Shown here: piece after piece, positions 1-64,000 of the stretch
Layout: each line of letters starts with the position of its first letter
Position numbering within the stretch: position 1 is the first letter of the stretch
DNA from: a virus
Length of the DNA stretch: 64,000 bases
IMG/VR virus record: IMGVR_UViG_3300020178_000002
Span: 124,001-188,000 of that record
Direction: 5' to 3' (one strand)
Translations under genes and position numbers: made by a program
The notes under the pieces: model-generated
What the model was told of the DNA's origin: nothing
Databases searched by the model: none
Seen by the model: the letters and a program-made list of their open reading frames with translations, nothing else

Positions 1-192
1 TTTCCTTTTTTTCTTTTGAAGTAAAAGTAAGTCTTTCTTCTTCTCAAGATACTCTAAGTTCTCAATGTTCTTTTCAAGCTCCTCTGAAAAATGATCTTTG
101 AGTTTAATTAGGTTTTCAAGCAAATCGCCTACTTGAGTACCCTCAAAGTTGACCTTAGTGCCCTCTGTCTGATTCCATTTATTCTCACTCAT
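1..192 (-). CDS. Coiled-coil protein, N-terminal part (3' end outside window)
   Basis: Sixty-four codons are visible, from an ATG at 192 to the window edge without a stop. The start is supported by GGAGG six bases upstream and by an ATGAGTGA overlap with the stop of the giant gene, so the two are translationally coupled. After about 25 residues the chain becomes charged and helix-forming (LKDHFSEELEKNIENLEYL), typical of a coiled coil. It is probably a small virion or assembly partner of the giant protein; no family is recognised. Confidence 0.7.
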   Translation of the reverse strand, partial: MSENKWNQTEGTKVNFEGTQVGDLLENLIKLKDHFSEELEKNIENLEYLEKKKDLLLLQKKKRK

Positions 193-3100
193 CTATGTCC
201 TCCAAAGCTTTTATGTCTGGGCTTGCCAGATCTATTCGAGAGAGCTTTTGTAAAGTACCCTCTACAGTATTAGTCCTTACCTTAATCCACCTGTTTCTCT
301 TCTCTCTAGCTTCCATAATAGAAAGACCAGAATTAAACAGTGAAGGCATACCTGTCACTAAAGTATGACCCTCATTAAGCATTTGAGGGTCTTCTACTAG
401 CAATCTTCTGTCTGGAACAGACAACATATCATCACTGAATGGGAATGAACCATCTCCAAGTATTGTCGAAATCAACAAATCATTTGAAGGGTGGGTGTTA
501 TCATTAACCCCTACCTTATCAATCAAATCTTCTGCTTCATATAAAGCCCAAGTTTGTCTTTCTAAAGGTATAGAGTTAAATTGCCTAATCTTATCAGCCC
601 AAGATAAGGTTCTCTCTCTAAAGAAGAAAACAAGAGCTGCTAAAGAATCATTAAGATAGGTCTTCCTCTTGTATATCTTGTAAGAGAATGGATGAATTGA
701 ATTAGGGTTAGCTGTGTAAGTTCCATTTTCAATACCAGATGTCACCCTTAGTTCATTTGAACTCACACCATTAACCAATGGTAAGAAATAATCTTCTGGA
801 TTATCATCTCCTGCATAAAACTCAACAGATATAGAGTTAGCTGTAAATGAAGTGATCTTATAAACACCTCTATTGTCATCCAAAGGACTAGGGCTACCAA
901 ACACCCCCTGTGAGTCATCACCTAAAGGTGGCTGACCATACTCATCTAAAGTGTTCGGAAGCAAACCTTGAGGATCTATGATCAAGTAATATAACTCTTG
1001 ATCATCTGCATTTAAGAGAAGATTGAAATCTACATTGGTGTCTGTTAGCTCATTTACTTGGTCTACACTTATCCCATCTACAGGCTCTGATGAATACACC
1101 TCTTCAAAGCCATGTGAGATGAACTTCTCAAAAGACTGTATTTCAGGTACTAAACTATCCCTAACCTCTACTTTAAAGTAAGAATGCAGGTCTGAAAGAG
1201 AACCCGAAACGACCTTACCTAATAAGTAGGTGTCGTCTACCTCTGAAACTCTAAACTTAAGAGTTTCATTGTCCTCTTCATCAAAACACCTTACTATATC
1301 TCCGATAGATACTGTGTCTGTAAAGAGACCTATGTTAGTACCCTGACCACTATAATCAAAGTAGTCCTCAACAGAAGCTAACCTTATTAAATCTCCCACT
1401 CTGTCTATCTGGCTAACAATCCCATATCTTTCATCATAAAGGAATCTAAAGCCTGTTAAAGTAGTATGAAGCCTTGTAAATAATTCACTAAATCTTCTAA
1501 GCCTACGAACTACAAAACCTACTTCTTCATAACCTACCCAACCTGTAGTGCCACTCACTGTGTAATCAGAAAAAGTCTTAACTTGTGAAGTAGGGTCACC
1601 CAATAAAACAGGCTCTGTACCTCTGTAATCTCTCCATAATTCTGGGAAAGAATTGTCTAAGTAAATACCCCTATAACTATTCACTGTGAATGTTATAATG
1701 TCCTCTGGTGTTATAAAGGCTTCACCATAGTCATTCCCTGCACCATCTAAGATGGAAGCAAAAGAAGCAGACCATGAACCCCCAAAAAGAACCCTCAAAG
1801 TATAAAGACCTGAAACTATAAAACCATCATATATGCTTGAAAGAGAACTTGAAGTACCTGTTAAACCACCAGCTACTTGTAAAGAGTAGTCAAAAGAACC
1901 CTCTACATCAACAATATGCAAAGAGCTGACTAAAGAAGTCTTAAGGGTATCAAATGAAAACTTATGAATACCAGCAATGGTCTGACCAGCACTGTCTAAA
2001 AGTGCTGGAAGCGAACTAAGAAGCAAAGATTGCCCATCTAAATACTCTGGGTCAGAACTTACCAAGAAAGAGCTTCCATCTAGGCTATCATATTCCAATC
2101 TCAATGCAGAAGTTGAGAAAGTCTGGTCATAAGCACCTAGAACCTCTGAACTTGGGGCAACAAGGTAATTGTCATTCAATAAGATTACAATCTCTCGATA
2201 GCCTGCATCATTGAAATGCAAACTTAGGTCTTCCATATCTGTCTCTATTCTGGCTACACCTAAGTCATAAGACACACTTGTTATGGTAGGGAATACAGCA
2301 CCTAATATAGAACTGTTTGTTAAAGATTCAGCAAAAGTTGATGAGTTATCTACCAACTCCACTGAACTTATTCTATGTGTTCCTGAGGCATGACCTTTAT
2401 CTAGATAAATTAAGTCTCCTATCTGAACATTCTCAAGGCTACCTAAATCTTCAGAAATCTCTCGAATGAAACCTCTAAAAGAAGAAAATGGAGCTAAAAC
2501 TGATGTGTATTTACCATACCTACCTGTACCTGATAAAATCTCACCAGACTCTTGTACCTCTGAGCCTACAAATAAAGATAAAGGAAGGTCAGACCTAGAT
2601 ATGTTGTGTAAAGATTTAAACCTAAGTCTATTTAAGTCAATGACCTCAATAAGCCCAGAATCAAACAGGTAAGGATCATAGCCCATCTTAGTGTTTGTAT
2701 TAATGTCTGACTCTATTAAAGTAAAACCACCACCCGACTCTTCTTTAACAAAAACACCAGAAGAAAGGATCTCAAAAACAGAGGTGACTTTCAGAGATGT
2801 CTGACCACCTCCTGCATCTAACAAGGTTTGTTCATTTGTGTTTGAATGTAAGGAGTTGAAATCGAAATCAGATATAAAATCAAGCCTGTTAGAATCAATA
2901 TAGTCAGAATTACTTAAGCCAAACTCAACATCAAGCCTGTAGTCTAAGTAGATTATAGGGTAATTATTGCCTAAGCCCATCTCTGCAACTCTTTCAGACC
3001 CTTGTCGAGTAAAGAATCTATATGCAATCACTGCACCCCAAAAATGAGATAAAGCTACTGAGTTGTAAAGCCAAGTTTCCCAAGCAGCATTAGATGGCCA

Positions 3101-6100
3101 ATTAACTTCCTCTGCCACAGTCAAGATGTTTGGTATCTGAGATTGTGTTATCTCTATGCTGTTAGCTGTATAGCCTGTCACTGATATGTTCTGTGCAAAA
3201 ACTTCTACACCATCATTGTTGACTGTTTTAATAAACCAACCAGCATCGTAAGTTAAAACAATCTGAAAAACAGAGTCTGGACCATAATAGTCATGGATCT
3301 TGATTGTTAAAGTACCACCATCAGTTGTTATCTTATCGAGTATTGAATCTATATTGTCATAGCCTGCAAATAAAATATCTGTAATTGAGCTATCCCAAGC
3401 AGATATTGAATTATTGTAGATCAACCTTTCTCTTACTGTCACACCTCTATCTAAATCTGATGCAAGCTCTACTGAAACATTTGTTAAAGAAAAAGAGTTT
3501 GCATCTGTGGGAGATTGGAAATGAGGCATTAGTAAATCCGTACCTTGTACCAAAGCCAACTCAGAGATCCCTGTAGCAGAACTACCTGCACCCAAAGACT
3601 CTGGCTTGATTAAGATCAAATCACCCTGTCTTGGACTTTGTAATGCATCTCCTGAAACAACAGAGAAATCTTCACTTGTAGTTAGGTAGCCAGATGCAAT
3701 CAGAGCACTGTTATCTCTTAAATCATCTGGGTAAACTGACTCTAAAACTCCATTATTACTTGCTTCAAGGAGAACTCTAGGGATTAACTTTTGGTTTTCA
3801 GCTAGTACATCTCTCTCGGAAAGACTCTTGAGATAAGGCAAGCTATAATCCCCTGCATCATTTACAGGCAATCCTTGTAAAGCTGGATATATAAAAGGGT
3901 CTACTGAATTATATACAAAGCTAGCCTTGCCCTCTAAAGCTGTAAGACCCTTTGGTACATTCTGATCTTCTATCTCTTTCCAAGGAAAGCTAGGGTCTTC
4001 AAAGCTAGGTAGAGAGATGTCTATGATTTCACCTGTGTTATACTTCAAGCCCACATCTGAACCGACTCTGTAAACATTCAGATTCTCCTCACTATCCAAG
4101 TCTTGATCTATGTTTTCAGATAAAGTGTCTCCAAGAACTATCTCTGCATCTGAAAGACTAACACCAGCCACCTCTAAAGTTCCTGAATTGCCATCTAAAA
4201 CAACCAAACACCCCGAAAGAAGCTTTGAGACTTTAGCTAATCTAGGCTTAGGTGGTACATCAAGACCAAACACAGAATCTAGCCTTGAAATATCACTAAC
4301 ATCAAGTATAGGCTGCATAAAATCTCCTACACTTAAAGAAAGATGTGTGCCTATACTCAAACCTTGAAAAACAAAGTCTGGGTTTCCTGTGGTAATGTCT
4401 GGTACAGAACCACCCTCTGAAATAAATCTAGCTGTATCTGGAAGCCCATTCAAATAAGGAAAATCATCAAGACTTACTGCTGATACAAGAAAAGTTGGCT
4501 GACCCTTAGATTGTAAATCAATCTCGGGAAAGCCATATGCAGAGTATGAAATAACCCTAAAGCGAGAAGGTCTTTTCTTTAATGTTAAAGAACTCAAGTT
4601 TGTTATCTGGCCTAGAGACAAGTTCTCTGCAAAAGCTATTACACTACCATTCGTGGTCTTGGCATCTCTGTCAGAATAAAGATCACCTGGAACAGTCACT
4701 GTTTGAATTTCTGTTTCAGTGGGAAATAGCCTACTGAAAATAGATGGCTCATAAGATTGCTGGTATTGAGGCAAATGACCATACCTCAAATGAGGATAAG
4801 GCAAAGTAATGTCTGTCTCTAAGCTTCTAGCCCAAGAGGTCATTACATAATCATCCATCTCATTCATGATAAGCTTCTTCTGATCCTCCATTAGACTCTT
4901 AAGAGTAGAAACATCTGGTGTCTTATCATCAACTTTAATTAAGTCAAATGCACTAGGATATAGATCAGAGTTTAAAGGATAAAGAAGCTCTTGTAGGACA
5001 TATCTAGGCTGAATCTCCCTTGTTAAAGGATCTTCTAAACCAGCACCGCCCCAATGACCTGCTTTCATTAAGTCAAACTTAAATCGACCATCTCTGTCTC
5101 CTACAACATCTCCTGTTGCCGTAGACATTATATCTTCAAGAGGTGAGACATATCCATCATAAAGCAGTACCCTAGATCGAGCCACCACATCTTCTGCAAG
5201 AATGTCATAGAAACTCAATGAACTACCATAGGTCACTGCACCATTTAATGTTCTCTTTGCACCATTCCCATTAGAGGATTGAACTCTCTTGATTAAATTG
5301 CCTGCAACTTCACCTGCATAAACATCCTCATCAACAACCCTTATGTTAAAGGTGTCTGGTGCATATACAAAACAACTAGTCTCTAAGTTTAAACCTTTAT
5401 ACTCAGAAGGCTGCTTAGAAGCCTTGTAGCTAATCTCATAACTTGGGTAACTTGCACGACCACCAGCTAAATAGATAGGGTTCAAACTTGTTAAAGCAGT
5501 ATGTAAGAAATAATAGCTTGTAGACTCTGAAACCCCTAAGCCTACGAGAATCACTAAACCTGTCTCTAAGTCTATCTTGTAGTCCTTGCCCTCTGATAAC
5601 TCGTAACCATAACCCTTCAAATGATCATATTTAATGAGGACATAAGGGTATTCAGAGATAACACCTGTTGAAACAGGCAAATTCTTCTCTCCCTCTTCCA
5701 ATATAGGTCTGTATGATACAATCAAAGAAGATGCGTCAGAAGTAAAACTGTGACCAAAACTAAATCCTTGTATAGTGATCAAGGTATAACCATCTTCGGT
5801 CAGTGTTGATTGTAGCACCTCATACAAAACACCCTCTACTCTCATCAGAGTTTGAGGCTTAAAGTAAGAAACAAAGTCTCCTTTGATTGTAAACTCTGGA
5901 CTCTTAGGCTTAGAGCGAAGCTCACAGCCCACTAAGGAAATAAATGCGTTTTGTCTGTCCACAGAGTCATAGGTCAATAGAGGTACTATAAACTTATAAA
6001 GCTTGCCTGCCTCTGTATTAGACCTACAAGGCAAAGTTGTTGTGATCTCGGATGATGAAACTGATGAAACCTCAAACCACTCAAGACCTACTTTGATCAA

Positions 6101-9100
6101 ATCCCCTGACTCAATCTCTCCTGTTAAGTCCACAGGTGTTAGGATTGTATTTGTGCCTTGGTCAATCTTAAACTTAGATGATAAAATCGAACCCGAAAGA
6201 CGAACCGCCTGTTCGCCCCCTATCGAACTTTTTACACCATAAGACACCTTGACCTTAGACTCAAGACTTACAGGCTCTCTAAAGGTAATCTGAGAGCCTG
6301 TAAAGGTGTATTCAAAACTTCTAAGCTTACGACTGTCTATATAAATAGATGGACTTAGATCAAACTCTACATCTCGACCCTCAGAATTGAATGTGTATCT
6401 CTTGTCTGATTGCCTAACGGCTTCCTCTCCCGAAACATAAAAAACCAATGTCTCAATCAAATCTTCACCATCAAGACTTGTATACAAAACCTCAAGACCA
6501 ATACCAGAATCCAAAGGCTCACTGAAACTTATAGAACCACTCGTTGGATTAAAGCTCACACCCAAAGTCTGAACCAAGAAAGAATCAAGACTTGCAAAAG
6601 GTGAACTAAGATCATCTCCAGATAAACTGACCTCTGCAATATCCTCTAAGTTTTCTCTAGGCTCTCTTATTAAGATTACATCTGATGTCACCCAATCTGA
6701 TTCAAACCAAGTCTCGCCATCCCACTCCTGAAAAACAAACCTGCCAGAGCTAGTAATAAACCTAAGATTGTCTACAGAAACTCCATCTCTATAATCAACA
6801 CCATCTACCCTAAGCCTATAAGAGTCTGACAATATATGAACGTCTTCTACATCATAATTGTAGTAAGGTGTCTTTTCCACATTCTCCTCTCGCAAAACCA
6901 CTAAAGGACAATCTTGCTCTCCACTCCTTATTAACAGCTTAGATTTAAAGTCTCTCACCTCGTCTAGTCTCAAAGTAGAGTAAACCTTATAAACCTCAAC
7001 ATCATCACTCGCTGAATAGGACTTCAAGACCTCTCCCGATAACCTAGTCAAGTCTGGTGTCTCTCCCTCAACTAAACCTTCCCTATAACCTCTCAAACAA
7101 GACCATATACCCTCTCCACTCACTAAGTCTGATGAACTTAAAGTAAACTGACCACCACCCATCACACTTTCTACTTTTACATAAAAGCTGCCCCAAGATA
7201 TAAAGTCACCTGCCCTAATTAAAGAAGAATCACCTAAAAGAGAATAAAGGCCAGAGCCTAAGTTTGTTAATGAATAACCTCGAGCTACCTCTGAACCAAG
7301 ATCTTTCTTTAATCTCAGAACTCCTTGCCTTATGTCATAGTCAACACCCTCTGTAAAAGTATCTTCTGTAAACCCTGCATCTCCAAAGTCACTCTTTACT
7401 TTTAAACTCGTACTGCCCTCAATTACACCATAGTCCAAGTTGATTGTAGATAAAGGCTCTCTTACTGAACCTCTCAAAGAACCTGAACCTATCCAATCAA
7501 AACCTAAACTGTTTACTCGATAGTCCTCTCCCTCTATTAACTTGTTCTCACCAGCCTTGTAATAACCACCATCACTATAACCACCTAAGTCTTGTCTAGG
7601 TCGGAAATTCAAAAACTGCTGCGTAGATACATCATTCACAACACCAATAGACTCTGAATCATATCTCTCATAACCCTTAACTGTACTGCCTAGCAGGTTC
7701 ATATATAAACCATTATGGCCACCTGGCATTAAACCCAATCCCTTTAACAAAATACGCTCTGACTCTGTAGATGGATAAGATACCTCATAACCCTCTTTGA
7801 TTAAAATATGACCACCTATGAAATCAACCCCATCACTACCAACAACACCTGACCTAGTGAAATCACAAACATCACCATTTGTTAGCCTAAAACTACCACT
7901 CTCCACTAACCAATTCTTCTCACTTAATTGGCTGGCATAAACTCCACCTAAACAACCTACACGACCACCATATAACTTATGACCCTCTGTCGAGACTAAC
8001 TTAGACCAACTACTCGCTAAATATACCCGACTGCCTAATATATAACCCACATTCCTATCCAACACCTTAGGCAAATCTTTAACAAATAAACACTCCAATA
8101 ACTCAGAGCCTATACCCACCCAATAACGCTTCTCACTGTAAGATAAAACTAACCTACTACCATCACTCTCAAAACCACTAGGCTCTACACCACTAGGCTC
8201 TACACCACTACCATCAGGTACAAAATCTAATGGTATATCCACTGAACCTACCACCTGACCTAAATCATAACCCACTAAGTCCAAACCACTGTGACCCAAT
8301 ACTAAACCATCATAAGATAAACCCTCTGATTCTATTGCACCATAGCTTATTCGACCATCTTCCAATAACTCCACAACTCCCCTCTCTATCTCCTCACTAA
8401 AATCTAAAACCCGAATAACCTCCATATAACCCCTATCACCATCTCTCAATAAAGGTGTCTCTATCACCGAAGGACAAGGAGATAAATATGAACCTCGACT
8501 TACCAAACTACCCTTTTCCTCTAAACCCTCTTGCCTTAAGTAAATCACTTCCTCTCCTAAATGACCCACTACTCCCAACTCTCCAGAGGGTGTATATACC
8601 ACCCCCTCTACTCCCTCTGGAATCTCACCACCATCACTTATTAAAGGGATCTCTAAACCACCTATCTCATAACTCTCTCCACCTAAAATTAATCGACCCT
8701 CTAAGCCCACAACCCCCAAATCATCACCAACTACTCCTATACTCTCTCCCTCTGTTCCCATCAATAATGACCAACTACTCCCTGACCAATAATACCTAGA
8801 ACGCTCTATGTCATTTCTAGTCCACCAAAAACCTAAACCCACTAAACCTAAACCAACATCTAAATCTGATCTGTCACTCTCTACTACTGTACCCCTATAC
8901 AATAACCTTAAACTACTACCCAAATCATCAAACACTTCCGATACAAGACCATCCCTCAAACCCGTACCATAATAATGCTTCTCTCCAACTGCATAAAGAT
9001 ATGTAAAAGATATATCCCGACTCTCTACCCCTATCTCCCCATCTCCTGCACTTATATATAAAATGTCTCCTAAATCTCCACCTATGAAATAATCCTCTCG

Positions 9101-9208
9101 ACCCTTTAATAAACCATCCTTATATGAATTGTCTAAACTCCTTAAAGCCAGAGAAGTTGAAGGACTATTGTCGTCACCACTGCGTACATCTAATATGATC
9201 TTGCTCAT
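185..9208 (-). CDS. Giant beta-rich virion protein (3007 aa), probable tail or baseplate component
   Basis: A single 3007-residue reading frame, preceded by AGGA eight bases from the ATG. The chain is rich in Ser, Gly, Leu, Asp, Tyr and Val with almost no long helix. At least part (about residues 860-990) is built of short beta modules with a strand, a turn and a closing 'VxVxY' strand (for example KVKVSYG and GLEVLYTS), the same style as modules inserted in the sheath protein at 42.2 kb. No enzyme motif, signal peptide or coiled coil is visible. Length, beta-strand style and a coupled upstream small structural-looking gene point to a tail fibre, baseplate or tail-decoration protein. Family knowledge gives no exact match; the tail role is inference. 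Confidence 0.7.
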   Translation of the reverse strand: MSKIILDVRSGDDNSPSTSLALRSLDNSYKDGLLKGREDYFIGGDLGDILYISAGDGEIGVESRDISFTYLYAVGEKHYYGTGLRDGLVSEVFDDLGSSLRLLYRGTVVESDRSDLDVGLGLVGLGFWWTRNDIERSRYYWSGSSWSLLMGTEGESIGVVGDDLGVVGLEGRLILGGESYEIGGLEIPLISDGGEIPEGVEGVVYTPSGELGVVGHLGEEVIYLRQEGLEEKGSLVSRGSYLSPCPSVIETPLLRDGDRGYMEVIRVLDFSEEIERGVVELLEDGRISYGAIESEGLSYDGLVLGHSGLDLVGYDLGQVVGSVDIPLDFVPDGSGVEPSGVEPSGFESDGSRLVLSYSEKRYWVGIGSELLECLFVKDLPKVLDRNVGYILGSRVYLASSWSKLVSTEGHKLYGGRVGCLGGVYASQLSEKNWLVESGSFRLTNGDVCDFTRSGVVGSDGVDFIGGHILIKEGYEVSYPSTESERILLKGLGLMPGGHNGLYMNLLGSTVKGYERYDSESIGVVNDVSTQQFLNFRPRQDLGGYSDGGYYKAGENKLIEGEDYRVNSLGFDWIGSGSLRGSVREPLSTINLDYGVIEGSTSLKVKSDFGDAGFTEDTFTEGVDYDIRQGVLRLKKDLGSEVARGYSLTNLGSGLYSLLGDSSLIRAGDFISWGSFYVKVESVMGGGQFTLSSSDLVSGEGIWSCLRGYREGLVEGETPDLTRLSGEVLKSYSASDDVEVYKVYSTLRLDEVRDFKSKLLIRSGEQDCPLVVLREENVEKTPYYNYDVEDVHILSDSYRLRVDGVDYRDGVSVDNLRFITSSGRFVFQEWDGETWFESDWVTSDVILIREPRENLEDIAEVSLSGDDLSSPFASLDSFLVQTLGVSFNPTSGSISFSEPLDSGIGLEVLYTSLDGEDLIETLVFYVSGEEAVRQSDKRYTFNSEGRDVEFDLSPSIYIDSRKLRSFEYTFTGSQITFREPVSLESKVKVSYGVKSSIGGEQAVRLSGSILSSKFKIDQGTNTILTPVDLTGEIESGDLIKVGLEWFEVSSVSSSEITTTLPCRSNTEAGKLYKFIVPLLTYDSVDRQNAFISLVGCELRSKPKSPEFTIKGDFVSYFKPQTLMRVEGVLYEVLQSTLTEDGYTLITIQGFSFGHSFTSDASSLIVSYRPILEEGEKNLPVSTGVISEYPYVLIKYDHLKGYGYELSEGKDYKIDLETGLVILVGLGVSESTSYYFLHTALTSLNPIYLAGGRASYPSYEISYKASKQPSEYKGLNLETSCFVYAPDTFNIRVVDEDVYAGEVAGNLIKRVQSSNGNGAKRTLNGAVTYGSSLSFYDILAEDVVARSRVLLYDGYVSPLEDIMSTATGDVVGDRDGRFKFDLMKAGHWGGAGLEDPLTREIQPRYVLQELLYPLNSDLYPSAFDLIKVDDKTPDVSTLKSLMEDQKKLIMNEMDDYVMTSWARSLETDITLPYPHLRYGHLPQYQQSYEPSIFSRLFPTETEIQTVTVPGDLYSDRDAKTTNGSVIAFAENLSLGQITNLSSLTLKKRPSRFRVISYSAYGFPEIDLQSKGQPTFLVSAVSLDDFPYLNGLPDTARFISEGGSVPDITTGNPDFVFQGLSIGTHLSLSVGDFMQPILDVSDISRLDSVFGLDVPPKPRLAKVSKLLSGCLVVLDGNSGTLEVAGVSLSDAEIVLGDTLSENIDQDLDSEENLNVYRVGSDVGLKYNTGEIIDISLPSFEDPSFPWKEIEDQNVPKGLTALEGKASFVYNSVDPFIYPALQGLPVNDAGDYSLPYLKSLSERDVLAENQKLIPRVLLEASNNGVLESVYPDDLRDNSALIASGYLTTSEDFSVVSGDALQSPRQGDLILIKPESLGAGSSATGISELALVQGTDLLMPHFQSPTDANSFSLTNVSVELASDLDRGVTVRERLIYNNSISAWDSSITDILFAGYDNIDSILDKITTDGGTLTIKIHDYYGPDSVFQIVLTYDAGWFIKTVNNDGVEVFAQNISVTGYTANSIEITQSQIPNILTVAEEVNWPSNAAWETWLYNSVALSHFWGAVIAYRFFTRQGSERVAEMGLGNNYPIIYLDYRLDVEFGLSNSDYIDSNRLDFISDFDFNSLHSNTNEQTLLDAGGGQTSLKVTSVFEILSSGVFVKEESGGGFTLIESDINTNTKMGYDPYLFDSGLIEVIDLNRLRFKSLHNISRSDLPLSLFVGSEVQESGEILSGTGRYGKYTSVLAPFSSFRGFIREISEDLGSLENVQIGDLIYLDKGHASGTHRISSVELVDNSSTFAESLTNSSILGAVFPTITSVSYDLGVARIETDMEDLSLHFNDAGYREIVILLNDNYLVAPSSEVLGAYDQTFSTSALRLEYDSLDGSSFLVSSDPEYLDGQSLLLSSLPALLDSAGQTIAGIHKFSFDTLKTSLVSSLHIVDVEGSFDYSLQVAGGLTGTSSSLSSIYDGFIVSGLYTLRVLFGGSWSASFASILDGAGNDYGEAFITPEDIITFTVNSYRGIYLDNSFPELWRDYRGTEPVLLGDPTSQVKTFSDYTVSGTTGWVGYEEVGFVVRRLRRFSELFTRLHTTLTGFRFLYDERYGIVSQIDRVGDLIRLASVEDYFDYSGQGTNIGLFTDTVSIGDIVRCFDEEDNETLKFRVSEVDDTYLLGKVVSGSLSDLHSYFKVEVRDSLVPEIQSFEKFISHGFEEVYSSEPVDGISVDQVNELTDTNVDFNLLLNADDQELYYLIIDPQGLLPNTLDEYGQPPLGDDSQGVFGSPSPLDDNRGVYKITSFTANSISVEFYAGDDNPEDYFLPLVNGVSSNELRVTSGIENGTYTANPNSIHPFSYKIYKRKTYLNDSLAALVFFFRERTLSWADKIRQFNSIPLERQTWALYEAEDLIDKVGVNDNTHPSNDLLISTILGDGSFPFSDDMLSVPDRRLLVEDPQMLNEGHTLVTGMPSLFNSGLSIMEAREKRNRWIKVRTNTVEGTLQKLSRIDLASPDIKALEDIDE

Positions 9209-9217
9209 TATGTTTTC

Positions 9218-9793
9218 CTAATAAAGTAAAGCCTGTATCGGTAAAGAAGCTGGAGAAGATGGCTGACTCGGTACTCCTATTACCACTCCCGATAATACCT
9301 GACCAAGCTTCAGTAAGCTGTAGATACCTTGAGCTATACCAAAACAAATCTTCTCAGAGAAAATTATACCCTCTCCCTTTAACGAACTATTTAACAAAAC
9401 TTGCAAACTCCCTAAGTCGCAAACTAAGTTTAAACCCGTTCCTGTAAATGCCCCTACTCCCAAACCTGAAGATATACCACCAAGACTATAAGAACCCTTT
9501 ATACCCATTGTTAAAGATAAAGCTAAGTCCTTGGCCAATACTCCCTGTATACCATTACTCACAAAGCTACCTATCACAACATCTAGGCTTAAAGGTACTA
9601 TAAACTGACCCTGTATAGTTCCACTTAAACCCACTAAACCCTCTCCCTTTGTAGCTAACACCACTGTCTTAAGCCAACTCGAATAACCCAGAGAGATTCC
9701 TGTACTGACCATCTTCTGAAATTCAAAAGATGAAAGCCCTTTGACAGGATAACCATTAAAGCTACTCAAGCTTATGTCCAATATGCTTTTCAA
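9218..9793 (-). CDS. Small Gly/Ser/Leu-rich protein coupled to the giant virion protein
   Basis: The 191-residue frame starts with TTG at 9793, behind TAGGG seven bases upstream; the next in-frame ATG would remove 27 residues and has a weaker ribosome site. The protein is rich in Gly, Ser, Leu and Val in alternating hydrophobic patterns (LGGISSGLGVGAFTGTG) with no charged helices and no clear signal peptide, suggesting a beta-sheet structural protein. It ends nine bases before the giant gene and must be co-transcribed with it. Likely a virion partner of that protein; no family recognised. Confidence 0.6.
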   Translation of the reverse strand: MKSILDISLSSFNGYPVKGLSSFEFQKMVSTGISLGYSSWLKTVVLATKGEGLVGLSGTIQGQFIVPLSLDVVIGSFVSNGIQGVLAKDLALSLTMGIKGSYSLGGISSGLGVGAFTGTGLNLVCDLGSLQVLLNSSLKGEGIIFSEKICFGIAQGIYSLLKLGQVLSGVVIGVPSQPSSPASLPIQALLY

Positions 9794-9794
9794 T

Positions 9795-9824
9795 GCTATA
9801 CCCTACCACTTTTTCAGTTGTCAA
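9795..9824 (-). promoter_or_regulatory. Sigma70-like promoter candidate
   Basis: On the minus strand TTGACA (9824-9819) is followed by an 18-base spacer and TATAGC (9800-9795). The match to -35/-10 consensus is good, but transcription would start at about 9788, just inside the TTG start of the 191-residue gene, so either the real start codon is further in or the match is chance. Confidence 0.3.
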
Positions 9825-9885
9825 TGCACCTTGTCTGTAAGACTCAGTGCAGGACACTGTTCTTTTTATAGCCTTAGTGCAGAAT

Positions 9886-9894
9886 ATAAATAAA
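9886..9894 (-). promoter_or_regulatory. TTTAT-type promoter candidate
   Basis: Read on the minus strand this is CTTTATTTATATTC, like GTTTATTTAT before 39293 and 41748. It lies about 95 bases upstream of the gene starting at 9793, further than usual for this motif. Confidence 0.3.
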
Positions 9895-9967
9895 GTACAA
9901 AATATATTAAACCCACAGAGAAAATGATCAAGGATTTTGATTTTTATTTTTGAACAGTTGCTAGGGC

Positions 9968-9992
9968 AAAAAAAAAGACCCCGAAGGGTCTT
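9968..9992 (-). terminator. Rho-independent terminator of the 13.0-10.0 kb minus operon
   Basis: Stem AAGACCC/GGGTCTT with loop of four, followed on the minus strand by a run of T (A run 9968-9974 on the plus strand). It lies just past the stop of the 190-residue gene. Confidence 0.85.
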
Positions 9993-9998
9993 GTAAGT

Positions 9999-10571
9999 CT
10001 ATATGAGTGTTACCTTTGAAATGGGTACTATACTAGACAAACCATAGTCATCAGCCCAATAAATAAATCCCATTGCGATACCATTAGGGTTAGTCTTCTC
10101 TTGTTGAAAAGGTCTCATAATATGGCCTATTGAGTTTGGTACATCTGTATGTTGTACTAAGGCATCTTTTGTATATAGGTTTATCGAGTCTGAGTGGGTA
10201 ATAGAAACAGCATTCTTTAGCAGGTCAGCTTGACCAGGTGCTGGTATAACAGGTTTCAATGTATCAGTTTTCTGTAATTTGAGATCACCTGTTTCGAGGC
10301 ATTGTATTCTAGTGAAGTTATCTTTGATCAGAGTAACGAAGTAAGTTTTGTTAACAAAGCAAAAGGTAGAGATTTCTTTTGGAGTATTTTGGGTTCTCCA
10401 TTCTCTTAGGAATTTGTTTACTTCTCTCTCATCAATGAGTTCTTTTACTAGTTCTGGATCAATGCCCCTGAAGGGGGCATGAGATGCATCTTTATATGGT
10501 TTGTGCTCTGGTTCTGTGCCATGAATGGCTTTGTATGTATTCAGAGCTTGTTCATATAGTAGAGTTTGCAT
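9999..10571 (-). CDS. Unknown protein, paralogue of the upstream gene
   Basis: 190 residues. The first 60 or so, including YKAIHGTEP, FRGIDPELVKEL and a DEREVNKFLREW helix, nearly duplicate the N-terminus of the gene directly upstream, while the rest differs: a case of tandem duplication with a replaced C-terminal half. The start overlaps the upstream stop by 20 bases and has no strong ribosome site, so translation is probably coupled. The conserved N-terminal half looks like a small helical adaptor. Last gene of the AAA+ operon, followed by a terminator. Function unknown. Confidence 0.65.
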   Translation of the reverse strand: MQTLLYEQALNTYKAIHGTEPEHKPYKDASHAPFRGIDPELVKELIDEREVNKFLREWRTQNTPKEISTFCFVNKTYFVTLIKDNFTRIQCLETGDLKLQKTDTLKPVIPAPGQADLLKNAVSITHSDSINLYTKDALVQHTDVPNSIGHIMRPFQQEKTNPNGIAMGFIYWADDYGLSSIVPISKVTLI

Positions 10572-11238
10572 CAGTAGAGATTTCCCCGATAAGGCAATGT
10601 TTAGAGTGATATGAGAACCATATTTTCACTATACCGTTTTCAAAAGGCTGTTTATAATCAATGCTGTGATATTGCATAGAAAGAATCCCTTTTCCTCTAT
10701 AAAAGAGTGTTGGTTGTTCTATGTGTTTAAAATGATTTTGATGGTAGTCTTTGCAAAAGATTTCCATAACACCTTTTTTTGGATAAAAGTATTTTTCAAC
10801 CAGATCTTTTTCTGAGGGTAGGAAGATTCGGCTTCTTAGAGAGCTTGCCTTTTCATAGCTAGTAAGCTGACCTACTGTATTAAAATCTTCGTTATAATCA
10901 GGGTCAGAGACTTTTTCATGGTAGGCTAGTAAGTCAATGGTTTTTACATGCACCTGGGATGTCTCTTGATTTGGCAAGCAAATGGAAGATGGCCGCCTTC
11001 GACTTTTAAAAGGTACAAAGTCATTGCTGGCATGGGCAAAGTCAATTTCTTGAGGTTTGTTTTCTTTCTTCCATTCTCTTAGGAACTTTTTTACTTCTCT
11101 TTCATCCACAAGTTCTTTTACTAGTTCAGGATCAATGCCCCTGAAGGGGGTATGAGAAGCATCTTTATATGGAAGATGGTCAGGTTCTGTGCCATGAATA
11201 GCTTTGTATGTGCTTAGAGCTTGGTTGTATAGGTTCAT
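10552..11238 (-). CDS. Unknown protein with N-terminal HGTEP/REVKKFLREW domain
   Basis: 228 residues from the ATG at 11238, which shares its A with the TAA of the preceding gene and has GGAGA nine bases upstream; a longer frame from 11271 is not supported. The N-terminal domain (about 1-62) matches that of the downstream gene; the remainder is basic and aromatic (for example YFYPKKGVMEIF, FYRGKGILSMQYH) and probably a separate beta-containing domain. Third gene in the operon led by the AAA+ ATPase. No known family recognised; a partner or substrate of the ATPase is conceivable but only from position. Confidence 0.65.
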   Translation of the reverse strand: MNLYNQALSTYKAIHGTEPDHLPYKDASHTPFRGIDPELVKELVDEREVKKFLREWKKENKPQEIDFAHASNDFVPFKSRRRPSSICLPNQETSQVHVKTIDLLAYHEKVSDPDYNEDFNTVGQLTSYEKASSLRSRIFLPSEKDLVEKYFYPKKGVMEIFCKDYHQNHFKHIEQPTLFYRGKGILSMQYHSIDYKQPFENGIVKIWFSYHSKHCLIGEISTDANSTI

Positions 11239-11795
11239 TATTTTCTCCATTCGATAAGTATTGGTGTGCAATCAGGATGGACAATGCCCCATCCTTTATA
11301 ATGAGCCATTTGTTCACCGACTTTAATAGTTTTGCCTGTCAAGATGCATGAGATATCAGACTTACATTCATATAGTTTAAAGGAGTCCATTTTAATTTTC
11401 TTGGAAACCTTTAAGCCTTTGAATGAGAAGCCAGCCTTAACAGCTTTTTCTTCAAGAGCTGCTTTCTTAGAGCGAGTTTCTTTTCTTGATGCATTGAGTA
11501 CAATCTTTTTCTCTTTGCACATATCACTGATCATGCAGTTTGCACATTCAGAATTTTTTGGGCTATATTTTGAGAAGCATTTTGTCTCTTCTTTCATAAT
11601 GCTAATTGCAAAGTCTTTTTGGTAAAGGTATTCTTCAGCATCAATAACAGGCACAGGTGTTTCTTTTTGTAGTGTCAATTCAACCAAGTTAAAGTCTGGG
11701 TAAAAAGAATTGACTGTACAATTGACAGGTGTTGGAAGACCTTTAAATTCATCATTTAAGATCTTTGAGCTTTCAATTAGGTTTAAGATAGTCAT
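11238..11795 (-). CDS. Cys-cluster protein, second gene of the AAA+ operon
   Basis: 185 residues, ATG behind AAGGAG. The middle holds a cysteine cluster (CFSKYSPKNSECANCMISDMC: spacing C-x10-C-x2-C-x5-C) that could bind zinc or an iron-sulphur cluster, then a lysine-rich stretch, then a second part with CILTGKTIKVGE and HPDC that could form another metal site. Located between the ATPase and the two paralogous unknown genes, with close spacing. Family not recognised; metal binding is an inference from cysteine spacing only. Confidence 0.65.
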   Translation of the reverse strand: MTILNLIESSKILNDEFKGLPTPVNCTVNSFYPDFNLVELTLQKETPVPVIDAEEYLYQKDFAISIMKEETKCFSKYSPKNSECANCMISDMCKEKKIVLNASRKETRSKKAALEEKAVKAGFSFKGLKVSKKIKMDSFKLYECKSDISCILTGKTIKVGEQMAHYKGWGIVHPDCTPILIEWRK

Positions 11796-11806
11796 AGCAA
11801 GTCTCC

Positions 11807-12982
11807 TTATAGGTCAATAGGACACTTGTTTTGATCTCCACCATTATCTTGAGTAGTCTCATCTTCCTTTGTGACTAAGAATACTTTTACAGCAGTCTCT
11901 AATACGCTTCGAGTATCCTTATCAAAACAGTGACCTGTCAGAAAGTCTAGTGTTTCTAGTGCTGCTTCATTGAATTCCATGTCATAAATTGACATGAAGT
12001 CTTCAATATGACCCAACCATGCTAGTCCTTGTCGGATTGAGCAATCTAGTGCTAGGTATTCTTCTCGAACAGCTTTTCGTAATGCTCTAGAGCATTGAAC
12101 AATAGTTTTAATATTGTCATTATGAACCTCTGGGAAGCTTGCTTGTAAGATGTTTTCTTCAAACTTAGCACTAGGGTGTGGGATATAGATAGCACTCATA
12201 CGATTGCTCATAGAGGTATCTTTTGATTGGTAATTCATACCACGACCACCATCACCATCAACACCAGAGTTTGATGTAAAGATAAAGCGAGTGCCTTTTA
12301 GGACTTTGAACATTTCACCTGTCAATGGACAAGTAAGCATTTCTTTACCTAGCTCACAGGCTTGGCGAAGTGCTTCAATTTGCTCTGAACCAGCTCTGTC
12401 ATAGTCCGAGATAAGTATAATGGCTGGGATTTGAATAATTGCGATTACTTTGTTCTCTGTTCTCTTATCTAGATGTACAGTCCACCCCTCATTTTCCATT
12501 TCAGCCACTACATCTTGGATAGCTTGTTCATCTAGCTGATCACCGCCCTCTAAAAGTAGGCTTAGATCTCGTTTGATGGTAATTCCTTGACTAGCATGTC
12601 GAAGCATACCAGAAATTTCTTCTGTTACAGTAGCTCCATTTTCCTCTTTCATAGTCATTCGGTTGATCCAACCGCTAGCATCACCATTTGTGTTAAAGTT
12701 AAACTGTGCAAATGGCAGATTCTTTCTTGCTGCAAGGTTAATAACAAACTCGTCTTTTCCTGTACCTGTCTCACCATTGATAATGAGGTGTTGCTTTTTG
12801 CTAAAAATGACAGCTTTTTGGAATGGGTTCAGTCGAGTATCATCTTCAACGTAGTTCTTTGTGGCTTTTGCCTGTTGGAAACCTGCTTTTTCAAACTCTT
12901 CTGGGAAGATTGGTGAAACAACTTGAGGAACACCAAAAAAGTTGAGTTTCTTAATAGTATTTGTTGATGCTTTGCTACGCAT
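11807..12982 (-). CDS. CobS/MoxR-type AAA+ ATPase
   Basis: 391 residues. Walker A is GETGTGKD (about 70-77), the Walker B strand is IILISDYDRAG (about 188-198; the usual DE is DYD here), and sensor 1 is FIFTSNS (about 233-239). The order and the FNTNGD segment after Walker A fit the CobS branch of the MoxR class, ring ATPases that work with VWA-domain partners (as CobS does with CobT in cobalt chelation). The divergently transcribed genes encode just such a partner, split in two. No cobalamin gene is present, so in this phage it is more likely a remodelling ATPase for an unknown target. Start supported by AAAGGAA upstream of ATG. Transcribed from the minus copy of a divergent promoter pair. 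Confidence 0.87.
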   Translation of the reverse strand: MRSKASTNTIKKLNFFGVPQVVSPIFPEEFEKAGFQQAKATKNYVEDDTRLNPFQKAVIFSKKQHLIINGETGTGKDEFVINLAARKNLPFAQFNFNTNGDASGWINRMTMKEENGATVTEEISGMLRHASQGITIKRDLSLLLEGGDQLDEQAIQDVVAEMENEGWTVHLDKRTENKVIAIIQIPAIILISDYDRAGSEQIEALRQACELGKEMLTCPLTGEMFKVLKGTRFIFTSNSGVDGDGGRGMNYQSKDTSMSNRMSAIYIPHPSAKFEENILQASFPEVHNDNIKTIVQCSRALRKAVREEYLALDCSIRQGLAWLGHIEDFMSIYDMEFNEAALETLDFLTGHCFDKDTRSVLETAVKVFLVTKEDETTQDNGGDQNKCPIDL

Positions 12983-13013
12983 ATTTAAATTCCTTTTCTT
13001 TAAAGTTTTAACT

Positions 13014-13043
13014 ACCTCTACTTATCAAATAGGGAGTAGGGGG
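13014..13043 (-). promoter_or_regulatory. C-run/TTTGATAA promoter (minus copy of divergent pair)
   Basis: Minus strand: CCCCC (13043-13039), 8 bases, then ATTTGATAAGTAGAGGT (13030-13014), ending about 30 bases before the ATPase ATG. The last 17 bases form a perfect inverted repeat with 13086-13102. Confidence 0.6.
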
Positions 13044-13072
13044 TATTAAAAAAGTTTGTTAAAAAAATCATG

Positions 13073-13102
13073 CCCCCTCAGGCTCATTTGATAAGTAGAG
13101 GT
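13073..13102 (+). promoter_or_regulatory. C-run/TTTGATAA promoter (plus copy of divergent pair)
   Basis: CCCCC (13073-13077), 8 bases, then ATTTGATAAGTAGAGGT (13086-13102), 20 bases before the ATG of the CobT-like gene. Same spacing as the minus copy; the two together would coordinate both halves of the AAA+/VWA island. Confidence 0.6.
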
Positions 13103-13121
13103 ATAGACGAAAGGAAATTAA

Positions 13122-14339
13122 ATGAAACGTAATCCATATGAACAAAAACACCCCTATTCCAACATTCGAGGGGCTTTTTACTCGGTATTAAGCCAGATGC
13201 CTCAAGATGTGAACACATCAGTGACTCATTCGGGTCAAACGTTTGCAATAAGTGGCACTTTTAAGTGGCTAGACTTTAGTAGATTCATTACTGATTGTCA
13301 CAAAGACCATGTATATTCTACTTTAATTAACAGAAGAATCGTGAAGAAAGATGTGACTCTTTATATTGCATCAGAGTTTGTGCTAAATGTGTGTGGTCTT
13401 TCTCAAAGTGAGGCAATTGCAGCAGGCTTACATGAAGGTGGACATGCTTTATGTGATATGGCTGGTTCAGACTACCCTAGTAGACAAGAATTCGACCAAC
13501 ATATCCTGCCTTACATCACTAATGAGCCAAGAGTATATTCAAATTCAGATCTAGGTAAATGGGTTAATGTACTCGCTGATGGTCGCCTTGAAAATGGAAT
13601 CAGCTTACAGTTTCCAGATGTTGAGAGGTACTTTTATGCAATTCAAAATTGGGTACACCGATTAGAAGCAGAGAATAGAGGTCAAGAGGCATCAAGTGAC
13701 TTTATGATGGCTCTTCGAGATGCTGTCAAAGGTTGGGATAATGAATCAGCGAGAGAGGTCTGGGAAGAATACTTGCCAGAAGCAAGAGATCTTGTAGAGA
13801 AACTAAAGCCAATTTGGTCAAAGGTTCTTCCAAAGAACACTAATTGGAATGAAACAGCTCATTTGCCACTCCAAGCAGCCTTAGAGATCGTCAATGCGAT
13901 CAAAGATGAGTTTGAAAATGAAAGCAAAAACCAACAGGGTCAAGATTCTCAAGATTCTGGTGGTCAAGGTTCTGGAGATCAAGATTCTGGTGGTCAAGGT
14001 TCTGATGATCAAGATTCTGATGATCAAGGCTCTGATGATCAAGATTCTGAAAGCCAAGATTCTGAAAGCCAAGATTCTGAAAGCCAAGATTCTGATGATC
14101 AAGGTCAACAAGGTCAAGACCAACAAGGTCAACAGGGTCAAGGTTCTCAAGATTCTCAAGGTTCAAGCAAAAAAGGCACACTTGAGATGTTAGAAGACCT
14201 CCTAAATGGAGAGGGCAAAGCCTTAGACCCAAATTCAGGTATGGCTGAAAACATGAGGCAAGTAGAAGAAAAACTTGGTCACAAGATTTATGTGCCAAAC
14301 AACAAACCAATAACAGAAGAAAAAAGAAGATTAAAATGA
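13122..14339 (+). CDS. CobT-like protein, HExxH half with acidic repeat tail
   Basis: 405 residues. The N-terminal 260 residues hold a zincin-type HEGGH at 104-108 in a helix (AGLHEGGHALCDM) and LADGRLENG at 151-159, which corresponds to the downstream Glu/Asp helix seen in CobT-like proteins. Residues about 264-350 are low-complexity Gln/Asp/Ser/Gly repeats (QDSDDQGSDDQ), like the acidic linker of CobT, followed by a short C-terminal segment. In CobT the VWA domain would follow; here it is the next gene, joined by an ATGA overlap. Start: ATG behind GAAAGGAAA. Whether the site is a working peptidase is open; CobT relatives are usually thought to have a structural metal site. Confidence 0.78.
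   Translation: MKRNPYEQKHPYSNIRGAFYSVLSQMPQDVNTSVTHSGQTFAISGTFKWLDFSRFITDCHKDHVYSTLINRRIVKKDVTLYIASEFVLNVCGLSQSEAIAAGLHEGGHALCDMAGSDYPSRQEFDQHILPYITNEPRVYSNSDLGKWVNVLADGRLENGISLQFPDVERYFYAIQNWVHRLEAENRGQEASSDFMMALRDAVKGWDNESAREVWEEYLPEARDLVEKLKPIWSKVLPKNTNWNETAHLPLQAALEIVNAIKDEFENESKNQQGQDSQDSGGQGSGDQDSGGQGSDDQDSDDQGSDDQDSESQDSESQDSESQDSDDQGQQGQDQQGQQGQGSQDSQGSSKKGTLEMLEDLLNGEGKALDPNSGMAENMRQVEEKLGHKIYVPNNKPITEEKRRLK
13930..14165 (+). repeat. Imperfect coding repeats (Gln-Asp-Ser tract)
   Basis: Many imperfect 12-18 base units built around caagattctgatgatcaagg and caagattctgaaag encode the acidic linker. Three consecutive copies of gaaagccaagattct are identical. Such tracts expand and shrink easily. 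Confidence 0.8.
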
Positions 14340-15106
14340 GCAGCAGTATTGAATTAAAGGAAGTTAAAAAGAACCTATTAAAAGGCTCAAACCAAGTAAG
14401 AAGAGCATTAGAAGATTATGCTCGTGACCACACCACATATAAAGAGGGTGTGACTTTTAACAATAATAGAATGGTGTCTGGAGTAGCCAAGTCTAAACGA
14501 GGCTTAATCGACAACAAATTGTACAACACAAGAAAAAATGTAATCAAAGTGCAAGCAGGATTTAGTTTTGCCAGCGACCATAGTTCATCACTTAATTGGC
14601 ATGGCGATTGGGGTCAGATTTGTAAGCTAATTGGAGGTCTGCATGACCTCTCTGACAAGCTAAACATCAAGTCTCAATCAGCTCTAGTTAGGTTTGATTA
14701 TGATTGGGACATAGAGGGTTGTTCATCTCGGGCTATACCTCACATGGTTAGATTATTAGACCATAATCAAAAGTGGAAAGACTCATATCTTCCTCAAATC
14801 AAGAATATCCGCCCAAAAGGTGGCACAAGCCTTATCTCCTATGCAGAAGCTGCACTTAGATTAGCTAGGGAGATCCCTGATTGTACTCACAGAGTAGCTT
14901 TTTTCCTCACAGATGGAGAGTGTTCAGAAAAGGTCTACTTAGAGAGCTTGCGTCAATCTGCAGCAGCAGAGGGCATCCATCTAGTAGGTATTGGGCTAGG
15001 TGTAAAAGGTAAGGGATTACCTAATGGCATTGATGGAAGAAGTGCCGAAGAAATCAGTTTAAAGATGTGCAAGATTTTAACAGAAGTAATAAAAGGAAAG
15101 AAATAA
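14336..15106 (+). CDS. VWA-domain protein with complete MIDAS (CobT C-terminal half)
   Basis: 256 residues. The VWA fold covers roughly 70-256, with a full metal-ion-dependent adhesion site: DHSSS at 81-85 (DxSxS), GGTSL with Thr164, and FLTDGE with Asp193. A basic helical N-terminus (1-65) precedes it. The start codon overlaps the TGA of the HExxH gene (ATGA), so the two are made together and may act as one split CobT. VWA proteins of this kind dock on MoxR/CobS rings through the MIDAS; the ring is encoded divergently 150 bases away. Target unknown. Confidence 0.87.
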   Translation: MSSSIELKEVKKNLLKGSNQVRRALEDYARDHTTYKEGVTFNNNRMVSGVAKSKRGLIDNKLYNTRKNVIKVQAGFSFASDHSSSLNWHGDWGQICKLIGGLHDLSDKLNIKSQSALVRFDYDWDIEGCSSRAIPHMVRLLDHNQKWKDSYLPQIKNIRPKGGTSLISYAEAALRLAREIPDCTHRVAFFLTDGECSEKVYLESLRQSAAAEGIHLVGIGLGVKGKGLPNGIDGRSAEEISLKMCKILTEVIKGKK

Positions 15107-15627
15107 TGAACCACCCACAAGTAGAATGTAGAAACAACAATTTAAATTACTTATTCACACTCAACCTCAAAGCTAGCTATAAAGACATCTTACAGCGTAG
15201 ACTAGCTATTCTGGAAGCTTGGGCTAGCAACCATAGCTTAGAGTCAGCCACAGAGCTAATCAATAACTCTATGAATGGCTACAGGGCAAAGCCAAAAGAG
15301 GTACAAAAAGCAATCTTTGGAACAAGAGGGATGATTACTTCAATCCGAAACTCTTTAAGTCGTCAAGGAAACTCTTACAATCCTTACCGACAAGTAAAGT
15401 TGGTTCGTAAAGAAGGTACTCCTTTCCTTGAAGAGCTAGGTACAAACCAACTCTGGATTCGAGGTGAGGTTATTAAAGGTCAAGCTCCACAGAAGAAAGT
15501 AAGTAATGTGCTGACTGCCATTAGACAGTGTGTAGAAAGCAACTTAAACCTACCTCTCTATATCCGCCATAAGATTGTAGAACATGATGAGACAGTTTGC
15601 CGAGATGCAAATGGAAACCCAGTATAA
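15106..15627 (+). CDS. Unknown protein downstream of the VWA gene
   Basis: 173 residues from an ATG that overlaps the preceding TAA (taATGa) with AAAGGAAAG upstream; a longer frame from 15067 would overlap the VWA gene without its own ribosome site. Mostly helical in the first half (LQRRLAILEAWASNHSLESATELI), then basic (GTRGMITSIRNSLSRQGNSY), ending in a short Cys-containing tail. No motif or membrane segment recognised. Position in a tightly packed operon suggests a function linked to the AAA+/VWA pair. Confidence 0.65.
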   Translation: MNHPQVECRNNNLNYLFTLNLKASYKDILQRRLAILEAWASNHSLESATELINNSMNGYRAKPKEVQKAIFGTRGMITSIRNSLSRQGNSYNPYRQVKLVRKEGTPFLEELGTNQLWIRGEVIKGQAPQKKVSNVLTAIRQCVESNLNLPLYIRHKIVEHDETVCRDANGNPV

Positions 15628-15641
15628 AAGGAGATTAAACA

Positions 15642-16439
15642 ATGACTAGTTACTACAAAACAGTAAAAACAAATACATTCCTGATCCTAAATGAAAAAGG
15701 TCTGGCCATGACTAAGAAAGATATTGTAGCTGAATATCTAAGTCGTGATAGTTCACCAGAACACAACCAGGACAAGAAGCTATACAATAACATCAGTCAA
15801 GCTCTTAACAAGTTTAAGAAGCAAGGGTATATCATTAGCCCTGCTCGGGCTACCTATCAAATCAAAGAGGTTATTACAGACCTACAAACACTTGTAGACA
15901 GCAACAAAGACTTAGTGGCCACCAGCTTTGTTAGTCACAACCCTCAACCTACTACAACTACAGTAGTAGAGGAAGAAGCTACCACTACAGAGGAAGTACT
16001 CTATGTAGAGATCCCAGACCCTATTATTGAAGATCCTTTCTATATGGAGGAAGAAACAGTCATTCTTCCAGAGTGCGTATATTCCCCTCTGTCGCTAGAA
16101 GTTAGTCTGACTAATGGTAAGACCCTCACAGGAACTTATGAAGTGGCTAGACATGAAAATAACTTGCTTATTAAGAGTGGAGACAGAGTAGCGATTGTAT
16201 CTATGGAAGTAGAAGCCAATTCAGAGCATGATGCTATTAACACCTTTGTTGAGAAGGTAGTTGAAGACTTTCACCATGCACCTAATGATGTATATGGGGC
16301 TGAGAGATTCTGCAAAGTTCTTATGGTATGTGTTGACGCTCACAAGCATGACAGCCCATTAGGGGGGCTTGCTGATGACTGTCAAGACTCACTATGTCCT
16401 ATTCATAGCATTTGGTCTGATAAAGTAAAGATTGTCTAG
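15642..16439 (+). CDS. Protein with N-terminal winged-helix-like region
   Basis: 265 residues, AAGGAGA before ATG. Residues 1-80 read like a helix-turn-helix or winged helix: NTFLILNEKGLAMTKKDIVAEYL, then a helix, then GYIISPARATYQI as a wing. A Thr/Glu-rich linker (about 105-125) leads to a second domain with short beta strands and a Cys/His-rich end (HKHDSPLGGLADDCQDSLCPIHS) that might bind metal. Could be an operon regulator or DNA-binding accessory protein; family not recognised. Confidence 0.6.
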   Translation: MTSYYKTVKTNTFLILNEKGLAMTKKDIVAEYLSRDSSPEHNQDKKLYNNISQALNKFKKQGYIISPARATYQIKEVITDLQTLVDSNKDLVATSFVSHNPQPTTTTVVEEEATTTEEVLYVEIPDPIIEDPFYMEEETVILPECVYSPLSLEVSLTNGKTLTGTYEVARHENNLLIKSGDRVAIVSMEVEANSEHDAINTFVEKVVEDFHHAPNDVYGAERFCKVLMVCVDAHKHDSPLGGLADDCQDSLCPIHSIWSDKVKIV

Positions 16440-16448
16440 GAGGTTAAT

Positions 16449-16868
16449 ATGGAAGTTTTATATTGGGGTAAAGGAAGAGTTCGCTGCTTTGTAAATAGCA
16501 ACAGGAGCATCATTGTTCATTGGGGAAGAAAATCTGAACCTACTATAGAGATTAAAGGGGCTGAGATTCAGAGTGAAACAAAAGACTATATCTTATTGAG
16601 TGAACTGTCTTCTTCTGGAAGAGTCTCTGTGTCAGGTGCATCCTTTAGCTGGATGCCCGATGGCGATAGGACTCTTTTTGTCGATAACACAGGCCGAAAG
16701 CTATGGGCTAACTCTGTTGAGGTAGTAGAGGAAGAATACTTGACAGAAGAAGAAAAGCTGCAAGGGCTTAAGAAGCAACAGTTGAAAGCAAGATCTAATA
16801 GAGGTTCTCTTGTCGTTTCTTTCTGTATGCTTGCTCTTGTCGCTTACTTGCTAAGAGGATGTTTCTAA
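16449..16868 (+). CDS. Small tail-anchored membrane protein
   Basis: 139 residues, AGGAGG five bases from ATG. A soluble, strand-rich N-terminal part is followed by a charged helix (TEEEKLQGLKKQQLKARSNRG) and a C-terminal hydrophobic segment of about 17 residues (SLVVSFCMLALVAYLL) ending in RGCF, so it should insert as a tail anchor in the inner membrane with most of the protein in the cytoplasm. Last gene of the operon from 13122 unless the next unit is read through. Function unknown. Confidence 0.65.
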   Translation: MEVLYWGKGRVRCFVNSNRSIIVHWGRKSEPTIEIKGAEIQSETKDYILLSELSSSGRVSVSGASFSWMPDGDRTLFVDNTGRKLWANSVEVVEEEYLTEEEKLQGLKKQQLKARSNRGSLVVSFCMLALVAYLLRGCF

Positions 16869-16869
16869 G

Positions 16870-16892
16870 CCCCCCCTGTTCTCTTTGATAAG
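16870..16892 (+). promoter_or_regulatory. C-run/TTTGATAA promoter
   Basis: Seven C (16870-16876), then TTTGATAAG (16884-16892), 29 bases before the ATG at 16921. Measured from the first five C, the gap to the motif is 8 bases as in the divergent pair at 13.0 kb. Confidence 0.55.
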
Positions 16893-16920
16893 GAGTGGTG
16901 AACATAGAAAGGATTTTATT

Positions 16921-17361
16921 ATGGTATACGATATGATTATGAACACGTTAGAGTCGCCCTTACTTTTGGGCACTGCTGCTTTCCTAGTGCTGACTGCTCT
17001 AGTGAAGCTACTAAGACCCAGCTCTGTTGAAGCACAGTTTAGAGATATGGTTGATCTCGATCTTTCCTCTCATGTTAGAGAGAAGATTCTTGAGATTCAG
17101 GAGAAGCACCCAGAGAGCTGTCGCTCTTGTTATGCCACTGCTACTAACCCTCTGTTCTTGACTGATGATTCCGAAGAGGAAGAGTGTCCTGATTGCTATG
17201 CGATTGGGCTTGACCCTTATGATACGGATAAGAAGCTGAAGAAGCAGGGTCAGTATATGGTGTCTACCCTGTATGGTGTAGATCCTCTTTACCGAGGGTA
17301 CTCGCTGCCAGGTGGTAAGCTACTTGCCATGATCGAAGATGATATGTCTGAAGATGATTGA
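16921..17361 (+). CDS. Membrane-anchored protein with two CxxC pairs
   Basis: 146 residues from the ATG with AAAGGA seven bases upstream. An N-terminal hydrophobic helix (LLLGTAAFLVLTALVKLL, about 14-31) should anchor it in the inner membrane. A soluble part follows with CRSCYATATNP and ECPDCYAIGLDP, two CxxCY units about 25 residues apart that could form one zinc site. The C-terminus is acidic. Not recognised; likely a small host-interaction protein. Confidence 0.65.
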   Translation: MVYDMIMNTLESPLLLGTAAFLVLTALVKLLRPSSVEAQFRDMVDLDLSSHVREKILEIQEKHPESCRSCYATATNPLFLTDDSEEEECPDCYAIGLDPYDTDKKLKKQGQYMVSTLYGVDPLYRGYSLPGGKLLAMIEDDMSEDD

Positions 17362-17496
17362 GTCTCGCTTGAGTCTCGATCTCTCAGAACCCGAACAAAA
17401 AAACAATGGGCGGTTTGGGACTCCCCAAATAGCCATATTGAAAACGTATTGAAAATGACAGGTCGAATTTGAAACCATGTTTAAACGATGGTTTCC

Positions 17497-17534
17497 ATGC
17501 CCCTTTGAGCCGATGGCTCTGGGGGCATTTTTTT
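17497..17534 (+). terminator. Rho-independent terminator
   Basis: ATGCCCC (17497-17503) pairs with GGGGCAT (17522-17528), with an inner GAGCC/GGCTC stem, followed by a T run to 17534. Ends the 13.1-17.4 kb units; the next gene starts 17 bases later. Confidence 0.85.
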
Positions 17535-17550
17535 ATAGAGAGGATTTATT

Positions 17551-17904
17551 ATGAAAGATAGAGAGTACACAGAGATTGTTAATGGCAAGAGAGTAGCTCA
17601 CCAAGAATTGATTTTATATTATTATCGTGAAGATCGCAAAGTGGTCATAAGCAAAGTGCTTAAAGAGTTGAATTTCGTAGAGGTTGAGGGCTTAGTATCT
17701 AATGATGTGTATTTCATTAACTCTAAGGACTGTGATCTTAGAGTTAAATGGACATTTCCTACTCAACTAGAAATTGGATTTTGTAGTATTGAGAAGGAAG
17801 TTTGGTTTGATGATGAAGAAGATTCTTATAGAGACTTCAAATTTGTGAAAAGGTTTATTGAGGCAGTTAGGCAATGTTGGGAGGGTGTAGAAGATGTTGG
17901 GTGA
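17551..17904 (+). CDS. NGKR/IRxxW family protein, member 1
   Basis: 117 residues, GAGAGGA before ATG. First of the tandem family: N-terminal motif YTEIVNGKRVA (6-16), a helix ending in LKELNF, three or four strands, and a C-terminal helix ending in AVRQCWEG. The same three landmarks occur in the genes at 18603, 19449, 19796, 20113, 20451 and 36961. No catalytic residues stand out; about 110 residues with one alpha/beta domain. Directly behind a terminator, overlapping a decayed copy of the family by 11 bases. Family function unknown; size, tandem copies and fast divergence suggest host- or defence-facing proteins. Confidence 0.65.
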   Translation: MKDREYTEIVNGKRVAHQELILYYYREDRKVVISKVLKELNFVEVEGLVSNDVYFINSKDCDLRVKWTFPTQLEIGFCSIEKEVWFDDEEDSYRDFKFVKRFIEAVRQCWEGVEDVG

Positions 17905-18035
17905 TTATACGGAAGTAGTTAATGGTAAGAGAGTCCCTTTAAAGCATTTAAAGGGTGAGATACCATCGTATGTATCTTTATGACATAGTGAGTTGTATCC
18001 TTAGAGACATAAGAGCAGCTTGGGAAAAGGGTTAG
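17894..18035 (+). pseudogene. Decayed NGKR/IRxxW family member
   Basis: From ATG at 17894 the first 16 codons encode MLGDYTEVVNGKRVPL, nearly the start of the gene at 18603 (MLGDFTQVVDGKRVAL), but the frame stops at 17983 after 29 residues. In another frame the following bases encode VSCILRDIRAAWEKG and a stop (18033-18035), the family's C-terminal helix. The middle of the domain, about 60-70 residues, is missing. This is an internally deleted, frameshifted remnant; a 29-residue peptide could still be made. Confidence 0.7.
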
Positions 18036-18061
18036 TCTCTCAGGAGGGGGGGGTCTTATAT

Positions 18062-18154
18062 ATGAGCGTTTTTGGAAAAGCGGTGTTGAAGAAGTGGTCT
18101 CATATATTATTTGGGTTTGTGGATTTTGGGTTTGATTTTGAAAGGGGGTTTTAG
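18062..18154 (+). CDS. Possible 30-aa peptide
   Basis: ATG at 18062 lies 14 bases after a very strong AGGAGG, spacing longer than ideal. It encodes a basic-aromatic peptide (MSVFGKAVLKKW..., ending FDFERGF) whose stop is inside the following terminator. The start is within the 5' arm of an inverted repeat (ATATATGAG 18058-18066 with CTCATATAT 18099-18107). It may be expressed or may be part of the decayed region. Confidence 0.3.
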   Translation: MSVFGKAVLKKWSHILFGFVDFGFDFERGF

Positions 18155-18176
18155 ATTTTTCTAAGCCCCCTTTTTT
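18144..18176 (+). terminator. Rho-independent terminator
   Basis: GGGGG (18144-18148) and TTAG pair with CTAA and CCCCC (18166-18170), followed by six T. The C run also serves as the C box of the promoter-like motif that follows. Confidence 0.8.
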
Positions 18177-18186
18177 GTTTTGATAA
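18166..18186 (+). promoter_or_regulatory. C-run/TTTGATAA promoter
   Basis: CCCCC (18166-18170), 7 bases, TTTTGATAA (18178-18186), 28 bases before the ATG at 18215. Partly built from the preceding terminator. Confidence 0.5.
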
Positions 18187-18214
18187 TAAGGGTAAACATA
18201 AGAAAGGATTTAAG

Positions 18215-18613
18215 ATGGTATTTATTTACAGCAACAATTTCGGACATCTTGCACATAAGAGATTTTTTGATGTCTTGGAAGTGAATGGGGGAGAGGTATT
18301 AGCAAAGCTTGACAGTGGTGAGGATTTGCTAGTTTGCTTTGATGGTTTCTTAACAGAATTAGCAAATGGTCATGTGGTTTATGATGTGGGAGTATTTGAC
18401 CCAGAGAAGAGTTATGAGGATCTGGACAAGTACTATGGTTTGATAGTGGGGGATGTCTTACATATCAGCAAGTCATTCTCTGAGATAGAGAATAAGGCTT
18501 TTGATATGGGAGAGGGTCTTAACTTGGACAAGGCTGGTTCAGAGTTGGACAAGATAGAGGATTTGGAATCAGAATTGAAGTTGAAGAAAGAGAGGCTTGG
18601 TTATGTTAGGTGA
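18215..18613 (+). CDS. Unknown small acidic protein
   Basis: 132 residues, AAAGGATTTAAG before ATG. The first 70 residues look like a small beta barrel (FFDVLEVNGGEVLAKLDSGEDLLVCFDG, then GLIVGDVLHISKSF), the last 35 a charged coiled coil (LDKIEDLESELKLKKERLG). It overlaps the next gene by 11 bases, so it is expressed together with a member of the NGKR family. Family not recognised. Confidence 0.6.
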   Translation: MVFIYSNNFGHLAHKRFFDVLEVNGGEVLAKLDSGEDLLVCFDGFLTELANGHVVYDVGVFDPEKSYEDLDKYYGLIVGDVLHISKSFSEIENKAFDMGEGLNLDKAGSELDKIEDLESELKLKKERLGYVR

Positions 18614-18941
18614 TTTTACTCAAGTGGTTGATGGTAAGAGGGTAGCTCTTGAGAGTTTGAAGAATGAGTTCTTTTCAGATGATATTTTTGATCTTCAATT
18701 TACTTTATTCAAAGAGCTTAATTTTATATTTGTTGGTGAGGAGTCTGGTCTTAGTACCTACAGACATGCAGTGGACTCGTCATTAGAGATAGTTTATGAA
18801 TATGATAACACTTTTGCTTTTAAGTATAAGGATAGTTTTTTAAGGATTGAGCTTAAGAATGGTATTTGTGTTTATGATGGTGTTGAGACTTTTCTATCGA
18901 GTATAAGATCTGTTTGGGCTAAGGGAAAAGACTCACATTAA
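18603..18941 (+). CDS. NGKR/IRxxW family protein, member 2
   Basis: 112 residues from ATG at 18603 (GAGAGG upstream; an upstream TTG is less likely because the paralogous remnant starts with the same MLGD). N-motif FTQVVDGKRVAL, central LFKELNFIFVGEE, C-terminal helix FLSSIRSVWAKG. The decayed copy at 17.9 kb is its closest relative at the N-terminus. A terminator follows within 25 bases, so this ends a two-gene unit. Confidence 0.65.
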   Translation: MLGDFTQVVDGKRVALESLKNEFFSDDIFDLQFTLFKELNFIFVGEESGLSTYRHAVDSSLEIVYEYDNTFAFKYKDSFLRIELKNGICVYDGVETFLSSIRSVWAKGKDSH

Positions 18942-18962
18942 GTTTGTGGTTTTGGGAGTGGG

Positions 18963-18991
18963 GGGGTTTAGAAAAAACTAACCCCTTTTTT
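18963..18991 (+). terminator. Rho-independent terminator
   Basis: GGGG-TTTAG (18963-18971) pairs with CTAA-CCCC (18978-18985) with one bulged T, followed by six T. Confidence 0.8.
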
Positions 18992-19001
18992 GTTTTGATA
19001 A
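18982..19001 (+). promoter_or_regulatory. C-run/TTTGATAA promoter
   Basis: CCCC (18982-18985), 7 bases, TTTTGATAA (18993-19001), followed by TAAGGGTAAA exactly as at 18.2 kb. ATG of the next gene is at 19038. Confidence 0.5.
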
Positions 19002-19037
19002 TAAGGGTAAATGGAACGATTAAAGGAGATTAAGATT

Positions 19038-19283
19038 ATGGATAGATTTTTAAGTTTAGTATCTTTGTTCTTTTTCCTCTTGGGTATATCTTGTTTTGGC
19101 AATTTGCCTATGCCTTACAAGGGTGGTTCAACAGGATATATTTGTGAGGGTTACGAGGGTATTCAGTTAGTAGAGATGATGACAACGAACAGTAGAAAGT
19201 TTTTTGGAGAAGACAAGGTGCTGTCTTATGCCTATATATATAAGACATGTGAGATAGTGGAGTTACCGACAAATGGGAATTAA
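19038..19283 (+). CDS. Small secreted or membrane protein
   Basis: 81 residues from the ATG with AAAGGAG upstream; the in-frame ATG at 19011 lacks a ribosome site. N-terminal hydrophobic segment FLSLVSLFFFLLGISCFG (about 3-20) is a signal peptide or anchor; LGISC could act as a weak lipobox. The mature part has two cysteines (YICEGYEG, YKTCEI) that may form a disulphide in the periplasm. First gene of a unit of overlapping small genes. Confidence 0.6.
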   Translation: MDRFLSLVSLFFFLLGISCFGNLPMPYKGGSTGYICEGYEGIQLVEMMTTNSRKFFGEDKVLSYAYIYKTCEIVELPTNGN

Positions 19284-19452
19284 GATAATTTACACAGTAT
19301 TAGCTTTTGTATTTGGTTACTTGGCATTGGGTTTCTTTTTAGAGAGGTCAATAAATAAGAATGGTTTTTGGAGTATGGCGAACTTGAAGTTGATCTTTTA
19401 TTTCAATGTTGTATTTGCTGGTTTGTTTTACTACTTGAGGTATTGGCTATGA
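19273..19452 (+). CDS. 59-aa membrane protein with two hydrophobic segments
   Basis: ATG at 19273 lies inside the end of the preceding gene, and the TGA overlaps the next ATG at 19449 (ATGA), so it is packed between two genes with no spare base. The product has two membrane spans, VLAFVFGYLALGFFL (about 9-23) and LIFYFNVVFAGLFYYL (about 40-55), separated by a short polar loop. Small-holin-like or inhibitor-like architecture; no family recognised. Confidence 0.6.
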   Translation: MGIKIIYTVLAFVFGYLALGFFLERSINKNGFWSMANLKLIFYFNVVFAGLFYYLRYWL

Positions 19453-19799
19453 GATACACAAAGGTAGAGAATGGCCAGAGGGTTTGGTCTTCAGATTCCG
19501 CAGCTATGACTTTATATCAAGATGCACGAATGGATGCAGGTGGTTTAGGTTCAAGTTATTTTAATGTTATGCTTAAACATGCTTTATTGGAGTGTGGTTT
19601 TAAAGAGCTTGCGGAGAATACTCTGATATATGTGCTTGGTGATCCTCCATTGGGTTCACCTCTTCTTGGAGGTCGTGTGCAGATAATGACTTACAATAAT
19701 TTGTATAGGAAGAAGATATCTGTAGCGAGTGAAAAAGGTTTGGAAGAGGTTAAGGACATATTGCAGTTATTTGATTTAATAAGGAGTCATTGGAAATGA
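19449..19799 (+). CDS. NGKR/IRxxW family protein, member 3
   Basis: 116 residues starting with MRYTKVENGQRVWSS at the ATGA overlap; an upstream ATG at 19368 would run through the small membrane gene. Family landmarks: YTKVENGQRVW, LKHALLECGFKELAENTLIYVLGDP, and LFDLIRSHWK at the end. Very similar in plan to the genes at 19796 and 20113. Confidence 0.65.
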   Translation: MRYTKVENGQRVWSSDSAAMTLYQDARMDAGGLGSSYFNVMLKHALLECGFKELAENTLIYVLGDPPLGSPLLGGRVQIMTYNNLYRKKISVASEKGLEEVKDILQLFDLIRSHWK

Positions 19800-20116
19800 G
19801 TTTAACAGAGGTAGTTAATGGTAAGAGGGATTGGGCTGAAGTGTTTTTGCCAGCATATCTAAACAGGACACTTATGGCATCTAATTTGGATATGCATATG
19901 ATAGGTGAGGTTTTAGAGGAGTGTGGCTTCTCGAAAGAGTATGGCAAAGAGCTTTGGTTTCTGGGAGAGCCTTTTTGTGATCATATGAGGGGTCAGATAG
20001 AAATACTCTCATCTGGTCAGGGTCAGGGGATTTCTATAAGGTCATCAGAGCACATGGAAACGATCACAGATTTTAATTTATTTTTTGAGAAGATTAGGGA
20101 ACATTGGGAGTTATGA
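19796..20116 (+). CDS. NGKR/IRxxW family protein, member 4
   Basis: 106 residues; start ATG overlaps the previous stop. MSLTEVVNGKRDW at the N-terminus, LEECGFSKEYGKELWFLGEPF in the middle, and FEKIREHWEL at the end. The first 13 residues are identical to member 5, while the middle has diverged. Confidence 0.65.
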   Translation: MSLTEVVNGKRDWAEVFLPAYLNRTLMASNLDMHMIGEVLEECGFSKEYGKELWFLGEPFCDHMRGQIEILSSGQGQGISIRSSEHMETITDFNLFFEKIREHWEL

Positions 20117-20454
20117 GTTTAACAGAGGTAGTTAATGGCAAGAGGGATTGGACAGATCTTAATTCAGTGGCAGGTAGGTATAAGGCTGCTCTTGAGTATG
20201 TTGATGCCACTAGTGATTTTAATGAAATACTTAAAGGAGCTTTGCTTGAGTGTGGTTTTAAGGAGGCAGAGAACAGGTATGTTTACAAACTTGGAGAGCC
20301 TATTAGTGAGGATCATGGTCATGCTCGAGTTATGGTTTATACTTATATGAGTTTGAAAACTTTTGGTTTTATTAAGGTGACGAGTAGAAATGGTATAGAA
20401 GAGGTTAATGATATATCAGAGTTATTTAATTTAATAAGGAGACATTGGAAATGA
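20113..20454 (+). CDS. NGKR/IRxxW family protein, member 5
   Basis: 113 residues; start ATG overlaps the previous stop. MSLTEVVNGKRDW, LKGALLECGFKEAENRYVYKLGEP, FNLIRRHWK. Its middle resembles member 3 more than member 4, suggesting exchange or unequal duplication among copies. Confidence 0.65.
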   Translation: MSLTEVVNGKRDWTDLNSVAGRYKAALEYVDATSDFNEILKGALLECGFKEAENRYVYKLGEPISEDHGHARVMVYTYMSLKTFGFIKVTSRNGIEEVNDISELFNLIRRHWK

Positions 20455-20828
20455 GTTTAACAGAGATTGTTAATGGTAAGAGAGATTGGACAAAAGAGGG
20501 TAAGCAGGTTATCCAGAACATTTTGAGTTGGGGCATGGACAAGGGCAACTATATGATGTTAGAGGACATTCTAACATTGGAGCTTGAGAAGACAGATTTC
20601 TCAAAAAAGGTATTGTGTGGAGATGGTAAGCGTAAGGCAATATGGGAGTCAGAGTGGGGTTGTTTGATTTACCTTGACTTGGACATGGAGACAGAGGTGG
20701 ATTCAACTTTCCATGTGAGCCTATTAAACTACAGGGGTTTTGATTCTACTAACATTCTGGATTTATGGGGTTTGATCAGACAAACTTGGGTTTGGAAGCA
20801 AAAGAACGATGCATGGGAAAACAGGTAA
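20451..20828 (+). CDS. NGKR/IRxxW family protein, member 6
   Basis: 125 residues; start ATG overlaps the previous stop. MSLTEIVNGKRDW is nearly unchanged, but the rest is diverged: LELEKTDFSKKVLCGDGK in place of the ECGF segment and LWGLIRQTWVWKQ as the terminal helix, with a 10-residue charged extension. Last of the overlapping run. Confidence 0.65.
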   Translation: MSLTEIVNGKRDWTKEGKQVIQNILSWGMDKGNYMMLEDILTLELEKTDFSKKVLCGDGKRKAIWESEWGCLIYLDLDMETEVDSTFHVSLLNYRGFDSTNILDLWGLIRQTWVWKQKNDAWENR

Positions 20829-20921
20829 GCTTTTTCGATATCTTGTACCCCCCTCTTTCTTTCGATTCTTCAAAGTAATACCGATCAGGCAAGAGTTTGG
20901 TGTTTAAGTCCTTGAGTTTAG

Positions 20922-20950
20922 AAGCAGGCCATTAGGTCTGCTTTTTTTTT
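20922..20950 (+). terminator. Rho-independent terminator
   Basis: AAGCAG (20922-20927) pairs with CTGCTT (20938-20943), followed by a T run. It closes the unit of NGKR-family genes about 95 bases after the last stop. Confidence 0.8.
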
Positions 20951-21023
20951 GTCTGGAGCTTGCCAATTTATAAGTCTGTGTGAAAGGATATAAGTATCCC
21001 ACTTTTTCAAAGGAGCATGAGTC

Positions 21024-21176
21024 ATGGAAATCATAATAACAGATAAGATGCTTGAAGACTTAAAGAGAGAGTCGGAGAGACCTTTTTTGCAACTACCCCT
21101 ACCAGAGCCAGACTTTAAAAAGAAGAAAGAGGCTAAGAAAAAAGAACCTAAGAGGGTGATAATTATAGACATTTAA
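21024..21176 (+). CDS. 50-aa basic protein
   Basis: ATG preceded by AGGAG at eight bases. MEIIITDKMLEDLKRE, then a Pro-rich FLQLPLPEPDF, a lysine-rich helix (KKKKEAKKKEPK) and a closing RVIIIDI. The matching hydrophobic ends could form a two-stranded sheet around the basic helix. No relative recognised; the good ribosome site argues that it is real. Confidence 0.5.
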   Translation: MEIIITDKMLEDLKRESERPFLQLPLPEPDFKKKKEAKKKEPKRVIIIDI

Positions 21177-21185
21177 TAAAGTTTT

Positions 21186-21213
21186 TTCGACCTTATTAAA
21201 AAAATTCTATAAT
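21186..21213 (+). promoter_or_regulatory. Sigma70-like promoter candidate
   Basis: TATAAT at 21208-21213 with a weak -35 (TTCGAC, 21186-21191) 16 bases upstream, in a very AT-rich gap, 41 bases before the ATG at 21254. Confidence 0.35.
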
Positions 21214-21253
21214 AGATATCGTAGTTTTAATATTTTTAAAAGGTTGTTAAAAA

Positions 21254-21688
21254 ATGGTTTTAGATGAAATGAGTTTGTTTGATCACTTCTTCCAAACGTT
21301 ATACAGTTTGGGAGTCTCGACAGACAATGAGTTATATTACAGTGAGTCAGAAGATTGTATTGAGGGTAAATACCTTCTTGTGGACTTTAAGATTCCAGAT
21401 ATGGTGTGTCACCACAAAGCTTACTTAGAGGGTGGTGAGATTAAAGAGAAGACAGTTTACTATAGACCTCAAGAGGTTAGGATTTTAAACCTTCTGCGAT
21501 CTTCTTACCCTGACATTGAGTTTGAAGTATCTTTAAGAGAAGAGCATTTTTCAAGAATTAACCTTGAAGCTGACTTTGATGATGATCTGAATGACTTCTT
21601 CAATACCTTAGACATTAAGGGAGTGGAAGTTCCTACTTTTGGTAAACCTCTAAGTTATGTGAATATTGTGATTGATGGAAGAGATTGA
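21254..21688 (+). CDS. Unknown acidic protein
   Basis: 144 residues; AAAGG lies ten bases before ATG. Acidic, mixed alpha/beta, rich in Asp, Glu and Leu (VRILNLLRSSYPDIEFEVSLREEHF, then LEADFDDDLNDFFNTLDIKGVEVP). No motif or membrane segment seen. It overlaps the next gene by 14 bases. Function unknown. Confidence 0.6.
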   Translation: MVLDEMSLFDHFFQTLYSLGVSTDNELYYSESEDCIEGKYLLVDFKIPDMVCHHKAYLEGGEIKEKTVYYRPQEVRILNLLRSSYPDIEFEVSLREEHFSRINLEADFDDDLNDFFNTLDIKGVEVPTFGKPLSYVNIVIDGRD

Positions 21689-22088
21689 AGTTTCAGTTAG
21701 TTTAACAAAGCTTGAGGGGGATCAGGTTGTCTGGTTGCAACCTTCTTATAAAGCGTTGCCTTTTGACATGATTGCCCTTGAGGTAGCTTGTTATTTCGAC
21801 AGACATATAAAAAGCCCTGCCTTCCATGTTTTTGAGACAGATTACTCAGATTTCACTTTTAGGGTAGAGGTCTCTTTAGCGGATTGTTGGACAGTTTGCT
21901 TCAAGAAGAAGAAAAATAGGGAAAGTCTTAATTTCAAGGTTTGGGGAGCGATATATGGTTTCGACTTAGTATCAGAAGAAGAGTCAAAGACTTGGGCTTA
22001 CCCTTTTTTCTTTTCAGAAATCACAGAAGAAAGTTTCTGGGTTCACTTAGAAAATTTCAGTGGGAAGAAGTTAAGATGGAAGGGTTGA
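21675..22088 (+). CDS. Unknown protein, possible distant NGKR-family relative
   Basis: 137 residues from ATG at 21675 inside the end of the previous gene. SLTKLEGDQVVW near the N-terminus recalls the SLTEVVNGKRDW motif of the tandem family, but the rest is longer and lacks the IRxxW end, so kinship is unsure. Aromatic-rich strands (FTFRVEVSLADCWTVCFKKK) dominate. Confidence 0.55.
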   Translation: MEEIEVSVSLTKLEGDQVVWLQPSYKALPFDMIALEVACYFDRHIKSPAFHVFETDYSDFTFRVEVSLADCWTVCFKKKKNRESLNFKVWGAIYGFDLVSEEESKTWAYPFFFSEITEESFWVHLENFSGKKLRWKG

Positions 22089-22135
22089 TTTACTTAACCT
22101 TATTTATAAGTTTTTTAATAGGGTTGTTTATTTAG
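22076..22135 (+). CDS. Possible 19-aa single-span membrane peptide
   Basis: ATG at 22076 overlaps the end of the previous gene and opens MEGLIYLTLFISFLIGLFI, almost a pure transmembrane helix, stopping at the foot of the terminator. GAAG lies upstream. Too short to be certain. Confidence 0.3.
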   Translation: MEGLIYLTLFISFLIGLFI

Positions 22136-22169
22136 GCAGGTTCTCATATGAGGCTCTGCCTTTTTTTTT
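22134..22169 (+). terminator. Rho-independent terminator
   Basis: AGGCAG (22134-22139) pairs with CTGCCT (22156-22161), with an inner CTCATATGAG palindrome, followed by nine T. Confidence 0.85.
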
Positions 22170-22170
22170 G

Positions 22171-22214
22171 TTTATAGTCTCCATGCATTATTAATGTGAA
22201 AGGCATGGAACTAT
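22171..22214 (+). promoter_or_regulatory. TTTATA promoter candidate and start-site hairpin
   Basis: TTTATA (22171-22176) directly follows the terminator T run. ATAGT+TCCATGC (22174-22186, one bulged C) pairs with GCATGGA+ACTAT (22203-22214), a 12-bp stem whose 3' arm touches the AAAGG ribosome site and includes the first two bases of the start codon. Confidence 0.6.
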
Positions 22215-23049
22215 GAACAAAATACAGAGATTAGAAGCAAGAGTAGCTAGGCTTGAAAAAGAGTCTTTTATTTCGGCTCAAAAAGTATGGGATACAGCAA
22301 ACAGCATACTCCCTCAATTAAACAGGCTTAAGGGTGCTGCGAAAGAGCTGATTAGACTAGTGACAGGTGCTATACGCAGTGTTTGGGCAGAGTTGAATTT
22401 AATAGTTCGCAAGAAGAACAAGAAGAAGATACTTGGTTATTTGGAAGCTTCTTTTGAAGAAACTATAAAGAATGCTTTCCAGCCATTTGTCTCGGTGTCA
22501 GAGCCACCAGAGCTTGTGGCATTCTTGCCAGGCAATCTATTAGGTTCTACTTTTAGGTTCAAGAATAGGAAGTATCAGCTTAAAGAGTTATTAAGGCATG
22601 ATGCTGTGACAGGTCAAGGTGCTTACAATGCATATAATGAGTGGGTCACAGAGTATGGGTTATACTTGGACTATATGATGGATAAGTACCCAAGACCAGA
22701 CAGCAAAGTGGGCAAGAAGGTTGTTTATCAGATGATGGAGAACCTGAAAATAGGGAGACTTAGCAAACTTGCTTGGAAGTTTTTTAACATTTGGATAAAG
22801 GTAAGTTCCCAGATTGGTTTAGTGGTTGGTTTAGCGACAGCTTTATCTGCACTTTCTTTAGCTGTGGGTGTGAGAGGGGCAGTGAAAACATTTACTACTC
22901 TCCTTAATAATAAGATAGACAAGGAGATAGGTAAGACAGACTTAGCTAGTAATCCTTTGTTTGACCCTAACAAGACAGCCTCTCAAAGGAAGCTTTCATC
23001 TTTAGCTTTAGTGACCTTAGTGTTAGAGGACATTCACTATTCTTATTAG
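22213..23049 (+). CDS. Tagged virion-cargo candidate, membrane-active family (278 aa)
   Basis: Begins MNKIQRLEARVARLEKESF, the tag shared with at least ten other proteins of the window. Behind it come an amphipathic helix region, a segment STFRFKNRKYQLKELL...YNAYNEWVTEY that lines up with STFTGG...LKKL...AYxSWxxDY in the genes at 27847, 28951, 30632 and 31740, and a hydrophobic stretch of about 25 residues (IGLVVGLATALSALSLAVGV). The C-terminus (TASQRKLSSLALVTLVLE) matches the family's TASxxPxxA...RxLE end. Probably an internal head protein injected with DNA or acting at a membrane; this role is inferred from the tag and hydrophobic segment. Confidence 0.7.
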   Translation: MNKIQRLEARVARLEKESFISAQKVWDTANSILPQLNRLKGAAKELIRLVTGAIRSVWAELNLIVRKKNKKKILGYLEASFEETIKNAFQPFVSVSEPPELVAFLPGNLLGSTFRFKNRKYQLKELLRHDAVTGQGAYNAYNEWVTEYGLYLDYMMDKYPRPDSKVGKKVVYQMMENLKIGRLSKLAWKFFNIWIKVSSQIGLVVGLATALSALSLAVGVRGAVKTFTTLLNNKIDKEIGKTDLASNPLFDPNKTASQRKLSSLALVTLVLEDIHYSY

Positions 23050-23053
23050 TTTT

Positions 23054-23060
23054 TTTATTG
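23054..23060 (+). promoter_or_regulatory. TTTAT-type promoter candidate
   Basis: TTTATTG 42 bases upstream of the ATG at 23096, the same distance as at 22213 and 24079. A short TGCC/GGCA hairpin follows. Confidence 0.4.
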
Positions 23061-23095
23061 TTGCCAATAGGCAGAATAAACTAAGGACAAGAGCC

Positions 23096-23431
23096 ATGAC
23101 ATCAGAGAACCAGAATAAAATGATAGAGTTGATATTCAAGATTTTGAGTGTCCTCGTAATTCCGTTTGGGGCATATATAATTTCAATGTCAACAGACATT
23201 AAGTTATTAGAGCAGAAGCTTCAATCTCAAGAAGAGAAAGTTTCCCAGATTATTTTAAAAGTAGAGAAGCTAGATAAAGATGTTGCAGAGGGTTGGAGCA
23301 ACATTAAGCTTAATACTCAAGAAGTACGACAGATGAAAGAGATGATCACAAATCAGTCTCAGATGGTTAGAGAAGTGTATGAGTATGTGCTGAGACAACA
23401 GGGGGGGAGAAGACAAGGCAGAGGAAACTAA
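23096..23431 (+). CDS. Membrane-anchored coiled-coil protein (inner-membrane spanin or holin candidate)
   Basis: 111 residues, AAGGA before ATG. A hydrophobic segment (IFKILSVLVIPFGAYII, about 13-29) is followed by a long charged coiled coil (LLEQKLQSQEEKVSQIILKVEKLDKDV) and a basic tail. The layout, N-terminal anchor and periplasmic coiled coil, is that of inner-membrane spanins, and the next gene has a signal-like N-terminus. No sequence family is recognised. Confidence 0.55.
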   Translation: MTSENQNKMIELIFKILSVLVIPFGAYIISMSTDIKLLEQKLQSQEEKVSQIILKVEKLDKDVAEGWSNIKLNTQEVRQMKEMITNQSQMVREVYEYVLRQQGGRRQGRGN

Positions 23432-23432
23432 A

Positions 23433-23768
23433 ATGAAAAAGTTCCTCATATTGTCTCTTAGTCTAACTTTATTAATGTGCATTGCTGGTTTAAAAGCTCA
23501 GAGAGTAGAAAAAAAAGAAATTAAGTTGCTTGAATCTCAGGTTGAGGTGGTAGATATAAAGAAGAACCGAGAGGTTGAATCTTTAATGTATGAAACCCAA
23601 GCATTGATGAAAGAAACTTGTAAGCTTCATCAACTGCTTATAAAGGAAAAGACCAATGAGCAACGAAAGTCAAACACCAGTAGAACCACAGAGCGTAGGC
23701 ACACTCACAGAGGAAGAAATGGGTATGATTGCCCAGCTTCGTCAAGCAGCCACCCAACTTCTAAATAA
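23433..23768 (+). CDS. Signal-peptide coiled-coil protein (outer spanin candidate) overlapping the next gene
   Basis: 111 residues, GAGGAAAC before ATG. MKKFLILSLSLTLLMCIAGLKAQ looks like a signal peptide; LLMC is a poor lipobox, so lipidation is doubtful. A coiled coil with KLLESQVEVVDIKKNREVESL follows. From about residue 75 the reading frame overlaps the next gene for 113 bases and becomes Arg/Ser/His-rich (TTERRHTHRGRNGYDC), the look of an out-of-frame translation. Either a true long overlap or a gene that lost its original stop. Confidence 0.5.
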   Translation: MKKFLILSLSLTLLMCIAGLKAQRVEKKEIKLLESQVEVVDIKKNREVESLMYETQALMKETCKLHQLLIKEKTNEQRKSNTSRTTERRHTHRGRNGYDCPASSSSHPTSK

Positions 23769-23961
23769 TCTTGGTCAGCTTGAGCTTCGTAAGAGCCAGA
23801 TTGTAGCTCAACTTCAGAGAAATGAGGGGCAAGCCCAACAAATTCTTGTTGATGCTAAGAATCGTTTAGGTATTCCAGAGGGTGCTGCTTGGCAAGTACA
23901 AGAGAATGGTGAAGTTCTCGCTGTGATGCCTTCTGAAGAGGAGACTAGCACAGAGGGCTAA
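23656..23961 (+). CDS. Small helical protein
   Basis: 101 residues, AAAGGAAAAG before ATG. Polar N-terminus, then one long amphipathic helix (about 20-75: AQLRQAATQLLNNLGQLELRKSQIVAQL...) likely to form a coiled coil, then LGIPEGAAWQVQENGEVLAVMP. Similar small coiled-coil proteins act as chaperones or structural fillers in phages, but there is no family match. A terminator follows 35 bases after the stop. Confidence 0.65.
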   Translation: MSNESQTPVEPQSVGTLTEEEMGMIAQLRQAATQLLNNLGQLELRKSQIVAQLQRNEGQAQQILVDAKNRLGIPEGAAWQVQENGEVLAVMPSEEETSTEG

Positions 23962-23995
23962 TACTTTAATTGACCCTTTTATCTAGTGTTTTAAG

Positions 23996-24035
23996 AGCTC
24001 TATTGCCATCATGTTGGTAGTAGAGCTTTTTTTTT
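23996..24035 (+). terminator. Rho-independent terminator
   Basis: AGCTCTA (23996-24002) pairs with TAGAGCT (24021-24027), followed by eight T. Confidence 0.85.
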
Positions 24036-24036
24036 G

Positions 24037-24074
24037 TTTATTGATAGCCTTCTTATAAGATAAAGAAAGGCTAT
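24037..24074 (+). promoter_or_regulatory. TTTAT promoter candidate and SD-covering hairpin
   Basis: TTTATTG (24037-24043) follows the terminator at once. ATAGCCTT (24044-24051) pairs perfectly with AAGGCTAT (24067-24074); the 3' arm contains most of the AAAGG ribosome site of the gene starting at 24079. Confidence 0.6.
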
Positions 24075-24078
24075 GGTA

Positions 24079-24597
24079 ATGAAAAAAGAGATTGAAAAAT
24101 TAAAAGAAAAGGCAGACCTTAGTTTGCATAGGAAAAGTAATATCTCTGTTCTCATAGAAGAGTTTAAAGAGATTACCATGACCTTAGCAGCAGATGTTCA
24201 TACTGAGAGGAATATGTTTGAGTTAAGGCAGTATCAGCATTTGATTGATCTGCTCAATAGCATTAGAAAAAGAAACTCTCTGATAGAAAGGCAAACCAAA
24301 CTACCTTTCTACAATCTGGTTCAAGCATACCATCTATCTTTATACTTCACTTCATTAAGATATGTCCTAAAAGATAACAAGTCTCCAGAATTTGAGAAAA
24401 TAGACGAGATCATGGAAGATGTGGACTTTATTTTAGAAGAAGGAAAAAAAGTCATTTCAAAGTTCCATCACCAGATGCTTGAAAGAAAAGCAAATGAAAC
24501 AAAGCAAGCAATCATAAAAAGGCTTTCCAGAATAGACCGATTATTAAATAGGTTTATGAGAAAGAAAGCAGCAGAACTGTCTAACTCAAAGCTGTAG
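24079..24597 (+). CDS. Unknown all-helical protein
   Basis: 172 residues from the second of two close ATGs (AAAGG is eight bases from 24079 but only two from 24073). All-helical, charged, starting MKKEIEKLKEKADLSL, with no membrane segment and a very basic C-terminal helix (LSRIDRLLNRFMRKKAAEL). The end is close to the next structural-looking gene (9 bases). May be a chaperone or small virion protein. Confidence 0.6.
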   Translation: MKKEIEKLKEKADLSLHRKSNISVLIEEFKEITMTLAADVHTERNMFELRQYQHLIDLLNSIRKRNSLIERQTKLPFYNLVQAYHLSLYFTSLRYVLKDNKSPEFEKIDEIMEDVDFILEEGKKVISKFHHQMLERKANETKQAIIKRLSRIDRLLNRFMRKKAAELSNSKL

Positions 24598-24606
24598 GGT
24601 ATTAGT

Positions 24607-25977
24607 ATGTCGCATGGTTGGTACAATAGTAGAAGTCCTTGGCCTCTACCACCTAAAAACACAGTAGCTGTTTCTCCTTTTAAAAAAGGAGAGATTGATG
24701 TCAGGTGGGATAACCCATCTCTCCTTCATGGTAACGAGGGCTGGATTATAAGAGGTGTAAATATATACCGCTCTAGTAACTCTGATAGAGGGATGTATCG
24801 GAGAGTTAATGTAGTTCCTGTTGGTGGTGGTCTATATAGAGATCAAATGCATACATGGACAGTACATGAAGAAGTGGTTGAGGGTTCTGCATGGATTAGT
24901 TTTGGAGATCAAGCAGAAGACCCTTATAGGTTTCAAACTAAGTTCCCTATAGCCAAACTTAATGGTGTGCATGAAGCAGGTGATTGCTCTAAAGATGTTG
25001 TAGTCACAATAGATGGAGAGGTAGTTCCTGTTTCTATGGTTCTTGGAGAGCTAAGACAAGTCATCTTGTATTATCTAGGTGTAGAGACTGACAATGCTAT
25101 TACTTTGAGAAAAGAAGCGAAGCTTGAGATAACAGAGAACTCTGTTGTTAAAGTAAGTTATCTTGCATATGACCCTAGCAGCAGGCTGGGTGTGGGTGTA
25201 GACAGAAGAGACTTCTATCGACTAACTACAGTTGCAGAAGATCCCCTAACAGGCAGACTTCACGAAACACCTTTAGATCAGTGTCAGCCTTTCTCAGATA
25301 GAGAGGTTGAAAAGATAGACTATATGTGGAGAGAAGGTATCCGAAGAAACAATTGGATATTAGAGCAAGGTGGTGAGAGAGTAAAGCTCTTTACTAGAAA
25401 GCAAGTAGGAGAGCCTTGTTTCTGTACTGCTTTCAACAGGGAAACCTTAGCTTACTCAAAGCAACCAGACAGTCTTTGCAAGATTTGTTTCGGTGTTGGT
25501 ATCAAGGGTGGCTATGAAGGTCCTTATGATATAATCATAGCTACAGATGAGACAGAGAAAAGAATTGTTCAGGAAGACAAGGGTCGGAGAAAAGAACACA
25601 GCTATGAGGTCTGGATAGGGCCTAGTCCTATTGTTTCTCAGAAAGACTTCATTGTTAAAGTGAACAATGACAGATACTCTATTGGTGCTGTGAGATACCC
25701 ATCTAACAGGGGTAATATTCTACAACAGCATTTTAACATAGCTTATTTAGACAGTGGAGACATTAGATATAACTTCCCTATAGAGGGAGTGCCTGTCTAT
25801 TGGGCAAAGACTCAATATGGCTATTGGCCTCAAAGAGATACTTACACAGCTCGTTCTGATGCAAAGTATCCTTTGGTTCAAGACACAGCTTACCCTACGG
25901 GGTCAAACAGACCAGATGTTGCTGACGCTTTGGAGAATAAAGGCAGGACAGCGACATGGGAAAATCAAAACTATTAG
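24607..25977 (+). CDS. Virion structural protein with zinc-ribbon motif (neck or adaptor candidate)
   Basis: 456 residues. Beta-rich throughout (VAVSPFKKGEIDVRWDNPSLL, GVNIYRSSNSDRG, VVVTIDGEVVPVS). Around residues 276-302 a CFCTAF...SLCKICFGVGIKGGY pattern gives CxC and CxxC pairs like those of phage head-tail joining and tail adaptor proteins that carry a 'CxxCxGtGxxGGY' motif; after it follow strands IIIATDETEKRI and YEVWIGPSPIV. Probably a neck, head-completion or baseplate protein, by motif memory rather than by homology search. Start ATG behind AGGG. Confidence 0.55.
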   Translation: MSHGWYNSRSPWPLPPKNTVAVSPFKKGEIDVRWDNPSLLHGNEGWIIRGVNIYRSSNSDRGMYRRVNVVPVGGGLYRDQMHTWTVHEEVVEGSAWISFGDQAEDPYRFQTKFPIAKLNGVHEAGDCSKDVVVTIDGEVVPVSMVLGELRQVILYYLGVETDNAITLRKEAKLEITENSVVKVSYLAYDPSSRLGVGVDRRDFYRLTTVAEDPLTGRLHETPLDQCQPFSDREVEKIDYMWREGIRRNNWILEQGGERVKLFTRKQVGEPCFCTAFNRETLAYSKQPDSLCKICFGVGIKGGYEGPYDIIIATDETEKRIVQEDKGRRKEHSYEVWIGPSPIVSQKDFIVKVNNDRYSIGAVRYPSNRGNILQQHFNIAYLDSGDIRYNFPIEGVPVYWAKTQYGYWPQRDTYTARSDAKYPLVQDTAYPTGSNRPDVADALENKGRTATWENQNY

Positions 25978-25986
25978 GAGAATAAA

Positions 25987-26799
25987 ATGAAAAGAACAAT
26001 AAGAGAACTTGAATCTAGGATTGCTAGACTCGAGAAACATTCATCAAAGAAAACTGCTATGAAGATAATTCACAGAGAGTTGATAGAATACCTGAAAAAG
26101 AAAAATCTTAAGAATGTGGGTAAGAGTGAGCCACTAGAATATGGTGGGCTATCGAGAAAAATAGGATTTGAATTTACGCTTATCCTTAACGACAATGAAT
26201 ACGAGGAGATGACTAAGTTCTTCAATAAGAATAAAAAATATAATAATGAGATAGTCATCAACGATGATGCTGTTGACGACATTATTGAACACCATTTAGA
26301 TGAAGACGAATACTTTGCACCTAGTAATGCTAGATACTCAGGGGGTAGTCCTTTTTGCATTCTTTCCCTATATAAAAATGGGTTGTTTACTCTTACAGTC
26401 GAAATGACTGTTCATAAGAAAAAAACTCCAAAGATTCCTACACCCCTTCAAAAGATTAACTTAGGGATAGGGAAAACTGTTTTTGATATCAAGAAATTGA
26501 CAACAGACTTGTGGATGCTTTTAAAAGACCAAATTGCATTCAAGCTAGAATCAATGGGTAGGGAAGAAGAAGAGCTAGAAGACCTTGCAAATCAGTATAT
26601 GATGAAAGTCCGTTTAGTTATGGATGCTGATGGGTTCTATTTTTTAAGGGTTAAGTCAGGAAGAAATCACTATATTCTTGACATGGAAGACACAGAAAAA
26701 CATGAGATTACAAACTCCAGAGGAAGATACACACAGAAAGCTCTAGAAAGACACCTAGACTTAAACTATGACGACTACACAAGATGGAAAGTAAAATGA
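25987..26799 (+). CDS. Tagged protein, unknown function (270 aa)
   Basis: TAGGAG before ATG. Residues 1-22 are the tag (RELESRIARLEKHSS). The remainder is alpha/beta, with GGLSRKIGFEFTLILNDNEYEEM, an Asp-rich stretch (INDDAVDDIIEHHLDEDEYF), and a long helical region (LEDLANQYMMKVRL). No known domain. Its stop overlaps the next tagged gene (ATGA). Presumed virion cargo. Confidence 0.65.
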   Translation: MKRTIRELESRIARLEKHSSKKTAMKIIHRELIEYLKKKNLKNVGKSEPLEYGGLSRKIGFEFTLILNDNEYEEMTKFFNKNKKYNNEIVINDDAVDDIIEHHLDEDEYFAPSNARYSGGSPFCILSLYKNGLFTLTVEMTVHKKKTPKIPTPLQKINLGIGKTVFDIKKLTTDLWMLLKDQIAFKLESMGREEEELEDLANQYMMKVRLVMDADGFYFLRVKSGRNHYILDMEDTEKHEITNSRGRYTQKALERHLDLNYDDYTRWKVK

Positions 26800-27230
26800 A
26801 AAGAACAGCACATGAAATAATTAGAAGTCTTGAACTTAGAGTAGCTAGACTTGAGAAGCAATCATCACATACAACATATAAGTTAAGTCCAGTTAGACCT
26901 GGACTTAAGAAGTACTTAGAAAATAAACTTAAGAGCATCCTTAGCGAAAGTGGCTATGGTGAAGATTCTTTTGAGGGGGTTGACAGAGTATTTCTTCAGT
27001 GGGATTTAGGAAATAGCTGGGGTGCAGATAACTACTTTGCAATTGGAGTAGACTCAGGTGCAGATACCTTTAGACTTATTTTGGATGATCATAAACCCAG
27101 TGACTTTGGAGATATAGATCCTTATGATGGAGATCCCAGAGGGCCTATTGATTGGACTCCTAAAAAAGTAAACCAAACTAAGCTAATGGATGCACTAGAA
27201 GAATACGATAATGATCTTTGGGAGATCTGA
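26796..27230 (+). CDS. Tagged protein, unknown function (144 aa)
   Basis: Start chosen at 26796 because it overlaps the previous stop and gives MKRTAHEIIRSLELRVARLEKQSS, parallel to MKRTIRELESRIARLEKHSS in the upstream gene. After the tag come a basic linker and an acidic domain with DNYFAIGVDSGADTFRLIL. Ends with an ATG overlap to the next gene. Unknown function; presumed virion cargo. Confidence 0.65.
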   Translation: MKRTAHEIIRSLELRVARLEKQSSHTTYKLSPVRPGLKKYLENKLKSILSESGYGEDSFEGVDRVFLQWDLGNSWGADNYFAIGVDSGADTFRLILDDHKPSDFGDIDPYDGDPRGPIDWTPKKVNQTKLMDALEEYDNDLWEI

Positions 27231-27790
27231 TGGTTTTTGATTTAAGAAAAGTTAAAAGAAAACCTGAGAGTAATCTTTTAAGTGACAAGAACAAATGGGA
27301 CTTGAGAACTTATAAGGTAAGACGAAATGTTTTTCCTAATGCAAAAGCTCTGGGTGAAAAAGGGATAGATAAAGAGATCATTAAGATCTTTGGGGAAGAG
27401 TTTGTTAAAGCTATTGTAGAAGAAGCAAAGAAAGCTTCTTCTAAAGGTGCGTCTATCCCTAAGTCAGAGGATTTTTATAACTCTTTCAGTTATGAGATAA
27501 CAAAGGGTGGGAAGATAAAGATACATAGCACATGGAAGTGGGTTAATAAGTACCTTCAAGCTAAGTCACCTTATGAGATGAACATCTATAGAAGAAGAGG
27601 TGAAAGCAAAGTAATTCCCTTAAGGACAAAAGATGGTGGTGTTGTTTTCAGGCAAGCACCTCTTATAGGTTCTAAAGGTTGGATTCACCCTGCAATCTTG
27701 AAATATAATTTCATTGAAGTAGGTCTCAAGAAAGGTGAGGAGAGAGCCATTCGAAGGGCTTTAACTTATATACAGACATCCAGATCTTAA
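27230..27790 (+). CDS. Possible neck or tail-completion protein
   Basis: 186 residues, ATG overlapping the previous TGA with GGGAGA upstream. Layout: helix (IIKIFGEEFVKAIVEEAKKASS), strands (DFYNSFSYEITKGGKIKIHST), then QAPLIGSKGWIHPAILKYNFIEVGLKKGEERA. Helix-strand-strand followed by 'G.IHPA....F...G..' is reminiscent of HK97 gp10-like tail-completion proteins. That resemblance is by eye only; no catalytic feature. Confidence 0.45.
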   Translation: MVFDLRKVKRKPESNLLSDKNKWDLRTYKVRRNVFPNAKALGEKGIDKEIIKIFGEEFVKAIVEEAKKASSKGASIPKSEDFYNSFSYEITKGGKIKIHSTWKWVNKYLQAKSPYEMNIYRRRGESKVIPLRTKDGGVVFRQAPLIGSKGWIHPAILKYNFIEVGLKKGEERAIRRALTYIQTSRS

Positions 27791-27797
27791 TATTCCA

Positions 27798-27845
27798 TTT
27801 ATATCACCCTTAGCTTGTAAAAAGTGTAATCAGCGAGGGTTATAT
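27798..27845 (+). promoter_or_regulatory. TTTATA promoter candidate and SD-covering hairpin
   Basis: TTTATA (27798-27803) overlaps the 5' arm ATATCACCCT (27801-27810), which pairs with AGGGTTATAT (27836-27845) at nine of ten positions. The ribosome site GAGGG lies in the 3' arm, just before ATG 27847. Confidence 0.55.
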
Positions 27846-27846
27846 A

Positions 27847-28947
27847 ATGAATAAAGTATCTGCACAGCAAATCAGATCTCTTGAGGTCAGAATAGCTAGG
27901 CTTGAAAAAGAAGCTGGCTTTCAAGAGTTTATGGAAAGTGTCTCTAGTACATTTAAAAGCATAGTTAACATTCCTAAAAACATGGTGATTAGGATAATAA
28001 ATGCTTTTAAAGAAATTTTTACAACTGTAGAACTGTCATTAGAAGACGAAGAAAAAACAATTGAAAATGCACTTGGCTTTTTATTGGGTTCTCGCATCTT
28101 TAGAGCAATGGCTGGAGTCATAACAACAACAGATGATTTGCCTACGATTGTTAAATTCAATAGGAAGCAGCCTTTAAAGTCTACATTCACGGGTGGGCTT
28201 GCAGGAAAGGCTAAGGTTCAATTAAAGAACCTTATTAAGCGTTATAATGAAACAAACCAGACAAGAATGAAGTCTGCCTATCTTTCATGGTATTCAGATT
28301 TCAAGCACATCCTAAACCCAAAAATTAAAGAAGTTGAGGGTGTTGAATTTGCACTTCGAGAAATCAAGAAGGTCTCAAAGTTAGCATATAGGTTCTTGTC
28401 TTCAATCATCTCTGTATTAGGTGGTGTTGTTGCTATTAAAGGGACAGTGATCTCAACTCTGCTATTTATACTAGGTAGGATCTTTTTGCAGAAGTATGGT
28501 TTTCCAGTAGGAAGACCTAGTGAATGGACTCAAAATGAAGTTGTTTTTTCAAAGGTCACTGTTGAACCCGTAAATGCTACTATACATAGGAATGTAATAG
28601 ACGTTACCAGAGATAGATATAGTGATTATAAGAAACTTTCTCCTATACAAAAGCAGATTTTTGTTGAAAAAATACATGCTAAGGTAGAACAACACCCAAT
28701 GAAAAATTGGCAACCAGATTCAGCAGCTAACCTTCAAGATGTTAAGGATTGGATTAGATGGAAGCCTATTCAGTTTACCACAGCAATCTTGACACCTATT
28801 TTAGCACTCATTGAAACAATTATGTACAAGTGGGTGATTAAGACAGACGAATATGATGAAATGGTAAAAGAGCTAGAATCAAGAAATAAGAAAGCTTCTC
28901 AATACCCAACACTCTCTTATTTAACTCAGATTTTAGAAGGCAGGTGA
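27847..28947 (+). CDS. Tagged membrane-active family protein 1 (366 aa)
   Basis: Tag MNKVSAQQIRSLEVRIARLEKEAG (1-24), then an amphipathic region SIVNIPKNMVIRIINAFKEI shared with the next three paralogues, then STFTGGLAGKAKVQLKNLI and MKSAYLSWYSDFK. Two hydrophobic stretches (FLSSIISVLGGVVAIKGTVISTLLFIL, about 183-209, and AILTPILALIETIMY near the end) suggest membrane contact. C-terminus: KASQYPTLSYLTQILE. Close paralogue of the gene at 28951. Internal virion protein that interacts with the host membrane during entry is my inference. Confidence 0.7.
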   Translation: MNKVSAQQIRSLEVRIARLEKEAGFQEFMESVSSTFKSIVNIPKNMVIRIINAFKEIFTTVELSLEDEEKTIENALGFLLGSRIFRAMAGVITTTDDLPTIVKFNRKQPLKSTFTGGLAGKAKVQLKNLIKRYNETNQTRMKSAYLSWYSDFKHILNPKIKEVEGVEFALREIKKVSKLAYRFLSSIISVLGGVVAIKGTVISTLLFILGRIFLQKYGFPVGRPSEWTQNEVVFSKVTVEPVNATIHRNVIDVTRDRYSDYKKLSPIQKQIFVEKIHAKVEQHPMKNWQPDSAANLQDVKDWIRWKPIQFTTAILTPILALIETIMYKWVIKTDEYDEMVKELESRNKKASQYPTLSYLTQILEGR

Positions 28948-28950
28948 GAC

Positions 28951-30051
28951 ATGAATAAGGTATCAGCACAACAAATTAGATCTCTTGAGCTTAGGATAGC
29001 TAGGCTTGAAAAAGAGGCTGGCTTTATAGATGATATGGTAGGTGTCTTTAAAAAGACACTCAACATACCTAAGAATATGTTCTTAAAGATACTTTATGCC
29101 TTCAAAGAAGTTTATGATGATGTTGTTGTATGGAACACAGAATCAGAATCTAAGGCTATGGATTCATTAGGTGCATTATTGGGCATAAGAATATTTAGAT
29201 CTTTAGCTGGTGTTATAACTACAAGTGAGGGTTTACCTAAAATTGTCAAGTTCAACTACTCTGACCCTTTAAGCTCAACCTTCACAGGTGGACTTGCAAT
29301 GAAGTCTAATATCCCTCTTAAGAAGCTTATCAATATGTATGAGGGTGAGAACCAGACCAGAATGAAGAGAGCTTACACTTCATGGTATGCAGACTATAAA
29401 GAAATCATAAACCCTTCTGTCTCTGATAGAGAAGCGATTGATATTTTCTTAGATCTTTGTAAAAGAGGTGGGAAGTGGCTCTATCGCTTAATGACTGCCC
29501 TTATAGGTTTGGTTGGTATAGCGACTCTTAAGTCCACAGTCATATTCAACATCATTATTATGGTTGTACAGAGATATGTGCAGATAGGGATGTTTGATTT
29601 TCGAAATATGGATAAGAGAATTCTGGACTTCCAAGAAACAACAGTAAAGTATATAGACATAAAATCTGTTAAGTATCTTGAAGCAGAGGGTGTTATTGAA
29701 AACACTCACAAATTCATATCTGATGTTCTGGTTGGTGGGAGAGGGTATGTTCCTCGAAAAGAAGTAAAGGAATTTACTCTCGCTATTGTTGAAAAGCCCT
29801 TGCAGAAATACCAACCTATTGATTTTGTGTCTTGGAAAAAAGTTAGAGAGTACATGACACAAAACTACACTACCTTTATTGGTGTTTTCCTAACAGGATT
29901 CTTAGCTCTACTTGAGAAAGCACTTTATAAATGGGTCTTTAAAACAGAAGACTATGAAAAGATGAAAGCTGAAAGTGATGCAATGGGCAAGACAGCTTCT
30001 AAATACCCTGCAATTGCTTATATGGCTAGAAAGCTAGAAAGCTATTTATGA
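28951..30051 (+). CDS. Tagged membrane-active family protein 2 (366 aa)
   Basis: Same length and plan as the preceding gene: tag 1-24, LNIPKNMFLKILYAFKEVYDD, STFTGGLAMKSNIPLKKLINMYEGENQTRMKRAYTSW, hydrophobic LYRLMTALIGLVGIATLKSTVIFNIIIMVV (about 172-201), hydrophobic IGVFLTGFLALLEKALYKWVF, and KTASKYPAIAYMARKLESYL. Three bases separate it from the previous stop and it overlaps the next ATG. Clear tandem duplicate with moderate divergence. Confidence 0.7.
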   Translation: MNKVSAQQIRSLELRIARLEKEAGFIDDMVGVFKKTLNIPKNMFLKILYAFKEVYDDVVVWNTESESKAMDSLGALLGIRIFRSLAGVITTSEGLPKIVKFNYSDPLSSTFTGGLAMKSNIPLKKLINMYEGENQTRMKRAYTSWYADYKEIINPSVSDREAIDIFLDLCKRGGKWLYRLMTALIGLVGIATLKSTVIFNIIIMVVQRYVQIGMFDFRNMDKRILDFQETTVKYIDIKSVKYLEAEGVIENTHKFISDVLVGGRGYVPRKEVKEFTLAIVEKPLQKYQPIDFVSWKKVREYMTQNYTTFIGVFLTGFLALLEKALYKWVFKTEDYEKMKAESDAMGKTASKYPAIAYMARKLESYL

Positions 30052-30632
30052 TATACTCGCTTCAATGTACCTACTCAAATGGCATAAGAATAAACTCTTT
30101 AAATATATCACTTGCTAATGGACAGTCTTTCGATTGCCCAAAGCAAACATATGATACTAATAAAGAAATCCAAGCTCTGGTGTCCTCTGGTATGTTGAAG
30201 CTAAAAGTAAAAGAACACAAGTCTGGCCTTAGAGCGAACTCTAATAAACGAGTTTTACGAAGCAACCCGACTAATGAGAGAGTTGTAGAGAGAGTTGTAG
30301 AGAGAGTTGTTGAATCCCCAATAGACATGGATGCAATCACTAGGAATGTAGTTGAGCAAATAGGTGCTGTACTATCTCCTGAGATATTGGCTCAAGCAAT
30401 TGCAGCACAACTCCCTACTGTCCAAGCTAATTACCCACAGAAAAATGAGGGTAATAGTTCTTTTATGTCTTCTAGTGAAGACAATCTAATGTTTATCCCC
30501 TCTACTATTGTAGATAGAAATACTGTTGCTTCTAAATCCTCTGCCTCTGAAAGCATATCGGAAGACTCTGATGGTCTTGCTGATGCTATGGCTGCTTTAA
30601 AAGCAATGAAAAAGAAGAAAGGTCAAACCTAA
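30048..30632 (+). CDS. Unknown protein between tagged paralogues
   Basis: 194 residues; ATG overlaps the previous TGA and the stop overlaps the next ATG. The first 60 residues form a small beta domain (LQCTYSNGIRINSLNISLANGQSFD); residues about 80-92 are a short repeat (ERVVERVVERVVES, coded by a 12-base tandem repeat near 30277-30312), then a Ser-rich linker and a basic end with MAALKAMKKKKG. No tag. Placement inside the tagged run suggests a virion or assembly protein. Confidence 0.6.
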   Translation: MIYSLQCTYSNGIRINSLNISLANGQSFDCPKQTYDTNKEIQALVSSGMLKLKVKEHKSGLRANSNKRVLRSNPTNERVVERVVERVVESPIDMDAITRNVVEQIGAVLSPEILAQAIAAQLPTVQANYPQKNEGNSSFMSSSEDNLMFIPSTIVDRNTVASKSSASESISEDSDGLADAMAALKAMKKKKGQT

Positions 30633-31564
30633 TGAATAAAGTATCTGCACAGCAAATCAGATCTCTTGAAATGAGAATTGCCAGACTCGAAAGAGAGGCT
30701 GGTCTTAAAGAAATCTTTGATGACATCTCTGGATTTGTTAAAGGTGTTGTTAACATTCCTAAAAACTTCATCAAGAAAATCATCAATGTTTTCAAAGATG
30801 TTGGAAACAACCTAACTGTCCTTCTTTCAAAACAAGAAGATAGGATTGTTAGAGCCCTTAAATCTGCATTGGGAATCCGAGTAGCTGCGACTCTTGAAGG
30901 CTTTGTTATAGATACTAGAGATCTTCCTATCATTGTAGACTTTAATCTTATGAATCCTATTAAGTCTACTTTCACAGGTGGCAATGCAGGATCTTCAAAA
31001 GTATCTTTGGACAAGTTGGCATCTCTCTATGATGGAGAAGAAGCTAGAAGAATTAAGTCAGCTTTCCTTTCATGGAAATCAGACTACCTTCCTTCTTTAA
31101 ATGCATTACAAGGAAAAGATGATGTTGGAGTTATTAAGGGCTTTCTAAAACTGATACAAAGGTCATCTAAACTGCTTTACAGATTCTTGAAGATTGCTCT
31201 AAGCATATTCAGCATTGCCCAGCTTATTGCAGCACCTTGGGGATCTTGGGTTTTAGGTTTAGCTATGGTCTTCATAGGGAATCATAATATGTTGCCTATA
31301 TCAGCCGACTATACTCTTCTAACAGATAAGAGTCTAGCTAATATTATGGATGCCAAAGACTTCTTACCTCGTAATGAAGTTCCATTGTTGAAATCTTTTG
31401 GTCCTGCTATTATCACTACTGTTCTTAAGATTCTTGAAAAAGCATTCTATCGCTATGGTGTTAATGTTGATGCCTTTGACGAGGAATCTATGGGTAGAAC
31501 AGCTTCTCAATTCCCAAGAGTTGCTTCTGTAACTAGAAGACTCGAACACTACGCTTACGCTTAA
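30632..31564 (+). CDS. Tagged membrane-active family protein 3 (310 aa)
   Basis: Tag MNKVSAQQIRSLEMRIARLEREAG; then GVVNIPKNFIKKIINVFKDVGNNL; STFTGGNAGSSKVSLDKLASLYDGEEARRIKSAFLSW; a hydrophobic segment FLKIALSIFSIAQLIAAPWGSWVLGLAMVFI; and LEKAFYRYGVNVDAFDEE with MGRTASQFPRVASV at the end. The last about 110 bases are nearly identical to those of the gene at 31740, while the middles differ, pointing to gene conversion or recent duplication of the ends. Confidence 0.7.
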   Translation: MNKVSAQQIRSLEMRIARLEREAGLKEIFDDISGFVKGVVNIPKNFIKKIINVFKDVGNNLTVLLSKQEDRIVRALKSALGIRVAATLEGFVIDTRDLPIIVDFNLMNPIKSTFTGGNAGSSKVSLDKLASLYDGEEARRIKSAFLSWKSDYLPSLNALQGKDDVGVIKGFLKLIQRSSKLLYRFLKIALSIFSIAQLIAAPWGSWVLGLAMVFIGNHNMLPISADYTLLTDKSLANIMDAKDFLPRNEVPLLKSFGPAIITTVLKILEKAFYRYGVNVDAFDEESMGRTASQFPRVASVTRRLEHYAYA

Positions 31565-31571
31565 TATCTTA

Positions 31572-31615
31572 TTTATCATTAGCTTCCTGTGAAAAAAACA
31601 CAGGGGGCTGATGAT
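31572..31615 (+). promoter_or_regulatory. TTTAT promoter candidate and 17-bp SD-covering hairpin
   Basis: TTTAT (31572-31576) runs into ATCATTAGCTTCCTGTG (31575-31591), which pairs along its whole length (three G-U pairs) with CACAGGGGGCTGATGAT (31599-31615) across a loop of seven A. The ribosome site AGGGGG is fully inside the stem, eight bases before the ATG at 31616. Confidence 0.65.
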
Positions 31616-31747
31616 ATGACAAGATACCAGATGAAAAGATTAGAGATGAGGATTTCCAGAAAACTCGAAAGGAAGTCCAAACTTCAACTTCAGCGTATCT
31701 ATCAGAGATTAGCTTCTTTAGAAAAAGAGGTTAAATCCAATGAATAA
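31616..31747 (+). CDS. 43-aa coiled-coil peptide related to the tag
   Basis: ATG preceded by AGGGGG at eight bases; stop overlaps the next gene by eight bases. The product (MTRYQMKRLEMRISRKLERK... LASLEKEVKSNE) is one basic helix with two tag-like runs, RLEMRISRKLE and RLASLEKEV. It has little besides the tag itself, so it may be a free-standing tag-like coiled-coil partner or a truncated cargo gene. Confidence 0.55.
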   Translation: MTRYQMKRLEMRISRKLERKSKLQLQRIYQRLASLEKEVKSNE

Positions 31748-32669
31748 AGTATCTGCACAGCAAATCAGATCTCTTGAAATGAGAATAGCTAGACTTGAAA
31801 GAGAAGCTAGCTTTCAAGATGTTTTGGATGACATCAGTGGTTTTGTTAAAGGTGTTGTTAATATCCCTAAGAACTTTATTAAAAACATCATCAATGTTTT
31901 GAAGGATGTAGGTAACAACCTTAAAGCAACTTTTGCTGAACAGCGTGAAGTTATTTGTGAAGCCCTAGAGTCTGCATTGGGAATCCGAGTAGCTGCTACT
32001 CTACAAAACTTTATTGTAGATACCAGAGACATGCCTGTTATCGTTGAGCTCAATGTAATGAACCCAATCAAGTCGATATTCACAGGTGGTAAAGCTGGTT
32101 CTTCAAAGTATGCTCTTGATAAGCTGGCATCTCTTTATGACCGTGAAAGGTCTAAAAGAATCAAGTCTGCATACCTCTCTTGGAAGTCAGACTACTCTTC
32201 TCAAATAGATATTCTTCAAGGAAAATTTGATGAGTCTAACTCTGTTAAAAGATTAATGAAGTTTCTTCAAAGAAGCTCTAAGGTTGCTTATAGATTTTTC
32301 AAAGTTCTTTTCAGCATAGTCTCTATGACAGAGGTTATTGCAGCACCTTGGGGCTCTTGGATTATTGACCTAGCAACAATTACAGTAGGGTCACTTGATC
32401 TAATACCATTTTTACCAAAAGAGTCATGGACTCTTAGTAAAGTTGAAAGTATCACTGGTTTATCTTTCACTACCAATACCCTGAGTAAAAGTGTGGTCAA
32501 GACAATCCCTGCTACAATAGTCACCTCTGTTCTTAAGCTTCTTGAAAAAGCATTCTATCGCTATGGTGTTAATGTTGACGCTTTTGACGAGGAATCTATG
32601 GGTAGAACAGCTTCTCAATTCCCAAGAGTTGCTTCTATAACTAGAAGACTTGAAAACTATATCCTTTAG
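31740..32669 (+). CDS. Tagged membrane-active family protein 4 (309 aa)
   Basis: Same plan as the gene at 30632: tag 1-24, GVVNIPKNFIKNIINVLKDVGNNL, KSIFTGGKAGSSKYALDKLASLYD, hydrophobic FFKVLFSIVSMTEVIAAPWGSWII, and the nearly identical C-terminal block AFYRYGVNVDAFDEE. AGAGG ten bases before ATG. The two genes differ most at about residues 190-265. Confidence 0.7.
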   Translation: MNKVSAQQIRSLEMRIARLEREASFQDVLDDISGFVKGVVNIPKNFIKNIINVLKDVGNNLKATFAEQREVICEALESALGIRVAATLQNFIVDTRDMPVIVELNVMNPIKSIFTGGKAGSSKYALDKLASLYDRERSKRIKSAYLSWKSDYSSQIDILQGKFDESNSVKRLMKFLQRSSKVAYRFFKVLFSIVSMTEVIAAPWGSWIIDLATITVGSLDLIPFLPKESWTLSKVESITGLSFTTNTLSKSVVKTIPATIVTSVLKLLEKAFYRYGVNVDAFDEESMGRTASQFPRVASITRRLENYIL

Positions 32670-32683
32670 AAAGGCTCGAAAGA

Positions 32684-33091
32684 ATGAATAAAGTATCTGC
32701 ACAGCAAATCAGATCTCTTGAAATGAGAATAGCTAGACTCGAAAGAGAGGCTGGTCTTATAGACCATTTCTATAAATCTCCATACAAAGAAAAACTAAGC
32801 CCTGAAGATATAATAAAAGGCTTTATTAAAGTTTTTAATCGTGCTTGTAGACATGGAAGTGTTATGTCTATCTACTCAGACCCATATGAAAATGATTTCA
32901 TCCTTACCTTGAGACTTAACATCGGGATTGTAAAAATAAAAGTTTCTATAGATGGGGAATTGATAGAGGTCTATAAAAATGATGGTGCTGTATACACAAG
33001 GCTTATGGCATCTTTTGAATACAAAGATATTAAAAAGGGAATGGTCAAGGTTGTTAAAGCCCTTGAAGCTAAATCTATTTACTATGTATAA
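32684..33091 (+). CDS. Tagged protein, short (135 aa)
   Basis: The first 24 codons repeat the tag of the preceding gene almost base for base, but the rest is unrelated: a compact alpha/beta domain (GFIKVFNRACRHGSVMSIYSD, DFILTLRLNIGIVKIKVSIDG, LMASFEYKDIKKGMVKVVKAL). A different cargo fused to the same tag. AAAGG before ATG. Last gene of the unit before the actin-like gene. Confidence 0.65.
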   Translation: MNKVSAQQIRSLEMRIARLEREAGLIDHFYKSPYKEKLSPEDIIKGFIKVFNRACRHGSVMSIYSDPYENDFILTLRLNIGIVKIKVSIDGELIEVYKNDGAVYTRLMASFEYKDIKKGMVKVVKALEAKSIYYV

Positions 33092-33095
33092 AGCT

Positions 33096-33133
33096 TTTAT
33101 TGTTTAGAGGTATAATAATAACAAACCCCTAAA
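33096..33133 (+). promoter_or_regulatory. Promoter candidate and leader hairpin of the actin-like gene
   Basis: TTTAT (33096-33100) precedes TTTAGAGG (33103-33110), which pairs with CCCCTAAA (33126-33133, one mismatch); the loop contains TATAATAATA. The ribosome site AAGGAG lies after the hairpin. Confidence 0.4.
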
Positions 33134-33151
33134 GAATAAGGAGACTCTATC

Positions 33152-34144
33152 ATGAGTAAAGGTGTAGGATTAGATATTGGAACTATGAACCTTGTTTCAT
33201 CAAGAATGAATAAGAAAGAAGTTTCAATCAGAAGAATGAGAGACTTGTTTATTGACCTGCCTGCTTCTGCAAAGAAAATGCTTAAGTTAGGTTCGGTTTC
33301 ATATATTGAGTCTGACGAGCATTTATTGGTTCTTGGCGATGAAGCTATGGAAGTTGCAAATATGTTCGGCAGAGAGGGTCGTAGACCCCTTAAAGCAGGT
33401 CTTGTCTCTCCAGACGAGATTGACTCCCTCACAGTTCTTGGTCACATGGTTAAAGATGTGCTTGGAGAGCCTTCACATGAGGGTGAGCATTGCTACTTCT
33501 CTATCCCAGCAGCACCTGTTGATGTTCAAATGGATGTTGTTTACCACAAGGGAGTATTTACTCGCATTGTTCAAGAATGTGGATATACCCCTCACCCAGC
33601 AAATGAAGCTATGGCTATTGTATTTGCAGAGACAGCTAAAGAGGGCTTCTCAGGCATTGGCATTAGTTTTGGTTCAGGTATGACCAACATTGCTCTTGCA
33701 ATTAACACCATTGAGGGTCTCAGCTTCTCAGTTGCTAGAGGTGGGGATTGGATTGACCAAGGTGCTGCAAGATCAGTTGGTGGTACAGCCTCTAAGATGT
33801 GTGCTGTCAAAGAGAAAGGCATTGACCTTAATGCACCTAAGAATAGAGAAGAAGAAGCAATCTCCTTTTACTATAAGGCTTTGATTGAACATGCTCTTGA
33901 TAACATTGCTCAACAGTTTGTAATGAAGGGTGGACACCTTACTCTCAACAAGCCTATTCCAATTGTAGTAGGTGGTGGAACAAGTCTAGCTGGTGGGTTC
34001 ATGGATTTCTTTAGAGAGGTCTTTGAAACTAAGCGTAAGCGTTTCCCTATCGAGATCTCTGAGGTACGTCATGCTTCTGACCCATTCCATGCAGTTAGCA
34101 AGGGTATGTTAGTTCTTGCCCAACAAGAGTATGACGAGGATTGA
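33152..34144 (+). CDS. Actin-like ATPase (MreB/ParM superfamily)
   Basis: 330 residues, AAGGAG before ATG. Actin/Hsp70 fold landmarks in order: phosphate-1 loop VGLDIGTMN (5-13), phosphate-2 loop GISFGSGMTN (170-179), adenosine motif VVGGGTSLAGGF (272-283). About 330 residues is normal for bacterial and phage actins. No membrane or DNA-binding extension. Its job in this phage could be filament formation for DNA or capsid positioning, or a non-filament ATPase role. Own promoter region and a strong terminator mark it as a single-gene unit. Partner protein not identified; the tagged 97-residue gene beyond the terminator is on the other strand. Confidence 0.85.
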   Translation: MSKGVGLDIGTMNLVSSRMNKKEVSIRRMRDLFIDLPASAKKMLKLGSVSYIESDEHLLVLGDEAMEVANMFGREGRRPLKAGLVSPDEIDSLTVLGHMVKDVLGEPSHEGEHCYFSIPAAPVDVQMDVVYHKGVFTRIVQECGYTPHPANEAMAIVFAETAKEGFSGIGISFGSGMTNIALAINTIEGLSFSVARGGDWIDQGAARSVGGTASKMCAVKEKGIDLNAPKNREEEAISFYYKALIEHALDNIAQQFVMKGGHLTLNKPIPIVVGGGTSLAGGFMDFFREVFETKRKRFPIEISEVRHASDPFHAVSKGMLVLAQQEYDED

Positions 34145-34154
34145 TTAAACAAAA

Positions 34155-34197
34155 AAAGAAGCCCCACTCCCCAATTAAGGGAAGCAGGGCTTCTTTA
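34155..34197. terminator. Bidirectional terminator
   Basis: AAAGAAGCCC (34155-34164) pairs with GGGCTTCTTT (34187-34196). A run on the left and T run on the right let it stop both the actin-like gene and the minus-strand 97-residue gene. Confidence 0.8.
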
Positions 34198-34229
34198 ATA
34201 AAAATCGTAGGGCTTAATCCAAGTGGATG

Positions 34230-34523
34230 TTAGATAAGTTCAATGCCTTCAGAATCATATATATGATGACCCATTCTCTCGGAGAGAAGATGAAGAAGTA
34301 CCTTATCTGCTGGTAATGTTATAGTTTCAGAGTCACCATTTGAAAAATGGACTTTTCGGTTTCTTGAGTCAAACTCTATGAAACCGATATTACTTCCATC
34401 ATGGGAATCTTTTTCAACATGTCTTTGAAGTAAGTCAAAGTTGATCTTTACCGCAGCTTCTTTTTCGAGTCTAGCGATTCTCATTTCTAGTTCAGAAATA
34501 ATTTTTTGAGCTGATTTGTTCAT
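34230..34523 (-). CDS. Tagged protein, 97 aa
   Basis: AAGGAG before ATG. Tag MNKSAQKIISELEMRIARLEKEAA (1-24), then a small strand-rich domain (GFIEFDSRNRKVHFSNGDSETITL, LLHLLSERMGHHIYDSEG). Single-gene unit on the minus strand between two terminating or convergent regions. Shows the tag is not confined to the tandem cluster. Confidence 0.65.
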   Translation of the reverse strand: MNKSAQKIISELEMRIARLEKEAAVKINFDLLQRHVEKDSHDGSNIGFIEFDSRNRKVHFSNGDSETITLPADKVLLHLLSERMGHHIYDSEGIELI

Positions 34524-34561
34524 CAGTATCTCCTTATTGTTTGTTATGTTATGTAGTTTAT

Positions 34562-34567
34562 ATAAAT
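34562..34567 (-). promoter_or_regulatory. TTTATA-type promoter candidate
   Basis: Minus strand TTTAT about 40 bases upstream of the ATG at 34523, the usual distance for this motif. Confidence 0.4.
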
Positions 34568-34577
34568 AGATTATTAA

Positions 34578-35516
34578 TTAGAAGTTGAAGATACAATCCT
34601 CAGGAAGTTTATCTTCTCTCCAACGCTCTAAGATAGGGTGACGAATAGCACCTGTCGGGTACTGTCCATACCCTTTAATTTCAGCAACACGACCTACGAA
34701 CTTTTCCATTTGGTCTCGAGGTCCTGTCTCTCCAAGAGAACCTACAACACGAAGATTGCCTTCTTTGTCATAGAATCCATAGTTGAGTCCTACATAACCT
34801 TTTGACCAAGGATCTGTGTGAAGACCCTCTGGGTAGAGTTTGCCATCAGTGCCAACCTCTCCAGGTCGGACTCTCCACTCGCTTGGCTTTGCATTAGCGT
34901 CTACAATCACAACGTCATAGTTGTCAGTAAACTTTAACTTAGCCCAAGAAGAACGGCTATTTGCTTTGTAAGGTGCGTTCACATCTTTTAGCATAATACC
35001 CTCATGTCCTCGCTCTAAAGCGATTTGCATGAGATCCTCAGTGTTATTCTCTCCCATGCTGTAAATCTCTGAAAGACAAAGATTTGAGAATGAAGAATCG
35101 AAAACACTTTCAAGGATAGCTCTACGCTCTTTCCATGAGAGGTCTCCTACATATTGTCCGTTGTGATAAACAATATCGAAAGCTGAAAAAACAAGGCTCT
35201 CTGGAGACTCGGCTCTAAGGTTGGAAACTCGGTCAGAACCCTCTGCACCTTCTCTGGGGATAATCTCTCCATCAAGAAGTGTTCCTGCTGGAACTTCTGC
35301 TTGAGCATGACTTAGACACTTAATGTCTTTTCCGATTCGTGACCATGCCACGTTATTTGAAATAAGACATCGGTGTCCATCGAGCTTCATTTCAGCAATG
35401 TAGTCTGATGACCCATTAACTTTATCCACCAACTTTTCTTTTGCAGTCTTCGCAAGTTGGGGGCGAAGAAACTTATAAACACCACAAGGTGAACTTACAT
35501 CAATTTTCTTTGGCAT
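34578..35516 (-). CDS. ATP-dependent DNA ligase
   Basis: 312 residues. Nucleotidyltransferase motifs in order: I, EMKLDGHR with Lys44 as the AMP-accepting residue; III, LLDGEII; IIIa, FSAFDIVYHNG; IV, GHEGIMLKD; V, WAKLKF. A short OB-fold region ends the protein, as in compact phage ligases. Joins nicks in the cytoplasm during replication, repair and recombination. AAAGGAA precedes ATG. Transcribed from a C-run/TTTGATAA motif like the AAA+/VWA island. Confidence 0.95.
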   Translation of the reverse strand: MPKKIDVSSPCGVYKFLRPQLAKTAKEKLVDKVNGSSDYIAEMKLDGHRCLISNNVAWSRIGKDIKCLSHAQAEVPAGTLLDGEIIPREGAEGSDRVSNLRAESPESLVFSAFDIVYHNGQYVGDLSWKERRAILESVFDSSFSNLCLSEIYSMGENNTEDLMQIALERGHEGIMLKDVNAPYKANSRSSWAKLKFTDNYDVVIVDANAKPSEWRVRPGEVGTDGKLYPEGLHTDPWSKGYVGLNYGFYDKEGNLRVVGSLGETGPRDQMEKFVGRVAEIKGYGQYPTGAIRHPILERWREDKLPEDCIFNF

Positions 35517-35550
35517 ATCTGATTTCCTTTTCTATCTGTTTGTTAATATT

Positions 35551-35574
35551 ACTTATCAAATAGATAGGTGGGGG
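35551..35574 (-). promoter_or_regulatory. C-run/TTTGATAA promoter of the ligase gene
   Basis: Minus strand: CCCCC (35574-35570), 8 bases, ATTTGATAAGT (35561-35551), 34 bases before the ATG. Identical over 11 bases to the divergent pair at 13.0 kb with the same spacing. Confidence 0.6.
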
Positions 35575-35583
35575 TCAGATATA

Positions 35584-36393
35584 TTAGATGTAAGGAACAG
35601 ATTTTGGTCTCTTGTCTACAATGCGATATTCGTTACCGAATTTATCTTTAACATAGAGACTTTTTAAGTCACTAGAAACTCTAAGCTTTCTCTTGTATTT
35701 CTTCATAGTTTCTACATTAATGAGTTCTACACTTTGATTCCTTTTGTAGTACTTATTAATCATGTAGACATTTGGGTGACTATCGCTTACAAGGAAAGCT
35801 CCTATGATGCCAATGCTTGTGTATTTACTATCTTTGAATCCCTCAAGCTGCTCAGGTGTAACATTTTTATTCTTATTTGCACGAACACCACTCATGTCAG
35901 TATTCATAAATATAGCATCTTTAAAACTATTATTAATAATAGTAGATCTTTCTAGGCTTGCCTCTCGAAAAGAGACTCCATTCAAATTATTATGCATAAA
36001 ACTTGAGTTGTCTAGTGAAGCAATGTTGAAATATGCCCCTGTAAGATTACTTTCGTCAAAGGTAGACCTCTGAAGGTCACAGCCCGAGAACTCTGCATAT
36101 ATAGCTTTACATTTGAAAAGATGAACATTACCTTTGCTTAATTGTAACTGTGTAGTTAGCATTGTGCAATTTATAAATTTGGTATCTTTAAAACTACATC
36201 GCCCTAAGTTTGCACCACTAAGGATACAATTTTTAAAAGTAGTGCCATGAAGTTTTGTCTCTGAAAGATTTGCACTTGTGAAATCCACACCTGTGAATGT
36301 CTTATTAGAGAGATCTATTTCTTCAAGACTTGCGTGTTGTAAGTTCTTATTTCCAGCCATTAGTTGGTCTACAGAAAATTGATGTGCTGACAT
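35584..36393 (-). CDS. Pentapeptide-repeat protein
   Basis: 269 residues. Residues about 20-165 are pentapeptide repeats of the A(D/N)LxX type (FTGVDFTSANLSETKLHGTTF, CILSGANLGRCSFKDTKF, SNLTGAYFNIASL, ANFREASLERST-like units), forming a right-handed beta helix. The last 70 residues are a basic strand-rich domain (KRKLRVSSDLKSLYVKDKFGNEY). Some such proteins mimic DNA and protect gyrase; others are structural. Lies behind the ligase on the same strand with its own promoter candidate. Confidence 0.82.
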   Translation of the reverse strand: MSAHQFSVDQLMAGNKNLQHASLEEIDLSNKTFTGVDFTSANLSETKLHGTTFKNCILSGANLGRCSFKDTKFINCTMLTTQLQLSKGNVHLFKCKAIYAEFSGCDLQRSTFDESNLTGAYFNIASLDNSSFMHNNLNGVSFREASLERSTIINNSFKDAIFMNTDMSGVRANKNKNVTPEQLEGFKDSKYTSIGIIGAFLVSDSHPNVYMINKYYKRNQSVELINVETMKKYKRKLRVSSDLKSLYVKDKFGNEYRIVDKRPKSVPYI

Positions 36394-36438
36394 TTTTCAT
36401 TTCCTTTGTCTGTTTTGTATAGTGGGTAATAGATAGGT

Positions 36439-36444
36439 TATAAA
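36439..36444 (-). promoter_or_regulatory. TTTATA promoter candidate
   Basis: Minus-strand TTTATA 46 bases upstream of the ATG at 36393. Confidence 0.4.
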
Positions 36445-36459
36445 ATAGAGGTGTTCTTC

Positions 36460-36921
36460 ATGTGGAAAACAGGGTCTAACAGGAAAGTTATTTTCTCAGA
36501 CATACTTTCCTTTATAAGCAATTCTCTAAAGTACGAGAGCAGAGTAGTAGTAGGTACAGATAGCCAGCCTCACAGAGAAGGCTCTCTTTTCGTAACTGCC
36601 ATTACAGTAATGTCGGTTTCGGTAGACTATGATTGTAGATACTTCTACCTCAAACACCCACCAAAAGTAGCTCATGGTTTATTTGACAGATTGTTTAGTG
36701 AGACACAACACTCTTTAGATATTGCTTCTGAAATAAGAGAGAGCATACCCTCAGTGAGTATTGAGATTCACTTAGATATAAGTCCATCTGATTCCAAAAG
36801 CAGAACTTCTCAATATGCAAACTCTCTTGTATCTCTGGTTCATGGTTATGGTTATAATCAGGTTAAAGTTAAACCAGAGGCATGGTGTGCTAGTGCCATA
36901 GCAGATTTCCACTCTAAATAG
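36460..36921 (+). CDS. YkuK/DUF458-like RNase H-fold protein
   Basis: 153 residues from the ATG with GAGGTG seven bases upstream. VVVGTDSQ (start of the fold, with a conserved Asp), AITVMSVSVDYDCRYFYLKHPP, IEIHLDIS (second conserved Asp), and VKVKPEAWCASAIADFHSK at the end follow the order of the YkuK family, predicted RNase H-like nucleases of unknown substrate. Both Asp positions are kept, so activity is possible. Single gene divergent from the pentapeptide gene. Confidence 0.72.
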   Translation: MWKTGSNRKVIFSDILSFISNSLKYESRVVVGTDSQPHREGSLFVTAITVMSVSVDYDCRYFYLKHPPKVAHGLFDRLFSETQHSLDIASEIRESIPSVSIEIHLDISPSDSKSRTSQYANSLVSLVHGYGYNQVKVKPEAWCASAIADFHSK

Positions 36922-36931
36922 TCTAGGATTC

Positions 36932-36961
36932 ATATAAGTCCTCTTAAAAGGAGACTTATAT
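36932..36961 (+). promoter_or_regulatory. SD-covering hairpin
   Basis: ATATAAGTC (36932-36940) pairs with GACTTATAT (36953-36961), a 9-bp perfect stem. The ribosome site AAGGAG (36948-36953) lies in the loop and the foot of the 3' arm; the stem reaches the first base of the TTG start. The sequence just 5', TTCATATAAG, is a variant of the TTTATA motif. Confidence 0.55.
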
Positions 36962-37332
36962 TGAAATACACCGAAATAAAAAATGGCCTTAGAGTGCTTA
37001 CTGTGGATGCTATTGGGATAATCAATGAAGCAAAGTTCCAGGCTGAAGAAGAAAAGGCAATAGAAGTAGTTGTAGCTGCTTTAGAAGAAGCAGGGTTCAA
37101 AAAGAAAGATGAGTCCCAACCAGATCGTGTTTTGATTATGGTACATAATTCAGAAAGCTTCCCTATTGAGATTTACTTTTTCTTGCCAGCATACACAGGA
37201 GGTTTTGTTCTTCAAAGTGGCTGGGAGATTATAGGTTGGCATAATAATAGTCAAAGCATAAATGAGATGAAGAACATCTTCAGCCATATAAGATCTTGCT
37301 GGAAGCAACAGTTTAAGAAGGATTCTTTATAA
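36961..37332 (+). CDS. NGKR/IRxxW family protein, distant copy
   Basis: 123 residues starting with TTG seven bases after AAGGAG. YTEIKNGLRVL at residues 3-13, LEEAGFKKKDESQPDRVLIMVH in place of the ECGF segment, and IFSHIRSCWKQ near the end show it belongs to the 17.5-20.8 kb family. It stands alone 16 kb away, under a hairpin. Its 3' end overlaps the convergent gene by 20 bases. Confidence 0.65.
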   Translation: MKYTEIKNGLRVLTVDAIGIINEAKFQAEEEKAIEVVVAALEEAGFKKKDESQPDRVLIMVHNSESFPIEIYFFLPAYTGGFVLQSGWEIIGWHNNSQSINEMKNIFSHIRSCWKQQFKKDSL

Positions 37333-37681
37333 ACACATAGTGAAGATATACAGAGGACAGCAAGTAATAGCTTTCACTCTTATGTCTTTTAGACTTTGCT
37401 TTTGTTAAGAAGCCATCTGGGTCAAGTTCTAAAAACTTATACTTCTTTGCTATTCTCTTAAAAGTAGATACCATTCTTCTAATGACAGCTTTTCTTTCTG
37501 GAGTCGCAAGATAGCCATCAAAAGTAGTAAAGGTCTTAGAGGTTTCAAAAGCAAAGGGTCTGATTGAGATGCTGTATAAAACACCCTCTTCACGAATTCT
37601 TTCCAGCTTGAAAGTCACTTGTACTTTGTACTTTAAAGAAGATTTAAGCTCTTCTATGAACTCTTGAAGATAGTCTTCCAT
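37313..37681 (-). CDS. Unknown small protein
   Basis: 122 residues, GGAGA before ATG. A helix (LQEFIEELKSSLKYKVQVTFKLERI) and strands, then PERKAVIRRMVSTFKRIAKKYKFLELDPDGFL, suggest a compact alpha/beta protein, basic. No motif recognised. Last gene of the minus unit from 39.2 kb. Confidence 0.6.
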   Translation of the reverse strand: MEDYLQEFIEELKSSLKYKVQVTFKLERIREEGVLYSISIRPFAFETSKTFTTFDGYLATPERKAVIRRMVSTFKRIAKKYKFLELDPDGFLTKAKSKRHKSESYYLLSSVYLHYVFIKNPS

Positions 37682-37684
37682 ACT

Positions 37685-38044
37685 TTATCTCCATGCAGTG
37701 CAGATTGTCTTGTAGGATTGTGCTTGTCGCTGTTGCTGTCTCTGTTGTTCCTGCTGCTGTTGTTCCTGTGGATGAGGTAAACGATAAGGAACTTTTACCT
37801 CATCTGGGTAAAGCGACAGCACATCTAGTTGCTCTGTTTTGAAATCTTTCTTGACCACCTTCTTAAACCTTAGATGGCACATAGGGTCTGGATCATAAAC
37901 TTCCACGAGAGTGTATGGCATTGCATGCCCACCACATTGTGGCAGGTGTCCACAGTGGGAGTGTTCTGGTCTGAATACATACTCAGGCAAAAGGTAAGTA
38001 CAAGAAGATAGTAGAGTAAAAAGCAAGATGTGTATCAGTCTCAT
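37685..38044 (-). CDS. Lipoprotein
   Basis: 119 residues. MRLIHILLFTLLSSC is a clear lipoprotein signal with lipobox LSSC, Cys15 becoming the lipidated residue. Next come two Cys/His-rich turns (HSHCGHLPQCGGHAMPY), a strand region, and a Gln-rich tail (EQQQQEQQRQQQRQ). Fits an outer-membrane lipoprotein, for instance an outer spanin or a superinfection-related protein. The lipid signal implies a host with an outer membrane or at least Lsp processing. Confidence 0.65.
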   Translation of the reverse strand: MRLIHILLFTLLSSCTYLLPEYVFRPEHSHCGHLPQCGGHAMPYTLVEVYDPDPMCHLRFKKVVKKDFKTEQLDVLSLYPDEVKVPYRLPHPQEQQQQEQQRQQQRQAQSYKTICTAWR

Positions 38045-38047
38045 ATT

Positions 38048-39163
38048 TTAGCCTTCCCACTCATCAAATTCCATGATGTCAACTTCAAGTTTTTCTATGG
38101 GTGTAAATTTTAGTTTAATCTTACCGAGAATCTTCTCAAGCTCATTTTGTGTATTTGCTCTGACTCTAGCTCTATTTGGTTTTAAGAACTCAACAGTGAT
38201 TCTATCTCCTGTACCCCATTCAAGAGTTCTGTCTCTACCAGCCATTTCTGTGACTCTAAAGAAAGCAAAGCCTGGTTTATCCTCATCATTTATAACAAGA
38301 GGATCACCATATTGGGTATCTAAGTAAACTTTGTAGCCCATATCTTTTAGTTTGTTATAAACATCTTCTGCTTTAGGTACATTTGTCTCATCATAGATAG
38401 CAAGTCCAAGACCTAGAACTTCGCTTATAAAGTATGCCAGATCCCAATTATCACTTGAGAACTTCATCTTTGGGTGGAAGATGTTTGTGATCACAGGTGT
38501 TGTTCCAACATGCTTTAGCTTCCTATCAATACCTAGATTTTCAAAGTTCCAATCTCGGTCATTCTTATTTTCATGGAATCCTTCAATTAGCTCTAACTTA
38601 TCTTCTAAAGTCTTCCCAGATGAGTTAATGGCTTTAGAAACTTCTCGAGTGTCTCGATCTCTCATGTCTTTAGAGATATCAACAACGACCTCTTTCAAAT
38701 CTTCCATGTCATTAACATCAACTTCACTCTCAAGCATTTCCTTGATTCTGTTTTTAACATTTGATGAAAGGGGGGTGTTTGCAGCCTTCATGTTCTCAAG
38801 TCTTGCAATCCTATTGCTTAACTCTTGAATCTTACTTTGTGAAGATAGACTTGAAACTCTCAGTTTGAGGTATTTCTTAAGAGTCATACCAGGCTCTTCT
38901 TGCCTAGAAGATAAAGAAAGTGGGAATTGATATGAGGGCAGGAAGCCTGACTTGAACTGTCCTGTATATAAACCACCTTCACCATCTATGTGTAAGACTA
39001 CTCTTTTAGTATATCCACTTTCTGAAGAAACTTCCAAATCCTGTGTGAGGTAAGGGTGGTCTTTATCTACACTTGGTCTACCCACAGGTTTTACAAAGTA
39101 CCCTGATGTTTCAAGGTGGTTGTTTAATGACATGATTGCAGGTACAAGATATTTCGTGATCAT
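38048..39163 (-). CDS. Unknown protein with the tag motif in an internal position (371 aa)
   Basis: AAGGAAG before ATG. The N-terminal 100 residues form a strand-rich domain (YFVKPVGRPSVD, RVVLHIDGEGGLYTGQFKSG). At about 111-127 lies KIQELSNRIARLENMKA, the tag seen N-terminally elsewhere, then a long charged helical part and a C-terminal alpha/beta domain. No stop or alternative start separates the two halves, so this may be a fusion of a small domain to a tagged cargo, or a tag used as a coiled coil. Function unknown. Confidence 0.6.
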   Translation of the reverse strand: MITKYLVPAIMSLNNHLETSGYFVKPVGRPSVDKDHPYLTQDLEVSSESGYTKRVVLHIDGEGGLYTGQFKSGFLPSYQFPLSLSSRQEEPGMTLKKYLKLRVSSLSSQSKIQELSNRIARLENMKAANTPLSSNVKNRIKEMLESEVDVNDMEDLKEVVVDISKDMRDRDTREVSKAINSSGKTLEDKLELIEGFHENKNDRDWNFENLGIDRKLKHVGTTPVITNIFHPKMKFSSDNWDLAYFISEVLGLGLAIYDETNVPKAEDVYNKLKDMGYKVYLDTQYGDPLVINDEDKPGFAFFRVTEMAGRDRTLEWGTGDRITVEFLKPNRARVRANTQNELEKILGKIKLKFTPIEKLEVDIMEFDEWEG

Positions 39164-39201
39164 AATTTCTTCCTTATCTTTTTATTTTAAAGACTCTAAC
39201 C

Positions 39202-39206
39202 ATAAA
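39202..39206 (-). promoter_or_regulatory. TTTAT-type promoter candidate
   Basis: Minus-strand TTATTTATGG about 40 bases upstream of the ATG at 39163. Confidence 0.35.
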
Positions 39207-39239
39207 TAAGATACAAATCCTAGTTATTAGCACTCTTTC

Positions 39240-39285
39240 CTTATCCTATAGTTTATTTATTGTATAAGATAAGAAAAAAATAGGA
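39240..39285 (+). promoter_or_regulatory. TTTAT promoter candidate with alternative hairpins
   Basis: GTTTATTTATTG (39251-39262) sits in the loop of CTTATC (39240-39245) with GATAAG (39268-39273). A competing pairing, TCCTAT (39244-39249) with ATAGGA (39280-39285), would cover the ribosome site of the gene at 39293. Confidence 0.4.
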
Positions 39286-39292
39286 GAAGAAA

Positions 39293-40195
39293 ATGAAAGT
39301 CAACTTCAAAGGAAGAGAGGTCTCTCTAACAACCGTTGAAAACTACGCTTCAGACAAGAGACATCCCGACCACAAAGACGCAGTTTCGTTCTTAAAGAAG
39401 AGTGAGAACGAAAAAAAGCCCTCACAGCAGAAGAAGCAGGTTGGATTCGACAACTACAAAAGACAGGGTGTTTCCGAATTGAGAGACCCTAAGAAGCTCC
39501 AAGAAATAGAGAGCCTCGCAAAGAAGCTAAAAGTGAAGCCAAATGCAGACGATGCTCATATGTCAGAAAGTTTGGTGCGTTCTGAAGGAGTTTTCAACGA
39601 CTACTCTTTGCAAAATGCAGGGGCTGAGAAGATATTTGAACCAGAGATGGAGGGAGAACTTCAAGATCTCCTTTATCCTGATGAAGCCCAAGTACATGAC
39701 TATGATGTGTACCACTTCGGAAAGATCAAAGTCCCCACTTTAAAAGAGCTTGAGTCTGCATATGAGGCAGATCTAGAAGCTGGTAAGTACGACAATGTTT
39801 ATGAAAAAGACCACGAAGCGGTGATCAAATATGTTAGGAAGAATTTTGAAGACATTAAAGCAGCCTTCGAGAAACAAAACCAAATTCGTGAGTTAAGGCA
39901 GCAGATCGAATCTGAAAAGAATGATGTACAAGAACGAGCCGAGACAAGATCAGACCAGCTAAAGAAGTTGATCGAGGTTTCTGAAAGCCTTGAAGACCTA
40001 AAGATGTTTGAGGATGAGATAGTAGAGTTGTCAAAGACTTATCTGGAAGGCGAGTCTCTTCTATCAGACAAGTCACTTGAAAAAACATTCAAGAAAAAGA
40101 GGAAAGGTCTTAAAAAGAATGCCTCTTTGAAGATAGCTTCCTATGTTCTCTCTCATATTAAAGAAGAGATAAAGAGCCTTAAGACCACCTTGTAA
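39293..40195 (+). CDS. Unknown helical protein (300 aa)
   Basis: TAGGAGAAG before ATG. Basic N-terminus (MKVNFKGREVSLTTVENYASDKRHPDHKDA), an acidic middle (EPEMEGELQDLLYPDEAQVHDYD), and a long coiled coil from about 195 to 240 (QIRELRQQIESEKNDVQERAE), ending in a Lys-rich helix (KKKRKGLKKNASLKIASYV). Looks like an assembly or scaffold-type protein; GC content slightly higher than its neighbours. No family recognised. Confidence 0.65.
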   Translation: MKVNFKGREVSLTTVENYASDKRHPDHKDAVSFLKKSENEKKPSQQKKQVGFDNYKRQGVSELRDPKKLQEIESLAKKLKVKPNADDAHMSESLVRSEGVFNDYSLQNAGAEKIFEPEMEGELQDLLYPDEAQVHDYDVYHFGKIKVPTLKELESAYEADLEAGKYDNVYEKDHEAVIKYVRKNFEDIKAAFEKQNQIRELRQQIESEKNDVQERAETRSDQLKKLIEVSESLEDLKMFEDEIVELSKTYLEGESLLSDKSLEKTFKKKRKGLKKNASLKIASYVLSHIKEEIKSLKTTL

Positions 40196-40224
40196 ATCTC
40201 CACTCTCTTTTAGATGATAGACTC

Positions 40225-40230
40225 TTTATA
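40225..40230 (+). promoter_or_regulatory. TTTATA promoter candidate
   Basis: TTTATA 40 bases before the ATG at 40271, without an obvious hairpin. Confidence 0.4.
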
Positions 40231-40270
40231 ATTCACCTGAAGCGACAAACACAGCTAAGGAGGATTAAAG

Positions 40271-41374
40271 ATGTTTCATCATTTAACAATGGCCGTAAGA
40301 GATAGGATGATTAAAGAGTTAAAGACATACTGGCAAGATCACCCTAGATATGAAACCCTTGCTAAAAACATACAGGGGAAATATGCTTTTGATGAAAGGC
40401 CACAGTTTGGAATGGTAGTTAAAACTTCTGGAGCAAGCAATGTGGTATTGAGCCCAGATAACTTTATAGGTCACATAAAAGGCTTTACTACTCTTGCAAA
40501 AGTTAAGGGTAAAAAGAGTGTCTCTATTGAGTGGGTCAAGGAAGACAGAAACACAAAAGCTCAAGAGGGTATCTACCACATACAAGTACAAAAAGACTCT
40601 ATGGTTGAAGATCCTAATGCATATCTTTTTGTGATTCAAAGATATGTTTCACGAAAAGAGTCTGCACCTTTGTTTACAGATCCAAGCACAATAGAACTAA
40701 ACTATGTTCCTTTTGCTGACTCTTTAAGAATAAGAGAAGCCCCTTCTGGGAGGGTTTTAGGGGCTTCTGAGTATGCTATTAATGGTTCTACTATTACATT
40801 ACTAGAAGAAGTGCAAAGAGGCTTATCTTTAAGTGTGGAGTATACTAGCAAAGATGATTTCTTAGAAGGCCCTTTCAGTGTTTGTCCAGACCATGTTTAC
40901 AGGAACATCATTCCAGGCATAATGATTTCAGTAGGCAGGTGGATAGAAGCAGGGGATGAGCAGATAATAGTTGTGACAGAAAACTTAGAGCTTATTGCAA
41001 GAGAATATGGTGGCAGGTGGGATATAAGTGTAGACATAGACTTAGTTGCAAGAGATGTTCATTCTCAGGCAGACATATCTGATAGAACTGTTGTTTGGCT
41101 TTGGTCAACTTTAAGACCGAAGCTTGCTAATATGGGTCTTGAGATGTCGGATGTGAGTTTGGGTGGCGAGGGTGAAGAAGTATATGATGAGAATGGTGAT
41201 GATTACTTCTACACCGCTAGTATAAGCTTAAGCATACAAGCGGATTGGTTTATTCATTTCCCAGTTCTTATACCTATTAGAGGGGGTGCTGTGGACAGCA
41301 TTGCAGTAGAACAAATAGACTCACCTGTTGTTGGACTTGGGAACACCAACAGCTTCATTCAGAGGTTGATGTAA
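40271..41374 (+). CDS. Virion structural protein (tail terminator or neck candidate, 367 aa)
   Basis: AAGGAGG before ATG. N-terminal domain with helices and strands (about 1-130), a beta module with INGSTITLLEEVQRGLSLSVEYTS (about 175-198), the same style as modules in the sheath and giant proteins, then a domain with VARDVHSQADISDRTVVWLWSTL (long helix) and strands to the end. Located just upstream of the zinc-ribbon and sheath genes, where neck and tail-completion genes often lie. The beta module supports virion location; the exact role is a guess. Confidence 0.55.
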   Translation: MFHHLTMAVRDRMIKELKTYWQDHPRYETLAKNIQGKYAFDERPQFGMVVKTSGASNVVLSPDNFIGHIKGFTTLAKVKGKKSVSIEWVKEDRNTKAQEGIYHIQVQKDSMVEDPNAYLFVIQRYVSRKESAPLFTDPSTIELNYVPFADSLRIREAPSGRVLGASEYAINGSTITLLEEVQRGLSLSVEYTSKDDFLEGPFSVCPDHVYRNIIPGIMISVGRWIEAGDEQIIVVTENLELIAREYGGRWDISVDIDLVARDVHSQADISDRTVVWLWSTLRPKLANMGLEMSDVSLGGEGEEVYDENGDDYFYTASISLSIQADWFIHFPVLIPIRGGAVDSIAVEQIDSPVVGLGNTNSFIQRLM

Positions 41375-41647
41375 AAAATCTAAGAGTTTTTCTTTATCCT
41401 CTAATGAAACAAAGATTGGAGCTTTCTCTCCAACATAAGCTCCTTGTGTATTAAATTCAAAGTGATCTTCAGCCTCGAGATAAGCTTCTTCCTTAGAGAG
41501 AGTATTTGGGTTTCTCTTTAAAAACTCTTCTGCCCAATATTTAATAAGCTTATCTTTGTCATAAACAACTGCAAAAGGTTGATATGAGAGTCCGATAATC
41601 ATGTTGTTAAAAATATCTCTTGGTTCAAGTAAGATAAGTTTTTCCAT
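41321..41647 (-). CDS. Unknown small acidic protein
   Basis: 108 residues, AAAGGAG before ATG. Alpha/beta, acidic, with EEFLKRNPNTLSKEEAYLEAEDHFE as a helical region and a Pro/Asn-rich end. The 3' end overlaps the convergent structural gene by 54 bases. Single minus-strand gene in a plus-strand neighbourhood; the good ribosome site supports it. Function unknown. Confidence 0.55.
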   Translation of the reverse strand: MEKLILLEPRDIFNNMIIGLSYQPFAVVYDKDKLIKYWAEEFLKRNPNTLSKEEAYLEAEDHFEFNTQGAYVGEKAPIFVSLEDKEKLLDFLHQPLNEAVGVPKSNNR

Positions 41648-41697
41648 ACCACTCTCCTTTGATTCATTTCTTTAACATACCATAGGGCTATCAATAG

Positions 41698-41702
41698 TTT
41701 AT
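41698..41702 (+). promoter_or_regulatory. TTTAT-type promoter candidate
   Basis: GTTTATTTATC about 45 bases upstream of the ATG at 41748; likely source of the zinc-ribbon and sheath transcript. Confidence 0.4.
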
Positions 41703-41747
41703 TTATCTTATCACTACATAAGTGAACATCTTATAAGCTGGGTGGTT

Positions 41748-42182
41748 ATGCCAATACTAAAGTTTCAATGTCAATCTTGTGGTCTACTTCAAAGAAAAAG
41801 AGTTCCTACACAGAAAGAGTCTATAGACTGTTCATGTGGAGAGAAAGCTTTTTTAGAAGGAAGTACACCTAATTCTTCCGTTGGGTTTTCTGCTGATGTG
41901 GAAGGCACAATGAGGGTACAGACTTCAGGTATTGAATCTTTTGACCTAAACTTTGATAGAGTCATAGGCGAAGAATCGAAGCAAAGATGGGATACTATTT
42001 ATCAAAGAAGAAAAGATAAGTGGGACATAATCCATAGCAATGAAGGCACTAACGGCTATGACATCATGAGACTACCTGACGGACATTATGAGTCCTTGCC
42101 TAAGCAAGCTAAGATGTTCCGAGATGCCCGTGAGGAAAATATGAGCAAACTTAAATCTCAAAATAAATCAGTGAAGGAGTAG
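41748..42182 (+). CDS. Zinc-ribbon protein upstream of the sheath gene
   Basis: 144 residues starting MPILKFQC; a GTG six bases upstream has no better ribosome site. An FmdB-like ribbon, CQSCGLL (7-13) and CSCGEKAF (about 29-36), is followed by a flexible linker, then a helical part with RWDTIYQRRKDKWDIIHSNEG and a basic tail. Four bases before the sheath gene's start region, so co-expressed with it. Could regulate or assist tail assembly; no experimental analogue known to me. Confidence 0.65.
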   Translation: MPILKFQCQSCGLLQRKRVPTQKESIDCSCGEKAFLEGSTPNSSVGFSADVEGTMRVQTSGIESFDLNFDRVIGEESKQRWDTIYQRRKDKWDIIHSNEGTNGYDIMRLPDGHYESLPKQAKMFRDAREENMSKLKSQNKSVKE

Positions 42183-42186
42183 TCTA

Positions 42187-45100
42187 ATGGCTATCGAAGG
42201 AAGCAGCTATCTGCCACCTGGTGTCTATACCAACACCATTTTTGAAACACAAAACCAGAATCAAGCTCTGGTACAAGGTCGTGTGCCTACACTTATAGGT
42301 ACAGGTCGTGAAACAGTTATTAGTACAGGAAATATTCTTGTCAGAGGTTCATCTTCAACAGTAGATCAACGTATTGTAGAAGAAGACCCTACTGGAAGAA
42401 TGGTCTCTGGTGTAGATGGGAATGGAAATTACATCTACACTGATTATAGTGAGGGTGCTAACCAACTACAAGTTAGACACTTTCCTATTGTATCAGGAGA
42501 TGGTTCTGGAAGTACAACTAATGTCCCTAGCTCTGTAACAGTTTCTATTAATGGAACAAACACAGTCATTATCTCTTTAGATGGTGCAAATGGTTTGATC
42601 ACTTTAGCAGAAGCACCTAAAGAGGGTGATGATGTAAGAGTCTCTTACTTCTTTAATAGAACAGACACTTTGGTAGAGGGTGAAAACCTTTCAAGCCAAG
42701 TATCTCCTCAAGACACAGAGCTTTTGGGTAGCAACTCTAACTTTGTTATTGATGCAAGCTCAAATACTCTTATCCTTACTGTGGATGGCGAGACTGGTGT
42801 TATCACTCTCCCTAATGGAGCCGCTGGTGATAGAGCCAACTCTCTACAAAGAGTTATTGCTACTCTTAATGGTGCTGGTCTAGCAACCCTCGAAGCAGAC
42901 TCTTACACTGATGCAGAAGGCAATGACAATCTTATCCTTACTGCAAAAGGTTCTATTCTTGTAGGTAATGGTACAGCGAATTTCTCTGTTGGTGTTTATA
43001 ACAACCAAACAGGAACAGCTCGTAATCGTACTTTCTACACTCAATATGGACCTATTGTAGATGGAAGCAATGGTGGTGTGGTCACTACCGACACATCACT
43101 TGTCACTATCCGAGTTAATGGTGTTGAAGTGACACCTGCTTCTGTCGATGGTGCAAATGGATCTATTACTTTAGCTCTAGCTCCTGTAGTAGACTCAAGC
43201 ATTGAGGTTGATTACTACCACAATACATTCCAAGATCAGTTTGATTACATTCCAGGCAGAGACATTACCTCTATCGACAGAGTTTCTTTAGTTGCTTCTG
43301 GTGGTGGTGGACCATCTTTGTTTGTTCAAGATGTTGACTTTGTTCTTTCAGAGGATCGAATTGTCTGGGGATCTGCTTCTGTGGTATCTGCTGGTTCAAT
43401 TCAAGAGGGTGAAGTTGCTTTCGGAAGCAATCAAATCAGTTCTTCTTTAAGAGATGAGAAAGCATATCTTGTTGAATGTTCTTCTGTTTCAACAACAACT
43501 ATCCCACCTCGAGTTCTCTCAAATACTTTCAAGCTTCCTTTCCAACCTGTAGATGGTTCAGGTTTAGGTAAACCAACTAGAAGAACAGATCTCGTTGAAG
43601 TAAGAACTGGGGTTTCTTTAGCAGATGCTTTGGAGAGAAGTCCTGCCACAGTTGTTAAAGTAGACCCTGTAAATTCACAAGTGGTTCTATCCTCAGCAGT
43701 TCCAACAAACCATAAGGTTTTTGCAAGCTTCTACTACTCAAACATCCAAGACAGCTTTGGCACTTCAGCTTATGTTGTGGAGGTAGAGAGTGTTGGTGCT
43801 TCTGGCATTGGTACATATTCTCTTTCATCTCCTACTAGAACCTTCTATAGTGTTGATTTGGAGAGTAAGGGTGTAGATCTTCAAGAAGTTACTTTAACAT
43901 TCCCTTCTGGATCTGAAGCAAGATCTGGTGCTAGGATTGCTGATGGAACTCCTGTTTCAGAGAATGTGACTGTTGAAATCAGAAACTATGATGAAACACC
44001 TGCATTTTTCTTCTCTGAAGGCTTTGGTGACTACTTCCTAATTCAAGGTTCTTCTGACACCTTAGCGATGGAAATTGATCTTCAAGCAACTACTGTTGAT
44101 TTTTCTGCCCCAATGGGTGCTGGTAGAAATGGTAATATTACAACAGTTGTCGGTGGGGTTCTTCCTTATGATGCTGCATCTAACAATACCAACTATGGTG
44201 CAACAGCTTTAACAAGAGCTATGACTCTTACTGTTGATGGTATTACATTTGCAGAGGCTTCAATTAATGGTGTTGGTGATGATGTAGAAGATTGGGTTTC
44301 TGCAATCAATACTGTTGCTGATGCAGAAGCACCTGTTTACACTTCAATGTCAGCATTTGGTGCTTGGGAAGCTAAAGCCAACACCTATGCCTCTTTCAAG
44401 TTCAGATATGTAGGTGATAGCAATGGTTCAAGTGTTGCTACTGCTACTATCCAAGCTGCTGTGTATTTAAGTCAAACAGATCTTGCTAATGCTGTATCTA
44501 CAGCTATCACGAATGCAATCGCAAATGATATTGTAAATGCAAATGCAGACTTCACAGGGTTAAGCTTAACCTGTGGTGTAGATAGCTTGAGTAGATTGAC
44601 TTTCTCATTGGACTCGCTTCCTAATCTGAATGATACTTATGGCTTCATTGAGTTTATTTCAGATACAGATACCTCGTTCTTAACAATTGCTGGTATTGAC
44701 TATGATACTGAAAATAACACTACAAATGGAAATGGTACTCAGACTAAGTTCGGATATCTTCCTGTAGCAGCTTTCTCAAGAACAACCCTTACCTCTGGAG
44801 AGCTTAGAGATAGACTCATCCTTAAGGGCAGAACTGTGGTTGGTAATTCTTACTATCCTGTTTCTGACCTTGGTGTTTCAATTGATCAAGGTACAAGAGT
44901 AGAGGATGCTGGTTTTGAAGTTGGAACAGTAGTTCCTTCAGTAAGAACATCAGTAGTAGATGCTCCAAGTATTCTTTTGAGACTCGGTTGGTCAGAAGTT
45001 GATGGCGATGGTATACCTGCAAAGACTCTTTACAGCACAGGCAATGACCAGAACAACACTCTATCTTTAGAGATTGATGGTCAGACTATCAACATCACTC

Positions 45101-46998
45101 TAAATGATGCTACTGCTCAAGGTAATCTGACTTCAATTACAGATATCCTAACAGACATTTCTGGAGACTTGGCTGGAAGTGCTACTGCACATATTGAGGG
45201 TGCTGGTATTCGCATTGTAAATGCTAATGCAAACATCAGCTCTTACATTAAAGTTGGTGCAGGCACAGGGAACAGTGCATTTGGTGTCACAGAGGGAGAT
45301 TCTGTCTCTGCTGTGGGTGTAAGTGCTAAAGCTGTTGTTTCTTCTCTTATGAGTCATTCTGAAGCTAAAGCTAATTTCTCTACCTCTTTGTTCTCAACAG
45401 AGCCACAAGCAAATGCTGCTGTTGGTTATTATGCAGACAAAGCTGTTGCATATGTGTTCAAGAATCAAGTTGGCAGAGAGTATGTTGGATTTGAGAGTCT
45501 TTCTACAGGAAATTCATCTATCCTTGAAGTCACTGGTGGAAGAATTGCAACAACTAAGGGCAATGGTCTTAAGCTTGTTGTAGGCTCTGGTGCAGTAGGT
45601 GAGGAAGCATATCAAGGATTTGTTGTTACTTCAGACAATGCACAAGGTTCTGGTTCTGCAAACACCTCTCGACTAAATGATGCTGTTGGTGCAGATGGTA
45701 TCATTGGTCAAACATATATAGATGAAGTGACAGGCTTAACCTTTACTTTACTTGAGAGAGAAGGTGGTATTGATTATCCTACAGGTGCAGATGCACAGAT
45801 TAGTTTCAAGGTAGGTACTGTCTTCACATCTAATGCGAATATCCCGACTCCAGCTATTCCAGGTGTTTCATTGATTGTATCTAACACTTTAGATACTTCT
45901 ATTGGTGATACTGCATTGGTTGAAGTTTTTAATAAAGAAGGTAATGAGCCAAACTTAGGTCAGGTTTATTATGTTGACTTTACTAGAATTCGTACTGAGT
46001 TTAATACTCGTACCTTCTCTAGTCTTGCAGATGTCATTTCAACCTATGGTGAGATCAGCCCAAATAACTCTTTGAGTCTTGGTGCTTTGTTAGCTTTCTC
46101 AAATGGTGCAACTGCAATAGCCTGTAAGCAAGTTCAACTTGAAGCAGGAGAGTCAAGCTTAAGTGAAGATCAAGTGGTTCAAGCAATCCAAGACCTTGAG
46201 GGTGAGATTGTTCCAGGATTGACACCATCTGTTATTGTTCCTTTGTACCCAGCCACTACAGCGATTGTTTCTGCAATCTCTAACCACTGTGACATTCAGT
46301 CCTCTTTGCGTTATCGTTCAGAGCGTAGAGCTGTTTTGGGTGTAAGAGCTGGAACACAACCTAGAGAAGTACAGTCTCTAGCACAATCTGCAAACAACAC
46401 AAGAATCTGTATTGTCTATCCAGACCTTGCAAACGTTTCTTATGTAGATGGAAATGGTATCACTCAAACAATTCTTGTCGGTGGTGAGTATGTTGCTGTT
46501 GCAACAGCTTTAGCAACAAGCAATCCTTCTATTGATAGTGCTACTCCTTGGACAGGTCGTTCTATTGCAGGTATTTCTTCACTTGCTCGTCTACTTGACG
46601 AGGTAGATGCAAATGCAACTGCAAATGCAGGTGTTACAGTTCTTTCTCAAAGAGCTGATGGCATTAAGGTAAGACATGGCTTAACTACAAACATGACTTC
46701 TGTTCTTACAAAGACTCCTACTGTTATCCAGATTGCAGATGACGTTCAGATTCGCTCTAGGAACTTACTTTCACGCTATGTAGGGGTTAAGTTCGTACCT
46801 CAAGTGATTCAGCAAATAGAGGGTAGATTAAACGCTTTCTTTAAGCAACTTGTAAGAGATCAAATCATTTCAACTTACACAGGTCTTTCAGTGTCGAGAG
46901 ATGCAACTGACCCAACTCAGTTGAATGTTGAAGTTTTCTACAAGCCTGTTTACCCACTTCTATATATCCAATTTACTTTCACAGTACAGGGTAGCTAA
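42187..46998 (+). CDS. Contractile tail sheath protein, greatly enlarged (1603 aa)
   Basis: AAGGAG seven bases before ATG. N-terminus LPPGVYTNTIFETQNQ (about 9-24) and the C-terminal 320 residues (RSERRAVLGVRAG, TILVGGEYVAVATALA, then KTPTVIQIADDVQIRSRNLL and the closing QLNVEVFYKPVYPLLYIQF) are classic sheath features. Typical sheaths have 400-700 residues; here about 900 extra residues are inserted as beta modules, including two DGANG-ITLAxAP units (about 114-157 and 303-345) and flagellin-like stretches (for example LNGAGLATLEADSY and IEGAGIRIVNANANIS). These would decorate the tail surface. Forms the contractile outer tube that drives DNA delivery. Confidence 0.95.
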   Translation: MAIEGSSYLPPGVYTNTIFETQNQNQALVQGRVPTLIGTGRETVISTGNILVRGSSSTVDQRIVEEDPTGRMVSGVDGNGNYIYTDYSEGANQLQVRHFPIVSGDGSGSTTNVPSSVTVSINGTNTVIISLDGANGLITLAEAPKEGDDVRVSYFFNRTDTLVEGENLSSQVSPQDTELLGSNSNFVIDASSNTLILTVDGETGVITLPNGAAGDRANSLQRVIATLNGAGLATLEADSYTDAEGNDNLILTAKGSILVGNGTANFSVGVYNNQTGTARNRTFYTQYGPIVDGSNGGVVTTDTSLVTIRVNGVEVTPASVDGANGSITLALAPVVDSSIEVDYYHNTFQDQFDYIPGRDITSIDRVSLVASGGGGPSLFVQDVDFVLSEDRIVWGSASVVSAGSIQEGEVAFGSNQISSSLRDEKAYLVECSSVSTTTIPPRVLSNTFKLPFQPVDGSGLGKPTRRTDLVEVRTGVSLADALERSPATVVKVDPVNSQVVLSSAVPTNHKVFASFYYSNIQDSFGTSAYVVEVESVGASGIGTYSLSSPTRTFYSVDLESKGVDLQEVTLTFPSGSEARSGARIADGTPVSENVTVEIRNYDETPAFFFSEGFGDYFLIQGSSDTLAMEIDLQATTVDFSAPMGAGRNGNITTVVGGVLPYDAASNNTNYGATALTRAMTLTVDGITFAEASINGVGDDVEDWVSAINTVADAEAPVYTSMSAFGAWEAKANTYASFKFRYVGDSNGSSVATATIQAAVYLSQTDLANAVSTAITNAIANDIVNANADFTGLSLTCGVDSLSRLTFSLDSLPNLNDTYGFIEFISDTDTSFLTIAGIDYDTENNTTNGNGTQTKFGYLPVAAFSRTTLTSGELRDRLILKGRTVVGNSYYPVSDLGVSIDQGTRVEDAGFEVGTVVPSVRTSVVDAPSILLRLGWSEVDGDGIPAKTLYSTGNDQNNTLSLEIDGQTINITLNDATAQGNLTSITDILTDISGDLAGSATAHIEGAGIRIVNANANISSYIKVGAGTGNSAFGVTEGDSVSAVGVSAKAVVSSLMSHSEAKANFSTSLFSTEPQANAAVGYYADKAVAYVFKNQVGREYVGFESLSTGNSSILEVTGGRIATTKGNGLKLVVGSGAVGEEAYQGFVVTSDNAQGSGSANTSRLNDAVGADGIIGQTYIDEVTGLTFTLLEREGGIDYPTGADAQISFKVGTVFTSNANIPTPAIPGVSLIVSNTLDTSIGDTALVEVFNKEGNEPNLGQVYYVDFTRIRTEFNTRTFSSLADVISTYGEISPNNSLSLGALLAFSNGATAIACKQVQLEAGESSLSEDQVVQAIQDLEGEIVPGLTPSVIVPLYPATTAIVSAISNHCDIQSSLRYRSERRAVLGVRAGTQPREVQSLAQSANNTRICIVYPDLANVSYVDGNGITQTILVGGEYVAVATALATSNPSIDSATPWTGRSIAGISSLARLLDEVDANATANAGVTVLSQRADGIKVRHGLTTNMTSVLTKTPTVIQIADDVQIRSRNLLSRYVGVKFVPQVIQQIEGRLNAFFKQLVRDQIISTYTGLSVSRDATDPTQLNVEVFYKPVYPLLYIQFTFTVQGS

Positions 46999-47005
46999 TA
47001 CTTTC

Positions 47006-47051
47006 TTTATTAAAGGATCATTCTTAGTTTAAGATTAACTAGGAGTGATCC
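47006..47051 (+). promoter_or_regulatory. TTTAT promoter candidate and 15-bp SD-covering hairpin
   Basis: TTTATTA (47006-47012) is followed by GGATCATTCTTAGTT (47015-47029) pairing with AACTAGGAGTGATCC (47037-47051), all 15 positions (two G-U) with a 7-base loop. The ribosome site TAGGAG is entirely in the 3' arm, four bases before ATG 47055. No T run follows, so it is not a terminator. Confidence 0.65.
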
Positions 47052-47054
47052 AAA

Positions 47055-47525
47055 ATGTTAGAAAGAAAATTAAGAAACCTTTTTCTGAGGGTTGCTAAAT
47101 TAGAAGCAGCTTCAGAAGAATCTGCATTCTTTGATAACCCTCTTAAAAAGAACGTTAGAGAGTTCGCAGAGTCAGAAGCTATCTCTAACGATCTGGAAGT
47201 TGCTCAGAATGCAACTCATGATGTAGGGCCTAAATCTCCCTTACTTATGAGAAGCGAAGCTCTTGTCGCTCCACCAACTCCTTCCGAGATAAAGAAGAAG
47301 CCAGGTGGGTCAGAGTTCTCTACTTTAAATCAATTGGTTATTGAGACAGAAGAAAAAGTACCTGTTCAAAAACCAAAAGGTTCAGAACCACCACCAGCAT
47401 CTTTGGCCGAAGGTAAGGAAAAAGATCTTGTTGAAAAGGCTAATGAGAGAGAAGAAGTCTCCAAAAGAGAGAAACTCAAGGCCATCAAAGAAGTAATGAA
47501 AAAGAAGTCTAAGTATAGGAGATAA
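47055..47525 (+). CDS. Tagged protein, 156 aa, mostly disordered
   Basis: Tag variant MLERKLRNLFLRVAKLEAAS at the N-terminus, then a Pro/Lys/Glu-rich low-complexity chain (VAPPTPSEIKKKPGG, KPKGSEPPPASLAEGKEK) and a charged C-terminal helix (ANEREEVSKREKLKAIKEVMKK). No folded domain apparent. As a likely internal head protein it could bind DNA or act as a linker. Expression is probably governed by the strong hairpin at its start. Confidence 0.65.
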   Translation: MLERKLRNLFLRVAKLEAASEESAFFDNPLKKNVREFAESEAISNDLEVAQNATHDVGPKSPLLMRSEALVAPPTPSEIKKKPGGSEFSTLNQLVIETEEKVPVQKPKGSEPPPASLAEGKEKDLVEKANEREEVSKREKLKAIKEVMKKKSKYRR

Positions 47526-47528
47526 GTC

Positions 47529-48089
47529 ATGTCTAACGAATTAAATATCACATCAGAAGATCTTCAAGTAATGAAACATGGAGATAGAAGCCCTGTGACA
47601 GCAGGTGCTTCATTAAGAAACACAGGTTGGAAAGCAGGTGTCTGGGTTAAATATGTCGAAGAAGAAAATACAGCATCTGAATATACAGTAGCTCTTTCTG
47701 ATGGTGTGTATGCTACTGGATTCCTCATGTATGGCAGTGAAGACTATTCAAATGCTAGACAAAGCACATATAGAAACTTTACCTCATATCAGCAAACAGG
47801 GCCTCTAGCTTCTGCTTCTGGTGCTGCTGTCCTAACAATGGTTATGGGTGGGGGTAGATTCTTATTTACCCAATATGAAAGATTCAATCTTGATGGTCAA
47901 GGTAATAGAACCATTCCTGCGAACTACCAACTTAATGAAAACTTAAAGGTTTCAGAAAATGGTCTGCTTTGTAATGATGGAGATGTTGCTCTATTAGCTA
48001 AAACAGGTGGAGCTATCTCTCTTCTAGTTGGAGTTTGCTGTAAGACTCCTAATACAGATGGGAAACTAGGCTTAGACCTTAAGTATTAG
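47529..48089 (+). CDS. Virion protein, decoration-like
   Basis: 186 residues, AGGAG before ATG. Strand-rich with WVKYVEEENTASEYTVALSDGVYATGFLMYG, then NENLKVSENGLLCNDGDVALLAKTGGAISLLVGV. The pattern 'E.L..S.NG.L.ND.....VGV' also occurs in the 193-residue protein next to the capsid gene (ESLFASVNGYLTND...VIGVL), so the two may be paralogous surface or decoration proteins with a beta-barrel core. Three bases from the preceding tagged gene. Confidence 0.55.
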   Translation: MSNELNITSEDLQVMKHGDRSPVTAGASLRNTGWKAGVWVKYVEEENTASEYTVALSDGVYATGFLMYGSEDYSNARQSTYRNFTSYQQTGPLASASGAAVLTMVMGGGRFLFTQYERFNLDGQGNRTIPANYQLNENLKVSENGLLCNDGDVALLAKTGGAISLLVGVCCKTPNTDGKLGLDLKY

Positions 48090-48098
48090 GAGAGAATC

Positions 48099-48638
48099 AT
48101 GTTAAAGCTTTCATCTTTTGCACAGAAAATATTAGAAGAAGTAGAAAAAAGAGAAGCAGAACTAGAGAACCTTGTTAGAAGGTCTGCTATTCTTGAAGAC
48201 CAGAGATGGTTCTATCCTCTTTTGGCAGGCCACTTTGAAGAAGCGATTCAAAAAGCAAGTGACCCTAAAGTCAAAGATATAATAGAAGAGATAAGATCTA
48301 ATGTAGATGAGGGCTTAGATCCGATAGATGACTTTACATGGTTTATCTCTGTCCACCATAAGAAACTTCGTAAGAGAAACCTAAGAAAGAACATGGGCTT
48401 TTTAGACTTTATAAAGTCTATGAAGAAACTTGCTTCTGATATTAAGAAGAAAGGTCTTAGAGTAAAGTTTAATACTACCTACACACCTAATGGGTTTTCT
48501 TTATCTGGATTCATGGTTTCAGAAACTGATATGGATGACAAAGGTGTGTTCGATGTTAATGTTAAAGGGAACGCATACTCTAAGTCTGAAGTAGAAGACT
48601 TGCTTGAAGTTATTTTCCAAAGAGTAAGCTTCAACTAA
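48099..48638 (+). CDS. Unknown protein with tag-like coiled-coil N-terminus
   Basis: 179 residues, AGGAG before ATG. N-terminus LKLSSFAQKILEEVEKREAELENLVRRSA has the heptad pattern and LExL ending of the tag but not its RIARLE core. A domain with an amphipathic helix and strands (FNTTYTPNGFSLSGFMVSETDMDD) follows. Last plus gene before the convergent resolvase gene; stop codons overlap by four bases. Confidence 0.6.
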   Translation: MLKLSSFAQKILEEVEKREAELENLVRRSAILEDQRWFYPLLAGHFEEAIQKASDPKVKDIIEEIRSNVDEGLDPIDDFTWFISVHHKKLRKRNLRKNMGFLDFIKSMKKLASDIKKKGLRVKFNTTYTPNGFSLSGFMVSETDMDDKGVFDVNVKGNAYSKSEVEDLLEVIFQRVSFN

Positions 48639-49285
48639 GTCTCTGACCACTTAAAGAATCTGTCATTCTCTTTGTGAGTTATACCCTTACGCTTCACTTT
48701 ACCTGCTTTCTTCCCACGCACATATCTTTCAAAGTCGGTGAAGTGTTTCTTCTCTAAGGGTGTAAGGTCTTCCTTTTCTATCCCACCCTCAATGAATAAC
48801 CAAAATCTGGCAGAGGCTCTAGCAACCCAGAAAGCATCTGCTTGGTGATTGTTCCATCTTTTAGCACCTTGGCCTTCAGTAGCCTTCTTTGCAGCATCTA
48901 CCATATCTGCTTTACCCATTTTCCAGCCTTTTGGTCGATTGAGGAAATCTGCAGCATGGGCTTTAACTTGATTGGGTGAGAGATAAACTGTGTCTACCTT
49001 TTCAAGCATAAGGGCTTCATTGCTGTATAAAAACAATCCATACATACCCTCTGAATACAAGTCATTAAAGATTGGAGACTCTATCCCTACTCTTAATGTT
49101 TCTGTAGGGTGATTGCTTCTGAGTGTTTTAATAATCTCCATTAAACCATCTCTTAAATCTATATATCTTTTAACAAACAGTGTTGAGGTATCTGTTTTCA
49201 TAGTTCCTTTGTCCATGAACGCACCCTCATCAGAAATAAGAGTCCAGCCAAAGTTTCTTAGTGATGGGTCTAGTCCTAGAATCAT
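48635..49285 (-). CDS. RuvC-like Holliday-junction resolvase
   Basis: 216 residues, AAAGGAG before ATG. RuvC/RNase H fold: GLDPSLRNFGW (Asp6), RVGIESP (Glu69), YLSPNQVK, KADMVDAA, and NNHQADAFWVA (His147, Asp150), giving the expected acidic active site. A basic C-terminal tail (KKAGKVKRKGI) probably binds DNA. It would resolve branched replication and recombination intermediates before packaging, as resolvases do in other large phages. Its start region shares an inverted repeat with the divergent gene at 49365. Confidence 0.88.
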   Translation of the reverse strand: MILGLDPSLRNFGWTLISDEGAFMDKGTMKTDTSTLFVKRYIDLRDGLMEIIKTLRSNHPTETLRVGIESPIFNDLYSEGMYGLFLYSNEALMLEKVDTVYLSPNQVKAHAADFLNRPKGWKMGKADMVDAAKKATEGQGAKRWNNHQADAFWVARASARFWLFIEGGIEKEDLTPLEKKHFTDFERYVRGKKAGKVKRKGITHKENDRFFKWSET

Positions 49286-49305
49286 ATCTTATTCTCCTTT
49301 GTTTA

Positions 49306-49346
49306 CTTGGTTAGTATATTTATATTTTGTTTATATCTAAACCAAG
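49306..49346. promoter_or_regulatory. Divergent promoter region inside an inverted repeat
   Basis: CTTGGTTAG (49306-49314) and CTAAACCAAG (49337-49346) enclose TTTATA on the plus strand (49330-49335) and TATAAATA, identical to the T4 late consensus, on the minus strand (49324-49317). Serves the capsid-assembly genes rightward and the resolvase leftward. Confidence 0.45.
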
Positions 49347-49364
49347 AAAAAAAGGAGGTGGTCA

Positions 49365-49985
49365 ATGAGTAATGAGAAAGATATGGGTTTGTTGCCTATC
49401 ATGAGTCCCTTATACAATCTAAGGGAGATTACTAAACAAATGGCTCTACTAGAAGACCATTTGAACCACCCTCGAAAAAGATGTCCTGACTGTATCCGAA
49501 AACATTTTTTAACAATAGAAGCTCTTTTTGAAGAAGCAGTCTCCTTAGACAAAACATTTGAATATGGTGAATACTTGGATGGCAAAGCCCAGACTATGAG
49601 AGATATGCAAGCTCATTGGTTAGATAATGATGGTGATGATAGCTATCTAGAGCTTGCACAAGGACTCAGGGCAATCCGAAAAGACTTTGCCCCTATTTGT
49701 TTTGATGTTAGAAAAATGGCAAGTACAAGAAGTCACATCTGTTCTGTCTATAAAGGTCGGCTTTTTTTTTCAACAAAAACCACAACAGAGGTTGAGGAAG
49801 AGAAAATAGAGTCTCTTGTTAGAAAAAACCCTACAAAAAAGCCACCTCGAAAAGACCTTCGAAAAAATAGGTATGAAATGCCAGATCAAGATTTAGAGGG
49901 TACAGGCAGAGGCGATGGTGGAGACAGGGATTTGTCTCGCAGAGACCATAAGATGGCTAGGAACATTCTTAAAAGATGGTGTTGA
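49365..49985 (+). CDS. Small Cys/His protein at the head of the capsid-assembly unit
   Basis: 206 residues, AAGGAGG before ATG. MALLEDHLNHPRKRCPDCIRKHFLTIEALFEEAVSL near the N-terminus (CxxC and His) recalls a widespread uncharacterised phage/prokaryote family with 'LLEDHL..P.KRCPDCIxKH'. A helical middle and a basic, Gly/Asp-rich tail follow. Leads the operon of coiled-coil protein, protease and scaffold. Possible portal- or terminase-associated role, from position only. Confidence 0.6.
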   Translation: MSNEKDMGLLPIMSPLYNLREITKQMALLEDHLNHPRKRCPDCIRKHFLTIEALFEEAVSLDKTFEYGEYLDGKAQTMRDMQAHWLDNDGDDSYLELAQGLRAIRKDFAPICFDVRKMASTRSHICSVYKGRLFFSTKTTTEVEEEKIESLVRKNPTKKPPRKDLRKNRYEMPDQDLEGTGRGDGGDRDLSRRDHKMARNILKRWC

Positions 49986-49986
49986 T

Positions 49987-52743
49987 ATGTTTGATCATAT
50001 ACTAAAAGAGCTAAGAGTCTCTAAAACTTTGCTGGATAAAACATCTGAAGCTCTTAGAAAGAGAGCTGAAGATAAAGAAATTCTTCAAAAAGCTAGAGAG
50101 TCCTTAAAGGATAAAAAATATAAAGACCCCGAGAACAATAAGGAGATCTCTTTTAGTACTGCATACAATAGGAAAGTACCTCAAGCCCAACAAGACCTCC
50201 AGAAAGCCCTCTCCAAAGTCAGGTCTGAAGGTCAAGAAGAAGGTTCAGTGGATACTAGTGGCCTAAATGAAGAACAAGTAGATCTTCTTGAAAGAATAGC
50301 GAAAGGTAAAAAGACCAGCGATATGTCTCTGGTTGAGCAGAGAACCTTAAGAGAGTCTTTGGCCTTACTTTTTGATGCTCAGGACACATTGAAAAAAGAT
50401 GGAGTTGAAGAACCTTTAAAGACAGCAGAGCCTAAGAAGAAAAAACAGTATGCTAAAAAGGTAAAAAAGAAAGTAGTCGAGAAGGGTGAGAAAGTTGTCA
50501 AAAGTCTTAAAAAAGAGAAAGATTTACCAGAAGACACTACCATAGAAGATATTGTAGATGTAGACACCCTAGCTGAAACACATTCTGAAGATGCAAATGC
50601 CATAGATACTACTTTAAAGAAGCAAGAGAGCAGCAGGAAAGATAAGCTTAAGAAGAGGTTTCAAGAGCAAGAACAGAAAGCAGACAAAGATAAAGGTGCA
50701 ATCTTAAAGAGTCTGGAGAAATCCATAGACTCTTTTTCTCAGAAAGCTATTGAAGACCTTGAGGATAAGATAAAAGATGTTAAAGAGTCTTTGCAAAACA
50801 AATCCCATTCTAAAGACAAGCTTGATGATCTTGAAGAACAGCTTGAAGATCTTGAGTACCAGAAAGACATAAGAGAGCTAAATGCAAAAAATACCCAAGC
50901 GAAGTATCAAAAATCATTAAAAGATGCATTGGAAAACATACCTGATTTTGATGATGAACAAACAAAGAAGCTTTCCGAGTCCTATGCTAAAATGGGTGGT
51001 GATCTAGTAAGGAAACTAGAGGATATAGAAGATCTCAAGAGCTTTGTAGATGATAACCTATCAGAGTTAGAAAACTTAGATGAGTCTAGTGAGGAGTATG
51101 CAGAAAATGTAGGTAAACTAATGGCTCTTAAAACAATGAAAGAGGAAGTTATTAGTGACCCTACATTTGGCTTTTCTCCACCAGCTAAGAATTCAAGTCC
51201 AGAATTCTTAGAGGAATACAAAGAGTTTTTAGGGGAAGAACAAAGAAAGAAGTTCAATTCTTTCACCCCCGAAGAAAGAAATTCTGCTAGTTCAAAGCTT
51301 GCGTATGAAAAAGAAGACTTAATGGACATAATAGATGACGCAAGTACTTCACCAGAAAAAAGAGAGGAAGCCCAAAGGAGACTTTTCTTAGTTAAAGAAA
51401 CCGAATCAGCTCTCAACACCTCTCGAATACTGAATGGAGAAGACCCTATAGATGGTTATTACTATGTGGATGAGAATCTTTTAAATATAGCTAAGACTGA
51501 TGATGGTGAATATAATGAAAGTCTAGTCAAAGCTATCTCTGTTATTTCAAAGACAGATGTTTCAAATGAAGAGATGAGAAGCATTGTAGATACTGCTCTA
51601 AAAGATATGCCATTAGAACAGTGGGAGTCCATAGTTGGAGATTCTGAAATATACAATAGTATGAAAGGTCCTTTAGATCCTCTTTACTGTCCCATACACC
51701 CAGACAATATAGCAAAGGGTGTTAGTGGAGAAACAGTAAACAGAAAAGAAGATTGTCCTAGACCTGTTAGTGAGGACATGATCAACACTATCAAAGACAC
51801 TATCAACAAATCCTATTTAGATATACAGACCTCATTTAAAGCTCAATCTAAGAAGAAGTCTCTAACAACTCGTAAGAACAAAAACCTATCTAAGTTTCTA
51901 CATGAAAACCAAGATGATTTTATGGAGAAGCTAGTAAGTGGGGTAGGAAAAGATGGCAATCCAATAACAGACGAAGAAAAGGAAGACTTCATGAATTTCT
52001 TCTTCATGAAGATAAGAGGACTCAGTGTTTTGAATCTTGACCTGCAAGGTGAAAAGATCACAGGTGTTCGAGACATTATGAAGCAACTAAATCGTGTTCG
52101 AAAATTGGATGGGGCAGAGAAGATAAGAGCAACAGAAGAGCTTAAGAAGGTTTTTCTTGATTTAATGGAGAAAGATCCTATCGAAAAGCAGTCTTCTTTT
52201 AATAATCTATTTATTGACTATACTAATACCTATGGAGGTGTATTCATGCACAAAAAATCAACAACATACCAAGACTACCAGAAAAGAAGTAAAGACTTCA
52301 AAGTAGGTATGAAAGTATATTACTTTTGGGAGGGCAACAGTAGCCAACCTGGAGTAGTTGTTGCTGTCTACCCTTCTATTGGTATGGTAGATGTCGAATA
52401 CCCTCATGGCAGTCAAAGAATCCCTGTCGAAGAACTTATCGTTGATGCTTCAGGAGATGTCAAGGCATTGCCTGAGTCAACGATTCCAGGTGGCAGGGGG
52501 GTTGTTCCTGTAAGTGCGAGAGTAGCAAATAACTACTTGAAAAAAGCTATTTATTGGAGAAATATAAATAGAAGATACAAGCTATGTAAAGGTGAAGACC
52601 CCAACAAGCCAAACTGCCCAAAGTGTAAAACCCAAATGGGTAAAACAGTTTATAAGAGAAGAGACTCACAGAGCGAAAGACTATTTGCCTGCCCTAGTTG
52701 TCTCTTTGTTATCAAGTCCTCTGATATTGAAGGAGCAAACTAA
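49987..52743 (+). CDS. Large coiled-coil head-assembly protein with C-terminal zinc ribbon (918 aa)
   Basis: Start at MFDHILKEL, one base after the previous stop; a frame from 49915 would overlap that gene by 71 bases. Residues about 1-470 are highly charged and coiled-coil-rich, Lys/Glu/Asp; about 500-790 helical with two Cys (LYCPIHPDN); then an SH3-like barrel (VGMKVYYFWEGNSSQPGVVV... GMVDVEYPHGS) and a zinc ribbon CPKCKTQMGK...FACPSCLFVI at the very end. Directly upstream of the protease and scaffold, so likely an internal head or portal-linked assembly protein. No portal fold recognised. Confidence 0.6.
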   Translation: MFDHILKELRVSKTLLDKTSEALRKRAEDKEILQKARESLKDKKYKDPENNKEISFSTAYNRKVPQAQQDLQKALSKVRSEGQEEGSVDTSGLNEEQVDLLERIAKGKKTSDMSLVEQRTLRESLALLFDAQDTLKKDGVEEPLKTAEPKKKKQYAKKVKKKVVEKGEKVVKSLKKEKDLPEDTTIEDIVDVDTLAETHSEDANAIDTTLKKQESSRKDKLKKRFQEQEQKADKDKGAILKSLEKSIDSFSQKAIEDLEDKIKDVKESLQNKSHSKDKLDDLEEQLEDLEYQKDIRELNAKNTQAKYQKSLKDALENIPDFDDEQTKKLSESYAKMGGDLVRKLEDIEDLKSFVDDNLSELENLDESSEEYAENVGKLMALKTMKEEVISDPTFGFSPPAKNSSPEFLEEYKEFLGEEQRKKFNSFTPEERNSASSKLAYEKEDLMDIIDDASTSPEKREEAQRRLFLVKETESALNTSRILNGEDPIDGYYYVDENLLNIAKTDDGEYNESLVKAISVISKTDVSNEEMRSIVDTALKDMPLEQWESIVGDSEIYNSMKGPLDPLYCPIHPDNIAKGVSGETVNRKEDCPRPVSEDMINTIKDTINKSYLDIQTSFKAQSKKKSLTTRKNKNLSKFLHENQDDFMEKLVSGVGKDGNPITDEEKEDFMNFFFMKIRGLSVLNLDLQGEKITGVRDIMKQLNRVRKLDGAEKIRATEELKKVFLDLMEKDPIEKQSSFNNLFIDYTNTYGGVFMHKKSTTYQDYQKRSKDFKVGMKVYYFWEGNSSQPGVVVAVYPSIGMVDVEYPHGSQRIPVEELIVDASGDVKALPESTIPGGRGVVPVSARVANNYLKKAIYWRNINRRYKLCKGEDPNKPNCPKCKTQMGKTVYKRRDSQSERLFACPSCLFVIKSSDIEGAN

Positions 52744-52744
52744 G

Positions 52745-54133
52745 ATGGCATTTTTAAGGTACGCAAAAGCTAATGTAGTTCGCCCTCAAGTACACGGGCT
52801 AGATTGGGACAAAGTAAGAGTTGCTTCTGGTAATAGGCAACTAAACCAATCTTTAAAGAAAAAAGCTGAAGATATTCTAGGGGAGGCATTTACCCCAGAT
52901 AGATTTCTTTTAACACATGCTACTATCGTATGTTCTGTAGATTCTGTAACGCCTCCAAATACAAAAACAGGATCTATTAAAGAAGGTGGCTTTACTATAA
53001 ACAGAAAGTATTCTGATTACAGAATCTCAAAGGAGACTGACAAGTATATTAATAATAACCTAGACTCATGGTCTAGAGGTGTTATTAAAAGATCTTATCA
53101 GACTTTCATAGGTTCTCATAACTTTGTAGAGCATGTTCAAGTAGAAGAGCTTTCTAAGGGCAAAATCATTGATGCTGTTTTAAGAGACATTGGTGAAAGC
53201 CTCTATGTAGATATTCTAGTAGCTACTGATAGGAAACACAAAGACCTTGTAGAGCAGATTCTCTCTGGCCAGATGAACTCTATGTCTATGGGTTGTTCAG
53301 TCGATTTTACTATTTGTACTAAATGTGGTCACGTTGCAGCAGACGAAACTGAAATGTGTTCACATGTGAAGTATGAAAAAGGAAATACATTCTTTGATGA
53401 CCAAGGCAATAAGCACAGAGTTGCTGAGTTATGTGGTCACGAAGATGTGGGTGAGACTGCTGGTGTTACTTTTATTGAGGCTTCTTGGGTTGCAACTCCT
53501 GCTTTTCCAGGTGCGGTTGCTAGAAATACCATTGAAATACCCTCTTCTGATAACCCCTCAGAAGTTCCTTCAAAATGGGTAGATAAATCTGCAAGCCTTT
53601 CTTTAACTTCTGCTTTTGGAATGGAAGAAGAAGAAGAATCTGAAGAAGGTGGAGATAAAGAACCAGCAGACGAGTCTCTCCTTAAGAAGCTAGATTCAGT
53701 ATATGAGCAAGCTATCATAGACAGATTCAAGAATAAGCTTGAAACTGAGATGAAGAAAGAGAAAGCTCAAGAGAAACTCTATCCTCCCACAAGTCAATCT
53801 TCTGTAGCCCAGAACGACACTGTGATTAAAGAAGGAAAGAAAGTCTCAACCAGAGAGTATACTAAAGCATTAGATATTTCTGTAAAGACAGCTTCTAATT
53901 TAGAAGAAGCACTCTTTAACATTGCTTTAGTAAACAATCACTTTGGTGTCAGCATCCCTTCTCACCTTTATAAGATAGCCAGTAAGCTAGGAAGCACTTC
54001 TAAATATGCATCTGTTCAAGATTATATTGAGAAAGCTGTAAGCCTACATGGTAAAGCATTATCGGAGAAAGATTCTTTCATCTTAATTCGGTTAGCAAAA
54101 ATAACATCCCTTAACAACTTCGGGCAGAAATAA
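52745..54133 (+). CDS. Prohead protease-like protein with zinc insertion (462 aa)
   Basis: AAGGAG before ATG at 52745. Herpes/phage prohead protease layout: HNFVEH with His125, a strand VDILVATD, then QMNSMSMGCSVDF with Ser181 as likely nucleophile. Right after it CTKCGHVAADETEMCSHV (191-208) forms a probable zinc knuckle, then an ASWVATPAFPGA closing segment typical of these proteases. The C-terminal 200 residues are charged and may act as scaffold or targeting region removed on maturation. Expected to cut scaffold, capsid protein and internal proteins in the prohead. Stop lies 36 bases before the scaffold start. Confidence 0.8.
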   Translation: MAFLRYAKANVVRPQVHGLDWDKVRVASGNRQLNQSLKKKAEDILGEAFTPDRFLLTHATIVCSVDSVTPPNTKTGSIKEGGFTINRKYSDYRISKETDKYINNNLDSWSRGVIKRSYQTFIGSHNFVEHVQVEELSKGKIIDAVLRDIGESLYVDILVATDRKHKDLVEQILSGQMNSMSMGCSVDFTICTKCGHVAADETEMCSHVKYEKGNTFFDDQGNKHRVAELCGHEDVGETAGVTFIEASWVATPAFPGAVARNTIEIPSSDNPSEVPSKWVDKSASLSLTSAFGMEEEEESEEGGDKEPADESLLKKLDSVYEQAIIDRFKNKLETEMKKEKAQEKLYPPTSQSSVAQNDTVIKEGKKVSTREYTKALDISVKTASNLEEALFNIALVNNHFGVSIPSHLYKIASKLGSTSKYASVQDYIEKAVSLHGKALSEKDSFILIRLAKITSLNNFGQK

Positions 54134-54169
54134 AGTCTTGCCCTCTACGATATGAAAGGACTATGCCTT

Positions 54170-55819
54170 ATGTCTAGGTATTCCCGTTCTAAGTCTCGCA
54201 TGACTTCAGCTCGAAAAAGTCGTGTTCGCAAAGCAACCTCATCAGTTCCAGGTTATGATAATCTAGGTTGGGATCACTTCGGTCACCCTGCTTCAGCAGA
54301 ACAACCAGATCTTGAAGAATATGGTATTGATTCTGATTTCGGTGAAGGTGTTCGCAAAGGTCCTTATGAGGACAGCCCTGCACCTGCTTCTTACTCATGG
54401 GAGCCTGATCACCCTGCACACTCAAAGAAAGCTCTAAAGAGTGCTATGGAGCGTAAAGCTGCTAAGTGCATTCGTATTGCTGAGTCTCGTCTTGGTAAGT
54501 TTGCTTCTCAACGTGAGATCGAAGATCTTGCACTTCGCTTCATGGATCTTCCTAACAGTGTAATCAACTCAAGAGTTGCTAGCATTGAAGACCCAATGGC
54601 TGAAGAAATTGATGCTATGCATGATATGTATGCAGAAGACATTGATCCAATGGCTGAAGAAGTCGAAGGTATGATGTACGCAGAAGACCCTATGGCTGAA
54701 GAGGTTGAAGGCATGATGTATGCTGAAGACCCTATGGCTGACCTTATGTATGACGACATGGATGACGACATGGGTATGATGGCAGACCTTATGGATGACT
54801 CTATGGATGATTCTATGGATATGATGGCAGACCTTATGGATGACTCTATGGATGATTCTATGGATATGATGGCAGACCTTATGGATGATTCTATTGATGA
54901 CGACATGGATATGATGGCTGACCTTATGGATGATGACATGGGTGATTCTATTGATGACGACATGGGTATGATGGCTGAAAGTCTTTTCGCTATGGAGCAT
55001 GACGCTATGGAGCATGACGCTATGGAGCATGGCATGTTTGCAAGCATTGATGAGCCTGTAGCAGACGACATGGGCGACATCATGGCAGACTTGTTTGGAG
55101 AAGAAACTGAGAGTGAAGCTGATATCCTAGCTGACGAAGTTGCTAGTCTTAAAGCTGCAAATGCCAGACTAGCTCGCAAAGTAAGAAATCTTAGCAGAAC
55201 TGTAAACGCTTCTAAAGCAGAGGAAGTAAAAGCAGAAGAGACTGAGGCAGAAGAAACTGAAAGCACCGAAGAGAAAGTAGCTCGTATCGAGAGACTTGCA
55301 AACGCTTTAGCTGACTACATGGCTGAGATGGAGCGTACTGCTGCTGAAGAGGAAGAAGCTAAAGAGGAAGAAGCTCCTAAAGAAGAAGCTAAAGAAGAAG
55401 CTCCTAAAGAGGAAGCTAAAGAAGAAGCTCCTGCTGAGAAGAAAGCTTATAACTCAATGGCAGATATTCTTGCAGAGCTTGAAGTAGAGAGTGAAGAAGT
55501 TGATCCTATGGCAGAAGAGCTTGAGCCTGTAGCTGAAGACCCAATGGGACTAGACAGTGTGGCTGACATGCAAATTGATGCTCGTCTTGCTTCTATCTTC
55601 ACTGCTGGTGAAGAAGGTGAAGTTGCAGAAGAAACTGAAGCAGAAGAAACTGAAGCAGAAGAAACTGATGCTGGTAAGAAAGCTTCATATCGCCCAAGCA
55701 CTCAAGCTCGTCAAGCATCTGTAAAGACTCTTGGAAACATCAGTCGTGAAGCTTCAAGCTCTGATGAACTCAGCAAGCTTTGGGAATCTGCTCCAGACGT
55801 AAGCAAATTCTTCGGTTAA
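54170..55819 (+). CDS. Acidic scaffold (prohead core) protein (549 aa)
   Basis: Start at MSRYSRSKSR, nine bases after AAAGGA; an ATG at 54152 precedes that ribosome site and is unlikely. A basic N-terminus of 30 residues leads into a strongly acidic chain rich in Met, Asp and Glu (MADLMDDSMDDSMDMM repeated), a coiled coil (EADILADEVASLKAANARLARKVRNL), Ala/Glu/Lys repeats (EEAPKEEAKEE), and a folded C-terminus (RQASVKTLGNISREASS). Position between protease and capsid gene, plus composition, marks it as the scaffold or major core protein. Confidence 0.72.
   Translation: MSRYSRSKSRMTSARKSRVRKATSSVPGYDNLGWDHFGHPASAEQPDLEEYGIDSDFGEGVRKGPYEDSPAPASYSWEPDHPAHSKKALKSAMERKAAKCIRIAESRLGKFASQREIEDLALRFMDLPNSVINSRVASIEDPMAEEIDAMHDMYAEDIDPMAEEVEGMMYAEDPMAEEVEGMMYAEDPMADLMYDDMDDDMGMMADLMDDSMDDSMDMMADLMDDSMDDSMDMMADLMDDSIDDDMDMMADLMDDDMGDSIDDDMGMMAESLFAMEHDAMEHDAMEHGMFASIDEPVADDMGDIMADLFGEETESEADILADEVASLKAANARLARKVRNLSRTVNASKAEEVKAEETEAEETESTEEKVARIERLANALADYMAEMERTAAEEEEAKEEEAPKEEAKEEAPKEEAKEEAPAEKKAYNSMADILAELEVESEEVDPMAEELEPVAEDPMGLDSVADMQIDARLASIFTAGEEGEVAEETEAEETEAEETDAGKKASYRPSTQARQASVKTLGNISREASSSDELSKLWESAPDVSKFFG
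54776..54967 (+). repeat. 45-base tandem repeats in the scaffold gene
   Basis: Units start at 54776, 54821, 54866 and 54911 with atgatggcagaccttatgg; the first two are identical over 45 bases, the third diverges at its end, the fourth is 57 bases long. Each encodes MMADLMDDSMDDSMD-type blocks. Confidence 0.85.
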
Positions 55820-55901
55820 TCCGAGAATTGTTTAATAGTTTGTTTATAGCAAACGCATAACTAATGGAACTATTGGGGTTGGGTTTTGACCCACCTCTTC
55901 T

Positions 55902-55937
55902 TTTATTAACACACTACTCACTTGATTACAGTGAGTA
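55902..55937 (+). promoter_or_regulatory. TTTAT promoter candidate and leader hairpin of the capsid genes
   Basis: TTTATTAAC (55902-55910), like the motif before 60900, then TACTCAC (55915-55921) pairing perfectly with GTGAGTA (55931-55937). The ribosome site TAGGAG lies after the hairpin. A second TTTATA (55843-55848) lies 60 bases further upstream. Confidence 0.45.
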
Positions 55938-55963
55938 TGAGCAAATCACATAGGAGATTAACT

Positions 55964-56545
55964 ATGGCTCTACTTGGACAAGCAAGTGGTGGGTTCACTG
56001 AGAGCAGCTCTGCTCTTCGTATTTTGCACGTTGGTGTTCGTAACACTGTCGGTCAACTTACAGAAGACAGCTTCACTCAGACCAACCCCCCAATCGAAAC
56101 TACTGCTGCTAGAGTAAGTACTTCAGCAGGTCTTTTAACCAACGCTCTTGGTATTCTTTCAGGCTCTATTGCATTCGCAAGACCTGACGAGGGTGCTAAC
56201 TATCATGGTGGTCCTTCTGCAAGAGTTGCTGCTAGCGACCGTGTTCTTGGTGTTTTCATCAACAATGCTTCTGGCAATGCTTTTGAGAACCAACCTGGTG
56301 TAGCAAGCAACAGAGGACCTTATGTTTCAGCACAAGGTACTTATGCTAACCGTCTTTATGAGACATCACAAACAGGTGCTGATGTTGCTCTCACTTACAC
56401 CATTGGTGAATCACTATTTGCTTCTGTAAATGGTTACTTAACTAATGACACAAATGAGAGAGCTTTTGATGAGACTGTTATCGGTGTTCTTAAAATCTCT
56501 CCGGACTCTAGCTCAGACGAGTTGGTTTACGATCAACGCATCTGA
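55964..56545 (+). CDS. Probable capsid decoration protein (193 aa)
   Basis: ATG at 55964 with TAGGAGA upstream; a TTG-started frame from 55922 adds 14 unconvincing residues. Strand-rich, with AARVSTSAGLLTNALGILSGSIAFARP, DRVLGVFINNASG, and YTIGESLFASVNGYLTNDTNERAFDETVIGVLKISP, a pattern common in small beta-barrel head decoration proteins encoded next to capsid genes. Eighteen bases from the major capsid gene. Slightly more GC and more regular codon use than accessory genes, as expected for abundant virion proteins. Confidence 0.6.
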   Translation: MALLGQASGGFTESSSALRILHVGVRNTVGQLTEDSFTQTNPPIETTAARVSTSAGLLTNALGILSGSIAFARPDEGANYHGGPSARVAASDRVLGVFINNASGNAFENQPGVASNRGPYVSAQGTYANRLYETSQTGADVALTYTIGESLFASVNGYLTNDTNERAFDETVIGVLKISPDSSSDELVYDQRI

Positions 56546-56563
56546 TAGGAAAGGAAGTATATT

Positions 56564-57442
56564 ATGAGTAATACAGTTGATAATTCAGTAAAACAAAAGA
56601 TCATTAGCGACTACATCAAGACCCCTCAAGGTCGTGCAAAGCTAGCTGCTTCAATGACTCAACCTCTTCGTCTTCGCCGTGACTATACAAGCGTTGGTCG
56701 TAAGACCTTCCTTGTTGAGCAACTTCCTGATGGTGCGTTGCCTATTTACGACAAAGACCCAGACGTAACAGCTTTCGTAGTTGGTGAAGAAGGCGAGAAC
56801 ATTCTTGCTATCACCAAGCCTCGTCGTGTTATCTTCCCTCTCTTTGAGATTGCTTCTAACCCTGAGATTCCTTTAACTCAGATCAAGGAAAGACGCTTCG
56901 ATCTTATCGAGAGAGCACAGGATCTTGCTAGAGCACAAATTCAGGCTGCTGAAGACGAGCGTGTATTCGCTATTCTTGACGCAGTTGCAGCTAATGGTTT
57001 CGACAGCGTTTCTGGTCAAACCAATGCTGACATTCCTGTTATCGCTCCTCTTAATGGTGCTGTTCTTGCTGACGCATACAGCCTAATTGAGAGACATGAC
57101 CTTAGAGTTGCCCGTGTATTTATGAATGCTAGAGACTATGCTGACATTCGTAAGTTCGGTCGTGACATTCTCGATATCGAGAGTCAAGCAGCCCTTCTCA
57201 AGACAGGTCTACAAGCAACTCTTTGGGGTGCTCAAATCATCACAAGTCGTCTTGTTCCTGTTGGTACAGTTTATGTTTGTTGTGAGCCAGAAATGTTCGG
57301 TCGTATCCCTGTTCGTACAGAGTTGACTGTTCTTTCTGCTGACGATCCAAAAGCTCGTACAATCGGCTTCTCTTGCTTCGAGAATCTAGGTATCGGTGCT
57401 TATAACCCTCGTGGTCTTGCTAGACTTACTGTTACTCGCTAA
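56564..57442 (+). CDS. Major capsid protein (HK97 fold)
   Basis: 292 residues, AAGGAAG before ATG. N-terminal basic arm (KTPQGRAKLAASMTQPLRLRRDY), a P-loop-like strand region (FPLFEIASNPEIPLTQIKERRF), the long spine helix DLIERAQDLARAQIQAAEDERVFAILDAV (about 124-152), an A-domain with LNGAVLADAYSLIERHDLRVARVFMNARDY, and a closing ENLGIGAYNPRGLARL. The spine helix after an E-loop and the A-domain order fit HK97-type capsids. Forms the shell; its N-terminal arm may be trimmed by the protease. Last gene before the terminator. Confidence 0.85.
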   Translation: MSNTVDNSVKQKIISDYIKTPQGRAKLAASMTQPLRLRRDYTSVGRKTFLVEQLPDGALPIYDKDPDVTAFVVGEEGENILAITKPRRVIFPLFEIASNPEIPLTQIKERRFDLIERAQDLARAQIQAAEDERVFAILDAVAANGFDSVSGQTNADIPVIAPLNGAVLADAYSLIERHDLRVARVFMNARDYADIRKFGRDILDIESQAALLKTGLQATLWGAQIITSRLVPVGTVYVCCEPEMFGRIPVRTELTVLSADDPKARTIGFSCFENLGIGAYNPRGLARLTVTR

Positions 57443-57493
57443 TCATTAGCTAAGTAAATGACCTAGAGTCTAGGTCAAGGGTTATCGAAATTA

Positions 57494-57527
57494 AACCTCA
57501 ACTTCTTCTGGGAGTTGGGGTTTTTTT
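57494..57527 (+). terminator. Rho-independent terminator of the capsid unit
   Basis: AACCTCAACTTC (57494-57505) pairs with GGAGTTGGGGTT (57511-57522), 12 bp with G-U pairs, and a T run. Confidence 0.88.
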
Positions 57528-57591
57528 ATTTATAGTCCTCCTTAGCTTTGATACTACTTAAAACTTGATCATTCCAAACCCTAGTATTTCG

Positions 57592-57621
57592 TTTATAGCT
57601 CCCATAGACAAAACAAGGAGT
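57592..57621 (+). promoter_or_regulatory. TTTATA promoter candidate and weak SD hairpin
   Basis: TTTATA (57592-57597) followed by GCTCC (57598-57602) pairing with GGAGT (57617-57621); AAGGAG is the ribosome site of the gene at 57629. Stem of only five pairs. Another TTTATA lies at 57529-57534. Confidence 0.4.
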
Positions 57622-57628
57622 AAAAAAA

Positions 57629-58231
57629 ATGAAGCTGTTCAATACAAAAAGAAGCCTAGCAATACATCCAGGTAGTCTTAGACTAAACCACACCAAGTTC
57701 TTAAACGATTGGTCTAGAAGTAAAGCAGGACCTAAAGATTTTGTTATCTTCTTTAAAGGTGGAAAGTACCTTAAAGTCTCTTTCAACCAGAACTCTCCTC
57801 ACTATAAGAGATCTGTACCGAAGTTTGACAGAAATAAGGTGTTTGGTCTTGCTACTAAAATTCCAAGAGATGGGAAATGGCAATTTGTAGCTTATGTTTA
57901 TGACAATGAACATAATCTGAGACAACTAACTGTCACAGGAGAAACCACTGCCAGAAAAGCTCTCAAAAAAGGTATTCTTGAAATGAGAGAGTATTATGTT
58001 CGCATAAACGGACTCCTTTTAAGAAGTCCAGAAAAAAAACTAGAAGATGCCCTCAAGTCACATGATTGGTGGCACATGATGAGCGATGACCATAGAGTAT
58101 GGAGAGCTGGTGAGAGTAGTATGGAGAAAATCAAGAGCCTGTTAGATAAAGTGGACGATGCCACAGGTAAAGAACTTTGGTTAAAGTATGCACCAGATCA
58201 GTTTAAAGGTTATTATAGTAACAACTCTTAA
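57629..58231 (+). CDS. Unknown basic protein (200 aa)
   Basis: AAGGAG eight bases before ATG. N-terminal strands (FVIFFKGGKYLKVSFNQNSP, GKWQFVAYVYDNEHNLRQLTV), then TTARKALKKGILEMREYYVRINGL, then a helical C-terminus (LEDALKSHDWWHMMSDD). Begins MKLFNTKRSLAI without a tag. The basic, compact alpha/beta character suggests DNA or nucleotide contact but nothing specific is recognised. Confidence 0.6.
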   Translation: MKLFNTKRSLAIHPGSLRLNHTKFLNDWSRSKAGPKDFVIFFKGGKYLKVSFNQNSPHYKRSVPKFDRNKVFGLATKIPRDGKWQFVAYVYDNEHNLRQLTVTGETTARKALKKGILEMREYYVRINGLLLRSPEKKLEDALKSHDWWHMMSDDHRVWRAGESSMEKIKSLLDKVDDATGKELWLKYAPDQFKGYYSNNS

Positions 58232-58249
58232 CTTTAAGGAGATGACTCA

Positions 58250-58786
58250 ATGAGGATCTTTCTGTTTTTACTATTCTTGACCCTTCCCTTATCTGCTCAT
58301 GCAGAAGAAGAACCTATACATAGACCTTGGGAAGCTAGTCTTGGTAATACCCAAATGTTTATTGGCTGGTATAAAAAGGGTTCTTACCCTGTACCAACTT
58401 CTTCTGCCACTTTAATTCTTTCAAGAGAAGTGGTTTTTGACTTCTCATTGTGGGCTGTATTCAATCTCCCTCTTAATTCTAACAGAAGAGTTACAGAAGA
58501 GGGTTTACTTGTAGAGAGCCAAACACCACCTACTTTTATGTTAGGTCTTAGTTATGAGTTTATCAGGTATGGAATGAGTGAGGGTAGGAGTCTAGGTCTT
58601 GATGCAGGATTTTCTGTAGGTAGACCTCTAACTCTTGAGGGTCAACTCTTTCCTGTAGGTGCGTTTAGATTAAAACTCCTTACAAAACAAGATAGCTCTA
58701 TGTATGCTGGAATAACAACCTCACCTTATAACCCAGAGGGTGATTTGGTTTGGGGCTTGATCTCTGGCATGGGATATAAGTTTTAA
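58250..58786 (+). CDS. Outer-membrane beta-barrel-like protein
   Basis: 178 residues, AAGGAGA before ATG. MRIFLFLLFLTLPLSAHAEEE is a standard Sec signal with cleavage after AHA. The mature protein is a series of alternating-hydrophobicity strands with aromatic girdles (ATLILSREVVFDFSLWAVFNLPL, PTFMLGLSYEFIRYG, GLDAGFSVGRPL, SMYAGITTSPYN) and ends in SGMGYKF, a C-terminal Phe preferred by the BAM machinery. About eight strands fit 157 residues. A phage-made outer-membrane protein might block receptors or alter the cell surface; role inferred. Confidence 0.65.
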   Translation: MRIFLFLLFLTLPLSAHAEEEPIHRPWEASLGNTQMFIGWYKKGSYPVPTSSATLILSREVVFDFSLWAVFNLPLNSNRRVTEEGLLVESQTPPTFMLGLSYEFIRYGMSEGRSLGLDAGFSVGRPLTLEGQLFPVGAFRLKLLTKQDSSMYAGITTSPYNPEGDLVWGLISGMGYKF

Positions 58787-58795
58787 AAAAAAGTA

Positions 58796-58818
58796 CCCCC
58801 CTTTAATTAATCAGATAA
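58796..58818 (+). promoter_or_regulatory. C-run/GATAA promoter
   Basis: Six C (58796-58801), 8 bases, ATCAGATAA (58810-58818), a two-base variant of ATTTGATAA; 34 bases before the ATG at 58853. Confidence 0.45.
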
Positions 58819-58852
58819 CAATAAGTATCTATTTTATTAAAGGAGAAAAATT

Positions 58853-59113
58853 ATGAATGAGAAGATTGTATTAAGTATTTTGTTTGTTCTAGGTATTGCA
58901 GCACTTGTCTATGGTCTTAATAGAGAGAGCCTTGAAAGTGCTGTAGGTGAGGACAAGACATACAGCATTAGCTGTGAAACCCCAAAGGGTTGGGTAGAGT
59001 ACAAGACCCACAGAAAACCTTTTGAAGCAAGTTGGAGGCGAGGTGGGGTTTGGTATTTTGAAACCCTAGAGGGTAAGAACATTACCTCTACCAAGTGTCA
59101 CAGCGAAGAATAA
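58853..59113 (+). CDS. Small single-span membrane protein
   Basis: 86 residues, AAAGGAG before ATG. N-terminal hydrophobic helix IVLSILFVLGIAALVYGL (about 5-22), with the rest outside: YSISCETPKGWVEYKTHRKPF, FEASWRRGGVWYFETLEGKN, and one more Cys, so a disulphide between the two Cys in the periplasm is possible. Short basic/aromatic domain. Behind the outer-membrane-like gene but under its own promoter-type motif. Function unknown. Confidence 0.6.
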   Translation: MNEKIVLSILFVLGIAALVYGLNRESLESAVGEDKTYSISCETPKGWVEYKTHRKPFEASWRRGGVWYFETLEGKNITSTKCHSEE

Positions 59114-59138
59114 TAAGTTATCTCTCTAAAATAAGAAA

Positions 59139-59159
59139 CCCCATAGGTTTTTTTGATAA
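59139..59159 (+). promoter_or_regulatory. C-run/TTTGATAA promoter
   Basis: CCCC (59139-59142), 8 bases, TTTTGATAA (59151-59159), 39 bases before the ATG at 59199. Confidence 0.55.
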
Positions 59160-59198
59160 TAGGCTTATTAGCAGTCATTAATCAAAGGAGTGTAAAAG

Positions 59199-59765
59199 AT
59201 GAAGAAATCTGCAAATGAAATTATTCAAAATCTTGAAACCAGAGTAGCCCAGCTTGAAAAGAAGTCTGCTCGAAAGTTCTCCCTATCCGCAGACTACCAT
59301 TATGTGTTTAAGCGTAGTTATTATGCTAAGTCTGTAGAGCGAGTAGACCATTCTAAGGTTCTCTTTGAGGGCCCTAAAAAGAAGTTTATTCCTCAAGGTT
59401 GGTCATATGGAGTTGATGAGATCAATTCTTTTGTTGAGAGAGATTTGATTCAGGAGATTGGTAAGATCCAAAAAGAGATCGAGGAAGTTTTTTATGCAAG
59501 TGGAGTTGACCCAACAGAGTTAAGGGAAGATTTCGAGGACTCTGGCAACAAGTTTGAGTGGGTGTTGGTTGCTCAAGGTCGTGCGTATGAGGGAGAGGTT
59601 TTGAAACTCGCCTATGTACGCATTAAAGATAAGACCTACAACTTCTATGTAGCACCCTCAATCGAAATTAAGGTTCTCAACACAAAAGGCAGGGCTGTTA
59701 AGGCAAACTACATCCTTAATACCCTAGCATCCGAGCTAGGTATGAGAACTGTCCGTATCGGTTAA
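59199..59765 (+). CDS. Tagged protein, unknown function (188 aa)
   Basis: AAAGGAG eight bases before ATG. Tag MKKSANEIIQNLETRVAQLEKKSA (1-24), then a basic domain of mixed structure (YHYVFKRSYYAKSVERVDHSKVLFEG), an acidic helical middle (EIGKIQKEIEEVFYASGVDPTELRED) and a strand-rich end (LAYVRIKDKTYNFYVAPSIEIKVLN). Presumed virion cargo. A terminator lies 45 bases after the stop. Confidence 0.65.
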   Translation: MKKSANEIIQNLETRVAQLEKKSARKFSLSADYHYVFKRSYYAKSVERVDHSKVLFEGPKKKFIPQGWSYGVDEINSFVERDLIQEIGKIQKEIEEVFYASGVDPTELREDFEDSGNKFEWVLVAQGRAYEGEVLKLAYVRIKDKTYNFYVAPSIEIKVLNTKGRAVKANYILNTLASELGMRTVRIG

Positions 59766-59810
59766 GAACGTCTAGTAGGTTTGGACTATGAAAGTGGTCA
59801 GCTAAATTAA

Positions 59811-59847
59811 GCCCTGCTACCCTTATTGGGTGGTGGGGGTTTTTTTT
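59811..59847 (+). terminator. Rho-independent terminator (copy A)
   Basis: GCCCTGCTACCC, ttatt loop, GGGTGGTGGGGG, then eight T. Almost the same sequence as the terminator at 60813. Confidence 0.88.
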
Positions 59848-59852
59848 GTTTG

Positions 59853-59899
59853 TTTATAGTCCTAGGTGTCGTGTACCCTCACCAATACCATAAGGATTA
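59853..59899 (+). promoter_or_regulatory. TTTATA promoter candidate and SD hairpin
   Basis: TTTATA (59853-59858) follows the terminator; TAGTCCT (59857-59863) pairs with AGGATTA (59893-59899, one G-U) across a 29-base loop, covering AAGGA of the gene at 59903. Confidence 0.4.
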
Positions 59900-59902
59900 G
59901 CT

Positions 59903-60802
59903 ATGAGAAGAATAGCATCAGAAATACTCAGAGAATTAGAGATAAGAGTAGCCCATTTAGAGGGTATGAGCCAAGATGACATGAGAAAGTCTATTGAGGT
60001 TGTGATAGAAAAAACTCCATCAAAGGTAAGAATAGATTATGTTGAGTTCCCTAAAACCCAAGAAGAGTTTTTAGAGATAGAAGCAAAGAACTTACCTGTT
60101 GTTTTTTATAATTGCCCTCTTGGAACAGAGATGGCAAGCCGATTAGATTTATTTAAGTCAGGCTTTAATCCTGTTGTGCAAGCAAGGCTTGCAGACAGAA
60201 AAAGCAAAGATATTGGTGAGGAAGTAGATATTAATCTCAAAGACCTTTTAAGGTCAAATTTTAACAATGGTACTCGATATGTAGGAAAACAACGTCTTAT
60301 GAAAGTAGGTTTGAAAAAACTGTTGGGTGTCAATCTTTATGAGAGAGGTCAGATTCTAGATGGGATGGAGGTGAGTTCTGCAAATATGTGGTGTGGGCCT
60401 AAAGGTTGTATTACACCATTACACCTCGACACAATTAACAACTTAGCATGGAACATATACGGACAAAAAACATGGTTTTTAGTGAGCCCAGAAGATATGT
60501 ACCACAATGCTTACTTAGAGCCATTCAAAGAGCCTTATGAAGAAGACTACAAAGGTGATTGGGATAGGAATGATAATAAAAGATCCCCTACTTTTTCAAA
60601 GATGACAGGGAATCCTTTAAAAAGCTTCGATAAGTTCCCGAAAGCTAGGGATATAAAATACCACAAGGTTGTTTTTCGGGAAAATGAGATACTGTATCTT
60701 CCTGCCTATTGGGGGCATTATGTTAAGACCGACTCTGACTCTTTGATGATTAACCACTGGTATGATGAAGTGCCAATTATTCTTAGATCTGAAAGAAAAT
60801 AA
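59903..60802 (+). CDS. JmjC/cupin-type Fe(II)/2-oxoglutarate dioxygenase with N-terminal tag
   Basis: 299 residues, AAGGA before ATG. Residues 1-23 are the tag (MRRIASEILRELEIRVAHLEGMS). The catalytic cupin follows: TPLHLDTINNLAWNIYGQKTW gives iron ligands His174 and Asp176 with Lys189 placed for 2-oxoglutarate, and LPAYWGHYVKT gives His272 as third ligand. The layout, NMWCGPKG before HxD and the closing 'LPxxWxH', is that of cupin-8/JmjC hydroxylases acting on protein side chains or RNA. A tagged dioxygenase would be carried in the virion if the tag targets the head. Substrate unknown. Confidence 0.8.
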   Translation: MRRIASEILRELEIRVAHLEGMSQDDMRKSIEVVIEKTPSKVRIDYVEFPKTQEEFLEIEAKNLPVVFYNCPLGTEMASRLDLFKSGFNPVVQARLADRKSKDIGEEVDINLKDLLRSNFNNGTRYVGKQRLMKVGLKKLLGVNLYERGQILDGMEVSSANMWCGPKGCITPLHLDTINNLAWNIYGQKTWFLVSPEDMYHNAYLEPFKEPYEEDYKGDWDRNDNKRSPTFSKMTGNPLKSFDKFPKARDIKYHKVVFRENEILYLPAYWGHYVKTDSDSLMINHWYDEVPIILRSERK

Positions 60803-60812
60803 ATTAGAAGAA

Positions 60813-60850
60813 GCCCTGCTACCCTTATTGGGTGGTAGGGGTTTTTTTTT
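60813..60850 (+). terminator. Rho-independent terminator (copy B)
   Basis: GCCCTGCTACCC, ttatt loop, GGGTGGTAGGGG, then nine T; one base different in the stem from copy A. Confidence 0.9.
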
Positions 60851-60851
60851 G

Positions 60852-60890
60852 TTTATTAACTTGTGTTATAAGTAAAGAGAATAACACAAG
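60852..60890 (+). promoter_or_regulatory. TTTAT promoter candidate and 10-bp hairpin
   Basis: TTTATTAAC (60852-60860) follows the terminator. CTTGTGTTAT (60860-60869) pairs perfectly with ATAACACAAG (60881-60890), which includes the first half of the AAGGGG ribosome site before ATG 60900. Confidence 0.6.
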
Positions 60891-60899
60891 GGGATAATC

Positions 60900-62267
60900 A
60901 TGGAAGCTCCAGAAATAGACAAAAGAACTTTAAACTTCAAAGACAGGTCTTTGTCAGAGTTTCAAAAGTTAATCAAGTCTCTAAAAAAGTACTCTGATCA
61001 GATTAAATCAGAAATAGATGAGGACACCAAGAGACTTAGAGAACTGAAGATTCTTTTAGAGAGCCTTCCTCAAGTTAGAAACTATATTAGAAAGTTTGTA
61101 GGTCCTCTTAGAGAAGATACGTTTAAGTCAAAGAGGAATAAGACCCTGAAGCTATTAGCTGAGAACCTGTTAGGTCTGAAAACTTTAGAAGAGGTCTTGG
61201 CTGAAAAGGAAAAGATTGCTCTCAAGTCTAGGAGAGACATTCAACTTTATAAAGGTCAGAAAGAATACTTGAAGATCATACCTAAAGAGATAAGGGTATT
61301 CTTGCCAGATACTATCACAATAGATGTAGATTCAGAGGGTAGGGTAAAGAGAATAGGTGAGTTGTTTGCGAACAAGACTTATACGCTCACAGAAAAGCTC
61401 TCTAATCAACGAAAACTCTTAGAGAGGTATAGTGACATAAGTTCCTCACTAAAAAGCGGTCTAAGCTCAAATAAAGAGCAGGAGAGGATTTCATCACTTA
61501 TTAGCTTAATAATATTAGAGACAGGTATTCGACCAGGTAGAAAAGGAAACAGAATCTTAAAAGATGAAGATGAGATTCAGACATTTGGTGCAACTACTCT
61601 AAGAAGAAGCCATGTTAAGTTTTTGAGTGATGGTACAGCCCAGCTTACTTTTAAAGGTAAGAAAGGTGCAACAAACAAAGCCATTGTTAGAGACTCTGAT
61701 GTGGTTTCAGAGTTAAAAAGAATCTCAAAGAGTTGTAAGGGGGAAGACTGTCTCTTTAAGTATGAAGATGGTTCAGATTACACTTACTCCCACCTCAAAG
61801 ATTTCTTTAACAAAAACTTTGAGGGTCTAAAGATCACAGACTTTAGAAAGTTAAGAGCAACAGAAGAAGTATTTAACTTACTCAAAGAAGAAAGAAACAA
61901 CTTACTTTCAAAAATAAAATCCTATTCTGACTTAGAAGCAGCAGAGGCAGAGAAGAAGACTGTAGCTGAAATCTGTAAGGTTTTAACTAAAGCCCATGAG
62001 CAGGCACAGATAGCCCTGTCACATGATTCTTCTAGGACTACAAAACAATCTTACATAAACCCAGAAGTCATTCTTCACTTCTTAAGCACGGCAAACTTGA
62101 AAGGGTCTTTAAAAGACACTATTCTAAAAGGAAAGACGAAACTACACTTTGATCCTCAAATGTTTTTAAGGCAGTCTCAAAGAGTAGCTTCGTCTTTTAA
62201 ATTTTCTGGTGAAGTATCAGGGTTCACCCTACATAACATGGTAGAATTGTTAGAACACATTATTTAA
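60900..62267 (+). CDS. DNA topoisomerase IB
   Basis: 455 residues, AAGGGG before ATG. The N-terminal 180 residues are helical and charged, unlike the short N-domain of poxvirus enzymes. Catalytic core: ILETGIRPG (Arg211), TFGATTLRRSHVKF, TFKGKKG (Lys254 region), DFRKLRA (Arg316), and TTKQSYINPEV with Tyr385 as the DNA-linking residue. All five catalytic positions are kept. The enzyme relaxes supercoils by nicking and rejoining one strand without ATP. Next to the SNF2 helicase, and under its own terminator-promoter-hairpin unit. Confidence 0.9.
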   Translation: MEAPEIDKRTLNFKDRSLSEFQKLIKSLKKYSDQIKSEIDEDTKRLRELKILLESLPQVRNYIRKFVGPLREDTFKSKRNKTLKLLAENLLGLKTLEEVLAEKEKIALKSRRDIQLYKGQKEYLKIIPKEIRVFLPDTITIDVDSEGRVKRIGELFANKTYTLTEKLSNQRKLLERYSDISSSLKSGLSSNKEQERISSLISLIILETGIRPGRKGNRILKDEDEIQTFGATTLRRSHVKFLSDGTAQLTFKGKKGATNKAIVRDSDVVSELKRISKSCKGEDCLFKYEDGSDYTYSHLKDFFNKNFEGLKITDFRKLRATEEVFNLLKEERNNLLSKIKSYSDLEAAEAEKKTVAEICKVLTKAHEQAQIALSHDSSRTTKQSYINPEVILHFLSTANLKGSLKDTILKGKTKLHFDPQMFLRQSQRVASSFKFSGEVSGFTLHNMVELLEHII

Positions 62268-62277
62268 GGGGTTTTTT

Positions 62278-62838
62278 ATGAGTAATGACTTTGGTGGGGG
62301 TAATGAAAGATCTCTCTATATTCCAATGAGTGAAATAGAGATGGAGTTTATCCATAGACTTGTAGAGGCAAAAGAAATCTATGTAGAGATACATGGCTGG
62401 GGTCACATCAACCAACCAACTATTACCTTTGGAGATAAGAATCTTCATGTTGGTTTTAAGATGTTCTTTGACAGACCAAACTTTCCAATGCCTGTTTACT
62501 TCTTTGATATGGAACTTAAGACTAGATCAAACATTACTCTTTTTAGGGAGAAGATGTCTGCCATGTATGGGGGAGAGCCTTTGAGTGTAATGGAGGGCTT
62601 AGAGCTTGATATGGTCTGGGATATATCTATCAAATACATAGACCCTAAACTAATAAAAGCCTTGATGCCAAACACTTTAGGTTTAACAACAAGGCTTCAA
62701 GATACTGCCACTCATGATATTACAGTGACAGGTAATATGTCTCTGAATCGAGACTTAAAAGAAAAGGCTTACCATTTAGATCAAATGGAAAAACTAATAA
62801 AGGCCGATAACATGCGAAAGATAAAGACTAACTCTTAA
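62278..62838 (+). CDS. Unknown protein after topoisomerase IB
   Basis: 186 residues, AAGGGG nine bases before ATG. Strand-rich first half (EIYVEIHGWGHINQPTITFGDKNLHVGFKMFF, MPVYFFDMELKTRSNITLF) with a jelly-roll look, then helices, ending basic (LIKADNMRKIKTNS). Shares a transcript with topoisomerase IB and overlaps the convergent SNF2 gene by 11 bases. No known family recognised. Confidence 0.6.
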   Translation: MSNDFGGGNERSLYIPMSEIEMEFIHRLVEAKEIYVEIHGWGHINQPTITFGDKNLHVGFKMFFDRPNFPMPVYFFDMELKTRSNITLFREKMSAMYGGEPLSVMEGLELDMVWDISIKYIDPKLIKALMPNTLGLTTRLQDTATHDITVTGNMSLNRDLKEKAYHLDQMEKLIKADNMRKIKTNS

Positions 62839-64000
62839 AGAGACTTGGATAGTACAGTACTAACTGTCTCCCATACTTTCTTAGGGTAGACCAAACATAC
62901 TTTTGAAGATCCACATCGTTTTCAAGTAGTCCACTAATACGAATATGTCTCATATTGTGAGAGTCTGGCTTATTGAAACCAACATTATCTTTCAAGGAAG
63001 CACCATCGCAACGCTCTAGCATTAGATTTAATGCGTCAAAAATATCTTGAGCTTGCTGAGAGTCTGGTGTAGGCAATAGCTTCGAATCGCCAAGAGATTT
63101 CTTAATAGATTTAACTTTCAATGAAGCTTGAGCTTTCATGAGCTTATCAGAAGCTCTTTTAATTGCTTTTTCTCGAGCTTTCATTCTAGCTTCTCTATCT
63201 AAAACACTCTCTTCTTTGATTTGAGAACTAAGGCCATTCTGGTTGCTATTTGGTGTATATTCAATAGAGCCTTCTGCATCAATTGCAGCGTGGATCATTT
63301 TAGCCTTACTATCTAAGATGTTGTATAAGTGAACATCAAGAGAGCAGTTGCTTACTAATCTGATATATTGAAGATTAGAAGCAGTCTGACCGATACGACA
63401 AATTCGATCTTCAGCTTGTAGATTAAGAGCAGGATTCCACTCTAGGTCTACAAAAATCATCTTACTTGCATTTGTAAGAGTAAGACCAACACCACCAGCT
63501 TTGATTGTTAAGGCAATGCCTTTTAGAAATCCATCTTGAAATTTATGAACAAGGTTATTTCTTTCTACAAGACTAGTATCAGATGTAATCACACCCCATC
63601 CATCTCTGACAGAAAGAGCTTCTACAGGTGCTTTATGTGCAGAGAAAACAACTAGAGGTTCATCAGCTTCTTCAAAACTCTCAACAAGATTTAACAAAGC
63701 TGGGATCTTATCTTTAGCAAGCTTTGCCCTTGCTTCTGAGAACTCTTGGAAGTCTGGCAAGCTATCTTGGACTCGAACATCTTTAATCTTCTCATATGCA
63801 ATCTCTAGCATCTGGAAAAGACTTTGATCTTTCACTTCTACAAGCATATCTTGATATTGCTTAGGTGGCAAGTCAGTTAAAACATCAGACTTGAGTCTGC
63901 GTTTCATAACTTTCTTTAACAATAAAGGAACTTCATTAGTAGGTGTTCCAAATTTCCAGCCATACATTCCTTTAGAAGCATTCATGCTAGAGGTGAAGTG
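62828..64000 (-). CDS. SNF2-family helicase, C-terminal part (5' end outside window)
   Basis: Open to the right edge of the window without a stop, so the N-terminal helicase half lies beyond. The visible 390 residues include the end of lobe 1 (MKRRLKSDVLTDLPPKQYQDM), the lobe-2 strand PLVVFSAHKAPVEAL, motif V KAGGVGLTLTNAS, and motif VI QAEDRICRIGQ, then a charged C-terminal tail of about 170 residues that might bind DNA or a partner. SNF2 enzymes pump along duplex DNA using ATP; in phages they are thought to serve recombination, fork repair or removal of host proteins. Confidence 0.93.
   Translation of the reverse strand, partial: HFTSSMNASKGMYGWKFGTPTNEVPLLLKKVMKRRLKSDVLTDLPPKQYQDMLVEVKDQSLFQMLEIAYEKIKDVRVQDSLPDFQEFSEARAKLAKDKIPALLNLVESFEEADEPLVVFSAHKAPVEALSVRDGWGVITSDTSLVERNNLVHKFQDGFLKGIALTIKAGGVGLTLTNASKMIFVDLEWNPALNLQAEDRICRIGQTASNLQYIRLVSNCSLDVHLYNILDSKAKMIHAAIDAEGSIEYTPNSNQNGLSSQIKEESVLDREARMKAREKAIKRASDKLMKAQASLKVKSIKKSLGDSKLLPTPDSQQAQDIFDALNLMLERCDGASLKDNVGFNKPDSHNMRHIRISGLLENDVDLQKYVWSTLRKYGRQLVLYYPSLFKS

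Follow-up and report, generated by a model that had tools for sequence, protein, structure and literature searches.

The question raised by this locus is what role is played by a tandem series of small genes, the products of which agree at both ends and differ in the middle. The DNA analysed, referred to below as the window, is a stretch of 64,000 nucleotides (G000:C1:124001-188000) of an IMG/VR virus record of 312,136 bases, G000. The product of the gene at 56564-57442 matches the major head protein PHROG (E 8.5e-51), and this capsid protein exhibits 91-100% identity in the best 80 of 516 confirmed IMG/VR contigs, 89% identity to LR745208 (485 kb), 47% to Tunturi_5 and 38% to Bacillus phage G. 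G000 belongs to a jumbo-phage group, the capsid protein of which has been seen in more than 500 environmental contigs and the nearest phage-collection records of which, by capsid protein and protease, are LR745208 (an uncultured phage) and Tunturiibacter phage Tunturi_5. Contigs of sample 3300018036 represent the same phage as G000 (35 kb at 100% identity) and hence provide no polymorphism data for the cluster.

The genome of G000 was found to harbour 11 intact family members, seven inside the window and four outside it, and one deletion remnant (Table 1). The members share a TxxxNGxR start, a helix end LxExGF and an IRxxW tail. Of the 692 ORFs in the record, 11 carry both end motifs, a combination absent from all 200 shuffled-protein sets, hence the family is not a product of chance; the profile E-values of its members range from 1e-15 to 1e-29. 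All six intact clustered genes listed in a preliminary description of the locus (starting at 17551, 18603, 19449, 19796, 20113 and 20451) were confirmed and their ends mapped, as was the distant copy at 36961. The copy described there as decayed is indeed one, with both constant ends retained, the middle gone and the frame shifted: it consists of 17894-17983 (MLGDYTEVVNGKRVPLKHLKGEIPSYVSL) and, shifted by one frame, 17982-18035 (DIVSCILRDIRAAWEKG). The chain of four genes fused by ATGA overlaps was also described correctly, and the small hydrophobic gene at its head is joined to it likewise.

Table 1. Members of the family and other features of the cluster. Positions are those of the window unless numbered on the record.
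Feature	Position	Strand	Remarks
Member 1	17551..17904	+	117 aa; VRQCW tail
Remnant copy	17894..18035	+	constant 5' end 17894-17983, constant 3' end 17982-18035, middle deleted
30-nt perfect repeat, copy 1	18167..18196	+	between units; T-run and TTGATAATAAGGGTAAA
Unrelated gene in cluster	18215..18613	+	132 aa; C-poor as family genes
Member 2	18603..18941	+	112 aa; start inside 3' end of 18215 gene
30-nt perfect repeat, copy 2	18982..19011	+	identical to 18167-18196
Unrelated small gene in cluster	19011..19283	+	hydrophobic N-terminus
Unrelated small hydrophobic gene	19273..19452	+	ATGA-coupled to member 3
Member 3	19449..19799	+	116 aa; ATGA-coupled to preceding and following genes
Junction repeat, copy 1	19726..19841	+	3' end of member 3 and 5' end of member 4; 116 nt
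Member 4	19796..20116	+	106 aa; ATGA-coupled
Member 5	20113..20454	+	113 aa; ATGA-coupled; structure predicted, pLDDT 92.1
Junction repeat, copy 2	20381..20496	+	3' end of member 5 and 5' end of member 6
Member 6	20451..20828	+	125 aa; ATGA-coupled
Intrinsic-terminator-like hairpin	20920..20945	+	3' of cluster
Member 7, distant single copy	36961..37332	+	123 aa; TTG start
Member outside window	85826-86332 (record)	-	profile search
Member outside window	209075-209404 (record)	-	profile search
Member outside window	224877-225329 (record)	+	profile search
Member outside window	225326-225769 (record)	+	profile search

Repeats of 92-116 bp cross the junctions of family genes in the window, the two copies being 84% identical over their whole length and 89% identical over a 92-bp core. 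Within the G000 cluster, identical residues share the same codon more frequently in the N-terminal ends (75/102) than in the middles (81/146; p=0.005), which, the pairs being non-independent, is suggestive of recent sharing of gene ends. Between genomes no such N-terminal codon excess was seen (562/1439 vs 1251/3075). A promoter scan yielded matches no better than those in shuffled sequence.

The family proteins are single-domain and 100-170 aa long. Structure prediction, suggested in the preliminary description, was run on two members and gave a confident shared fold. In the AlphaFold model of member 5, which was based on 38 aligned sequences (pLDDT 92.1, pTM 0.84), strands are predicted at residues 4-7 and 10-13, helices at 16-28 and 30-46, and, in the C-terminal part, strands at 57-60, 73-76, 87-91 and 94-98 and a helix at 101-112. 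The model of a 100-aa member from the kin phage G008 (pLDDT 82.4) presents its elements in the same order, two divergent members being thus predicted to adopt one topology: an N-terminal beta-hairpin formed by TxxxNGxR, a main helix ending in LxExGF, three or four antiparallel strands and a C-terminal helix carrying IRxxW. In the 38-sequence alignment (member 5 numbering), R109 is present in all 38 sequences, R11 in 37, and E46 and W112 in 35 each, and entropy is minimal at the N-terminal end, around the helix cap and in the C-terminal helix. The single sequence without R11 is also without E46, and such a joint loss, seen in one lineage, would fit a salt bridge between the two residues. Of the original picture of constant ends and a variable middle, the conservation of both ends stands; according to the models, these ends would form the core of one fold rather than a tag attached to a payload.

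Searches of Pfam, PHROG, NCBIfam and PADLOC with 38 members revealed no family match, only isolated weak matches, and the defence profiles searched, the named phages and the plasmids gave none either. Foldseek comparison of the two models with the PDB returned nothing at E<0.001, no significant match to the predicted fold was found among the BFVD viral structures, and the family profile reached a best E of 0.28 against PDB sequences. Bacterial and archaeal genomes gave 29 pattern matches, 0 of which were confirmed, while a search of IMG/VR with a 23-nt degenerate start motif and pattern scans with A1 and A2 recovered only the same phage and chance matches. A match in Dinoroseobacter phage R5C (E 0.1) lies within a larger gene (about 325 aa) and was rejected as chance. 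The genes thus constitute a sequence family without a match in the libraries searched, and their confidently predicted fold is without a match in PDB or BFVD.

A search for homologues in other phages had also been proposed. Kin phages were reached via the capsid gene and then searched with the family profile, which led to the identification of about 38 further members in phages whose major capsid proteins are nearly identical. The profile detected 16 copies in G002 (375,691 bases), 13 in G003 (a fragment of 226,698 bases), 11 in G008 (290,179 bases), fewer in G004-G006 and others, and a single weak one in G015 (316 kb). The expansion reported from the window is borne out by the 11-16 copies in each of the three largest positive records and the 13 in the 227-kb fragment. 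The preliminary description had also reckoned with homologues that might prove to be invariant structural proteins; those found are present in multiple copies and show lower conservation than other genes. LR745208 and Tunturi_5, although kin by capsid (89% and 47%) and protease, have no member detectable by the profile, and the same applies to G017 and phage G. Since the capsid proteins of LR745208 and G017 are 89-94% identical to that of G000, either the group can do without the family or its members in these phages have diverged beyond recognition. In the family tree, in which bootstrap values were not yet stable and many deep branchings are unresolved, the 36961 copy groups with a G004 member (support 95/82), the 224877/225326 pair with a pair from G002 and the 209075 copy with a G005 member, while the grouping of 17551 with 18603 looks like a local duplication. 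Such cross-genome partners and local duplications indicate that some of the paralogy is old and some of it recent.

Comparison of the sister genomes G002 and G003 allowed the turnover of the family to be followed gene by gene. A 355-bp family gene is present in G003 and absent in G002 between flanks that are 85% identical, the homology stopping at the start codon of the family gene and resuming at that of the next one. At a second slot the members differ between the two phages, and the homology of the flanks breaks off 4-5 bases ahead of the family gene; G029, the matching flanks of which are 89-93% identical to those of G002, here harbours a G003-type member, very different from that of G002. 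Upstream of the orthologous 23096/23656 gene pair, four genomes possess a cluster of differing members. Gain, loss and replacement at fixed sites between sister genomes, which characterise a rapid-turnover accessory family, are all found, and the family, which sits in recurrent slots, evolves through tandem duplication, deletion and the replacement of whole genes. The swapping of individual versions at the same positions is the pattern that would be expected of a toolkit for changing hosts, if such is the function of these proteins. One recurrent site in G002/G003 lies beside the structural module, next to the protease, a position that does not point to an early accessory region of the classical kind.

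The fast change claimed for the family is evident from this whole-gene turnover as well as from the divergence of orthologues: the median identity of eight reciprocal-best family pairs of G002 and G003 is 61%, vs 85% for 51 other genes (p=0.002; p=0.02 in comparison with genes of up to 160 aa), some copies being well kept between the sisters (76-87% identity). Synonymous divergence of the family orthologues is also raised, so the excess may partly reflect replacement or older divergence and not faster amino-acid change. The dN/dS values of 0.10-0.32 in all measurable orthologue pairs indicate that purifying selection dominates, and no gene-wide positive selection was seen in these pairs. Of the arms race proposed for the locus, the expansion and the fast change hold; the involvement of the host, considering these dN/dS values and the lack of a match to the defence profiles, is plausible but unproven.

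The reading that we tentatively place first, at somewhat less than an even chance, is that the family is a set of single-domain proteins of fast turnover, engaged in host interaction or counter-defence, which have a scaffold in common and vary a binding face. Each protein would act as a stand-alone binding or inhibitor domain inside the infected cell, its invariant core (R11, E46, R109 and W112 in member 5) holding the scaffold and its variable helix, loops and strand edges forming a binding face. Each face might be tuned to a different target of the host or of a rival element, most plausibly one involved in defence or takeover. Translational coupling would ensure that sets of variants are made together, and the common gene-end sequence would permit recombination to insert, delete or exchange whole variants while leaving the operon unbroken. 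A bolder version, which we consider rather doubtful, is a re-armable array of inhibitors, in which one undescribed small fold is present in at least a dozen variants per genome, every variant neutralising an immune or regulatory target of its own in the host, and whole genes are exchanged at dedicated slots via the shared gene ends.

The rival explanations, in descending order, are virion-internal proteins, nucleic-acid binders, client-specific adaptors and near-neutral turnover. Under the first of these, itself unlikely, the proteins would be ejected internal or decoration proteins of the virion, the shared parts steering them to the prohead and the variable part acting in the cell after injection. 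The L-x-E motif of the family superficially resembles prohead-protease sites, and the recurrent site in G002/G003 adjoins protease and structural-module genes. There is also a precedent in the internal proteins of T4 and other T-even phages (IPI and its relatives), small and highly diverse proteins with a short conserved sequence, which form a diverse anti-restriction set sharing only the capsid-targeting sequence, IPI countering a restriction enzyme (PMC3012670). This set demonstrates that diversified small proteins can serve counter-defence. However, whereas the T4 proteins have the capsid-targeting sequence alone in common and are proteolysed, both ends of the present family are conserved and are predicted to be parts of the fold. 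The N-terminus is confidently modelled as a hairpin of the domain, co-conserved with the C-terminal helix, unlike a cleaved tag; cleavage at LxE would split the predicted fold; and most members lie outside structural modules. IPI, in which two sheets are described as lying between N- and C-terminal helices, showed no sequence match to the family. Because the N-terminus is predicted not to be a separable tag, the hairpin being apparently integral to the domain, the family was not filed with the T4 internal proteins.

Less probable again is a set of nucleic-acid-binding regulators that would tune phage or host RNA, an idea suggested by the minimal member, in the predicted core of which (alpha-beta3-alpha) the secondary-structure elements follow a dsRBD-like order. 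Lineage-specific expansions in jumbo phages are known already, and the sole precedent found in the literature on jumbo-phage multigene families, that of a possible DNA-binding zinc ribbon in about 35 copies in the related Bacillus phage G (capsid 38% identical), is likewise an expansion of a small domain (PMC7824862). The 11 members of G000, however, contain 0-3 Cys per protein, too few for the two CxxC-type ligand pairs of a zinc ribbon. As regards the regulators, the Foldseek match to dsRBD is not significant (E 1.5, TM 0.26-0.32), the N-terminal hairpin is foreign to dsRBD, and the members are mostly acidic (median charge -2), which fits protein binding somewhat better than DNA binding.

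Small adaptors or chaperones, each serving a different phage client such as a tail-fibre or other variable protein, seem more improbable than either: a single conserved alpha/beta scaffold with a variable face would suit them, and large variable genes are found in the vicinity of some copies (L209/L211, near orthologues of the 9-kb gene), but cassettes swap without a change of the neighbouring client, most flanks being 81-93% identical, and no constant partner gene stands beside the members. A largely neutral recombinogenic family under weak selection, with birth and death of copies that have no specific role, is the least credible, for although a remnant exists, copy number turns over and the junction repeats would promote turnover anyway, dN/dS is well below 1 in all measurable orthologue pairs, R109 is invariant and R11, E46 and W112 nearly so despite very low overall identity, and G000 was found to contain no more than one decayed copy.

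The favoured host-interaction reading brings the family close to anti-CRISPR and other counter-defence loci, which are operonic, encode small, fast-changing proteins and turn over at fixed sites, as the present family does. Such loci usually mix unrelated folds, whereas here one fold is re-used many times, and no known inhibitor was recognised among the members. If the members are inhibitors, such repeated use of a single scaffold against many targets would be unusual. The analysis defines a sequence family with a confidently predicted fold, matched by nothing in the libraries searched and abundant within part of a jumbo-phage group of wide distribution; its slots and swaps offer a direct way to pick candidate host-interaction genes in jumbo phages with almost no annotated accessory functions.

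The low C content of the coding strand noted in the preliminary description is real (0.116 in family genes vs 0.167 in 327 other ORFs, p=4e-6). It was rejected as a trait of the family, since the unrelated genes at 18215 and 19011 within the cluster are C-poor to an equal degree and the family genes of G008, taken together, are not C-poor. The 5' part of the 9-kb gene at 185-9208(-) is likewise C-poor on its coding strand, and the depletion is thus a regional property.

A perfect 30-nt repeat, CCCCTTTTTTGTTTTGATAATAAGGGTAAA, is found between units of the window cluster. Among the loci fetched, the core of this repeat was detected only at its two window sites and in duplicate copies of this region, and the element may represent a terminator/promoter junction. 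Elsewhere in the window, a paralogous gene block contains direct repeats that are 78-97% identical.

In the 5' part of the 3007-codon gene, the coding strand is C-poor and very strongly skewed (up to 0.65). In the kin phage G008, two family genes lying side by side exhibit an extreme skew of 0.74-0.75, with C accounting for only 5-6%, a composition unlike that of the other family members of this phage. Several tandem ORFs of G008 match small DNA-methyltransferase-like genes of the source record, G000, and a family member is located directly downstream of this array.

The major capsid protein shares 91-100% identity with its counterparts in the best 80 of 516 confirmed IMG/VR contigs, whereas the accessory genes vary widely among phages with capsid proteins of such identity. 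In addition, one gene of the window matches Pfam PF01028, the catalytic core of eukaryotic-type topoisomerase I.

Location of the features in the window and in the fetched loci (L019, L214, L215)
Feature	Source	Position
30-nt repeat	window	18167-18196; 18982-19011
Paralogous gene block	window	27838-32763
3007-codon gene	window	185-9208 (-)
Family gene pair	G008	L214:18778-19536
Methyltransferase-like genes	G000	L019:3590-4132 and neighbours (about 301-305 kb)
Tandem methyltransferase-like ORFs	G008	L215:3831-7401
Downstream family member	G008	L215:8673
Major capsid protein	window	56564-57442
Topoisomerase-like gene	window	60900-62267
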